From IMG/VR virus record IMGVR_UViG_3300037488_002294, positions 1 through 31,917 of that record: DNA of 31,917 bases; one strand, written 5' to 3'. Both the position numbers and the translations under genes were made by a program. This DNA comes from a virus. How positions within the stretch are numbered: position 1 is the stretch's first letter; each line of letters opens with the position of its first letter. The notes beneath the pieces are model-generated. The model ran no database searches. It was not told the DNA's origin and was given only the letters and a program-made list of their open reading frames with translations. Below, one piece after another: positions 1 to 31,917 of this stretch.

Positions 1-2
1 CT

Positions 3-1280
3 AAAATATTAAAACAAATTGATAAAGAAAAAAAGAGCGTAATTAATGACCTTACTTCAGTTTCTAAGATAATGCGTGGAATGTATGCCCGCCCCGATAA
101 TCCTGATTCAATGATTGTTAGAGGTGGCAGACTATCAAGGCAATATTTATATTTAACAAGAATGGGAATGGTTGCACTTGCCTCGATTACTGATATTTCA
201 AATCCTATTAGAAAACATGGTTTAAAAACTTGGGCAAAAACATTACCAAATTTAATCACAAATTTAGAAGGTATTAAATTAAATATTAAAGAAGCTAAGT
301 TAGCAGGAAATATACACGATATCACCGCTCCTGAAAGGATGGCTAGTTTTTCAGGTTTAGGCGATCCATTTGCAAGCAACCTTTCTGCATTTGAAAGATA
401 CACTGAAAATATTTCTAAATTTATGTCAAAAATAAATTTAATGCCAGTTTGGAATGATACACAAAAAGGTTTTAGTTCTGTATTATCTCAACAAAGAATG
501 GTTGATGGAATTAAAAAATTTAATAAAATTAATGAAAAAGAAACTGCTTATTTAGGTTATTTGGGAATAGGTACAAATAATTATAAAATTATTGCTGATG
601 AATTAAGCCAACACTCATACAAAGTAGGTAGATTATTAATTGCTAATACTGAAAAATGGAATAATCCTGAAGCAGTTAGAATATATAGAAACGCTATGAA
701 CACTGATATTGATAGCACAATAGTAACCGTGGGTGCTGGCGATTTACCTTTATGGATGCAAACTGAAGCGGGCAAAGTTGTTGGACAATTTAAATCATTT
801 GTTTTTGCTGCTACACAACAAGTTTTAGTTTCAAGTTTACAACAAAAAGACATGGCGGTTTTAAATGGCTTAATTTCCGCAGTAGGTTTGGGAATGATGG
901 CTTATTATTTTAGATCAATAATATCTGGAAAAGAATTATCAGGAGACCCCGAAGTTTGGTTTGCTGAGGGTTTAGATAGAAGCGGTTATCTTGGTATATT
1001 AGCTGATTATTCACATATTGCCGACAAAGTTGGATTAGGAGCTTCTAGTCTTCTTGGAACAGGTGAACTATCGAGGTATCAATCAAGAAATATTGGAGCT
1101 TCTTTATTGGGTCCTAGTGTTGGACTTCTTGGAGATGCCGCTATTTCAATAGGAGCTTTAAAATCAGGCGAGATAAGCGAAGCCGATGCAAAATCTATAA
1201 GGAGAATGATTTGGTTTAATAATCATCCTGCTTTAACTGGGGCAATGGATAATTTTGAAAAAGCTATTGCAAATCAATAA
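3..1280 (+). CDS. Internal virion (ejection) protein, C-terminal part, 5' truncated by window edge
   Basis: The frame is open from base 3 with no stop before the first ATG at 72, so this is the C-terminal end (at least 425 residues) of a larger protein that starts outside the window. The family resembles the long internal or DNA-ejection proteins of T7-like podoviruses. The visible signs are a GK..GQFKSF block followed by an Ala-rich hydrophobic helix and a Gly-rich tail. Its place directly before the tail fibre fits T7 order (internal core proteins, then fibre). It would be packed in the capsid and ejected into the cell envelope with the DNA. Internal virion protein is an inference from context and a recalled family pattern; no catalytic domain is visible in this part. 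Confidence 0.6.
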   Translation, partial: KILKQIDKEKKSVINDLTSVSKIMRGMYARPDNPDSMIVRGGRLSRQYLYLTRMGMVALASITDISNPIRKHGLKTWAKTLPNLITNLEGIKLNIKEAKLAGNIHDITAPERMASFSGLGDPFASNLSAFERYTENISKFMSKINLMPVWNDTQKGFSSVLSQQRMVDGIKKFNKINEKETAYLGYLGIGTNNYKIIADELSQHSYKVGRLLIANTEKWNNPEAVRIYRNAMNTDIDSTIVTVGAGDLPLWMQTEAGKVVGQFKSFVFAATQQVLVSSLQQKDMAVLNGLISAVGLGMMAYYFRSIISGKELSGDPEVWFAEGLDRSGYLGILADYSHIADKVGLGASSLLGTGELSRYQSRNIGASLLGPSVGLLGDAAISIGALKSGEISEADAKSIRRMIWFNNHPALTGAMDNFEKAIANQ

Positions 1281-1314
1281 AATATAGGTATTTTTAACAA
1301 AAAAATTTAAAAAA

Positions 1315-2928
1315 ATGACAATAACATCAAATATTTTAAGGAGAGATTATACAGCAAATGGGGTAAATACTACCTATGCTTTCGATTTCCCTATTTTTTA
1401 CGAATCAAATGCAACTCCTAAATTTTCTTTAGAAGTTATTGTTGCCGATACTACTGGTGCGGAAAGTATCAAAATTGAAACTACTGATTATACAATAACC
1501 TACAACACAACGGATTATGTAAACGGCGTAATAAACCAAGGTAATGTTGTATTTGGCACTGCTCCATTAAATAATTATAAGGTTAGTTTATTAAGAAAAG
1601 TTAATTTTACACAAAATAACGATATTACAACCTCAGGCAGTGATGCTTTACCAGGAACGGCTTTAGAAGGTTCTTTAGACAAATTAACTTTAATGTTGTT
1701 AGAGCAAAAAGAAAACCTAAACCGTGTTTTCAAATTGCCTAAATCATCATCATTAAGTAATATCGAATTTCCCATTGGTGCAAGTCAAGCTAATCAAGTA
1801 ATTACAGTTAATAACGCTGGCGATAATCTTACTACCAAAGATTTAGCTGATGTCGGACTAGCTCCAGTTTCTACTTTTGCTAAAACATTACTTGACGATA
1901 CAACAGCTTCACAGGCTCGAACTACTCTTGATGCACAGCAATTAAACGCTAATTTAACTGCTTTAGCAGGTTTATCGGGAGCTAGCAATAAATTGCCTTA
2001 TTTTACTGGGTCTGGGGCAATGGCTTTAAGAGATTTATTTGCCACCACCACAACTCAAGGCATAGCATATCTTTTACCAAACCGCAACATTTTAACAAAT
2101 GGTGCAATGGCAATTGATCAAAGAAACGCGGGAGCAAGTCAAACAATAACTGCTGGCGCTGTTTTAGCTTATACAGTCGATAGATGGTATGCTTATTGCA
2201 CCGGTGCAAATGCTACGGGACAAAGAGTTGCAGGAACTGCGCCAAATCAATTTAATTACAGATTTACTGGAGCGTCCAGCGTTTCAAAAATTGGATTTGC
2301 TCAAAGAATTGAAGCCACAAATTGCCAACATCTTGCTGGTAAAACTGCGACTTTAAGTATTGATTTAGCCAATTCACTTTTAACAACCGTAACTTGGAAA
2401 GCTTCTTATGCAACAACTGCGGACGCTTTCGGGACAATTGCAACGCCAACTATTACGCAAATTGCAACTGGTACATTTACAGTTAATTCAACATTAACTA
2501 GATATGCAACATCAATTGCAATACCAGCATTAGCAACAACAGGTATTGAAATTGAATTTAGCGTTGGCGCTCAAACTTCTGGGACTTGGACGATTGGCAG
2601 GGCTCAATTAGAAGATACACCAGAGCAAACAACTTTTGAATATAGAACAATTCAACAAGAATTATTTGCTTGCCAAAGATACTATGAATTTGGATACACT
2701 TATGCAGTGTCTTATGCCTCAAGCTCAGGGGCGGTGCAAAGATGCATATATCCTTATAAAGTTAATAAAAGAGTTTCAGCGCCAAGCGGTTCTGTTAGTG
2801 TTGTTTCGGGTTCTTTAACCAGTCCATCAATTATTGCAATATCTGAATATAATGCGTGGGTAGGTTTTGCAAGCGCAGGTGCTGGTTTAGAAGGTGTTTT
2901 TGCCGTTGTAATTTCATCAGAACTTTAA
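1315..2928 (+). CDS. Tail fibre protein with T7-type N-terminal attachment domain
   Basis: 537 residues. Residues 1-135 read like the T7 gp17 N-terminal domain: the opening ILRRDYTANG, then an aromatic YAFDFPIFYE stretch, a VSLLRKVNFTQNND block and a closing ALEGSLDKLTLMLLEQKENLNR helix-like segment. That domain docks fibres on the tail tube. A repetitive Ala/Thr-rich stalk follows to about residue 250. Then comes a NILTNGAMAIDQRNAG segment that opens a beta-rich receptor-binding domain of the carbohydrate-module type. The C-terminus is Ser/Gly rich. It is the likely host-range determinant. The start has an AU-rich leader with no Shine-Dalgarno sequence. The N-terminal assignment is strong; the C-terminal domain type is inferred from composition. 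Confidence 0.85.
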   Translation: MTITSNILRRDYTANGVNTTYAFDFPIFYESNATPKFSLEVIVADTTGAESIKIETTDYTITYNTTDYVNGVINQGNVVFGTAPLNNYKVSLLRKVNFTQNNDITTSGSDALPGTALEGSLDKLTLMLLEQKENLNRVFKLPKSSSLSNIEFPIGASQANQVITVNNAGDNLTTKDLADVGLAPVSTFAKTLLDDTTASQARTTLDAQQLNANLTALAGLSGASNKLPYFTGSGAMALRDLFATTTTQGIAYLLPNRNILTNGAMAIDQRNAGASQTITAGAVLAYTVDRWYAYCTGANATGQRVAGTAPNQFNYRFTGASSVSKIGFAQRIEATNCQHLAGKTATLSIDLANSLLTTVTWKASYATTADAFGTIATPTITQIATGTFTVNSTLTRYATSIAIPALATTGIEIEFSVGAQTSGTWTIGRAQLEDTPEQTTFEYRTIQQELFACQRYYEFGYTYAVSYASSSGAVQRCIYPYKVNKRVSAPSGSVSVVSGSLTSPSIIAISEYNAWVGFASAGAGLEGVFAVVISSEL

Positions 2929-2949
2929 TTTAAAAATAAAAAAAAATTT

Positions 2950-3594
2950 ATGTTAAAACAATTAAAAAACGGCTGGGACAATAACGGTTTATATGTGCCA
3001 AATAATGAAACTAACAACGATTACCAAGAGATAAAAAAATATATCGACGATGGTGGCGAATATGAAAAATTCGACTGGTTAACTGATGCAAAATTAGAAA
3101 AAATAAATGAGTTAAAAGTTAATTTTGATATTGCTTCAAAAAAACCTTATCCCCTAAAAGATGTTAAGCAAATTGATAAAGTTGGCAATGTTATCAAAAC
3201 AATTGACGCTTTTTATAATATTGCTGATGCTAGTTCTTTAACTGATTCTGCAAATATTATTTTTGCGGGAACCTTTATGAAAATGCAAGGCTTCTTAAAA
3301 GTTTTGTGTGCAAGTCTTAAAATAGATTATAATACTATTTTAACGCAAGTTAATGGTCTTTCTGATAATCCAGCAACTGAAAAGGTGGCAAATATACCTT
3401 ATACAACTAAAGATAAGGATGGAAACGAAGTTAGAATCCTTTTAAGCTTTGCAAAAATACAAGAAATATTTGCGCATATTTTTACTAGAGTAGCTAATGC
3501 TGGCAATTCTTTTAACATTATAGAAGAGCAAATTAAAAAAGTTTCGACTATTGAAGAGCTTGAAAAAATAAATATTAATATTATTGTAAAATGA
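2950..3594 (+). CDS. Tail-fibre-associated protein, DUF4376-like C-terminus
   Basis: 214 residues, directly after the fibre gene and overlapping the next gene by 4 bases (ATGA). The N-terminus (GWDNNGLYVPN) is a short lead-in like those of fibre-accessory proteins. The last 70 residues (YTTKDKDGNEVRILLSF, then EEQIKKVSTIEELEKI) resemble the DUF4376 helical domain found in phage tail-fibre accessory proteins. It may be a chaperone or a minor fibre component. No catalytic motif or membrane segment is seen. The position supports a fibre role more than the sequence does. Confidence 0.45.
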   Translation: MLKQLKNGWDNNGLYVPNNETNNDYQEIKKYIDDGGEYEKFDWLTDAKLEKINELKVNFDIASKKPYPLKDVKQIDKVGNVIKTIDAFYNIADASSLTDSANIIFAGTFMKMQGFLKVLCASLKIDYNTILTQVNGLSDNPATEKVANIPYTTKDKDGNEVRILLSFAKIQEIFAHIFTRVANAGNSFNIIEEQIKKVSTIEELEKININIIVK

Positions 3595-3992
3595 AATCAG
3601 GGTTTGAATTTATAGAGGAAGCCGTTTATACTCCAAAAAAAGATAAAAAAGATAAAATCGTTCTAAAAGAAGATTTAAGATTTTATATCAATTTTGCGGG
3701 GCAAAGACTTTCTGAGCCTTATGTAATACCAGCGGGCTTTGAATCAAACGGTTTTTCAATTCCGTTTATATTTAAACCTTTTGTCAGCAACTTCGATGTT
3801 GGAGTTGAAAATGCTATTGCTCACGATTTCTTATATTCAGAATTAAAGCCTTATGAGATGTTTCGTAGAGACGCTGATATGGCGTTTTACAACGGCTTAC
3901 GCAATAGCTCGCTAGAAGTGTGGAAATCTAAATTATTTTATTGTGCGGTTATAATTGCTGGTGGTAGCCATTGGAGGAAAAAGAAATGTTAG
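3591..3992 (+). CDS. DUF1353 family phage protein
   Basis: 133 residues matching the DUF1353 pattern: an early YVIPAGFESNGFSIP block (the usual 'fdgaSiP' strand-turn), then NAIAHDFLYSE, where the family has the conserved HD, then RRDADMAFYNGLR, and a hydrophobic C-terminal helix ending in GGSHW. The H-D and D-A-D residues are the hallmark of the family. DUF1353 genes usually sit in tail or lysis regions of tailed phages; their function is not established. It overlaps its neighbours on both sides (4 bases upstream, 7 bases downstream), so it is translationally coupled. Confidence 0.8.
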   Translation: MKSGFEFIEEAVYTPKKDKKDKIVLKEDLRFYINFAGQRLSEPYVIPAGFESNGFSIPFIFKPFVSNFDVGVENAIAHDFLYSELKPYEMFRRDADMAFYNGLRNSSLEVWKSKLFYCAVIIAGGSHWRKKKC

Positions 3993-4231
3993 ATTTTATT
4001 ACTATTTTTAATTTAATGAAACAACAGCCTGAATTTTCAATCATTGGAAGTTCATTGTTTATTTATCTTACTTACTATTGGTTTAAAACACAGAGCAAAA
4101 AAAAGATTGAAGATATTGTTAAAGATATTGTTAAAGATATTGTTAATTTACACATTAATCCTATCAAAAGCGATATTTCAGAAATGAATAACAGGCTAGG
4201 TAAAATTGAACAAAATATTTGCGGAAAATAA
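3986..4231 (+). CDS. Small membrane protein with coiled tail
   Basis: 81 residues from the ATG at 3986. That ATG is preceded by GGAGG (3973-3977) at 8-base spacing, which makes it a better start than the in-frame TTG at 3971. One hydrophobic segment lies at about residues 14-31 (FSIIGSSLFIYLTYYWF). A charged tail follows with IVKD repeated three times (a 12-bp repeat at about 4110-4148) and an amphipathic helix. It ends one base into the next gene (TAATG). Its place in the lysis region suggests a holin-like or accessory membrane role, but this is inference only. Confidence 0.65.
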   Translation: MLDFITIFNLMKQQPEFSIIGSSLFIYLTYYWFKTQSKKKIEDIVKDIVKDIVNLHINPIKSDISEMNNRLGKIEQNICGK

Positions 4232-4608
4232 TGGACTTTAGATTTTTAGAAGTACTAAAAGAAATAATTAATGATACACTTTATGCAAGTATCGCCAAGC
4301 TTGCCATCGCTTTTTATTTGGGCAAAAAGTTTATTCAATTTCTAATTACTGGTTTTAATTATGCGTATAAAGAAAAAGAAAAGCAAAAAGAATATATTGA
4401 ATTAAAAAAAGATGTTGTCGATTTAAAAAAAGACAATGTTGAAAATAAAGAAAGAGATTTAAAAACACACGAAATATTAAAAGAATTACAAGGCGATGTT
4501 AATGCTTACAAAAAGCGAACTCACAAAATAGAAACCGAAAATATTGCATTGACAAAAACCCTAGAGCGAAACACCGATTTATTTGAAAAAATTAACAATA
4601 AATTATAA
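4231..4608 (+). CDS. Small protein with N-terminal hydrophobic segment and coiled coil
   Basis: 125 residues from the ATG at 4231, which shares its A with the stop of the gene before (TAATG); an upstream in-frame TTG at 4219 is less likely. A moderately hydrophobic stretch (residues 11-36) precedes a long Lys/Glu-rich coiled coil (about 45-120, with KKDVVDLKKDNVENKE and similar heptads). The layout is like that of small phage membrane-anchored proteins beside holins and spanins. The function is not recognisable. Confidence 0.6.
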   Translation: MDFRFLEVLKEIINDTLYASIAKLAIAFYLGKKFIQFLITGFNYAYKEKEKQKEYIELKKDVVDLKKDNVENKERDLKTHEILKELQGDVNAYKKRTHKIETENIALTKTLERNTDLFEKINNKL

Positions 4609-4611
4609 CTT

Positions 4612-4827
4612 ATGTTTACAAAAAAAACAGGCGCCATACTTTATTCTATTTTATATATATTTGCTTTTTACTGCTATTTTATTTTGATAGGAGTTGACAT
4701 TTTTAGACCAGTAAAACAAGAAACATTTGACTTGTTAGGAAGGTTCTTGTTTTATGCTGGTGGTGGTTTTTTTGCTATCATTGGCTTAGGAAATACCAAT
4801 TTATTAACTGGATTAATTAAAAAATAA
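4612..4827 (+). CDS. Holin candidate, two membrane segments
   Basis: 71 residues with two hydrophobic helices (about 8-28 and 43-63, the latter containing FYAGGGFFAIIGLG) joined by a short polar loop, and basic ends. Size, topology and position immediately before the spanin pair fit a class II holin that opens the inner membrane for lysis. The stop overlaps the next start (TAATG). Holins have little sequence conservation, so this rests on context. Confidence 0.5.
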   Translation: MFTKKTGAILYSILYIFAFYCYFILIGVDIFRPVKQETFDLLGRFLFYAGGGFFAIIGLGNTNLLTGLIKK

Positions 4828-5111
4828 TGATTAGTTTTATTTTACCTTATATTTTAAAATCCAAAAACTTTGCCATTGGTATTATTGGCGTGCTTTTGCT
4901 TTTATTTATTATTAGTTTTGTTGATAATTATTTTGAATCTCAAGATAAAATTCAAGAATATAAAAGAATCGAAGAAGAGACAAAAATCTTTCACGAAGAA
5001 AATATTGTAAAATTAAAAGAAACATTAAAAATAAGAGATAATGCAAAAAAGATTGATTATAATGATAGCGGTAATCTTGATGATGACTTCTTGCTCAAAT
5101 CGCTTGAATAA
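4827..5111 (+). CDS. Inner-membrane spanin subunit (i-spanin, Rz-like)
   Basis: 94 residues: a short N-terminus, one membrane anchor at about 15-33 (FAIGIIGVLLLLFIISF), then a charged periplasmic coiled coil (EYKRIEEETKIFHEEN...). This is the Rz layout. The gene for a lipoprotein starts inside its 3' end in another frame (71-base overlap), which is the classical Rz/Rz1 arrangement. The pair would span the periplasm and fuse inner and outer membranes at lysis. The assignment comes from topology and the overlap, not from sequence similarity. Confidence 0.75.
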   Translation: MISFILPYILKSKNFAIGIIGVLLLLFIISFVDNYFESQDKIQEYKRIEEETKIFHEENIVKLKETLKIRDNAKKIDYNDSGNLDDDFLLKSLE

Positions 5112-5301
5112 AAGTTTATCACAAGACCAGCTGCAACAATATATCGATACGCTTCCTGATTATCCAAGGCGTAGCACCTTTACTAAGGAAGAGCAAAAAA
5201 GAATTGCACGAGTTCCACTTAGATTTAAAACCTTTGTAGATCAAATGTTGGTTCTTTATAAATGTGTAAAATATAATGAATGTAATAAAAGTAAAAAATA
5301 A
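5041..5301 (+). CDS. Outer-membrane spanin lipoprotein (o-spanin, Rz1-like)
   Basis: 86 residues with a lipoprotein signal: basic start (MQKR), hydrophobic core, and a lipobox MTSC with Cys18 as the predicted lipidated residue. The mature chain is short and charged, and it contains two further Cys near the C-terminus. It begins inside the i-spanin gene in a different frame, preceded by an AAGAGA purine stretch that could serve as ribosome site. Processing by signal peptidase II and an outer-membrane position are expected. The presence of this gene implies a Gram-negative host. Confidence 0.75.
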   Translation: MQKRLIIMIAVILMMTSCSNRLNKSLSQDQLQQYIDTLPDYPRRSTFTKEEQKRIARVPLRFKTFVDQMLVLYKCVKYNECNKSKK

Positions 5302-5306
5302 TAAAT

Positions 5307-5906
5307 ATGTTTGGATTTTTTAAAAAAGAACAAGTGGCTGAACCACCAATTAAAAGATTAATCTTAAAAAGATACTATTGCAACAACGGCAATTATTCCG
5401 AGGTAAAGAAAAATGGTAAAACTTTTAAATATGGCACAACAATTGGAGCCGTAATTGACCCAGCAAAACCAAATTTTCCTCCGTTATTTTACACTATAGA
5501 ACCCGCCAAACTTTACGCAGGAGAAGAAAATAATTCGGATAATCTTAAAACGAAAGCAAATGAATCTAGTTGCATTCTAGTTGGTAAATATCCTTGCACA
5601 ATGACATTTTCAAAAAGGTTTCAAAAGCAATTATATCTTGTAAAAAACACAAAAGATAGAGCTGGCGTTAGAATACATAGCGGAAACTCAATTGATAATT
5701 CTCAAGGTTGTATCTTACCATGTACAACATTAATTAACAATTTTTCAAACGCTGGAATTGTTTATGATTATTACGGCAGTCAATCAGTAAAGGCTTTAGA
5801 AAAATTATATATTGAAATAACTGGAGAAAAAGATTTTATCCTAGAAATTGATGATGAAAATCAAGAAGAAAATCTTAAATTAATTTTAAAATATAAAGGA
5901 TACTAA
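5307..5906 (+). CDS. DUF5675-like protein with YkuD-like His/Ser/Gly-Cys motif
   Basis: 199 residues. The core resembles DUF5675: a YTIEPAK strand, a GKYPCTMTFSKRF segment, then VRIHSGNSIDNSQGCI with His124, Ser132 and Gly134-Cys135. That last pattern is like the H...S.GC signature of L,D-transpeptidase (YkuD) folds, which act on peptidoglycan. Lying between the spanins and a secreted nuclease, it may be the cell-wall enzyme of the lysis cassette; no classical lysozyme or amidase is visible in this window. There is no signal peptide, so it would need the holin to reach the wall. The DUF match is fairly clear; the enzyme role is inference. Confidence 0.6.
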   Translation: MFGFFKKEQVAEPPIKRLILKRYYCNNGNYSEVKKNGKTFKYGTTIGAVIDPAKPNFPPLFYTIEPAKLYAGEENNSDNLKTKANESSCILVGKYPCTMTFSKRFQKQLYLVKNTKDRAGVRIHSGNSIDNSQGCILPCTTLINNFSNAGIVYDYYGSQSVKALEKLYIEITGEKDFILEIDDENQEENLKLILKYKGY

Positions 5907-5907
5907 T

Positions 5908-6339
5908 ATGATAATTTTTCTAATACTAATCTTACTAGCTTCACCAGCCCACGCACAAGAGCAAATGTATGTGTACAAAGCTTTAAGAATAATTGACGGA
6001 GACACTATAGCAATTAACATTCAACAAGAATCACCGCTAATCCAAAAACTTGGTTTAAATGTTCGTATTAAAGGCATTGACGCACCAGAAAGAGGCTCAA
6101 AAGCTAAATGTGAAAAAGAAAAAGCCAAAGCAGAAGAAGCACAAAAATTCGTCAACGAATTAGTTGGCGTTATAGGAGAAAAAGAATTGCTTTTTTCGCA
6201 AATCAAGTGGGATAAATATGGTGGCAGACTTGTTGCTGTGGTTAAAGTCGGCGGTGTTGATATTGCCAAAGCTTTGTTAAATAGAGAATTAGCAGTGCCT
6301 TATACTGGCGAAGGGCAAAAGCATAATTGGTGTAAATAA
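5908..6339 (+). CDS. Secreted thermonuclease-like (SNase family) nuclease
   Basis: 143 residues. A signal peptide is clear (hydrophobic residues 2-12, cleavage after AHA16). The mature part is a short staphylococcal-nuclease fold: IIDGDT (Asp30, Asp32), RIKGIDAPERG (Asp58, Glu61) and WDKYGGRLVAV (Arg107), the metal-binding and catalytic positions of the family. It hydrolyses nucleic acid with a divalent metal, and export would place it in the periplasm. Being last in the lysis operon, it could degrade extracellular or competing phage DNA, or host debris. The family is confident; the biological role is inference. Confidence 0.85.
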   Translation: MIIFLILILLASPAHAQEQMYVYKALRIIDGDTIAINIQQESPLIQKLGLNVRIKGIDAPERGSKAKCEKEKAKAEEAQKFVNELVGVIGEKELLFSQIKWDKYGGRLVAVVKVGGVDIAKALLNRELAVPYTGEGQKHNWCK

Positions 6340-6345
6340 ATAGGG

Positions 6346-6389
6346 TAAAAAGAGAATAAAAGGAGAATAAAAAGAGAATAAAAAGAGTA
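6346..6389 (+). repeat. 11-bp purine-rich tandem repeat, four units
   Basis: Four units of TAAAAAGAGAA (second unit TAAAAGGAGAA, fourth ending GTA) stand head to tail immediately after the last lysis-region gene. The strand is purine except for one T every 11 bases, close to one helical turn. Nothing here codes. It could be a curved or triplex-prone DNA tract or a slippage product. Confidence 0.8.
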
Positions 6390-6431
6390 AAAACCCCCTT
6401 GAAGCTTACAGAATAGCGTGTTTAAAATTTA

Positions 6432-6625
6432 TAGATTATTTTGCCCCCACTTTAAACTTACCAAAGCGATGATGGTATGGGGGCTTGCTCGTTCCAGAGG
6501 TCTTGGAGTTATTGCCTAAAACTAACATCTCTATTAGCCTTTCCAAGACTTAACCGCTTGATTAGTGAAGCCATTTCTGGCGATTTGACTAGCTCGTTTT
6601 TAAGCGTCTAGTATGCTTTTATTTT
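6432..6625. other. Structured convergent intergenic region (hairpin array)
   Basis: About 300 bases without a gene lie between the rightward late operon and the leftward early block. Three hairpins stand out. GCCCCCA (6443-6449) pairs with TGGGGGC (6478-6484), with an inner TACC/GGTA pair. GTCTTGGA (6500-6507) pairs with TCCAAGAC (6542-6549). GCCA (6570-6573) pairs with TGGC (6578-6581). None is followed by a proper T-run on either strand, so these are not textbook terminators. The region is richer in GC than its surroundings. It may be a bidirectional stop for convergent transcripts or encode a structured RNA. Confidence 0.45.
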
Positions 6626-6644
6626 AAACTCGATAAATTAAAAA

Positions 6645-6827
6645 TCAATCTAAAATATATCTAAAATAAAAAATTGAATAAGTAATAAACAAAGATATGC
6701 AAAGAATACCATGTCTTGATGATTCTTTCCAATTTTTAAAATTAAAATCAGCATAGCTAAATCCTGTAAAGAAATACGCTACACCAAACACAATAAAAAA
6801 TATTAAAAAAGTTTTAAGTAATTTCAT
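6645..6827 (-). CDS. Small hydrophobic protein, unknown
   Basis: 60 residues with a hydrophobic N-terminus (about 4-24, signal-anchor like) and a second hydrophobic stretch near the C-terminus (about 42-57). Last gene of the leftward block, 1 base after the stop of the 49-residue gene upstream. No family recognised. Probably an inner-membrane protein; may act at the host membrane. Confidence 0.5.
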   Translation of the reverse strand: MKLLKTFLIFFIVFGVAYFFTGFSYADFNFKNWKESSRHGILCISLFITYSIFYFRYILD

Positions 6828-6828
6828 A

Positions 6829-6978
6829 TTATTTACAATTTGTTTTTTCTGTGTTTGGATGATAGTGATTTAAAACTTTTCCTATTGCGATAAAATTACA
6901 AACAATAAACCAAAAGCATAAAATAAAAACTGCAATTATAGCAAAAGGAATTTTAGCAATCTTTAATATTTCTATCAT
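6829..6978 (-). CDS. 49-residue single-span membrane protein
   Basis: Reads MIEILKIAK followed by a hydrophobic helix (about 10-32) and a polar tail NHYHPNTEKTNCK. A good ribosome site, AGAGG, sits 6 bases before the ATG in a GAGGTTTAA context that recurs before the next gene upstream. The gene fits tightly between its neighbours. Function unknown. Confidence 0.55.
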   Translation of the reverse strand: MIEILKIAKIPFAIIAVFILCFWFIVCNFIAIGKVLNHYHPNTEKTNCK

Positions 6979-6991
6979 TTAAACCTCTTAA

Positions 6992-7249
6992 TTATAAATT
7001 GCGAAAAAGTATTGCTAATATATACCATAACACCAAAGCCCAAAAAAAACAACAAACATACATTAACGGCTCACCATGAAAAGCAAATGAAATAATTGTT
7101 AATGGCGTGATTACGGCAATCGTTATGCCGACTAAGGGCATAAGAGCAATTAAACCATAGGGGCGCCATTCTTTTTCATAAGTTTCTTCATTGTAAAGAA
7201 CTTTTGAATTAGCCTTTATTTCTTTTAAATAATATTTTAATTTTTCCAT
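6992..7249 (-). CDS. Two-span membrane protein, unknown
   Basis: 85 residues: a charged, probably cytoplasmic N-terminus (1-30), then hydrophobic helices at about 33-54 and 61-83. A strong GGAGG lies just before the ATG (GGAGGTTTAATG). It belongs to a run of three small membrane-protein genes at the end of the leftward block. No family recognised. Confidence 0.6.
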   Translation of the reverse strand: MEKLKYYLKEIKANSKVLYNEETYEKEWRPYGLIALMPLVGITIAVITPLTIISFAFHGEPLMYVCCFFWALVLWYILAILFRNL

Positions 7250-7300
7250 TAAACCTCCAAATTGCTATGTGTTGAAAAAAATCTAAAAAACTCATCATGC

Positions 7301-7657
7301 TTAAACCTCAAAAAATAAATAATCAGGATACCTTTGTTTTACCAATTTGCGCTTTAAAACATAGACTGGTAATTTTCTGGTAATAGGCGATTTAACATCT
7401 TCGATTACTAAACTTTTTTTCTCTCGATCATAATACACAAAATCAGCAATATATTTAGCTTCTCTTTCCTTTATGCCTCTTTTATCTGTAAATTTATCTA
7501 TTAACTCAAAAGAAACTTGTTTATTTAAAGATGTAATTATTCCCGCTTTCTGCAATAATTCAAGCTCTAAGAATCGCTTACGCTCTTTCCCACTATCAAA
7601 ACCATCTTTGGTTTTAACATTCTTATATTTGTTGCCTTTTTTATAAAAGTTTGTCAT
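7301..7657 (-). CDS. DUF1064 family nuclease-like protein
   Basis: 118 residues matching DUF1064: KYKNVKTKDGFDSGKE at the start (Glu25), LELLQKAGIITSLNKQ, then AKYIADFVYYD (Asp72) and VIEDVKS (Glu86, Lys89), and a C-terminal LKRKLVKQRYPD helix. The E...D...EDVK pattern is that of PD-(D/E)XK nucleases, and DUF1064 members are common in phage recombination or replication regions, where they are proposed to cut branched DNA. It starts 4 bases inside the end of the acetyltransferase gene (ATGA coupling). Family confident; substrate unknown. Confidence 0.8.
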   Translation of the reverse strand: MTNFYKKGNKYKNVKTKDGFDSGKERKRFLELELLQKAGIITSLNKQVSFELIDKFTDKRGIKEREAKYIADFVYYDREKKSLVIEDVKSPITRKLPVYVLKRKLVKQRYPDYLFFEV

Positions 7658-7971
7658 AACATTTTTATATAAAATTTATATCCGGTTTTTTTAAAAAGAA
7701 AAAAATCACTAAACCCGACTTTCTCCAAAACCCGCATGCTTGCAAGATTATCTTTTTTAACGATAGCAATTAGGAATTTATAATTATCTTTAATTCTCTC
7801 GATATAATCTTTTAACTCCTGCGTCATTATTCCTTTGCCCCAATACTCTTTGTCTAAATCATATTCAAGCTGTGGCACGCCTGAATCGTAATAATTGAGT
7901 ATTTGTATTTTACCAACTTCTTTGCCGTCTCTAATTATGCCGTGATAATTTGCAAGCTTTGCCGTTGTCAT
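7654..7971 (-). CDS. Small GNAT acetyltransferase
   Basis: 105 residues, short for the family (usually 140-180). It has motif A around residues 37-55 (EYDLDKEYWGKGIMT, the acetyl-CoA loop, degenerate compared with Q/RxxGxG/A) and motif B at 75-87 (NLASMRVLEKVGF), the classic RimJ/RimL-type ending. The N-terminal strands are mostly missing. Its ATG follows the stop of the BioH-like gene with no gap, so the two are one transcription and translation unit. The substrate cannot be told; a protein N-terminus or a small molecule are both possible. Confidence 0.75.
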   Translation of the reverse strand: MTTAKLANYHGIIRDGKEVGKIQILNYYDSGVPQLEYDLDKEYWGKGIMTQELKDYIERIKDNYKFLIAIVKKDNLASMRVLEKVGFSDFFLFKKTGYKFYIKML

Positions 7972-8643
7972 TTATATTTTTTCGTTGATTATGTTTAAAA
8001 ATTCGTTTTTATGTGAGAAATGTGGGGCATGTCCACAACTAAAAATTACTTGCATCTCAAAATCACCAAATCTTTCGCTGAAATATTTATATTGTTTAGA
8101 ATTAACGACCGCGTCGCCATCTCCACAAATATAAATTGTTTTTGGAAAGTTTTTAAAATCGACATTAAAACAATTAAAGTCTTTTAACTCCTTAAGCCAA
8201 AAATATAAATTATCAGTATTCTCAACGGAAATCATATTTTTCAAAACATCTTCAGGGTTTTTATCTTGCAAAAGTGTTAAATGCCCTAAATATGCCAATG
8301 CCTGTCTTGGATTTTCATTTAAAATATTTTGGAATTGATTAAATAATTCTAATGGCATTCCTACCTCATTTTTATCATCTTCAACAAACTGAAACGGCGT
8401 AGCTATTAGAATTAATAGCTTTGGTTTCAATATTTGCTTTTCAATTAATCGAATCGCAACCTGCCCGCCAAGACTCCAGCCAATAACAACCTCGTTATCA
8501 TAAGCTCCTAAATCACGAGTCAATAAATTCTCAAAGTTTTTAGTTTCAAGGTAGTTTAGTGCGATTACATCTTTATTGTTAAAGACATTTTTAAAGGTCT
8601 CAGGCTCTTGCCCGAAACCGCTAATAACTGTTATTTTTGTCAT
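7972..8643 (-). CDS. bioH-like: BioH-like alpha/beta hydrolase (carboxylesterase)
   Basis: 223 residues, close to BioH length (about 250). Catalytic features: nucleophile elbow GWSLGG with Ser57, acid in CGDGDAVV (Asp177) and His205 in CGHAPHFSHKNEF. GWSLGG and the HAPxxSHxxEF ending are typical of BioH, the esterase that releases pimeloyl-ACP from its methyl ester in biotin synthesis. The N-terminal oxyanion region (ISGFGQEPETF) is shorter than in E. coli. In a phage this would be an auxiliary metabolic gene boosting biotin in the host, or an esterase for some other ester. The hydrolase fold is certain; the BioH label is from motif likeness. The leader is AU-rich without a Shine-Dalgarno sequence. 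Confidence 0.75.
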   Translation of the reverse strand: MTKITVISGFGQEPETFKNVFNNKDVIALNYLETKNFENLLTRDLGAYDNEVVIGWSLGGQVAIRLIEKQILKPKLLILIATPFQFVEDDKNEVGMPLELFNQFQNILNENPRQALAYLGHLTLLQDKNPEDVLKNMISVENTDNLYFWLKELKDFNCFNVDFKNFPKTIYICGDGDAVVNSKQYKYFSERFGDFEMQVIFSCGHAPHFSHKNEFLNIINEKI

Positions 8644-8669
8644 ATTATTTAGTATTTAATTGTTAAAAT

Positions 8670-9083
8670 TTATTCTAATCCCTCTAATATTTCTTTATAT
8701 TTTATAAGTTTTTGTTCTTTTCTTTTTATTTCTTCTCGGTGTTCGCATATTTCTTTTTTTACCTTTTTCATATCTCTTTCGTAAAATTTTTCTAAAGATT
8801 GTTTTTTTGTTAAACAATAAAAGTCTCCGTCATCTGTTGTGTGCCAATAATACTGCGGATCTTCCTCGTCATCATTTAACATAGAAACATATTTTAAATT
8901 TTTACGATCATCTAACTTAATTAAAATTTCACATGATCTATCATGCTTACAGGTTAAACATCTAATTTGATAATATCTTCCATCTTCTCTATCAAGAATG
9001 CTAAAAACTTTATATCTCATAAAATGTATAGTTGCATATTTAAAAAGTTCTTGACCCAATTGTATTTCTATGGTATTTTCCAT
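8670..9083 (-). CDS. Hypothetical protein with C-terminal coiled coil
   Basis: 137 residues. The N-terminal half contains RCLTCKHDRSCE, a possible metal site, and an acidic DDEEDPQYYW stretch. The last 50 residues are a Lys/Glu-rich coiled coil. It starts with a clear AGGAG site at 5 bases from the ATG. It lies 7 bases downstream of the YqaJ exonuclease gene and probably belongs to the recombination operon. Not recognised. Confidence 0.6.
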   Translation of the reverse strand: MENTIEIQLGQELFKYATIHFMRYKVFSILDREDGRYYQIRCLTCKHDRSCEILIKLDDRKNLKYVSMLNDDEEDPQYYWHTTDDGDFYCLTKKQSLEKFYERDMKKVKKEICEHREEIKRKEQKLIKYKEILEGLE

Positions 9084-9090
9084 TTTTCTC

Positions 9091-10113
9091 CTAATATTTA
9101 ATTGTTAATTTCTTCACCGACTTTACATCGCCGATGCTCATTGATTTAGCTTTCTCAATTGCTTCATTAATACTTGCCTCATCATGATAGCTTTCATTGC
9201 TATATTTAGCCTCAATCGCAAATTGATTAGATTTAAACCTAGCAAATTTATAATCTTGCATTGATTGCTTGATTTGTTCTCGAATTTCTTTATCAAGTTT
9301 TTCGTATTCTTTCTTTGCCTCGTCAAGCTCTTTTAATCGAGCTAATTTAGCCGACAAATCGCTTTCAAGTGGCAATTCAAGAGTTCCTTTCTCAAGTGCT
9401 AAAAACTCATCAATTTGTTTATCTTTTTTAGTTTTATCGCTATCATCTTTATTAAACAAAGTGCCTTTTTCAAATTCCGCACTAAACCAAACTAAACTTG
9501 CGGTTATTGCTCGAACCATTTTCGGGTCTAAGCCAACCTTAAAAGTTTTGGATTCTAATATTTGATGATTTTTATTAACCGTGTTAACTCCGGCAATATG
9601 AACTTCGCAAACTTCTTTTTCATGAAGCCACAATTGAGCTTGAGCTTGAATATAATAATTAAAAGGCAAGCCGTCATTTTCAATTTTAAACCATTGACTT
9701 ATGTCAGTTGTTTTACACTCGAGAATTCTGCCATCGCTTAATATATAATCAATTGTTGCTCTAAACGGGAATTTGCAACCTTTAATTATTTTATCTTTGA
9801 CTGCTTGAGTTTCGTCTTCAATAACTTTTAATTCTAAATGTTGAAGGGTATAATCAACTTTTACATCCTCCTCCATTTCCTTGCCACGAGACATAGATTT
9901 ATTGCTTGTAAACTCGTTAAATCTTTTAAATTGTTCTTTATTAAGCATCAACTTTTTACCTAGCGAATATCTTGTTTCAAGATAATTAGGCATTGCCTGC
10001 AATTTCTCGTTTATTGTTTCGCTAATTAAATTTTCAGCAAATAAGTTAGCCAAATATTCTTTTATGATGCCAGCAATTTCACTGGCACCGATAATTTGAA
10101 ATCTATCTTTCAT
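9091..10113 (-). CDS. YqaJ-like phage recombination exonuclease
   Basis: 340 residues. The N-terminal RFQIIGASEIAGII is the usual YqaJ opening. MSRGKEMEEDVK (about 74-85) holds the conserved Glu, ATIDYIL gives Asp122, ILECKTT gives Glu132 and Lys134, and YYIQAQAQLWL is the Gln-containing helix. Together these form the lambda-exonuclease-like PD-(D/E)XK site that resects double-stranded ends 5' to 3'. The C-terminal third is a charged coiled coil, usual in the family. The partner RecT gene lies directly upstream, overlapping by one base (TAATG), and AAGGAGG precedes the start. The pair mediates single-strand annealing, likely for concatemer formation. Confidence 0.85.
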   Translation of the reverse strand: MKDRFQIIGASEIAGIIKEYLANLFAENLISETINEKLQAMPNYLETRYSLGKKLMLNKEQFKRFNEFTSNKSMSRGKEMEEDVKVDYTLQHLELKVIEDETQAVKDKIIKGCKFPFRATIDYILSDGRILECKTTDISQWFKIENDGLPFNYYIQAQAQLWLHEKEVCEVHIAGVNTVNKNHQILESKTFKVGLDPKMVRAITASLVWFSAEFEKGTLFNKDDSDKTKKDKQIDEFLALEKGTLELPLESDLSAKLARLKELDEAKKEYEKLDKEIREQIKQSMQDYKFARFKSNQFAIEAKYSNESYHDEASINEAIEKAKSMSIGDVKSVKKLTIKY

Positions 10114-10961
10114 TATTCACCCTCCTTAGCGACTCTAAACTCTTCTGCTTTGATAGCGTCAATTTCTTCTTGAGTCAAAGCCGTTTCTTGTTTTTCAACA
10201 ACTTCGTCTTCAACTTCAAAATCAACTTTTGGTAAATCGTTAATAATTTTTGGTTCTGATTTAGTTTCTTGGTTTAAATCAAAATTCTCATTATCTTTGT
10301 TTACAAGATTATCTAATAAATCATTGCTTAAGCCCGCAAATATTACTTTGCAACCTCTTCTAATTATTGCTACCTTCGCTTTCTCTTCAAACCAAGCTTT
10401 CCAAATAAAATCTTGTTTAGCACTTCCTTTAATTCTATTTATTTCTTCTTTTGATACAGTTTCAACTTTAGCAATTTTTCTATTTCCAAGAGTAAAAGAA
10501 ATATAGCAATAACCGCCAATGATTTTATCTTGTCCTGCGAAGGGGTCTTTTATTGTGTGGTTATACTCTTCAATATCGCCATCTTTTTTAATTGAAAATA
10601 TATCGCCTTCTTTTACAAGATTTACAACAATATTTGCATCGGAATAGGCTCTTTTAATAGCATAAATAAAACCACGATAACCAATTTGCAATTGAGCACT
10701 GTCTCCATATTTGATTAAGTGGCAATGTTGCCTTGAATCAATTTCAAGTCCTAAATCAACCGCTTGTTTTACTGCCGTTAAAATTGAAAGCGGGGTGCAA
10801 ACTGATAAATCTTTTTTCGGGTCTGATTTGCTTTTAGCAATTTCAAGCAATACTGATTTAATATATTTATTAGCATCGCCATTATAAAATTGAGGCAATT
10901 TATCTAATAATGTTGTTTCGATTTTTTGAATTACTGATAATCCTTTAGTTTCATTTTTCAT
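10113..10961 (-). CDS. recT: RecT family single-strand annealing protein
   Basis: 282 residues with the RecT core. Signs include KYIKSVLLEIAKSK..L..CTPLSILTAVKQAVDLGLEID, QLQIGYRGFIYAIKRA and KEEINRIKGSAKQDFIWKAWFEEKAKVAIIRRGCK, the conserved W...K..AIRR segment. The C-terminus (about 225-282) is acidic and disordered, as in annealases that bind SSB or exonuclease through a tail. It anneals complementary single strands made by the YqaJ nuclease encoded next. The start follows the AU-rich leader with AAAAAACTATG, without a Shine-Dalgarno sequence, downstream of a good sigma70 promoter. Confidence 0.9.
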   Translation of the reverse strand: MKNETKGLSVIQKIETTLLDKLPQFYNGDANKYIKSVLLEIAKSKSDPKKDLSVCTPLSILTAVKQAVDLGLEIDSRQHCHLIKYGDSAQLQIGYRGFIYAIKRAYSDANIVVNLVKEGDIFSIKKDGDIEEYNHTIKDPFAGQDKIIGGYCYISFTLGNRKIAKVETVSKEEINRIKGSAKQDFIWKAWFEEKAKVAIIRRGCKVIFAGLSNDLLDNLVNKDNENFDLNQETKSEPKIINDLPKVDFEVEDEVVEKQETALTQEEIDAIKAEEFRVAKEGE

Positions 10962-11008
10962 AGTTTTTTATTTTAAGTTAATAATATTTTTTTATGGTGT
11001 AGCCCTAT

Positions 11009-11035
11009 ATTATACAGGGGTTTATTAGTTGTCAA
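11009..11035 (-). promoter_or_regulatory. Sigma70-type promoter for recT-exonuclease operon, with dyad over the -10
   Basis: On the minus strand TTGACA (11035-11030) is followed by 15 bases and a perfect TATAAT (11014-11009). The spacer is 2 bases short of optimal. The -10 lies in an imperfect palindrome, CCCTGTATAATATAGGG (11019-11003), which could bind a repressor dimer. The -35 falls inside the 3' end of the 57-residue gene. An HTH regulator gene lies just upstream. Confidence 0.6.
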
Positions 11036-11198
11036 GTCTTTTCCAAAGAATAGTAGTAATTATAAATAAACTAATCACTGTATTTTTTAGACCTTCTTTT
11101 CCCCAAATAAGATAACTGAAATACAGTTCAAAAAATAAAAACAATACCAAAAGTAAAATTATAAATACTGAAACAAAATCAAATTTTTTTATTTTCAT
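11025..11198 (-). CDS. 57-residue membrane protein
   Basis: Starts MKIKKFDFVS, then a strongly hydrophobic helix (about 9-31), then a second hydrophobic stretch (about 40-52), ending LWKRLDN. The ATG overlaps the stop of the HTH gene by one base (TAATG). Its 3' end carries the -35 of the recT promoter. No family recognised. Confidence 0.55.
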   Translation of the reverse strand: MKIKKFDFVSVFIILLLVLFLFFELYFSYLIWGKEGLKNTVISLFIITTILWKRLDN

Positions 11199-11524
11199 TA
11201 TATCCCCATTAATTGTTTAAATTTATCACTTTTCTTATAACAAATTACATAAAAATTTGGCTCCAAAAAAACATAATAATCTTTATATTTTTTTAGATTA
11301 ATCTTTTTGTAATGTGATTTTTTATAAGTTGTTATAAGTTTTTTAAAATTACCCTCAATACAATTTTGGCAACCTTCAATTTTAGTTTTAATAGACCAAA
11401 TCGTTGCCCTATTCGTCCCAAGCTTTTTAGCAATCTCAGTTAAAGTTTTACCTTCAATTGAGCCAAGTTCTTTAATTTTTTGTAGTATTATAAAATGCTG
11501 GGTTTGTGCTTCAGTGTTAGTCAT
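11198..11524 (-). CDS. Helix-turn-helix DNA-binding protein
   Basis: 108 residues. Residues 24-48 (KTLTEIAKKLGTNRATIWSIKTK) form a standard HTH: the first helix holds EIAKKLG and the recognition helix NRATIWSIK. The C-terminal half is Lys/Tyr rich with no known effector domain. The start overlaps the upstream gene by 4 bases. Its position right before the recT promoter, whose -10 lies in a palindrome, suggests it may control that promoter; this is inference. Confidence 0.65.
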   Translation of the reverse strand: MTNTEAQTQHFIILQKIKELGSIEGKTLTEIAKKLGTNRATIWSIKTKIEGCQNCIEGNFKKLITTYKKSHYKKINLKKYKDYYVFLEPNFYVICYKKSDKFKQLMGI

Positions 11525-11970
11525 AAATTAAAAAATTCGTTAATAATATCATCGTCAGTTTTAACAACTTGTTTTTCTTCCTCTTTCTTTTTTTCCTTTT
11601 TTTCTTCCTGTTCTTTATAAAATAATTGAATCTTATCTATATAAAATAATTGAATCTTATCTATGATAATTCCAATTTCATTTATTCCTTTTGCAGGATG
11701 ATACAACAATTTATCACTTATTAAAATTGCATTAAATCCTTGACTTATTAAATATATTTGCGGTCGGTGTGTACTAATAATAAATTTTAGATGATGTAAT
11801 GAATAACCTATTGACGACACTAAAATTTCCTCACCTTCTTCAATTATTTCATCTATCTTTTTATTTAATATTTTAAAAAAATCAGACCTAGCGGGGTCAT
11901 TAATTTGCTCTTGAAGATGCTTATCTTTATTATTTTTTAAAAAATTGTTCACGGCTTTTTCTATTGTCAT
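11521..11970 (-). CDS. Hypothetical charged protein with internal 8-residue duplication
   Basis: 149 residues from the ATG at 11970, which has GGGGAG at about 5 bases and overlaps the stop region of the gene before (TAGTATG); an earlier in-frame ATG at 11985 is possible. The middle has an exact duplication IDKIQLFY-IDKIQLFY from a 24-bp tandem repeat. After that comes a Lys/Glu stretch (KEQEEKKEKKKEEEKQ) and an acidic end DDDIINEFFNL. Function not recognised. Confidence 0.6.
   Translation of the reverse strand: MTIEKAVNNFLKNNKDKHLQEQINDPARSDFFKILNKKIDEIIEEGEEILVSSIGYSLHHLKFIISTHRPQIYLISQGFNAILISDKLLYHPAKGINEIGIIIDKIQLFYIDKIQLFYKEQEEKKEKKKEEEKQVVKTDDDIINEFFNL
11617..11664. repeat. Perfect 24-bp tandem duplication inside a gene
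   Basis: Two identical 24-base copies (beginning ATAAAATAATTG) stand head to tail and add eight residues to the encoded protein without breaking the frame. The absence of any difference between copies suggests a recent slippage or recombination event. Confidence 0.95.
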
Positions 11971-11971
11971 A

Positions 11972-12616
11972 CTATCTCCCCTCACTCATTTCCCAAAGCT
12001 TTTCGGCTTTCGTTGTTTCATCTTCTTCTTCCTCTTCTTCCTCCTCCTCCTCCTCTTCATCCTCATCTCTCCTATTTATTTTGTCAATAACTATACACTC
12101 AATCTCGTCCCCAATTTGATTAACATATTTTTTAGGCAAATATACTTCGCAATTTTCCATATTATAAAAATAGATTTCTGCATCGTCGCCCAGTGATTCA
12201 ACATCACCTTCATACATAAATTCAACCGCATTATCAATAAATGTTTCAATTGCTTCTGCGAGACTTTTACCAGCGCCTTCGATGCCATATTTTTTATTAT
12301 GGAATCTAATTTCTTGATTTGCTTTAATTAATCTCTTCATTTCCGACGCGCATAAACGCTTTTGCAAGTCTTGTTGTATTTTAAGATTTTCCGCATCGGT
12401 GAAAGCCTCAAAGTAAGGCACGGCTGGGCAATTTAACGATTGCCTATTTTTAGCGATTGCATAAGCAACATAATTAATGTCTAGGATTCCCCTTTGTTCG
12501 TCATAATTGCAGGCTTCAAAAAAATTCTCACCAATTAATGTCCAATCATCTTTTCGGATAGTTTTGTTTATTTCAAAAATTTTCTTTTTGTTGCTTACTA
12601 AAATGTGTGTTTTCAT
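11972..12616 (-). CDS. Hypothetical protein with poly-glutamate tail
   Basis: 214 residues. Residues 1-180 are an ordinary mixed fold with no recognised motif. Then RRDEDE runs into about 15 successive Glu/Asp residues (a GAA/GAG microsatellite near 12025-12070) and a short amphipathic end. The acidic tail could mimic DNA, or bind SSB-like or basic proteins, as in some phage anti-host proteins, but nothing proves it. The leader is the AU-rich AAAAACTATG type. Confidence 0.6.
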   Translation of the reverse strand: MKTHILVSNKKKIFEINKTIRKDDWTLIGENFFEACNYDEQRGILDINYVAYAIAKNRQSLNCPAVPYFEAFTDAENLKIQQDLQKRLCASEMKRLIKANQEIRFHNKKYGIEGAGKSLAEAIETFIDNAVEFMYEGDVESLGDDAEIYFYNMENCEVYLPKKYVNQIGDEIECIVIDKINRRDEDEEEEEEEEEEEEDETTKAEKLWEMSEGR

Positions 12617-12640
12617 AGTTTTTAAATTTAAGTTAATGTT

Positions 12641-12859
12641 TTAATATCCGTCTCCGTTTCCGTTTCCGTCTCCGTCTCCGTTTCCGTCTCCGTTTCCGTA
12701 TCCGTATCCGTTTCCGTCTCCGTATCCGTTTCCGTCTCCGTATCCGTTTCCGTCTCCGTTTCCGTATCCGTCTCCGTATCCGTCTCCGTTTCCGTTTCCG
12801 TATGTAATTTCCACAGATTGATTTTCTTCTTTTATTAAGTTGCCCATAAAGTTTACCAT
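12641..12859 (-). CDS. Gly-Asn/Asp/Tyr dipeptide-repeat protein
   Basis: 72 residues from the ATG at 12859, which overlaps the stop of the previous gene (ATGGTAA); a start at 12883 would add eight residues. A 20-residue ordinary N-terminus (NFMGNLIKEENQSVEITY) is followed by about 50 residues in which every second residue is Gly and the others are Asn, Asp or Tyr. It is encoded by repeats of GGNNAC-type hexamers. There is no secretion signal. The alternating Gly pattern is unlike the RTX nonapeptide. It may be a flexible, sticky or phase-separating tail, or a slippage product of a short gene. Confidence 0.6.
   Translation of the reverse strand: MVNFMGNLIKEENQSVEITYGNGNGDGYGDGYGNGDGNGYGDGNGYGDGNGYGYGNGDGNGDGDGNGNGDGY
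12644..12802 (-). repeat. Hexanucleotide microsatellite (GGAAAC/GGAGAC/GGATAC)
   Basis: About 26 consecutive hexamers differ only at the fourth base (A, G or T), seen on the plus strand as TCCGTT/TCCGTC/TCCGTA units. The unit is six bases, so gain or loss of copies keeps the frame and changes the protein by two residues each time. GC content and periodicity are unlike the rest of the window. Confidence 0.95.
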
Positions 12860-13158
12860 TTTGATTGGTCGCAGTTCATACAAAAAATCACATTAGCTGT
12901 ATCTAGACTTATGTCTAAACATTTATCAAGAATAGTTTCTGGTAATTTACCTTTTATTGCCAACTCGCCTAAGCCTTGGGTAGTTCCCCATCTCCGAATA
13001 ATTGAAGCGTTCGTAATATAAGTTTTGCCATCTTTTTCTCTCACATTACCTATTACATTCCAACCTCGATTTAAAACCAAAATCTGAATTGGTGAGGGTT
13101 GATATTCAGATTCTGATTTTTTTATGTAAATTTCATTATTTATTGTTATTTCTTTCAT
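12853..13158 (-). CDS. Conserved phage hypothetical protein (IRRWGTTxGLGELA motif)
   Basis: 101 residues. The segment LNRGWNVIGNVREKDGKTYITNASIIRRWGTTQGLGELAIKG follows a pattern I recall from many small phage proteins: an RGWxxxG strand, then ASxIRRWGTxxGLGELA. Their function is not known. The C-terminus has CMNCDQSKW. It is the first gene downstream of the structured RNA locus (AU-rich AAAAACTATG leader), so it may be transcribed from the promoter at 13588-13616 through that RNA. Confidence 0.65.
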   Translation of the reverse strand: MKEITINNEIYIKKSESEYQPSPIQILVLNRGWNVIGNVREKDGKTYITNASIIRRWGTTQGLGELAIKGKLPETILDKCLDISLDTANVIFCMNCDQSKW

Positions 13159-13199
13159 AGTTTTTAAATTTAATTGTTAATAATATTGCCTTTTTACAG

Positions 13200-13580
13200 A
13201 AGGCTAACTGCAATTGTGGCGGGACTTGAACCCACACTAAGACGGCACTAGAACCTTTCTACCGTTGATAACGCGTATTTCTACGGCTAGTCTTCCTCTA
13301 CACAATCTACCCTTTATTCAGAGGAGCGACCAAGCCCGTAAATAAAGTATTTTTGCACCATCTTTTGCCGTGCAAGCTAAATATTTATAAAGCTAGCGGA
13401 ACTAAAGTTAAAACTTTATCAGCTTGTCCCGCTAGTCATTTAAATATTCACGATTTATTAACAAAGCCCCGCATTACTCCCCTTGGGAGATTTCTTCCTG
13501 CACCTCACGATAAAATCAATAACTGAATTACCGCTTTGTTATGCCCTCTATATTTCCCTCATTAGTTTTTTTAGTAGTGA
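13200..13580 (-). ncRNA. Structured non-coding transcript with stacked hairpins, ends in a tRNA-like element
   Basis: About 480 bases (13159-13638) hold no convincing gene but start from a consensus promoter on the minus strand. In order of transcription: a helix GCTTTGTTA/TAACAAAGC (13541-13533 with 13467-13459) encloses about 65 nt and an inner CTCCC/GGGAG hairpin. Next is a long hairpin at 13448-13380 of three perfect blocks (8 bp AATATTTA, 7 bp CTAGCGG, 7 bp TAAAGTT) separated by bulges. A 6-bp TTGCAC/GTGCAA hairpin lies at 13375-13353. The tRNA-like unit at 13307-13212 comes last. GC is higher than in neighbouring genes. The class is not recognised; tmRNA, SRP and RNase P signatures were looked for and not found. 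Confidence 0.6.
13212..13307 (-). tRNA. tRNA-like element (degenerate or long-variable-arm tRNA)
   Basis: On the minus strand the ends form a 7-bp acceptor stem (GATTGTG with CACAATT, one G-T pair). The 3' side carries a perfect T-arm GTGGG-TTCAAGT-CCCGC (13235-13219). Total length is 96 bases, so a long variable arm (Leu/Ser/Tyr class) would be required. The middle does not fold into a clear D-arm and anticodon arm. The best anticodon-like loops are TTATCAA on a stem with a bulge, or AAAGGTT on a mismatched stem. No CCA is encoded (GCA follows). It could be a decayed tRNA, a tRNA mimic or a processing signal for the RNA upstream. Confidence 0.4.
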
Positions 13581-13587
13581 TGCAATC

Positions 13588-13616
13588 AATATAAACGGGC
13601 TTGTTTTAATTGTCAA
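13588..13616 (-). promoter_or_regulatory. Consensus sigma70 promoter for the structured RNA locus
   Basis: TTGACA (13616-13611), 17-base spacer, TATATT (13593-13588) on the minus strand. This is one of the closest matches to the consensus in the window. Transcription would start near 13580 and run into the hairpin array, not into an ORF. It lies just after the stop of the 88-residue gene. Confidence 0.75.
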
Positions 13617-13638
13617 GTATTATTTTAATTATTTTTAT

Positions 13639-13905
13639 TTATTTTACCCAATATGGTTTTTGGTACTTTTCTTTAGCTAGTTCGTAAAGTATTTTTATTT
13701 GATTTTCATTTAAATCTATTTTTTTATTTTCTGATTCAATTATATAATCTTCTGCAAAATTCTGATAGTGCCAACAAGTAGATGTTATAATTATATTTTC
13801 GCAAAAAAATTTATTGATACATCTATCAGGATATTTTTTAAAAGTTCCTTCAAAACGAACTGGATTTGTTTCAATCAACTTTTTTATTTTAAAATATTTT
13901 ATCAT
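13639..13905 (-). CDS. Hypothetical protein, 88 residues
   Basis: A basic, aromatic-rich small protein with scattered Cys (CINKFFCEN, TCWHYQ) and an amphipathic C-terminal helix. It starts 4 bases inside the end of the receiver-domain gene (ATGA), so it is coupled to it and might be its partner. No family recognised. Confidence 0.55.
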   Translation of the reverse strand: MIKYFKIKKLIETNPVRFEGTFKKYPDRCINKFFCENIIITSTCWHYQNFAEDYIIESENKKIDLNENQIKILYELAKEKYQKPYWVK

Positions 13906-14213
13906 AAATCCTTTAAATTAAGTTGTTTTTTACTGATAACGTCATCAATAAATTCATTGCCAACAAGGTTATCATCGGCACTCGATAATATTATTTTAGT
14001 CTTTGTAATGTCTTTTATTTCTTTCGCAATTTCTGTGCCTAATTCATTATGTAAATTATTATCAAGGATAATTAGGTCATAATTATTGCTTTTTAATAAT
14101 TCGAGTGCCTCATCCTTAAATTCAACAAATGTTAAAGTGTGTCCCGTGTCCTTAGCTTGATGATTCCAAACTAGGGACATAATTGGACAATCTTCGATTA
14201 TTAAGATGTTCAT
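13902..14213 (-). CDS. Stand-alone response-regulator receiver domain (CheY-like)
   Basis: 103 residues from the ATG at 14213 (an in-frame TTG at 14249 would add 12 atypical residues). Receiver features: MNILIIED (acidic pair Glu7-Asp8), YDLIILDNNL with the phospho-acceptor Asp51, ILSSAD (Ser77/78) and ISKK (Lys95/96). The chain stops at the end of beta5/alpha5, so there is no output domain. Such a protein could take phosphate from host histidine kinases or act as a decoy or bridge in host signalling. The family is clear; the partner and purpose are unknown. Confidence 0.75.
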   Translation of the reverse strand: MNILIIEDCPIMSLVWNHQAKDTGHTLTFVEFKDEALELLKSNNYDLIILDNNLHNELGTEIAKEIKDITKTKIILSSADDNLVGNEFIDDVISKKQLNLKDL

Positions 14214-14265
14214 AAAGTTGAAATAATACCTAAGATTAAGATTGAACAATAAATTATGGTAATTG

Positions 14266-14601
14266 TTAACATATTAACCCCTTTTCTTTTAATAATAGCC
14301 ACATTTTGCCAGCGGTATCTGCAAGTGATTCGTTTTTTTCTCTGCCAATTGAAATATAATCATCATTTAAATAAACAATTCCACCACTACATAAAAGATA
14401 TTCTTGTTTGTTAATTTTAGGCAAAGCATCAAGTATTGTTTCGAGCTCGTAGCTTTTAACATGAACTTTTCTATCAGCATCTGTAGAATGACTTGGAAAA
14501 GCCGAATTCCTCAACTGTTGCCCGTAAAAATAATAATCAGTTTCAGCTTCAAACCCCGCTTCTTTTAGTTTTTTAGATATTTCGTAAGATGTTGTTTTCA
14601 T
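14266..14601 (-). CDS. Conserved phage hypothetical protein
   Basis: 111 residues. It begins TTSYEISKKLKEAGFEAETDYYF and ends LADTAGKMWLLLKEKGLI, a start and end pattern I recall from a widespread family of small phage proteins of unknown role (sequence-to-structure reading suggests a small alpha/beta domain). An AGGAAAA ribosome site precedes the ATG. It follows the 127-residue gene with a one-base gap. Confidence 0.6.
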   Translation of the reverse strand: MKTTSYEISKKLKEAGFEAETDYYFYGQQLRNSAFPSHSTDADRKVHVKSYELETILDALPKINKQEYLLCSGGIVYLNDDYISIGREKNESLADTAGKMWLLLKEKGLIC

Positions 14602-14602
14602 A

Positions 14603-14986
14603 TTAATTTTCCTCCTTTGGATTAAAAAAATGTTTGCCGTTTCGATAAATAATATCTGGAAGTTTTTCCTCTATCCCAGCTGATACCCATTGTTCACCGT
14701 TATAATTCGCATAATGTGCCCCTATAAGTCTAGCCCAGCGACCTTCGTCTCCTTTTTTCGGTTCAAAAATATGTTCTGATTCTGGAGCAACATAAATTTG
14801 CTCTATTCCACGAAAATCTTCAATAACTCCAGTAGTAAAATCACAAAGCTCGCTTTCGTTTAATTGATTTATTGCAAAGTCTAATAGTTGAAGCATAGTA
14901 CCATGAGCTTCGGAAAAATTGACGCCAAACTCTTTCATCATGTAAAGTGCTTTAATCGGGCAATCGTAGTAATATTTTTTTTTCAT
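14603..14986 (-). CDS. Conserved hypothetical protein, 127 residues
   Basis: Begins KKKYYYDCPIKALYMMKEFGVNF; the middle is acidic (SEHIFEPKKGDEG) and the end is DIIYRNGKHFFNPKEEN. Possibly paired with the 111-residue protein encoded next. No motif gives a function. AU-rich AAACTATG leader. Confidence 0.55.
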   Translation of the reverse strand: MKKKYYYDCPIKALYMMKEFGVNFSEAHGTMLQLLDFAINQLNESELCDFTTGVIEDFRGIEQIYVAPESEHIFEPKKGDEGRWARLIGAHYANYNGEQWVSAGIEEKLPDIIYRNGKHFFNPKEEN

Positions 14987-14989
14987 AGT

Positions 14990-15226
14990 TTATAAATTAT
15001 CTGCATTAATTAAATTTGTTTCATTGAGTTTAAACTCTTCTATTTTAAACTTTCCGTAGTTTAAATAATAGTCTAAATCCTGTTCTTCGTCATCATTATC
15101 TTTCATAATAATTTTATTTATAAGCTCTTTGTGTTTTTCGTAATTTGTTAAATCAACAGAGCTTAAAACATAGATTTCATGTGTTCCGCCAAATTCTCCC
15201 GTTAGTTTTATTTTAAATGTTTTCAT
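14990..15226 (-). CDS. Hypothetical protein, 78 residues
   Basis: Small acidic protein (MKTFKIKLTGEFGGTHEIYVL..., DNDDEEQDLDYYLNYGKF). It looks like a single alpha/beta domain without Cys or a membrane segment. Leader of the AAAAACTATG type. Not recognised. Confidence 0.5.
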   Translation of the reverse strand: MKTFKIKLTGEFGGTHEIYVLSSVDLTNYEKHKELINKIIMKDNDDEEQDLDYYLNYGKFKIEEFKLNETNLINADNL

Positions 15227-15239
15227 AGTTTTTATTTAT

Positions 15240-15458
15240 TTAAGTTAATAATTTCGTTAATATTGCACTAAAGCAATTTGAACCCAAATATTGTCTTGTC
15301 AATATTGTTTCATTTTTATTTTTAGTAGCAAAAACTCTATAATAATGTCCCGCAACATCTCGATATTCTGTTATTAATTTATCTTTAAAATAAAAATCTT
15401 TGGGGCAATCGTTATATATTTTATCAAAAATTTCTTTTTTTAATTCTTCATAGTCCAT
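15240..15458 (-). CDS. Hypothetical protein, 72 residues
   Basis: Small mixed protein (DYEELKKEIFDKIYNDCPKDF...). AU-rich leader ending AAATTATG. No family or motif recognised; one of a row of small accessory genes. Confidence 0.5.
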   Translation of the reverse strand: MDYEELKKEIFDKIYNDCPKDFYFKDKLITEYRDVAGHYYRVFATKNKNETILTRQYLGSNCFSAILTKLLT

Positions 15459-15483
15459 AATTTATTTATTTAAATTGTTAATG

Positions 15484-15951
15484 TTAATTTTTTACCCACT
15501 GAGTTGTTATAATCTGTTTTTGGATTACTTCTCCCATAAATTCAGGCTTTCCGTAATCCTCTCCACTTTTTTGCGTAGAAAATTGATAAAATTTACCAGT
15601 TGGAATATGTTTCATTATTTCATTAATGTAAACATATTTTGAATCGCTATCCGCATCACTTGTATCTTCCACTTCTTCTAGCTCCTCAAAATCTGAAAGA
15701 CATGTGTTGTCTTCAAGTTCCGCCACAATTTCCTCAATTGTTTTTTCATATTTAAACATTGTTTTCAAATCTTCATTTCCCAAAATTTCACCTAATTTAA
15801 AAAGAAATCTATATAAATCATTGTCAATTTCATAATCACATTTGATGGAATACATATCACCAGCCGACTCTTCAACTATATCTTCAAGACCTTTATTAAC
15901 TTGATTTCTAAATTTATCAACCAAGTTTGTTATTTTTTCGTTGTTTTTCAT
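15484..15951 (-). CDS. Hypothetical acidic protein, 155 residues
   Basis: Acidic, mostly helical N-terminal 90 residues, then an Asp/Glu/Ser linker (EELEEVEDTSDADSDSK) and a short C-terminal domain with HIPTGKFYQFS. No known domain. It lies downstream of the helicase loader. Leader AAAAACTATG. Confidence 0.55.
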   Translation of the reverse strand: MKNNEKITNLVDKFRNQVNKGLEDIVEESAGDMYSIKCDYEIDNDLYRFLFKLGEILGNEDLKTMFKYEKTIEEIVAELEDNTCLSDFEELEEVEDTSDADSDSKYVYINEIMKHIPTGKFYQFSTQKSGEDYGKPEFMGEVIQKQIITTQWVKN

Positions 15952-16000
15952 AGTTTTTAATTGTTAAAGTTGTTAATATTAAAATCAGTTTGCTCCCTGA

Positions 16001-16774
16001 TTATAAAATAGTTTTACTCCTACGCATACTTTCACCCGTAAAAGTTAATAAAAAGCCACCTTCTTTTAATCTATCATATATTCTATGTTCAAAATTTTTA
16101 ATTTCTAACGCTGATAAATTACTTATTAAAATTGTTGGCATTAAATTTTCATATCTCGTGTTTATTATTCTAAATAAAAGCAATTTTTCATGTTCGCTTC
16201 CGACTTGGACTCCAAATTCATCAAGAATTAAAAGGTCAATATTACAAAATTGATTTAAAACATCAGATTCGCTATTTTCACTTTTTTTTGCATAGGTCTC
16301 TTTAATTTTAGAGAAAGCATCGACTACATTTAAAAAAAGCGCTGTTTTGTTTAAATTTTCAATAACATAATTTGCAACCGCACAAGCTAAATGAGTTTTT
16401 CCATTCCCAACTTTTCCTGAAAGTATAACTGAAATTCCGTCTTTTAAATTAACTTCAAAATTTGTTGCATATTCAATCAACATTTTTTTATTATAAATTT
16501 GCTCCTTTGTTTTTGCTTCGTATGTTTCAAAACTATTTTTTTTAAATCTAAGAGGAATTAAAGATTTTTTAAAATTATACTCAATTGATAATCTTCTAGT
16601 CTCGGCATCTTTAGCTTTTTGTCTTTCGATAGCTTTTAATTCTCTTTCTTTTTCTAGCTCCTCTTCGCATCTTGGACATTTAGATTCCCTATTTGGAAAC
16701 ACATAAGCCAGCTGGTTGCCGTGTTTTTCGCAATTGATTTCTTTTTTTTGTAGATATTCATTAAAATTAATCAT
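16001..16774 (-). CDS. dnaC-like: DnaC-type helicase loader ATPase
   Basis: 257 residues from the ATG at 16774, which has GGAGG about 6 bases upstream and overlaps the stop of the initiator-like gene; a longer start at 16813 is less likely. The N-terminal metal site has Cys15, His18, Cys33 and Cys36, as in DnaC. Then come the AAA+ motifs: Walker A SGKVGNGKTH (119-128), Walker B LLILDEFG (181-188), sensor 1 ILISNLS (215-221) and the arginine-bearing ERRIYDRL-like box (here HRIYDRLKEGG). It would load the host replicative helicase on phage DNA. With the DUF6291 gene upstream it forms a lambda O/P-like pair. Confidence 0.85.
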   Translation of the reverse strand: MINFNEYLQKKEINCEKHGNQLAYVFPNRESKCPRCEEELEKERELKAIERQKAKDAETRRLSIEYNFKKSLIPLRFKKNSFETYEAKTKEQIYNKKMLIEYATNFEVNLKDGISVILSGKVGNGKTHLACAVANYVIENLNKTALFLNVVDAFSKIKETYAKKSENSESDVLNQFCNIDLLILDEFGVQVGSEHEKLLLFRIINTRYENLMPTILISNLSALEIKNFEHRIYDRLKEGGFLLTFTGESMRRSKTIL

Positions 16775-17396
16775 TCCAACCTCCGTCGTTTTTATAATAA
16801 TCGGGGTCATCATATTGGGGCTGTGGCATTCCTGCTGGTTTTTTAAAGTTATTATTTGTAAAGTTGTTATTATTTTGCTCCCAAGTTCTTACGCAAGCTT
16901 TCCAATCTTTCATTTGAATACCTTTTAGTTTCCAGCCCCTTGCTTCGTAATAATTGCTAAATGATTCTGCATTAACATTATTTTTTCTGTCTAAACAATA
17001 ATTTTTAATTTCATCAATTGTTGGTTTTATAAATAATTTAGATTTTGATTTAGATTCTAGATTTAGATTTTCATTTACATTAGGATTTACATTTACATTT
17101 ACATTAGCTTCGATTTTGCTTTTAGTTTGCTTCGCTTTTGCTTCCTTTTTGCTTCCTTTTTGCTTTTTTATACAGCCATTATTAAATCTTTTTCTATTAG
17201 CGTCAAGTTGCGGTTTTACTAGTTGAAACATACCATAAGCCGTGCCGTCTAATTGCTCTACTTTCTCATCGAGAGCATAGGAGCAAATTGCATCAAAAAG
17301 TTGTGCTTTTTCCTCGGTTTTTAGGCATTTTGAAGCGTCATAAAAACTGCGATAAAATATAAAACTATCTCGTTTATTTTGTGTTTGATTCGTCAT
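16767..17396 (-). CDS. DUF6291 protein, replication-initiator-like
   Basis: 209 residues. Residues 1-75 match DUF6291: FIFYRSFYDASKCLKTEEKAQLFDAICSYALD and MFQLVKPQLDANRKRFNNG. A repetitive linker (about 84-125, alternating N-V/N-P/N-L then S-K) joins a C-terminal domain with YEARGWKLKGIQMKDWKACVRTWEQN, the small helical domain shared with DnaT/DnaD-like and other phage initiators. Together with the DnaC gene it overlaps, it probably opens or marks the origin. A ribosome site AAGGA precedes the start. The linker is coded by an ATTTAC-type simple repeat. Confidence 0.8.
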   Translation of the reverse strand: MTNQTQNKRDSFIFYRSFYDASKCLKTEEKAQLFDAICSYALDEKVEQLDGTAYGMFQLVKPQLDANRKRFNNGCIKKQKGSKKEAKAKQTKSKIEANVNVNVNPNVNENLNLESKSKSKLFIKPTIDEIKNYCLDRKNNVNAESFSNYYEARGWKLKGIQMKDWKACVRTWEQNNNNFTNNNFKKPAGMPQPQYDDPDYYKNDGGWND

Positions 17397-17595
17397 GATT
17401 TTCCTTGATTAACTTTTCTTTTAAATTTTCTTTGTAATTCCAAAGAATAGATTTGATATTAGATTTGCTTGTTAAAGAAATTTTCTCAGCTTCAAGAATA
17501 GGCATAATATAGCCTACAAGCCTTTTAGTTTCTTCTGTTAATAAATCCTCTAGTTCCATATCTTCACTTGAATTACTTTGCTTTTGCCCTCTCAT
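17374..17595 (-). CDS. Hypothetical protein, 73 residues
   Basis: Acidic start (SSEDMELEDLLTEETKRL), then a helical segment. It overlaps the DUF6291 gene by 23 bases, so it is coupled to the replication genes and may assist them. A TTGACA-16-TATTAT match overlaps its own ATG and was not taken as its promoter. Confidence 0.5.
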   Translation of the reverse strand: MRGQKQSNSSEDMELEDLLTEETKRLVGYIMPILEAEKISLTSKSNIKSILWNYKENLKEKLIKENHDESNTK

Positions 17596-17603
17596 AATAC
17601 TTA

Positions 17604-17771
17604 TTAATTTTTGTTTGTCAAATTGTTAATTTGTTGTTTTAATTCTGTATTTTCCTCATTTAAATCATTAATCTTTTTTTCAAAATGCAATAATCTATCT
17701 CTAAATTCAAAAGTATTTAAAGAAAGATAATCAATATCAAGGTGTTTTTTGACTAGCTCGCTTATCCTCAC
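17604..17771 (-). CDS. 55-residue coiled-coil protein, GTG start
   Basis: From a GTG at 17771: RISELVKKHLDIDYLSLN, then heptads (FEFRDRLLHFEKKINDLNEENTELKQQINNL). An in-frame stop lies just upstream of the GTG, so no longer start exists. Its first 35 bases overlap a 26-residue ORF in another frame that carries the usual AU-rich gene leader. The two may be halves of one frame-shifted gene, or the first may be a leader peptide. Confidence 0.45.
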   Translation of the reverse strand: MRISELVKKHLDIDYLSLNTFEFRDRLLHFEKKINDLNEENTELKQQINNLTNKN

Positions 17772-17817
17772 AGTTTCTTAGTTTTACCTCAATTTTAATT
17801 ATAAAAAATGTTTCCAT
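17737..17817 (-). CDS. 26-residue ORF with full gene leader
   Basis: Encodes METFFIIKIEVKLRN and a short basic end, stopping inside the 55-residue ORF. Its support is the upstream sequence, AAATAAAACTATGGAAA, which matches the leader of most genes in this block. Either a leader peptide coupled to the next ORF or the front of a frame-shifted gene. Confidence 0.35.
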   Translation of the reverse strand: METFFIIKIEVKLRNCEDKRASQKTP

Positions 17818-17835
17818 AGTTTTATTTGTTTTAAA

Positions 17836-18231
17836 TTAATCGTTAAAAAATTCATTAATTCCTCTTTGAGTCTCTTCGCTTTGCTCTTCGAGTGTTTCAA
17901 GTTCGAGATTCCATAGACAAATACCGTATACTGTATAAGTCGTGTTATAACATTCATAATCTTCAACACTTAATCCACAAAATTGCGAACCTGCAATATT
18001 AAAGATTATTTCATCTCCATAACAAGTTCTAACTTTTTTATTTTTAAAAGCTAAAAGCACCCTAGAGAGCGTAAGCTCTTCACCATCATATTCTCTAAAG
18101 GGAACTGATATTGTGTTATTGCCTTTTTTAGCATATTCTTTTTTTAAAGCCTCTTCATAGCTACAGCCATGAATTGCTTCGAGTATAAATTTACGATTCT
18201 CTTGTTGAATTTGTTGTAATGGTTTCGTCAT
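17836..18231 (-). CDS. Hypothetical protein under a structured RNA leader
   Basis: 131 residues from the ATG at 18231 (TKPLQQIQQENRKFILEAIHGCSYEEALKKE). The alternative GTG at 18258 would add nine residues and overlaps the stop of a short upstream ORF (TAGTG). The middle holds LTLSRVLLAFKNKKVRTCYGDEIIF and the C-terminus is acidic. The opening resembles a family of small phage or plasmid proteins of unknown function. The striking feature is its leader with two hairpins and alternative pairing (18229-18320), which implies tight control of this gene. As first gene of the segment reading into the replication genes, it could set their level. Confidence 0.6.
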   Translation of the reverse strand: MTKPLQQIQQENRKFILEAIHGCSYEEALKKEYAKKGNNTISVPFREYDGEELTLSRVLLAFKNKKVRTCYGDEIIFNIAGSQFCGLSVEDYECYNTTYTVYGICLWNLELETLEEQSEETQRGINEFFND

Positions 18232-18320
18232 AACTCCACGCTTTGATTTTGGCGACACTAAGCGTGGAGGCTTAGTGTCATATAAAATAAATCTGCTCCA
18301 CCAGATTTATAAAGAAAGGA
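18229..18320 (-). promoter_or_regulatory. RNA leader with two kissing hairpins and an alternative start-site pairing
   Basis: On the minus strand hairpin 1 has a 9-bp perfect stem (18310-18302 with 18295-18287) and loop GTGGAG. Hairpin 2 has a 10-bp perfect stem (18279-18270 with 18263-18254) and loop CTCCAC. The two 6-nt loops are exact complements. The string CTCCACGCTT (18269-18260), made of loop 2 plus the 3' arm, is also fully complementary over 10 bp to AAGCGTGGAG (18243-18234), which ends 2 bases before the ATG at 18231. So hairpin 2 and the start-site helix exclude each other. A 7-codon ORF runs through hairpin 2. Confidence 0.7.
18258..18281 (-). CDS. Putative 7-residue leader peptide (uORF)
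   Basis: ATG at 18281 reads MTLSLHA and stops at TAG, whose G is the first base of the in-frame GTG of the next gene (TAGTG). The codons cover the 5' arm, the loop and part of the 3' arm of hairpin 2, so a translating ribosome would open it. There is no clear ribosome site, only an AU-rich stretch, so expression is uncertain. Confidence 0.3.
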   Translation of the reverse strand: MTLSLHA

Positions 18321-18326
18321 AAGGAT

Positions 18327-18356
18327 AGTATACTCTTTTTTTAAGAACTTTTTCAA
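18327..18356 (-). promoter_or_regulatory. Sigma70-type promoter for the structured leader
   Basis: TTGAAA (18356-18351), 18-base spacer, TATACT (18332-18327) on the minus strand. The start point would be near 18320, about nine bases before hairpin 1, so the RNA would begin almost directly with the hairpin pair. Confidence 0.65.
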
Positions 18357-18386
18357 TGAATATAGTCCCGATAATTTCACTATCCA

Positions 18387-18466
18387 ATTCTCTTAATGTT
18401 GCAACCCCCTTGATAGGACATTAAGAGAATAAGAGAGTGATAGACGGGGGGTTAACTACTCCCCCC
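18387..18466 (-). terminator. Strong hairpins, possible terminator or pseudoknot, between two gene groups
   Basis: A 13-bp perfect stem (ATTCTCTTAATGT 18387-18399 with 18418-18430) has an 18-nt loop containing AACCCCC (plus strand 18403-18409). Next to it GGGGGG (18446-18451) can pair with CCCCCC (18461-18466), or with the AACCCCC loop, giving an H-type pseudoknot as an alternative. It lies between the stop at 18537 and the promoter at 18327-18356, where a terminator is expected for leftward transcripts. No long T-run follows, so the mechanism is open. The rest of 18259-18536 holds no gene. Confidence 0.5.
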
Positions 18467-18536
18467 TAAAACTATGAAAAAAAACAATAAAATACATTAC
18501 CAAAGAAAATAAAGTTTTTTTCAATTTACTCAATAA

Positions 18537-18713
18537 TTATTCTTTGTCAACATGATTTATTATTTCTGTTATTTTTTGGATCAAAATTGGAATTAACCAA
18601 AGCACTAAAAAAGCAAGAATAATAAGCCCGCCAAATATTGGGCTAGTAGCAATAATAGCAATGCTGATTAATGCTATAACTAAATAAATTAATATTTGTA
18701 ATGATATTTTCAT
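18537..18713 (-). CDS. Two-span membrane protein, 58 residues
   Basis: Start placed at the ATG at 18713, which has the AAAAACTATGAAA leader; the longer frame from 18755 would overlap the gene before. Two hydrophobic helices (about 5-22 and 26-46: ILIYLVIALISIAIIA and GLIILAFLVLWLIPI). Function unknown; last gene before the structured 18.3-18.5 kb region. Confidence 0.6.
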   Translation of the reverse strand: MKISLQILIYLVIALISIAIIATSPIFGGLIILAFLVLWLIPILIQKITEIINHVDKE

Positions 18714-18718
18714 AGTTT

Positions 18719-19018
18719 TTAATTTTCGTAGTTTCCTGATAAATGATAAGTGCAAGTTTTACATTTTGCACGGCATAAATTAAGCTCGGTGCTAGTGTTT
18801 TTTATTGCGTTCTCATTATGAATCAATTGACTTTCCATTTCATCGACTTTGTTTTGCAAATTCTCGACTTGTATTTCAAGTTCAATTATTTCATCGTTTT
18901 TAAGCTCATTGAAGCGTGTTTTATACTTCATTAAGTCAAAGACATATAAAGCAAATAAAACGGCTAGTAGGGCTAAAAGAATCTTTAGAAATTTTTTATT
19001 GTTTGGAGATATTTTCAT
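18719..19018 (-). CDS. Membrane-anchored coiled-coil protein
   Basis: 99 residues: basic start, one membrane helix (about 11-29, LKILLALLAVLFALYVF), then a coiled coil (about 35-78, with EIQVENLQNKVDEMESQ) and a Cys-rich end CRAKCKTC. The layout resembles an i-spanin, but it sits among early genes. Leader AACTATGAAA. Confidence 0.6.
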   Translation of the reverse strand: MKISPNNKKFLKILLALLAVLFALYVFDLMKYKTRFNELKNDEIIELEIQVENLQNKVDEMESQLIHNENAIKNTSTELNLCRAKCKTCTYHLSGNYEN

Positions 19019-19020
19019 AG

Positions 19021-19182
19021 TTATCTAATTTTAATGTTATCACAAGAAACATCAAAATGTTTCGTGCAGAATTTGTTGAAGTAGTCTTGTTCTGTAAGCT
19101 TAGGTTTTTTAAATTCAGAAATACAAATAAGAATTAAAAAAATAAAAAGCATTAGAAAAGCAAACATTTCTTCTTTAAACAT
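19021..19182 (-). CDS. 53-residue small membrane protein
   Basis: MFKEEM, then a hydrophobic helix (about 7-22, FAFLMLFIFLILICIS), then a polar tail with two Cys. The ATG overlaps the end of the yopX-like gene by 8 bases (ATGTTTAA), and its stop lies 2 bases before the next start, so it fills the gap exactly. Function unknown. Confidence 0.55.
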   Translation of the reverse strand: MFKEEMFAFLMLFIFLILICISEFKKPKLTEQDYFNKFCTKHFDVSCDNIKIR

Positions 19183-19540
19183 TTTTAACCCCCGTAATTA
19201 ATTCAGGATTTTCGTAAATGTTGCCAACGATTTTACAAAAAGTAAAAACGCAATTATCCAAAGCATCCCATCTGCCTTTGTTGAAAGGGTCATTTAGCCA
19301 TTTTACTTCTTTAAAATATGAATTTCGGTTATTTTCACAATAAATTTTTAAAATATCGCCCTCAAAAATTTCCTTGTCGTTTTTGTCAACTAAGCCCGTG
19401 TATTGCAACAAAAATCCATCATTTAAATTTGCACCATCTCCGCCATTCCAAACTTCTTTTAATCGCCAATCTATTGAGTCCACACTCCACATCTCTTTTT
19501 TCCAATTATGCCAAAAAGCAAATTTAATTTCTCTACTCAC
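19175..19540 (-). CDS. YopX family protein
   Basis: 121 residues with the YopX pattern: SREIKFAFWHNWKKEMW at the start, LLQYTGLVDKNDKEIFEGDILKIY in the middle and FCKIVGNIYENPELI at the end. YopX proteins are frequent in phages and prophages and form small beta-rich oligomers; their role is not known. It overlaps both neighbours by 8 bases. Confidence 0.9.
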   Translation of the reverse strand: MSREIKFAFWHNWKKEMWSVDSIDWRLKEVWNGGDGANLNDGFLLQYTGLVDKNDKEIFEGDILKIYCENNRNSYFKEVKWLNDPFNKGRWDALDNCVFTFCKIVGNIYENPELITGVKNV

Positions 19541-19748
19541 GGTTCCCCCCTTTTTTAGTTTCGATATTATTTTTCTCTAAAATTAAACAAATTTGCTTTA
19601 AAGTTATAAAAAAATTAGGGTTGTGTTCGTCAATGTATGACTTAGTGCCACGAATTGATTGCTTGCGAAGTTTAAAGGCTTCGATTACTTCAAAAACAAT
19701 TTGTCGATGAAGTGTTGAATTTGGTTTTATTTTGATTGTTAATGACAT
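19533..19748 (-). CDS. Hypothetical protein, 71 residues
   Basis: Basic, helical (LHRQIVFEVIEAFKLRKQSIRGTKSYIDEHN, then LKQICLILEKNNIE). Possibly a small DNA- or protein-binding domain, but no HTH is clear. It overlaps the yopX-like gene by 8 bases. Confidence 0.5.
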   Translation of the reverse strand: MSLTIKIKPNSTLHRQIVFEVIEAFKLRKQSIRGTKSYIDEHNPNFFITLKQICLILEKNNIETKKGGNRE

Positions 19749-19754
19749 AAAGAT

Positions 19755-19946
19755 TTAAATTTGAGTTAATATTAAATTGACCACGCCAGCCGTAAGTAAA
19801 AGCCAAAAGCCGTATTTGTAGAATTTCTGTTCTAGTTTATTCCGTTCCTTCTTGCGTCGGTTATTTTGTTTAATTTTAGGCTTGTTTTTTTGGTAATATT
19901 CCTTTTGTTTTTGTTTTATTTCCTCTTTAGTTTTTTTAATTTTCAT
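19755..19946 (-). CDS. Very basic protein with C-terminal membrane helix
   Basis: 63 residues: residues 1-43 are about half Lys/Arg/Gln (KKTKEEIKQKQKEYYQKN...), followed by one hydrophobic helix (45-61, YGFWLLLTAGVVNLILT). A tail-anchored layout that could tether nucleic acid to the membrane; inference only. Leader AAAAACATATGAAA. Confidence 0.55.
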   Translation of the reverse strand: MKIKKTKEEIKQKQKEYYQKNKPKIKQNNRRKKERNKLEQKFYKYGFWLLLTAGVVNLILTQI

Positions 19947-19965
19947 ATGTTTTTAATTAATTTAG

Positions 19966-20268
19966 TTAATATAAAAGTAAGTTTTTAATACTTTCCAATT
20001 CTTGTTTTGATTTTTTAAGTTCTTCTTCTAGCCTGTCGCAATTGTAGCAATGATTTACTACGGCATACCCTCCAGAACTCACAAACCCATCGACATCGGA
20101 CACATAGACATACACAGAACCACCGCCACCGCCTTTACCGTGTTTCATAATTGATTCACCATTTTTACCTAATTCATCACAACTAGCATCTCCACCTCCA
20201 ACGGTAATTAAAAAGCTTTTTGGTTTTTCTTTTTTATGTTTTTTAAATAGTTTTTTTATAAATTTCAT
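19966..20268 (-). CDS. Gly-rich small protein with basic start
   Basis: 100 residues: Lys-rich residues 1-17, then a Gly-rich middle (TVGGGDASCDELG, HGKGGGGGSVYVYVSD, SSGGYAVVNHCYNC) and a coiled coil at 75-97. Three Cys may bind metal. Not recognised. Leader AACAACTATG. Confidence 0.5.
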   Translation of the reverse strand: MKFIKKLFKKHKKEKPKSFLITVGGGDASCDELGKNGESIMKHGKGGGGGSVYVYVSDVDGFVSSGGYAVVNHCYNCDRLEEELKKSKQELESIKNLLLY

Positions 20269-20278
20269 AGTTGTTAAA

Positions 20279-20821
20279 TTAATTGTTAATGATTAAATTT
20301 TCTTTTTTGAAAAAATCTTTTATTTCTAAAATTTTTGTTTCAATATTATTTAAAGTTAAATCTGAAATTACAAAGTCAAAACGATTTTGAGAAACAAAAA
20401 AATCTCCTTCCTCACCATAATTTTTTAATACCAAAGAAAATTCACAAATTTTAAAAGAAAAATCTTGATGTTTATAATCAAAAAATGTTGTTAAAATTTC
20501 ATGCTTACTTAAATGATCACTAAATCTAAAAATATTGTGATTCTTTTTAAAATAATAAGAGTTTGCACCATAATTTTTTAAAACATCTTTTTGAAAATTA
20601 TACTTAAAAAAATCTTTTTTAAAATCGGCAAGCAAACTAATTTTTTGTTCGCAAAAATAACTACAAAATATCTTAGATTCCTTTTTTATGTTTTTTGCTC
20701 CTTTTTTTTCGCAAATTTTTGAACAAAATTTTCCTTCTTTTTTTAAAGAATAACCTGCATTTCTACCGCAACAATCGCACAAATAAACAATTTTTTGACA
20801 ACAATAACAGTTTTTTTCCAT
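20279..20821 (-). CDS. Cys-rich zinc-finger-like protein
   Basis: 180 residues. The first 60 hold repeated Cys pairs: CYCC, CDCCGRN, FCSKICEKK and FCSYFCEQK. These look like FCS/MYM-type or treble-clef zinc sites. The remaining 120 residues are Phe/Lys rich without a known domain and end in an amphipathic helix. Zinc binding is likely; the target is unknown. Many A-runs (poly-Lys and poly-Phe codons) make the gene especially AT-rich. Confidence 0.6.
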   Translation of the reverse strand: MEKNCYCCQKIVYLCDCCGRNAGYSLKKEGKFCSKICEKKGAKNIKKESKIFCSYFCEQKISLLADFKKDFFKYNFQKDVLKNYGANSYYFKKNHNIFRFSDHLSKHEILTTFFDYKHQDFSFKICEFSLVLKNYGEEGDFFVSQNRFDFVISDLTLNNIETKILEIKDFFKKENLIINN

Positions 20822-20839
20822 AGTTGTTTAAATTAATTG

Positions 20840-21115
20840 TTAATTTTTGTGAAAATAATAATGCAATTCGTCCGCTTCGTGTTTTTTTAAAACCTTGAGA
20901 ATGTATATAAAACAAGGGTTCCAACTCGCTTGATCTTGAGTGATTATTAAGCGACCGCCATTTTCACTTTCAAGTAAATAAAAAGCTTCGGCAAATTGTT
21001 TAGCTTTTCCTTTTTCTGTCGTTCTTCTCCAATAGTCATTTATTTCCCTCTTAATAATTTTTGATTCGTCATCTCCACTTCTTGAGCTGATCTGAATTAT
21101 TTTTAAAACTTTCAT
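20840..21115 (-). CDS. Hypothetical protein, 91 residues
   Basis: An alpha/beta small protein (KVLKIIQISSRSGDDESKIIKREINDYW..., GGRLIITQDQASWNPCFIYILKVL). No family recognised. AU-rich leader AAAAACTTATG. Confidence 0.5.
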   Translation of the reverse strand: MKVLKIIQISSRSGDDESKIIKREINDYWRRTTEKGKAKQFAEAFYLLESENGGRLIITQDQASWNPCFIYILKVLKKHEADELHYYFHKN

Positions 21116-21125
21116 AAGTTTTTAA

Positions 21126-21284
21126 TTAATTGTTAATTTTCCAAACATCAGCGATTACCGCTTGAAGCCTGTGGGCGTTAAACTCTAATTGATTTTCGAG
21201 TTTAACTTTATAAGTTTTTGAATCGTGCGATTGCTTGAAACAAAAAAGGGCGATTAAAAGAATTGTTAAATAAATTTTATACAT
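21126..21284 (-). CDS. 52-residue signal-anchored small protein
   Basis: Start placed at the ATG at 21284 (MYKIYLTILLIALFCFKQ), just after the duplicated gene end; the frame extends upstream to 21320, but those codons are the duplicated 3' end of the neighbour read in another frame. One hydrophobic helix at 3-16, then a polar tail. The ATG overlaps the ancestral stop of the neighbouring gene copy (ATGTATAA). Confidence 0.55.
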   Translation of the reverse strand: MYKIYLTILLIALFCFKQSHDSKTYKVKLENQLEFNAHRLQAVIADVWKINN

Positions 21285-21452
21285 TTTGGAAAGCCCCCGT
21301 TTGTTTTTTAAATGCATCATTAAATTTAAATTCGCTTCTTAATTCAATTAAAGCATCCAAGAGGGAGTAAGAGAAAAAATTTGGAAAGCCCCCGTTTCTT
21401 TTTTAAATGCTGGATTGAATTTAAATTCTGCTCTTAATTCAATTAAAGCATC
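21285..21452. repeat. Two 73-bp direct copies of a gene end, 22-bp linker
   Basis: Copy A 21285-21357 and copy B 21380-21452 are the same length and differ at 8 of 73 positions by my alignment. Both code (minus strand) for DALIELRxEFKFNxAFKKxTGAFQ. The linker 21358-21379 contains a 16-mer, GGAGTAAGAGAAAAAA (21364-21379), that recurs at 24116-24131 in the control region. Confidence 0.9.
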
Positions 21453-21671
21453 TTCGTTGCCGTCTTTTGCATCAAAAAGCAAGCTAAACCAGATTTCTTT
21501 TTCTTCTTCATTACTAGCCCAATCATTATTTAAAGCTTGTTCAACGGTATTAAAAAAAACTCCGTTTACAAGTAAAATTCCTTGGATTCTAAATTTTTCC
21601 TCATTTATTTTTGTAATGCGATTTTCAAGATTTTTCTTGATTGCCGTTAGTTTTTGTAATTTTGTTTTCAT
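21348..21671 (-). CDS. Hypothetical protein with altered C-terminus
   Basis: 107 residues. An N-terminal coiled coil (KLQKLTAIKKNLENRITKI) precedes a mixed domain ending DALIELRAEFKFNPAFKKETGAFQ. After that the frame runs into the linker and part of the second copy, adding IFSLTPSWML. The second copy, in the other frame, would end ...TGAFQNV and stop on ATGTATAA. It overlaps the next ATG there, so the gene seems to have gained a near-copy of its own end. Function unknown. Confidence 0.6.
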   Translation of the reverse strand: MKTKLQKLTAIKKNLENRITKINEEKFRIQGILLVNGVFFNTVEQALNNDWASNEEEKEIWFSLLFDAKDGNEDALIELRAEFKFNPAFKKETGAFQIFSLTPSWML

Positions 21672-21706
21672 AAGTTTTTGTTTTAGTTGTTAATTTTTTA
21701 AGAGTT

Positions 21707-22336
21707 TTATAAATTTAATAAACAAACTAAAGCGATTGCCTCGCCTGTTTTGTTCAATATTTTAATTTGTCTTTTATCTTGCGTGTTGCCTTCAATTAGA
21801 ACTGTTTGCATTTTATCATCACCTTGCACGCACTCAAGCGCTTGTTTTAGCTTTTTAACTGATATTGCTAATCTAAAATCTGGCTTTGGTGTGATTAAAA
21901 GTCGCGCTAAATCTGGCATAGACTCAGGGTCGCCAACTTTTAATTTGTGCGGTTTGTCAAATTGCCCTTTTACCGCACGATTCCAAACATCAAGACGATT
22001 CCAAACATCAAGGTTCGATTCTATGCTTAAATTCATATCGTTTTTTTTGTCGTGGTCGTTATTGATTGTTGTGAAACCAGCGTAATAAAAATAAACGGGT
22101 TCATCGAAATTTTCAAAACTTGCTTCAACTTTAATGCTTGCAAAAACGAAGCCATCAGTTGCGCTTATTTCTAATTTTTCAACAAAAGCCCCGTCGCAAT
22201 CAAAATCAATTACTTTTTCAAATTTTATGAACTGTAAATAAGGGCGAGATTCACAACTATTTTTAGCAATTTTAGCGAGATTCCTAAGTTTTTTAAGTTG
22301 GTCCGGTGTTATTGTTGCATTAATTAATTTTTTCAT
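21707..22336 (-). CDS. Hypothetical protein, possibly sliding-clamp-like
   Basis: 209 residues, beta rich. The phrase LEISATDGFVFASIKVE (about 56-72) and the later LKQALECVQGDDKMQTVLIEG resemble strands and the ATDG(H)xLA signature of DnaN-type clamps, but the length is half to two thirds of a normal clamp. It carries an exact LDVWNR-LDVWNR duplication. If it is a clamp-like protein it would serve the replication genes of the same block. I give this as a guess to be tested by structure prediction. Confidence 0.4.
   Translation of the reverse strand: MKKLINATITPDQLKKLRNLAKIAKNSCESRPYLQFIKFEKVIDFDCDGAFVEKLEISATDGFVFASIKVEASFENFDEPVYFYYAGFTTINNDHDKKNDMNLSIESNLDVWNRLDVWNRAVKGQFDKPHKLKVGDPESMPDLARLLITPKPDFRLAISVKKLKQALECVQGDDKMQTVLIEGNTQDKRQIKILNKTGEAIALVCLLNL
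21977..22012. repeat. Perfect 18-bp tandem duplication in a gene
   Basis: Two identical copies of ACGATTCCAAACATCAAG add six residues (LDVWNR twice) in frame. Identical copies suggest a recent event. Confidence 0.95.
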
Positions 22337-22346
22337 ATGTTTTATT

Positions 22347-22448
22347 TTAAATTAATAATAATTTTTTTGATAAATATCGTTTTTTGCTGTATTCTTTTAG
22401 TTTTAAATCTTCAATTTGAGCTTTTAAATCTTGTAGTTCTTTTGTCAT
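22347..22448 (-). CDS. 33-residue basic helical peptide
   Basis: MTKELQDLKAQIEDLKLKEYS, then a Lys-rich end. A short coiled coil. Supported by the AAATAACTATG leader and by filling the gap between two genes exactly. Function unknown. Confidence 0.4.
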   Translation of the reverse strand: MTKELQDLKAQIEDLKLKEYSKKRYLSKKLLLI

Positions 22449-22450
22449 AG

Positions 22451-22693
22451 TTATTTAAATTTTGAAATTAAGTGAAAAAATAAATGAACTAAAAAATATC
22501 GATTCCTTATTTCTACTGTTATATTTAATTTTTCTTTATTTTGATTGACTAATTTTTCAATGATTTTTTCTTTTTCTGTATTGAATAATTTGCAAAAATC
22601 AGCATCAGCAAATTTTTCATCGATTATTGAATTAAAAGGCATTGCATCAATTTGCGTTTTTGTGAAAGTATATTTTTTAAAAATATTTCTCAT
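22451..22693 (-). CDS. Hypothetical protein, 80 residues
   Basis: Basic, hydrophobic-rich small protein (RNIFKKYTFTKTQIDAMPFNS..., KLNITVEIRNRYFLVHLFFHL). The leader is a TATATATATATATG stretch, unlike the neighbouring starts. No family recognised. Confidence 0.5.
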   Translation of the reverse strand: MRNIFKKYTFTKTQIDAMPFNSIIDEKFADADFCKLFNTEKEKIIEKLVNQNKEKLNITVEIRNRYFLVHLFFHLISKFK

Positions 22694-22704
22694 ATATATA
22701 TATA

Positions 22705-22944
22705 TTAATTTAAGTTTAAAAGTTCTTCGATCGCCGAGTCATACGCTACGCCGATTTCATCATCCGAAAAATCATTAATATCAATGTTTCCGAGGAATCT
22801 TCTTGATTTTATTTCGTCAAGAAATGCTTCAAAATATAAAAAAGAATTGTGGTCGTATTGAGCGACTTCCTCTTTCGATTTATTTTCAAACATATAGTTG
22901 AAGTAGTTTTTAATTTGGTTTTTTAATTCTTGTAAGTCTTTCAT
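22705..22944 (-). CDS. Hypothetical acidic protein, 79 residues
   Basis: Helical (MKDLQELKNQIKNYFNYMFENKS..., FLDEIKSRRFLGNIDINDFSDDEIG). No domain recognised. AU-rich leader AAAACATATGAAA. It lies in the early part of the leftward operon, where anti-host genes are common. Confidence 0.5.
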   Translation of the reverse strand: MKDLQELKNQIKNYFNYMFENKSKEEVAQYDHNSFLYFEAFLDEIKSRRFLGNIDINDFSDDEIGVAYDSAIEELLNLN

Positions 22945-22994
22945 ATGTTTTATTTTAAATTAATAAATAGGCTTTGTGGTGTTGCTGTTAATTG

Positions 22995-23300
22995 TTATAT
23001 ATCTTTTAATTTTTCTTTTTCTTGAGAAATAAAATCAGGATTTAAAAAATCGCCGTTTTTAATCGCAAAATTATGGAAATTAATCAATTCATCTTTCGTA
23101 AGTCTTTTAACAATTCCATGATTAATAAATTTTTTTCGCGAAAAATCTAAAATTGACGAAAGGCATTCATCCTTTGTTTTATACATTGTGGCCGTTGTTT
23201 GGACGGTTTTGCCGTATTTTGAAGTTGATATTTTCAAAACAAAATTATCTTCTAAATTTATTTCGCTTGTTGCTGTGTTATTTTCTAATTTAATGTTCAT
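22995..23300 (-). CDS. Hypothetical protein, 101 residues
   Basis: Beta-rich first half (NIKLENNTATSEINLEDNFVLKISTS) and helical second half. No family recognised. Second gene of the leftward operon, with the AU-rich leader AAACTATG. Confidence 0.5.
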   Translation of the reverse strand: MNIKLENNTATSEINLEDNFVLKISTSKYGKTVQTTATMYKTKDECLSSILDFSRKKFINHGIVKRLTKDELINFHNFAIKNGDFLNPDFISQEKEKLKDI

Positions 23301-23362
23301 AGTTTAAAGTTTTAAATTAATAAAGCGGGTTTTTTTTGGTGTTTTTTTAGTTATTTTTTTAA

Positions 23363-23752
23363 TTATTTTTTTAATTCCTCAACTTGTGTTTTGCTGAATA
23401 AATAGCAAGTGCAAAATCTTTTATCGAGTTCCTCGCCTGCGGGCTGACAATTATTATCAACCATTTTTATTTTTATAATTTTCGGACTAGAAAAAAATAA
23501 ATAACCTTTCTCACCTTTTTTCACCGCGAAACCTTTCGCAATCCAGCCTTTAAAAGTTGACAACTCTTCGTCGTCTTTTAAGCCATGAATTTGCTTAATG
23601 TAATAATTTAAAGGTCTCGGTATAATATTTGCGGTGTCCATCGCTTTGAGTGAACGAGCATTGTTCGCCAAAGCTAAAAGATTGCTAAAAGCTGGATTTT
23701 TTAATTTTGCTTTTAATTCGTTTTTTTCGTTAAAATTAAGTTCGTTTTTCAT
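23363..23752 (-). CDS. ArdC N-terminal-like ssDNA-binding protein, first early gene
   Basis: 129 residues. The region from about 68 to 129 follows the ArdC N-terminal pattern: FKGWIAKGFAVKKGEKGYLFF (Trp70, KKGEKG 78-83), then a variable charged loop and CTCYLFSKTQVEEL (116-126). In ArdC this domain binds single-stranded DNA and is followed by a metallopeptidase that is absent here. As the first gene behind the early promoter it is well placed to protect entering DNA from restriction or nucleases. Fold likeness is moderate; the role is inferred. Confidence 0.55.
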   Translation of the reverse strand: MKNELNFNEKNELKAKLKNPAFSNLLALANNARSLKAMDTANIIPRPLNYYIKQIHGLKDDEELSTFKGWIAKGFAVKKGEKGYLFFSSPKIIKIKMVDNNCQPAGEELDKRFCTCYLFSKTQVEELKK

Positions 23753-23799
23753 AGAATTTTTTTTAAAGTTAATATTTAATAAATCACTTTGTTAAACAC

Positions 23800-23828
23800 A
23801 TTATGAACCATTAAATTATCAAAGTCAA
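23800..23828 (-). promoter_or_regulatory. Early leftward sigma70-type promoter
   Basis: TTGACT (23828-23823), 17-base spacer, CATAAT (23805-23800) on the minus strand: five of six matches in each box. The transcript would start near 23793 and give the ArdC-N-like gene a leader of about 40 bases. Confidence 0.65.
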
Positions 23829-23953
23829 GCACTATTTACATTTATTTTAAAGATTATTCAAAATGAGATAAGCTTACAGTCCCAAGGCTTCAAGAGTATA
23901 TTAAGAAATAATAATAAAAAAAAGATTAAAAATAATTAAAATAAATTTGTGAA

Positions 23954-23975
23954 TAAAGTGATTTATAAAGTGATT
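23954..23975 (+). repeat. TAAAGTGATT direct repeat (with a third, inverted copy)
   Basis: Two exact 10-mers TAAAGTGATT at 23954-23963 and 23966-23975, 12 bases apart. The inverse, AATCACTTT, lies at 23782-23790, just downstream of the leftward -10. The spacing and position suit an operator or iteron set. Confidence 0.6.
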
Positions 23976-24068
23976 AAATTAGTGTATTATTAGGAGTTAA
24001 TAAAATATATATAAGCTAAGAAAATGATAAAATATTGTGTCAAGAGAAATAATAAAAAAAATGAAGTG

Positions 24069-24097
24069 TTGATAATATTGATTCAAATTGATATAAA
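24069..24097 (+). promoter_or_regulatory. Rightward sigma70-type promoter
   Basis: TTGATA (24069-24074), 17-base spacer, TATAAA (24092-24097): five of six matches in each box. TTGAT also occurs at 24078 and 24088, giving a 9-10-base period that could be a binding-site array. It leads toward the terminase genes with a long leader. Confidence 0.55.
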
Positions 24098-24115
24098 TGC
24101 TTGTGAAGTCAACAA

Positions 24116-24131
24116 GGAGTAAGAGAAAAAA
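24116..24131 (+). repeat. 16-mer shared with the duplicated gene end at 21364
   Basis: GGAGTAAGAGAAAAAA, identical to 21364-21379, lying between two rightward promoters. The run of A makes chance more likely than for a random 16-mer. Confidence 0.7.
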
Positions 24132-24136
24132 ATAAG

Positions 24137-24164
24137 TTGACAAAGGCAAAAGATGTGGTAGGAT
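24137..24164 (+). promoter_or_regulatory. Second rightward promoter candidate
   Basis: A perfect TTGACA (24137-24142) in an AAGTTGACAAA context that repeats at 24302. The -10 is weak (TAGGAT at 16 bases or GGATAC at 18), so it may need an activator, or the -35 alone may be the repeated element. Confidence 0.4.
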
Positions 24165-24484
24165 ACAAAAAAACAAAAAACAAAATAAATAAACTAACTA
24201 AAATAAGTTAGTTAAACAAAAGAAAAAAATAAAAAGCTTTTTCTTAAATAGTGATAGTGTTTCTTTTTTTGCTTACTTTTTTTCTTTAAATCAATAAATT
24301 AAGTTGACAAAATAAATCTACATAATTAATTTAAAAATTATTGAAACAATAATTGATTAGATTATTAATGTTTATTAATTTTAAAATAAAATTTAGATTA
24401 TATTAATAAATATGAGAAAGAATAATTAAAAATTTAATCATCGTCTAAATATCACGCGCACGCGTTCAAATAATGTAAAAAAAA

Positions 24485-24925
24485 ATGCATGAATTAAAAG
24501 AAATAAAGAAAAAAGAATTATCTAAAGCTGATTCATTTGAATTGCTCCAAAATAATTTAGATTCTGTGTTAAATAGAATAAGTAATAATACCAGCTACGC
24601 TATTATAGCAAAAGAATTCAACATTAATGTAGCTAATCTTTGTTTTTTTCTAAATCAAGAATCAATAAAAGAAAAAAAAGAGGTCGCTTTACAATTGGCT
24701 TCTTATATACAAATAGACGAAGCTAAACAATATCTTGAATCTATAGAAGCTGATGATACCAACGCAAGCTTACGAAAGAAGTGCGAGCTTTCACAATTCA
24801 CAACATATTTAGCAAAAGTAAAAAATCGCAAAGAGTTTGATTTAAACTTTAAACAAAACGAAGTCAACAACAATCAGCAAATTATAGTTATTCCCGCCAC
24901 TTTTAATAACAATAATGATAAATAA
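24485..24925 (+). CDS. terS: Terminase small subunit
   Basis: 146 residues. An HTH-like segment at about 37-57 (SYAIIAKEFNINVANLCFFLN), then a helical middle (IDEAKQYLESIEADDTNASLRKKCELSQFTTYLAKVKN) typical of small terminase oligomerisation, and an Asn-rich tail. It recognises phage DNA and regulates the large subunit. The assignment rests on this fold and on its position directly before the large terminase, which it overlaps by 11 bases. Confidence 0.75.
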   Translation: MHELKEIKKKELSKADSFELLQNNLDSVLNRISNNTSYAIIAKEFNINVANLCFFLNQESIKEKKEVALQLASYIQIDEAKQYLESIEADDTNASLRKKCELSQFTTYLAKVKNRKEFDLNFKQNEVNNNQQIIVIPATFNNNNDK

Positions 24926-26237
24926 GCAAGAAATAATAATCCCGCACAACTACAAACCCCGCCCGTACCAGATGGGGCTTTGGAACGCTATGATTATTGA
25001 TAAAAAAAAACGGGCAATTTATGTTTGGCATCGTAGAGCAGGAAAAGATTTACTTGCATTAAATCGTATTCTATATAGCGCTATGTTTGAAGCTGTCGGC
25101 ACCTACTGGCACATATTCCCGTCCTATGCTCAGGGGGCAAAATCAGTTTGGCAAGAAACGAACAGTGAAGGAAGAAAATACATTGACTATATACCCCAAG
25201 AATTAATTGCTAAGAAAAATGAGAAGGAACTAAAGATAACACTTAAAAATGGGTCTATCTATCAGATTGTAGGCTCGGACAATCCAGACAGTTTAAGGGG
25301 TGCAGGAATCAAGGGGGCTGTATTCTCGGAATATGCAGAACAAGACCCTAGAGCTTGGGGAACTATACAACCGATGCTTCTTGAAAATAACGGCTGGGCA
25401 ATGTTTAACTTCACGCCGAAAGGGCAAAATCACGCTTACGAATTATATAAGATGGCTCAAAAGATGCCCGAAGTCTGGCACAGTGAAATTAAAACGGCAG
25501 AAGAAACGGGAGTATTTACACAAGAGCAACTAGAGCAAGTTAAAGCTGAGATACTAAGCGAAGGCAAGACATTAGATTTCTTTAATCAGGAGTTTCTGTG
25601 CTCATTTAATAATCCGATCGAGGGAGCTTATTACTCTAAAATCATCGATGATATTGACAAGCAGGGACGCATAGGAAATTATCCTTATAATCCAGCTTTG
25701 CCCGTTTATACATTTTGGGACTTGGGAGTTGGGGACGCCACAACAATTTGGTTCGCTCAATTTATAGGTAATGAAATAAGAATCATTGACTATATCGAGG
25801 ACAACAATAGGGGCATGAATACTTACATAAAAGAAGTAAAAGACAAGCCCTACATCTACGAGCAACATTACGCTCCGCATGATATTCAAATAAGGGAGTT
25901 CACTAATGGCAAATCAAGACTAGAAACGGCTTTAGAACTAGGCTTAAGGTTTATGATTTCCCCTAAGCTTTCAATTGAAGATGGTATTGATGCGGTTAGG
26001 GCTATTCTCCCCAAATGCTTTTTTAATGAAGCGACAACAAGACGAGGATTATTAACTATTAAGAATTACAAAAAAGAGTTTGACAATAAAAATAATACAT
26101 TTAAAATGCAACCAAAGCACGACTGGGCTTCACATGGAGCAGACGCTTTTAGATATTTAGCCGTATCGTATCGTGAGAACATAGGGCAAACAAAACAACG
26201 ATGGGATACTGCAATAAGTAGCCCAATAACTTATTAA
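24915..26237 (+). CDS. terL: Terminase large subunit
   Basis: 440 residues. The ATPase domain has a Walker-A-like WHRRAGKDLLAL (38-49, the variant HRRAGK seen in this class), Walker B AVFSEYAEQDP with catalytic Glu139, and a coupling motif FNFTPKG (164-170). The nuclease domain has YTFWDLGVGDATT (metal Asp269), IIDYIEDNN (about 290-298) and a C-terminal HDWASHGADAFRY with the last acidic residue. It pumps and cuts concatemeric DNA at the portal. The type is closer to short HRRAGK terminases than to T7 gp19. Confidence 0.9.
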   Translation: MINKQEIIIPHNYKPRPYQMGLWNAMIIDKKKRAIYVWHRRAGKDLLALNRILYSAMFEAVGTYWHIFPSYAQGAKSVWQETNSEGRKYIDYIPQELIAKKNEKELKITLKNGSIYQIVGSDNPDSLRGAGIKGAVFSEYAEQDPRAWGTIQPMLLENNGWAMFNFTPKGQNHAYELYKMAQKMPEVWHSEIKTAEETGVFTQEQLEQVKAEILSEGKTLDFFNQEFLCSFNNPIEGAYYSKIIDDIDKQGRIGNYPYNPALPVYTFWDLGVGDATTIWFAQFIGNEIRIIDYIEDNNRGMNTYIKEVKDKPYIYEQHYAPHDIQIREFTNGKSRLETALELGLRFMISPKLSIEDGIDAVRAILPKCFFNEATTRRGLLTIKNYKKEFDNKNNTFKMQPKHDWASHGADAFRYLAVSYRENIGQTKQRWDTAISSPITY

Positions 26238-26254
26238 CATTTAATATTTATTTT

Positions 26255-26596
26255 ATGGGATTTGGTAAAAAATGGAAAAAAGCAATTGGTGCAGTAGCTA
26301 AAGCAATACCAGGAGGCGAAAAAATAGCACAATTTGGAGTTGGTGCAGGCATAGTTGATTCCTCGGTTGATACTGTAAATAGGCAAGATACGGCAACTAA
26401 AAACGCTATGGCAATTGCTGAACAACAAGGACAACAAACAGGTGCATTAAACGCACAAATTGCGGAACAAACAAGACTTAAATTATTAAGTGAAGCTGAT
26501 TTAAAAGCACAAGAAGAGCAATTAAAGAAACGAACAACTTTTGCGGGTTCATCTATGCAAGGCGTAATGGAACGAAAAAAATTATTAGGTATTTAA
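26255..26596 (+). CDS. Small virion-associated protein between terminase and portal
   Basis: 113 residues: an amphipathic, Gly/Ala-rich N-terminus (GFGKKWKKAIGAVAKAIPGGEK) and a Gln-rich helical body (MAIAEQQGQQTGALNAQIAEQ). It resembles the small N-terminal-amphipathic proteins often encoded before the portal in podoviruses, thought to be ejected internal proteins or head-assembly helpers. Inference from layout. Confidence 0.55.
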   Translation: MGFGKKWKKAIGAVAKAIPGGEKIAQFGVGAGIVDSSVDTVNRQDTATKNAMAIAEQQGQQTGALNAQIAEQTRLKLLSEADLKAQEEQLKKRTTFAGSSMQGVMERKKLLGI

Positions 26597-26597
26597 T

Positions 26598-28265
26598 ATG
26601 GCTGATAAAATAATTGAAGAGCTTAACAATCTCTATAATGATTTACAATCTACTCGCAAAAACTACGAAACTAACTGGCAAGATACCGCAAAGTATTTTC
26701 GACCACTTAAAACTGACATCACAAGCGAAAAGACTCAAGGCGATAAAAAAGATTTATTTGTTGCAAATGATTCAACAATGGTTATTGCACTAGAAAACTT
26801 TGCTTCAATTCTCAACGGGACTCTTACAAACAAAGCAACCCCATGGTTTACAATCAAAATTGAAGATGAAGAGTTAAAAACTGACGATAAAGTTTTAGAA
26901 TATCTTAAAGCAGTAGCTGACAAGATGTGGAATGTTCTCTATGACACTAAAGGCAATTTTGAAGATGCTCATCATGAAAATCTAAAAGACTTTGCTACAT
27001 TTGGAACAATCGCAATGAAAATTGAAGAGGGCAAATCATCGCTAATCAACTTTAAAGCAATTCACATTAAAAACATTTTAATTACTGAAAATGACGAGGG
27101 CAAAGTTGATACCTGCATTTTGTTAATGAAAATGACCGCCAGAGATATTGTAAATAAGTTTGTTGAAGGCAACATTGATGAGAAAATAAAAAAAGCCGCA
27201 ATTGAAAAACCTAACACTAGTTTTGATATTAGATTATACATAATGCCAAGAACTGAAAGGGACGCAAGCAAAATTGACGCAATAAATATGCCGTTTCAAG
27301 GTATTTGGTTAGATCCAACACATGGCAAAATTATTGCTGAAACTGGCTTTAATAGTTTTCCTGTTCCTGTTGGAAGGGGAGCTAAAGGCACGGGCGAAGT
27401 TTACGGAACTGGACAAGCAATGTATGCCCTAGCCGATGCAAGAAGTTTAAATCGCATGTGGTATGATTACTTTGAATCAATACAAAAAATATTAAATCCC
27501 CCTCTTATTGTTAATGCTCAATTTGAAAAACAATTGAACTTGCAACCTAGAGCCTTAAACATGGTTAAATCACCTGTTGGCAATGGTAGAGCAGTAGAGC
27601 CAATAAACGACAGCAAAGGAATTAATCCAGCAGTTGAATTAATTACACAAAAACAAGAATCAATTAGAAAAATATTTTTCTTAGATAAATTATCGGTGTT
27701 AGACGACCCAAGAGCCACCGCAACGCAAATATTAGAGCTAAGAGCTGAAAGCTATAGAATCATGGGAAGTTTAGCTTCATCATTACAACAATATCTTGAA
27801 ACAATCCTTGATAGAGTTTATGATATTCTTTTTAAATTATCTTACGCTCAAGATGGAAATTTTACATTATTACCCGATGCTCCATTTCCTGAGATGCCCG
27901 ATAAAATGATGGGAACAACTGACGGGATTACAGGAAAAAAAACCTTTCCTAAAATGAAAATTGAATTTATCAATCCAGTTAATCAAGCCAACCAATTAGG
28001 CAAAAATAACTCGGTTGATGTTTTCTTAATGTCAATTATGAATTTAGCACAAGCTAACCCTTCAATTTTAGACACAATAGATTTTGACGAAATAGCCCGA
28101 TACAAAGCGGATATTTTACAAATTGACCCTAAACTAATTAAAGATGCTAATAGAGTTGATGGAGAGCGACAAGCGAGACAGCAACAAATGGCACAACAAC
28201 AAGAAATGATTGATGCCAACACTGAGGCAAATACATTAGCAACAATGAAACAAGCGGGAGTTTAA
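26598..28265 (+). CDS. Portal (head-to-tail connecting protein)
   Basis: 555 residues matching the podovirus head-tail connector family. Signs include NLYNDLQSTRKNYETNWQDTAKYFRP at the start, FGTIAMKIEE, GKGTGEVYGTGQAMYALADARSLNRMWYD, NPPLIVN and a RATATQILELRAESYR segment, the conserved central helix of the family. The C-terminal 60 residues are Gln/Ala rich (RQARQQQMAQQQEM). Twelve copies form the DNA channel at one vertex and bind terminase and the tail adaptor. It overlaps the next gene by one base (TAATG). Confidence 0.9.
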   Translation: MADKIIEELNNLYNDLQSTRKNYETNWQDTAKYFRPLKTDITSEKTQGDKKDLFVANDSTMVIALENFASILNGTLTNKATPWFTIKIEDEELKTDDKVLEYLKAVADKMWNVLYDTKGNFEDAHHENLKDFATFGTIAMKIEEGKSSLINFKAIHIKNILITENDEGKVDTCILLMKMTARDIVNKFVEGNIDEKIKKAAIEKPNTSFDIRLYIMPRTERDASKIDAINMPFQGIWLDPTHGKIIAETGFNSFPVPVGRGAKGTGEVYGTGQAMYALADARSLNRMWYDYFESIQKILNPPLIVNAQFEKQLNLQPRALNMVKSPVGNGRAVEPINDSKGINPAVELITQKQESIRKIFFLDKLSVLDDPRATATQILELRAESYRIMGSLASSLQQYLETILDRVYDILFKLSYAQDGNFTLLPDAPFPEMPDKMMGTTDGITGKKTFPKMKIEFINPVNQANQLGKNNSVDVFLMSIMNLAQANPSILDTIDFDEIARYKADILQIDPKLIKDANRVDGERQARQQQMAQQQEMIDANTEANTLATMKQAGV

Positions 28266-28510
28266 TGGAGATAGAAAAAAAATTACAAGAAAAGCTTATA
28301 GAAAGAAAGCAAATTTTTAATAATGTATTTGGCACGGCAGATGGTTTAGTAGTTTACAAAGATTTAAGAACCGCTTTGGTTATCAATCCTGAATTGATTT
28401 CTAGAGAATATACTTGCGATGATGTTTTATCCTCACATATACAAGTGGGAATGAGATTAGCATTTCAATATATAGACGATTTCTTAGATTTAAACACTAT
28501 TAACAAATAA
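28265..28510 (+). CDS. Small head-region protein (Bbp19-like)
   Basis: 81 residues: charged helix, then FNNVFGTADGLVVYKDLRTALVINPELIS and a helical end HIQVGMRLAFQYIDDFLDL. The pattern F..T.DG..V...L plus a G.R...I.. helix resembles small proteins (Bbp19 type) encoded after the portal in podoviruses. Function unknown. Confidence 0.5.
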   Translation: MEIEKKLQEKLIERKQIFNNVFGTADGLVVYKDLRTALVINPELISREYTCDDVLSSHIQVGMRLAFQYIDDFLDLNTINK

Positions 28511-28517
28511 AAAAAAT

Positions 28518-29330
28518 ATGACAATAGAAAATCAAGTCGCACAAACCGCACCAACACAATCAAACCCAGTTAATGAAACTAATATTTCTCAAGATACGGC
28601 ACCAACAACGCCAAGTTTTGATTTTAATTCATTTTTTCCTGAGGATATTAGAAAAGATGCCGATTATGAAAGGTTATCAAAAAACTTTCCTAAAGATTTA
28701 TCCGCAATTGCTAAGGATTATTATCATAAAAATAAACATTTTGGCAAAGCTCGTGATGTAGTAGAAGCGGAATTAAAAGCACAAATGAGTGAGCCAGCAT
28801 CTTTTAAAGCAGAAGATTATCAAATTAACTTACCTGAAGGCTATTCTATTGAAGATAATATCGTTAATACAGCTAAAACTAGAGCTTTAGAGCTTGGAAT
28901 TAAGCCAGAAGTAGCCCAACAATTTCTTAATAGCATTTTTGAAGCCGATAGAACGCAAGAAATTGAATTAGAGAGACAAGCTTATGAGTCAAACAAACAA
29001 TCATTAGAAAATATTAAAAAAGAATGGGGTTTTGACTACGAAAGAAGAGCAGATATTGCCGAAAAAACCCTAATGAATTATGTTTCACCTGACGAAATGG
29101 AAAATATTCATAAATTGCCACTCGATCAAAAAGTGCTTTTATCTAAAATCATGGATAAAGTAGCTTCTAAAGTTAGCGAAGGTTCGATTGGCTCTATTCC
29201 AAAAGCAAGGGATATGAATGAATCAGATTTTAATAGTGCACTTAAAGCAATTCAAGAATCAACTGCATTAGAATCAGTTAAGCAACAAAAAATATTTAAT
29301 CTTTACGACAGTTTTTATAATAAATCATAA
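28518..29330 (+). CDS. Capsid scaffolding protein
   Basis: 270 residues, acidic and helical, with a disordered Thr/Pro/Gln-rich start (about 1-35), a middle with FKAEDYQINLPEGYSIE, which is typical of T7-like scaffolds, and a charged coiled-coil end (EIELERQAYESNKQSLENIKKEWG). It guides assembly of the capsid protein and is released later. The position between portal and capsid genes supports it. Confidence 0.75.
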   Translation: MTIENQVAQTAPTQSNPVNETNISQDTAPTTPSFDFNSFFPEDIRKDADYERLSKNFPKDLSAIAKDYYHKNKHFGKARDVVEAELKAQMSEPASFKAEDYQINLPEGYSIEDNIVNTAKTRALELGIKPEVAQQFLNSIFEADRTQEIELERQAYESNKQSLENIKKEWGFDYERRADIAEKTLMNYVSPDEMENIHKLPLDQKVLLSKIMDKVASKVSEGSIGSIPKARDMNESDFNSALKAIQESTALESVKQQKIFNLYDSFYNKS

Positions 29331-29341
29331 TTCTTAATGCA

Positions 29342-29704
29342 ATGCTTGTAATAAATGATAATTTAGGGATAATTATTGATGCTGATTATCTCAATGCTAA
29401 AGCTTGTATATTTGATAAAAAAGATTTAAAAAATTTTTCTTTTTTTAAATTTTTTGAATTATTGCAACAAAACAAATATAGTCTTAGCAATGCTGTTTTT
29501 AAAAATAAAGAACAAATTTTAAAGGGAGCAAGATTTGTTAATGATTCTCAACACGAAATAGAAGAAGCTAAATTGTCAGTTAAAATTGCAAAACTTAATT
29601 GTAAGTTAAACATATCTAATAATTATTATTTACAAGAATTGGAAAAAGTAGAACATAAATTAAAAATACTTAAAACTAAATTAAATTTTTTTGTTGACTT
29701 ATAA
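29342..29704 (+). CDS. Hypothetical protein between scaffold and capsid genes
   Basis: 120 residues: an alpha/beta start (LVINDNLGIIIDADYLNAKACIFDKKDL), then Lys/Asn-rich helices ending in a coiled coil (YYLQELEKVEHKLKILKTK). No family recognised. Strong A/T bias. It may be a head accessory or an inserted gene. Confidence 0.5.
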   Translation: MLVINDNLGIIIDADYLNAKACIFDKKDLKNFSFFKFFELLQQNKYSLSNAVFKNKEQILKGARFVNDSQHEIEEAKLSVKIAKLNCKLNISNNYYLQELEKVEHKLKILKTKLNFFVDL

Positions 29705-29845
29705 TTTTACTTTTGTATTTTATAGTTTAACATTGTCCGATGTAAAGTAAAAGGGAGCTTATATAAGTCTTTGAAATTAAGGGTAGCAATTAGGAGGGAA
29801 TTATCCCCGATTTTTATTATTTTTTAATTCAAATATCTTATATAT
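29705..29845 (+). promoter_or_regulatory. Capsid gene leader with 9-bp hairpin and GGGA/TCCC stem
   Basis: 141 untranslated bases before the capsid gene. TTTTACTTT (29705-29713) and AAAGTAAAA (29744-29752) form a perfect 9-bp stem with an inner ACAT/ATGT pair. Downstream GGGA-ATTA-TCCC is followed by a T-rich stretch, a weak terminator or attenuator shape. A TTGACT in the end of the previous gene with a TATTTT at 16 bases could be a promoter. The capsid ATG itself has only an AU-rich leader. Confidence 0.4.
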
Positions 29846-30793
29846 ATGGCATCTAATATGAATGTTATGCACACTAAACAATTTAGCGATCAGCTAATTG
29901 AAGCGGTTCAAGTTCAACAATCAGGACTTGAATTTGCTTGTGCAAGAAAAGAAATCTTTAAAGGTGAATCTCTATTTATCAATAAAATAGGAACGACCGA
30001 ATTAAAGAAAAAAGTTGGAACAAATGAACAAACAACTTTTACCGATATTGCAAATACTCGAAGAAAACTATCATTTGATACTTTCGATGACGCAGTTGCT
30101 ATCACTCGTTTTGATAAAGATAGATCAACAATAGTTGGTTTAGATACTGGTTATTTAAATGCTTTAAAATACGCAGTAGAAAGAAAAAAAGAACAAATTA
30201 TTGTTGATGCAGCTACTGGAGTTGCTTTTGAAGGTAAAGAAGGAACTACTCAAGTTTCTTTTCCTGACGGAACTAATACAGTTTATCAAGATGGAACTGC
30301 ATCAAGCCAAGGAAACACTAACGGAAATGAAGGCGGAACTAAAACAGGTTTAACTGCTGATAAACTTTTGCAAGCTTTGTTTCTTTTAAGAAAAAACATG
30401 AAAACTGGCAATATTAAAGAAAAAATTTATTGTGCTATTTCTGCCGAAGAGGAGCTTTTGCTTTTGCAAGATAATAAAATCATTAATCGTGATTTTAGTG
30501 CTGGTCAAGTTCTAGATAAAGGTATTATCGGTTCATGGTTAGGAATTAACTTTATTAGAACTGAATTATTAAAATATCCAGTTAATTACGTTCGTGAAAT
30601 ATTATTGTTTACTGATCAAGCTATTGCGTTAGGTTTACCTGGCGAGGTATTTATGAGAGCTGGCGAAAATCCTGACAAAAAATATCAAAGTCAAATGTAT
30701 ATCGAATTAAATTTTGGTGCAACAAGAATTGAAGACGAAAAAATCGTTAAAATTCGTTGCAAAAGTGAATACAAAGCTGACGGAACTAAATAA
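29846..30793 (+). CDS. Major capsid protein
   Basis: 315 residues. The N-terminal MHTKQFSDQLIEAVQVQQSG and the segments FTDIANTRRKLSFDTFDDAVAITRFDKDR, GLDTGYLNALKYAVERKKEQIIVDAATG and IGSWLGINFIRTE fit the HK97-fold capsid proteins of T7-like and related podoviruses. There is a Gly/Thr/Asn-rich loop at about 140-170. The C-terminus ends IVKIRCKSEYKADGTK. It builds the icosahedral shell. The gene stands between scaffold and tail adaptor genes, as expected, with a long leader. Confidence 0.85.
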   Translation: MASNMNVMHTKQFSDQLIEAVQVQQSGLEFACARKEIFKGESLFINKIGTTELKKKVGTNEQTTFTDIANTRRKLSFDTFDDAVAITRFDKDRSTIVGLDTGYLNALKYAVERKKEQIIVDAATGVAFEGKEGTTQVSFPDGTNTVYQDGTASSQGNTNGNEGGTKTGLTADKLLQALFLLRKNMKTGNIKEKIYCAISAEEELLLLQDNKIINRDFSAGQVLDKGIIGSWLGINFIRTELLKYPVNYVREILLFTDQAIALGLPGEVFMRAGENPDKKYQSQMYIELNFGATRIEDEKIVKIRCKSEYKADGTK

Positions 30794-30826
30794 AACAAAT
30801 ATCAACAATTAAAAATATATAAATTT

Positions 30827-31324
30827 ATGGCTACAGTAAATTCAAATGAAATAGTAAATTTAGCAAATCTTGCTTTAATTCCTCCCGTTATGCCACAAGC
30901 AAAAACGGTTAGAGGATCTATTTTGGCAACTACCGCAATTGTAAGTATTGCAACTACTGATAATGCTAACTCAACATGGAGAATTGCAAGACTACCTTCT
31001 AACACTTTACTTCATCAAATCACAGTTTCTACAACTGCACAAACTGGAAGCAACGACTTTAATATTGGAGTTGCTTATGCTCCAGATAAAGTAAGTGGTT
31101 CCGTTATTCTTGACAATTGTTTGGCTGATGCTTTAACCTTAGCAACTGCTAGTAAAGCTATAGACGGCTTAAACAATGTAAGTGTTGCCAATTCTGCTAA
31201 AGAACTTTGGGAACTTGCAGGATTAACAGTAGATCCAAAAACTGAACTTGATATAATTTTAACCGCAATAACCATTGGCAGCGCTGGTGGAACTGTTGGA
31301 TTTAAAATTGAATATAAAATTTAG
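30827..31324 (+). CDS. Virion structural protein (capsid-associated, decoration-like)
   Basis: 165 residues, beta rich, Ala/Thr/Ser rich with low charge (SILATTAIVSIATTDNANSTWRIARLP, FNIGVAYAPD, LDIILTAITIGSAGGTVGF). This type of small beta protein follows the capsid gene in several marine podoviruses and may cover the head surface. No enzymatic motif. AU-rich leader with TTAAAAATATATAAATTT before the ATG. Confidence 0.6.
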   Translation: MATVNSNEIVNLANLALIPPVMPQAKTVRGSILATTAIVSIATTDNANSTWRIARLPSNTLLHQITVSTTAQTGSNDFNIGVAYAPDKVSGSVILDNCLADALTLATASKAIDGLNNVSVANSAKELWELAGLTVDPKTELDIILTAITIGSAGGTVGFKIEYKI

Positions 31325-31326
31325 TT

Positions 31327-31896
31327 ATGACTTCAAAAACTGAATTATGTAATCTTGCATTGTTAAAGTTAGGTAAAAGTCGTGTTCAAGATATTGATAC
31401 TGACCCAAGCCAACAAGCTACTGACTTGAAACTTGCTTATGATTTTGCATTAAATCAGATTTTGAACGAAGCCGAATGGAGTTTTGCGGTGCGTAGGCAA
31501 GCCTTAAACAAGCTTACCGAAACACCGCTTTACCAGTGGAGTTATAAATTTGCATTACCAACCAACCCCGAATATTTAAAACTAATATCTATTGAGAATG
31601 ACCCTGATTACACAATAGAAGGAAAATATATATTAACAAACGAAAGTGCTTTAAATATTACCTATATTGCTAGAATTACTGACCCTAGCGAATATACAAC
31701 AGGTTTTAAAAATGCTTTTGTATTATTGCTTGCTACAAAAATATGTTATAATTTGACTGGCTCAGACAGTCGAGAAAAAACATTATTATCAGAATACGAA
31801 AATGCTTTGTATCAAGCTATGACACAATTTAAAGCAATAAGAAACGAAACACCTTTAACATCTAACGAATGGATTGATATAAGACAAAATGGCTAG
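31327..31896 (+). CDS. Tail tubular / head-tail adaptor protein (T7 gp11-like)
   Basis: 189 residues. The opening SKTELCNLALLKLGKSRVQDID is the usual start of gp11-type adaptors; DLKLAYDFALNQILNEAEWSFAVRRQALNKL and a YQWSYKFALPTNPEYLKL block follow the family. It forms the ring between portal and nozzle. It overlaps the next ORF start by 8 bases (ATGGCTAG). Confidence 0.85.
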   Translation: MTSKTELCNLALLKLGKSRVQDIDTDPSQQATDLKLAYDFALNQILNEAEWSFAVRRQALNKLTETPLYQWSYKFALPTNPEYLKLISIENDPDYTIEGKYILTNESALNITYIARITDPSEYTTGFKNAFVLLLATKICYNLTGSDSREKTLLSEYENALYQAMTQFKAIRNETPLTSNEWIDIRQNG

Positions 31897-31917
31897 TGTT
31901 AATGAAATACAAACACG
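31889..31917 (+). CDS. Start of the next tail gene, cut by the window edge
   Basis: ATG at 31889 opens MASVNEIQT and runs to the end of the window. By T7 order the tail nozzle protein (gp12-like) is expected here. The overlap with the gp11-like gene supports a real start. Confidence 0.5.

Follow-up and report, generated by a model that had tools for sequence, protein, structure and literature searches.

The DNA analysed here, called the window in the following, is a phage record of the IMG/VR collection with a length of 31,917 bases. It encodes a RecE/RecT pair, a DnaC-like loader and phage structural genes. Within a block of minus-strand genes it also contains a locus for a structured RNA. 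On one side of this RNA lie a small gene with no assigned function (13,639-13,905) and a stand-alone response-regulator receiver gene (13,902-14,249, minus strand; Pfam PF00072, 44 bits). The latter is a context gene outside the RNA; it is found upstream of the locus in many relatives, and tblastn detected homologues near the corresponding arrays in 17 other loci. On the downstream side follows a gene of 101 amino acids with no assigned function (12,853-13,158). Two other peculiarities of the window may be mentioned in passing. An A/T-rich leader type, TTAAATTTAAAAACTATG, is repeated directly before many minus-strand start codons and lacks an obvious Shine-Dalgarno sequence (12,611-12,637, 13,153-13,180, 10,956-10,994, 15,946-15,981, 20,263-20,307 and others, minus strand). 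An 80-aa reading frame (12,641-12,883, minus strand) ends in a long C-terminal (GNGDG/GYGNG) repeat, whose coding DNA is a tandem array resembling TCCGTNTCCGTTTCCG.

Transcription of the locus would start from a sigma-70-type promoter, TTGACA-17-TATATT, on the minus strand (13,588-13,616). TTGACA occupies 13,616-13,611 and TATATT 13,593-13,588, the spacer is 17 nt long, and 11 of the 12 consensus positions are matched. TTGAC[AT]-17-TATATT is also present in six related loci (L009, L010, L012, L015, L016 and L077). Since a promoter scan of the region revealed no excess over shuffled sequences (3 sites seen, 4.1 expected), the claim of a promoter rests on the 11/12 match and on conservation. Downstream of it extends a non-coding RNA of about 400 nt, which is composed of a unit A, a hairpin H, a unit C and a 23-nt hairpin motif at the 3' end.

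A previous sequence-only reading of this DNA had proposed a promoter-driven, non-coding, structured phage RNA with a tRNA-like end. This view is supported: the promoter, a closing helix, a three-block hairpin and a 96-nt unit were all found, and the strand, which that reading had not given, is the minus strand. The proposed extent, 13,200-13,616, holds for the elements inside, but its end at 13,200 is slightly short; the RNA runs on through a conserved hairpin to about 13,186. The raised GC content was likewise borne out, with 40% in the region and 30% in the window, and it is higher in only 0.9% of the early-region windows of the same size. The 418 nt have a low folding energy (z -3.1; none of 100 dinucleotide shuffles was as low). 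The opposite strand, however, folds equally well (z -3.3), and folding energy can therefore not set the strand by itself. The strand is set by the promoter, the sequence of the T-loop and the common orientation of homologous units. As the cloverleaf in unit C has, when taken alone, an ordinary folding energy (z -0.5), our case rests on comparison rather than on energy. A helix CAAGCCCGT/ACGGGCTTG, which would pair the promoter spacer with helix P0 of unit C, was rejected, because it is preserved neither in L009 nor in L010.

The common catalogues do not explain the region. In the window ARAGORN found no gene and no tmRNA, and Rfam yielded no match at gathering score. These were the searches by which an ordinary tRNA or a known family should have been recognised; neither of them did so, and with ARAGORN and the Rfam tRNA model both negative an ordinary tRNA was rejected. 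At permissive Rfam settings, the region gave only a tmRNA T-arm and chance matches. A tmRNA was equally rejected, since its model scores 10.2 bits, on the T-arm only, against a gathering score of 47.

Unit A, a three-way-junction RNA, occupies 13,456-13,560 on the minus strand and scores 106 bits with covariance model R1. Its closing helix is TAACAAAGC/GCTTTGTTA (13,541-13,533 with 13,467-13,459). The model was built from 12 sequences and finds 17 copies; among them is one in the 140-kb contig L062 that had no part in building it. In 16 distinct copies 98.3% of the cells are paired and 9 pairs are changed on both sides, though these model-fitted counts are biased towards the model. A MAFFT alignment agrees, with 99.3% paired and both partners changed in 6 pairs. 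If the partner is slid by 1-3 columns, pairing falls to 31-49%. The closing helix itself switches from ACAAAGC/GCTTTGT to TTTTAGC/GCTAAAA. Matches to the unit A pattern in L076 and L078 were dismissed as chance; they lack flanking conservation and are missed by model R1. Contig L062 also has a non-coding array at 130-1960; within its roughly 1.8 kb lie two tRNAs and numerous structured units.

Another structured RNA that belongs to this repertoire, unit Q, lies in the window at 6,439-6,619 on the minus strand (model R3, 167 bits). In 12 copies 96.1% of the cells are paired, and 15 of 32 pairs are changed on both sides. It has no match in Rfam. Unit Q is also found in two contigs of one Rickettsiales MAG and, within the records of L010, L015 and L016, at a second locus. 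The alignments show units A and Q to be under selection for base pairing. The compensatory changes that had been demanded of homologues are thus present; they are strong for unit A and modest for the tRNA-like unit.

Units are separated by a spacer, AAATCGTGAATA, at 13,445-13,456 (minus strand), which recurs between units and tRNAs of the relatives. The short spacer pattern by itself also yields chance matches, and contigs that match it but have no other units were treated as such. The adjacent hairpin (13,380-13,448, minus strand; energy z -4.8) consists of a constant outer stem, AATATTTA/TAAATATT, a clamp, CTAGCGG/CCGCTAG, and a small hairpin as payload. Homologous slots lie between ATATTTAAATG and CTTTATAAATATT, and their payloads, 44-301 nt long, are unrelated to one another. 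Of 20 such slots with different payloads, 18 have a clamp stem with no fewer than 7 bp, compared with 1% of shuffles. The three-block hairpin of the window is such a payload slot, H, with a minimal payload. One payload in L010 (930-1060) contains two T-arms, one of them within a tRNA-like unit with an 11-bp acceptor-like stem; the arrangement resembles one tRNA nested inside another.

Unit C begins with a hairpin, GCAC...GTGC (13,355-13,373, minus strand), the stem of which is invariant in eight homologues; hairpins of this type, GGCACGGGTAAAGAAGAGTGC, also begin many other units. It is followed by helix P0, CTTTATT/AATAAAG (13,312-13,347, minus strand), with 98.4% of the cells paired in 7 distinct sequences. 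The remainder, 13,212-13,307 on the minus strand, is the 96-nt cloverleaf, a structure predicted by RNAalifold and described by model R2, which matches 8 loci. The acceptor stem and the T-arm that had been noticed in this unit are both there, at 13,307-13,212. The acceptor stem has 7 bp (GATTGTG/CACAATT) and is paired in 100% of the cells. The T-arm, GTGGG-TTCAAGT-CCCGC, is canonical with 5 bp and a TTCRANN loop; its stem is 100% paired, and every one of the eight homologues has TTCAAGT or TTCGATT as the loop. The two other arms differ from those of a tRNA. At the D position a 10-bp hairpin capped by GAAA is predicted in place of 3-4 bp with a GG loop, and at the anticodon position a 9-bp hairpin with a loop of 3 nt, AGG, in place of a 7-nt loop. 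With these replacements, the cloverleaf should not decode. A CCA end is not encoded in the unit.

Over the whole of unit C, 8 homologues, 7 of them distinct, have 99% of the cells of 44 pairs paired. Both partners have changed in three pairs, namely pair 7 of the acceptor (G-C to A-U), one pair of the hairpin at the D position (C-G to U-A) and one of that at the anticodon position (C-G, U-G and U-A). The covariation support for the cloverleaf is modest, because the sequences are few and closely related. A terminal cloverleaf with a tRNA acceptor and T-arm, yet without an anticodon loop, is the structure that the model supports with these few sequences. An earlier inner pairing, CTAG/CTAG with two small hairpins, was dropped in its favour, as the RNAalifold cloverleaf has 13 more pairs and gains one covarying pair. 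Another odd tRNA-like unit of about 105 nt, GGAAGAG...CTCTTCCACCA, lies in L030 (12090-12197, minus strand); ARAGORN makes no call there, and the tmRNA model matches weakly with 21 bits.

Unit C is almost unchanged between phages whose neighbouring gene has diverged. Its 142 nt show no substitution against L010 and one against L009. The DNA of the receiver genes of these two relatives is only 82-83% identical to that of the window's gene, with differences at 6-7 of 17-18 fourfold sites. The near-identity of unit C could partly come from recent recombination. A decayed tRNA plus leader, one of the options offered by the sequence-only reading, is unlikely in view of these figures. The option of a tRNA mimic fits best.

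The array is closed by the 3' motif, CAGTTAGCCTTCTGTAAAAAGGC, at 13,188-13,210 (minus strand), a 23-nt sequence with the hairpin GCCTT/AAGGC. Identical copies are found in 30 viral contigs, and the units that precede it vary between phages. In L034, a phage contig of 175 kb, it is seen between canonical tRNAs (3448-3470, minus strand); it is, therefore, not tied to odd units. Exact copies are also present in 3 contigs of two Rickettsiales MAGs, that is, in 2 of 343 genomes of this order, and the MAG contigs concerned may be phage. A Rickettsiales host of the phage is a lead, not a result.

What the locus is became evident from its relatives. With a 27-nt 3'-end probe, two related contigs were detected. 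They match the window at the promoter and over roughly 250 nt at the end of the aligned region, but carry insertions between the shared blocks. In L009 the insertions comprise tRNA-Met, tRNA-Arg and further tRNA-like units, with AAATCGTGAATA spacers in between. RecT relatives and another probe widened the set, and L011, L012, L013, L015, L016, L018 and L019 proved to have arrays that include tRNA-Asn, -Met, -Arg or -Ser. The relatives keep the promoter and the terminal unit, and canonical tRNAs and other structured units are exchanged at the same joints. When representative units were compared with all loci, about 20 unit families emerged, in variable order, in about 40 contigs and on a single strand per array. 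The array DNA examined, 16.6 kb, contains 37 T-arms, where mononucleotide shuffles would give 0.02; 30 of these T-arms have a matching 7-bp acceptor, and about half belong to units that are not tRNAs according to ARAGORN. Several units show clear D-arm sequences of tRNA-Ser or tRNA-Leu. In the array loci tested only tRNAs exceed the Rfam gathering score, and no non-tRNA unit tested does. The relatives have clusters of tRNA genes, the window itself has no tRNA gene; it has lost canonical tRNAs or never had them. The idea of one isolated 380-nt RNA is not supported, as the relatives hold real tRNAs and other units, and the region presents itself as a modular array in shortened form.

We consider it probable, at roughly 60%, that the region is a shortened modular array of phage RNA cassettes with a non-decoding tRNA mimic as its last unit. 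To judge from the compared loci, such an array would amount to a tRNA operon whose tRNA slots have come to be occupied by other structured RNAs. It would be transcribed from the conserved minus-strand promoter into one precursor. RNase E prefers A/U-rich sites, and the precursor may be cut in the A/U-rich spacers, whereupon the units would accumulate separately; the 23-nt hairpin may define or protect 3' ends. The array could also remain joined to the mRNA, because the start codon of the downstream gene (12,853-13,158) follows about 30 nt after its end.

The function of the terminal unit allows of more tentative statements only. The acceptor and T-arm are the part of a tRNA that is chiefly contacted by RNase P, the CCA-adding enzyme and EF-Tu. 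Because this part is kept and the anticodon loop is absent, we prefer, as a possibility, a mimic that occupies a host protein handling tRNA and does not supply a codon. Its target might be, for instance, a processing enzyme or a defence nuclease directed at tRNA. A mimic without an anticodon loop would offer anticodon nucleases no target, which would agree with the proposal that phage tRNAs are a response to defences against tRNA. The decoy role is a guess. More speculative still is the thought that uncultured phages keep a modular RNA arsenal in a promoter-driven array, comparable to islands of anti-defence proteins, in which structured payloads, including anticodon-loop-less tRNA mimics, are swapped in clamped slots and each has its own host target.

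Other explanations have to be weighed against the cassette array. We give a small chance to one large folded RNA in the manner of GOLLD or ROOL, the parts of which would act jointly with tRNAs in the linkers. GOLLD and ROOL do occur near tRNA islands, the linker of GOLLD may hold tRNAs (PMC12286853), and the relatives keep the promoter and the terminal unit together. Yet the units are found in other orders and combinations and also singly, and in most slots the content is wholly changed. Moreover, the GOLLD and ROOL models of Rfam gave no match in the window at gathering score, and under permissive settings they matched neither the region nor the tested array loci. A similarly small chance is given to a cis-regulatory leader that senses a signal or a tRNA for the downstream gene. 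The 3' motif indeed stands close to the start codon, with 24-31 nt between them in many relatives. The protein behind it, however, varies among relatives that share unit C, and that of the window has no homologue in the other loci, which speaks against a leader of one gene; units are also placed between tRNAs and elsewhere in the genomes. That the tRNA-like units are functionless degenerate tRNAs of a decaying array is very unlikely: the missing canonical tRNA of the window and the tRNA-Ser and tRNA-Leu D-arms would suit it, but the compensatory changes, the near-identity of unit C across phages and the strong covariation of units A and Q do not. Least probable are DNA-level recombination sites with incidental RNA structure, for although the motifs are short, almost invariant and flank exchangeable segments, they keep one orientation per array behind a conserved promoter and among tRNAs, and the units between them covary as RNA.

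What phage tRNA clusters and their accompanying stable RNAs do is a matter of long-standing debate. Here, about 20 RNA families that we could not find in Rfam are exchanged as units between phages, and several are derived from tRNA and apparently unable to decode. The arrays thus offer a concrete and testable case for phage "tRNA" loci that do more than supply codons. The covariance models obtained from them serve to find further members.

In the open-access literature we found no description of arrays of this kind, which is weak evidence of absence. Related systems are nevertheless known. Phage tRNAs have been proposed to answer host defences that target tRNA, with selection acting on the anticodon loop (PMC10264068; PMC11555353). 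They share with the present unit that a tRNA or tRNA-like RNA is encoded by the phage; they are, however, canonical and decoding, and the unit here lacks the anticodon loop. In tmRNA and other tRNA-like structures a tRNA acceptor and T-arm are equally joined to a non-tRNA structure, but the CCA end is absent here, no tag reading frame was recognised, and the tmRNA model matches the T-arm only. GOLLD and ROOL are large structured phage RNAs of unknown function, often near tRNA islands, and the GOLLD linker can contain tRNAs (PMC12286853). The likeness lies in a structured phage RNA near, or sometimes interspersed with, tRNAs; theirs is one large conserved fold, whereas the arrays consist of short units in variable order. 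A parallel in arrangement is seen in phage T4, where RNAC and RNAD, two stable RNAs still without a known function, stand in one cluster beside tRNA genes (PMC9697503). These RNAs were compared through the Rfam and GenBank phage searches only, in which the non-tRNA units had no match: the window region had none among GenBank phages, and three array queries gave tRNA-sized matches at canonical tRNAs, among the matches listed, or nothing. Unlike the T4 cluster, the window is devoid of a canonical tRNA, and in the arrays to which it belongs, which have clamped slots and end motifs in common, about 20 unit families are swapped from phage to phage.

Follow-up and report, generated by a model that had tools for sequence, protein, structure and literature searches.

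A candidate two-state RNA leader with a decoy of the start site upstream of a phage replication operon

Known leaders of similar design

RNA leaders with mutually exclusive structures are, as such, a known kind. In the H-type pseudoknot translational riboswitches (SAM-II, preQ1 and SAM/SAH) the start region is paired with a loop, and in guanidine-II two hairpins are joined through their loops. The leader described here differs from these: it has no conserved ligand-binding core, the letters of its loops are free to change and it has no Rfam match. The analysis gave neither a ligand nor a protein partner for it.

Nearest in logic to the present leader are those of repZ in ColIb-P9 (IncI-alpha) and of related plasmids of the IncB, IncK and IncL/M groups. 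The repZ gene of ColIb-P9 depends on a pseudoknot immediately 5' of its ribosome binding site, and antisense binding prevents it (PMC8383071). The present leader is like this type in preceding a replication gene, in its predicted kissing with a competing hairpin, in having a start codon within the leader and in the diversification of its loops, and to judge by its sequence it also has a loop that could pair with a stretch of the start region, in this case loop 2 with a site that we call S3. However in ColIb-P9 the competitor is a separate antisense RNA, whereas here the predicted competitor is a hairpin of the leader itself with a copy of the start site, though an antisense transcript of this region may exist as well, and the pseudoknot of ColIb-P9 activates, whereas for the one discussed here repression is more likely. 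The ColIb-P9 type also has a translated leader peptide that ends in the inhibitory structure, whereas the reading frame of the present leader ranges from one codon to an in-frame fusion. The genes that follow the ColIb-P9-type leaders differ from those here, and the sequence relation was judged through Rfam only.

Two other systems have something in common with this leader. The T4 gene 32 leader is likewise on a phage replication-related mRNA and has a pseudoknot 5' of the start that gives translational control, but it needs binding of gp32, its pseudoknot is about 67 nt upstream and no kissing decoy is described for it (PMC3014915). The aapA3 mRNA, for a type I toxin of Helicobacter pylori, likewise has mutually exclusive hairpins with co-transcriptional control of access to the start, but these are metastable hairpins that hide the SD, with no kissing decoy described and no concerted change at three sites (PMC6733600). 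No antisense gene was seen at the present leader.

With Rfam release 15 at gathering thresholds there was no match in the window, by which we mean the whole 31,917-nucleotide stretch of DNA analysed, and none at the element in ten relatives. Loose thresholds gave no convincing match either; the best of those below threshold, RF02589, aligns with a CCACGC/GCGTGG helix at 27.7 bits, far under its cut-off of 67, and was set aside. An architecture with a decoy in the same RNA and three freely changing sites was not found in the literature searched; the original prediction, made from the sequence alone, had likewise placed the arrangement in no described class. What we consider new is the presence within one RNA of a hairpin with a copy of the start site, which would compete for a shared loop, and the joint change of letters at the three sites. 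Our preferred reading, which we hold to be probable, is that this is a cis-acting bistable RNA leader controlling translation of the first gene of a replication operon, with a kissing interaction between two hairpins as the ON state and a pseudoknot between loop 2 and S3 as the OFF state.

The leader and its operon

The window, 31,917 bases, constitutes an IMG/VR record that is classed as linear. It belongs to a tailed phage, and its genes include those for a terminase, a head-tail adaptor, a major head protein, RecE/RecT-like proteins and a DnaC-like helicase loader. An ORF at 11972-12883 has a glutamate run and adjoins one with Gly-Asn/Asp-Gly repeats; both are possibly variable in length.

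The leader, including its promoter, covers 18229-18356 on the minus strand, the span originally given for it, and lies in the intergenic stretch upstream of the replication operon. All of its parts and the genes that follow are on this strand. The sigma70-like promoter (18327-18356) has TTGAAA at 18356-18351 and TATACT at 18332-18327 with an 18-nt spacer; it is where it was said to be, both by reading the sequence and in a promoter scan, with 10 of 12 matches. A start of the RNA near 18320 is plausible from this match, and we call the promoter plausible only, because the region holds 4 consensus matches where 1.3 are expected. Just upstream, at 18377-18440, there is a 23-nt inverted repeat that is 87% complementary, and one relative, L001, has a different hairpin at the site matching it.

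Hairpin 1 (18287-18310) has a 9-bp stem, ATAAATCTG (18310-18302) with CAGATTTAT (18295-18287), and its loop, L1, is GTGGAG (18301-18296). Hairpin 2 (18254-18279) has a 10-bp stem, GACACTAAGC (18279-18270) with GCTTAGTGTC (18263-18254), and its loop, L2, is CTCCAC (18269-18264). The two hairpins and the complementarity of their loops had been predicted and were found to be correct base by base. The middle of the linker between the hairpins is TTTTA (18282-18286), U-rich in nearly all families, and it runs up to a start codon, AUG1 (18279-18281), the G of which is the first base of stem 2. From AUG1 there is the predicted 7-codon frame MTLSLHA (18258-18281), with a product that is not conserved; its stop codon TAG (18260-18258) overlaps a GTG at 18258. 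Hairpin 2 is followed by the A-rich linker GCCAAAATCAAAGC (18240-18253), which is 10-14 nt long in relatives, and then by S3 (18234-18239), a third copy of GTGGAG that ends two bases 5' of the ATG (18231-18229) that we call AUG2. The 10-mer AAGCGTGGAG at 18243-18234 is the exact complement of CTCCACGCTT at 18269-18260, again as predicted, and could pair over all 10 nt if stem 2 were partly opened.

Folding of the leader recovered both hairpins, with z = -2.84. The window has a single instance of the triple arrangement, for which we required a 6-nt match, a stem 2 of at least 8 bp and a start codon following the third copy. Among 400 dinucleotide shuffles of the entire sequence there were 4 instances, none of them with an ATG at the base of hairpin 2.

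AUG2 starts a gene for a 131-aa protein (17836-18231), the first gene 3' of the leader and one with no assigned function. The protein has no Pfam or PHROG match, a protein search of the phages collection gave no match, and no member of its family was found in the bacterial genome contigs searched. The family has conserved motifs LTLSRVL and TLEEQSEETQ and accompanies the leader in most carriers. Downstream are a DUF6291 gene (16767-17396) and the gene for the DnaC-like helicase loader (16001-16813). In six other records the leader is immediately 5' of the DUF6291 gene or a close relative of it, with the identity confirmed by Pfam for L182, L214 and L189 and based on sequence and search similarity for L324, L332 and L248, and in other phages variable small genes lie between leader and DUF6291. 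DUF6291 is not named anywhere in the literature searched; for a relative in a Riemerella phage the annotation is replication or primosomal protein.

Leaders in related phages

With the 131-aa protein and two DNA patterns as queries, about a dozen distinct leaders homologous to that of the window were recovered. The result that was said to refute the original prediction, namely related phages in which the letters are conserved and the base pairing is not, was not obtained here or in the more distant families described below. Stem 2 has three unlike sequences in the close relatives, all of which pair, and in the 12-sequence alignment both members are changed in 5 of its 10 pairs. In stem 1 a G-C pair next to the loop has become A-U by compensatory change, and there are wobble changes also. 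The two loops change jointly, with GUGGAG/CUCCAC in some close homologues and GUGGAU/AUCCAC in others. Over this alignment 97.2% of cells pair and 7 pairs are changed on both sides, and neither value was reached in any of 500 shuffles, a control that leaves relatedness in. Because of this, and because only one loop position covaries and it has just two states, we treat covariation among the close homologues as moderate evidence when taken alone. S3 is nearly constant among the closest relatives, so that covariation of loop 2 with S3 rests on more distant families. In L040 and L137 there are about 40 extra bases between hairpins 1 and 2, with the hairpins and their complementarity retained.

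A covariance model based on the 12 close homologues, which contained the two stems but no loop-loop pairing, was run on records carrying the 131-aa family. It found L136, L138, L139 and L140, all with loops unlike those of the window, and in L136, L139 and L140 loop 2 has 5-8 nt of complementarity both to loop 1 and to the start site. In the order loop 1, loop 2 and start site, the triplets are GUGCGAG, CCGCAC and GUGCGG in L136, AGGGGAC, GUCCCCU and AGGGGAC in L139, and AGGGCAA, UUGCCCU and AGGGCAA in L140, so that the three sites remain related in this way although their letters differ. At DUF6291 loci we used a scanner for three sites, which looked for a word of 5 nt in the loop of one hairpin, the complementary word in the loop of another and a repeat of the first before a start codon; it replaced a looser scanner without hairpin 1, which gave too many chance hits. 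It gave 32 hits on the gene strand, 15 on the opposite strand and 5 in shuffled sequence of similar length, and of these 26, 2 and 1 respectively had an ATG at the base of hairpin 2.

Further triplets include AGGUUCAA/UUGAACCU/AGGUUCAA and GGACUGAU/AUCAGUCC/GGACUGAU. The words are AGGUUCAA for L332 and L214, GGACUGAU for L324, GACUAGAC for L177, GGUUCGG for L229 and L293, GUGCGG for L248, CGGGGG for L221, AGGGCAC for L199 and GGUUCAC for L453. In all we have 17 representatives with about 12 different triplets in one layout, all from related metagenomic phages. Only the order of the parts, AUG1 and an NCC-A-rich linker recur between the families, and the loops vary freely. L138 and L221 have a match of only 4 nt between loop 2 and S3 (5 at most with flanks). 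L141 was left out as uncertain; its loops pair over 7 pairs, one of them G-U, but it has a poor third site and no AUG1.

For 12 elements the longest matches sum to 79 for loop 1 with loop 2 and to 75 for loop 2 with S3, falling to 37 and 36 on exchange of loops 2 between elements, and none of 20,000 such permutations reached the observed sums, with the proviso that the test is partly circular for elements found by the scanner, which demands a 5-nt three-way match. The members found by the covariance model, the concerted pairs described below, the strand bias and AUG1 are free of this circularity.

Three pairs of leaders, each pair preceding the same downstream gene, have all three sites altered in concert. 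Between L139 and L199 a single change of G to C converts AGGGGAC to AGGGCAC in loop 1 and the start site, and GUCCCCU to GUGCCCU in loop 2; the downstream gene begins MQD[DN]QGNLLRLSHRIL in both and the linker GCCAAACTACA is retained. Between L324 and L332 all three 8-nt sites differ, GGACUGAU being replaced by AGGUUCAA with its complement, and the DUF6291-region proteins are 82% identical. A promoter-like stretch is also kept in this pair, with a match to TTGAC[AT]-17-AATACT where the window has its promoter. Between L216 and L221 the change is from GUGCGG to a GGGG type, and the common gene has MTD[IT]KIRDSKGNIY. A further point in favour of our preferred reading is L453, a single phage record with two leaders of unlike triplets.

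These data also bear on a reading of the repeats as DNA, in which they would form an operator of repeated dyads with three repressor sites. The three repeats do adjoin a promoter. However the repeats occupy hairpin loops, the stems of which are maintained through compensatory changes, the triplet varies between families where an operator would have a fixed site, and an operator gives no reason for AUG1 at the foot of stem 2, for the linker lengths or for the strand bias. With stems, AUG, linkers and gene strand all constrained this reading is weakened, and we regard it as very improbable. At the level of sequence, the two hairpins, both of the alternative complementarities of loop 2, the fixed order of the parts, AUG1 at the base of hairpin 2 and the location before a replication operon are established. 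The two-state leader of the original prediction is supported to the extent that this is a leader acting at the level of RNA, in which loop 2 has two alternative partners that are both kept across unrelated loop sequences; the states themselves are our proposal, discussed below.

AUG1, with its G as the first base of stem 2, is present in 17 of 17 representatives, and the stretch 5' of it is U-rich in nearly all of them, L221 having AATTAACATC. The reading frame from this codon is closed after 1 or 7 codons in some, and in others it overlaps AUG2 or is fused in frame with the gene. Since frame and length vary, the peptide is not the conserved item, and the proposal of a peptide-coding uORF is not upheld, only the AUG itself being kept; the conserved feature may be entry of a ribosome at that point. 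AUG1 and AUG2 are separated by 44-53 nt in every representative, and a hairpin lies in this interval, which could be taken to indicate a bypass of the kind seen in T4 gene 60-type gaps, with a ribosome from AUG1 passing hairpin 2 and resuming at AUG2. However the distance is largely a result of how long the component parts are, what comes after AUG1 (a stop, an open frame or an overlap) has no fixed pattern, and a normal start at AUG2 accounts for the gene. Of all the explanations considered bypass is the least probable, and we give it almost no weight.

Many other loci with relatives of DUF6291 gave no match to the element by the scanner, and the DUF6291 alignment used against genome contigs gave six loci, none with a convincing element. 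A few named phages, chosen for similar terminases or DUF6291-like genes, were also checked, and there was no convincing element in the whole genomes of Venkman and HTVC203P, or around the gene in RAP44, GRAP2, NrS-3, Vibrio 1.013.O, BT-1011 and Aeromonas 4_L372X. With almost no letters fixed, such leaders are missed by sequence-based searches, and the class could be wider than seen here.

Some other features of the records may be mentioned. L229 has a DUF3800-IX RNA (RF02968, 57.5 bits) at 32-104, about 190 nt upstream of the leader, L015 and L177 encode a long tandem repeat protein with NIKA/DIKA-like units, and L221 has a row of three tRNA genes (5277-5509) downstream of the leader.

The proposed switch

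In the switch that we propose, loop 2 would be the shared partner of L1 and S3. In one state it would kiss loop 1 and leave the start region at AUG2 free; in the other it would pair with S3 to give an H-type pseudoknot across the A-rich linker, and initiation would be blocked. Hairpin 1 would then be a built-in decoy that mimics the start site. Since hairpins 1 and 2 are made before S3, the nascent RNA would be expected to be open first, and the balance might shift through exchange at a later stage, or through melting of hairpin 2 by ribosomes that enter at AUG1.

From the sequence, full pairing of loop 2 with loop 1 and full pairing with the start site exclude each other. The calculated energies of the two duplexes, treated as isolated duplexes and not as part of a folded-RNA model, are near equal in most families (-8.0 and -8.0 in the window, -9.6 and -9.0 in L332), which is as would be expected of a balanced switch. 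The linker between stem 2 and S3, 10-14 nt and A-rich in most families, is probably long enough to serve as loop 3 of an H-type pseudoknot.

Assignment of the ON and OFF states depends mainly on the position of S3. In L140, L332 and L324 it includes letters of AUG2, and in the remaining elements it mostly ends 2-6 nt before AUG2, which is within the ribosome footprint. A pseudoknot that takes up letters of AUG2, as in those three, should block initiation, and kissing would then be the open state. The sign could also be the opposite, with the pseudoknot of loop 2 and S3 activating translation and hairpin 1 a cis inhibitor that hides loop 2 by kissing. In ColIb-P9 the repZ pseudoknot does activate (PMC8383071), that leader and the present one both precede a replication gene, and few genes in the window have an SD. 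However this reading does not sit well with the overlap of S3 with AUG2 or the ribosome footprint, where a pseudoknot should block, and we consider it unlikely, though less so than the other alternatives.

With regard to the SD, an SD-like sequence was found before only 7 of the 49 window genes checked. Many of the early minus-strand genes (7972-23752) have a common AT-rich start leader, TTAAC..TTAAA...AAAAACT-ATGAAA, and the scarcity of SD-like sequences together with these start leaders suggests a host with little use of SD. Because of this scarcity the OFF state is better described as occlusion of the start region, as "SD sequestration" may be the wrong wording.

If our preferred reading is true, phage DNA replication genes carry a compact switch with a built-in orthogonal code, and it is a potential design for independent RNA switches. 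A more tentative extension, which we think has only a small chance of being right, is that these leaders form a family of arbitrary-code switches, in which the loop would pick decoy or start site by pairing alone and the three sites would be rewritten together to give each phage and each leader a private code, preventing cross-talk or setting superinfection specificity.

A further alternative is a trans-acting or incompatibility device, with hairpin 1 or whole leaders acting from one RNA molecule on another, by which related phages in the same cell would repress each other's replication genes, with triplets diversifying to escape. The compatibility of I-complex plasmids is set by changes in the RNAI loop (PMC10724649), and triplets do change completely between leaders of the same gene. 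However no second hairpin bearing the loop sequence was found elsewhere in the larger records, beyond matches of a chance type, and we think such a device improbable. The presence of two leaders with unlike triplets in one phage has also to be considered in its favour: L453 has them about 350 nt apart (7080-7524), one with AGGGGAC and the other with GGUUCAC, and the second appears, on reading the sequence of the product, to precede a replication-like protein.
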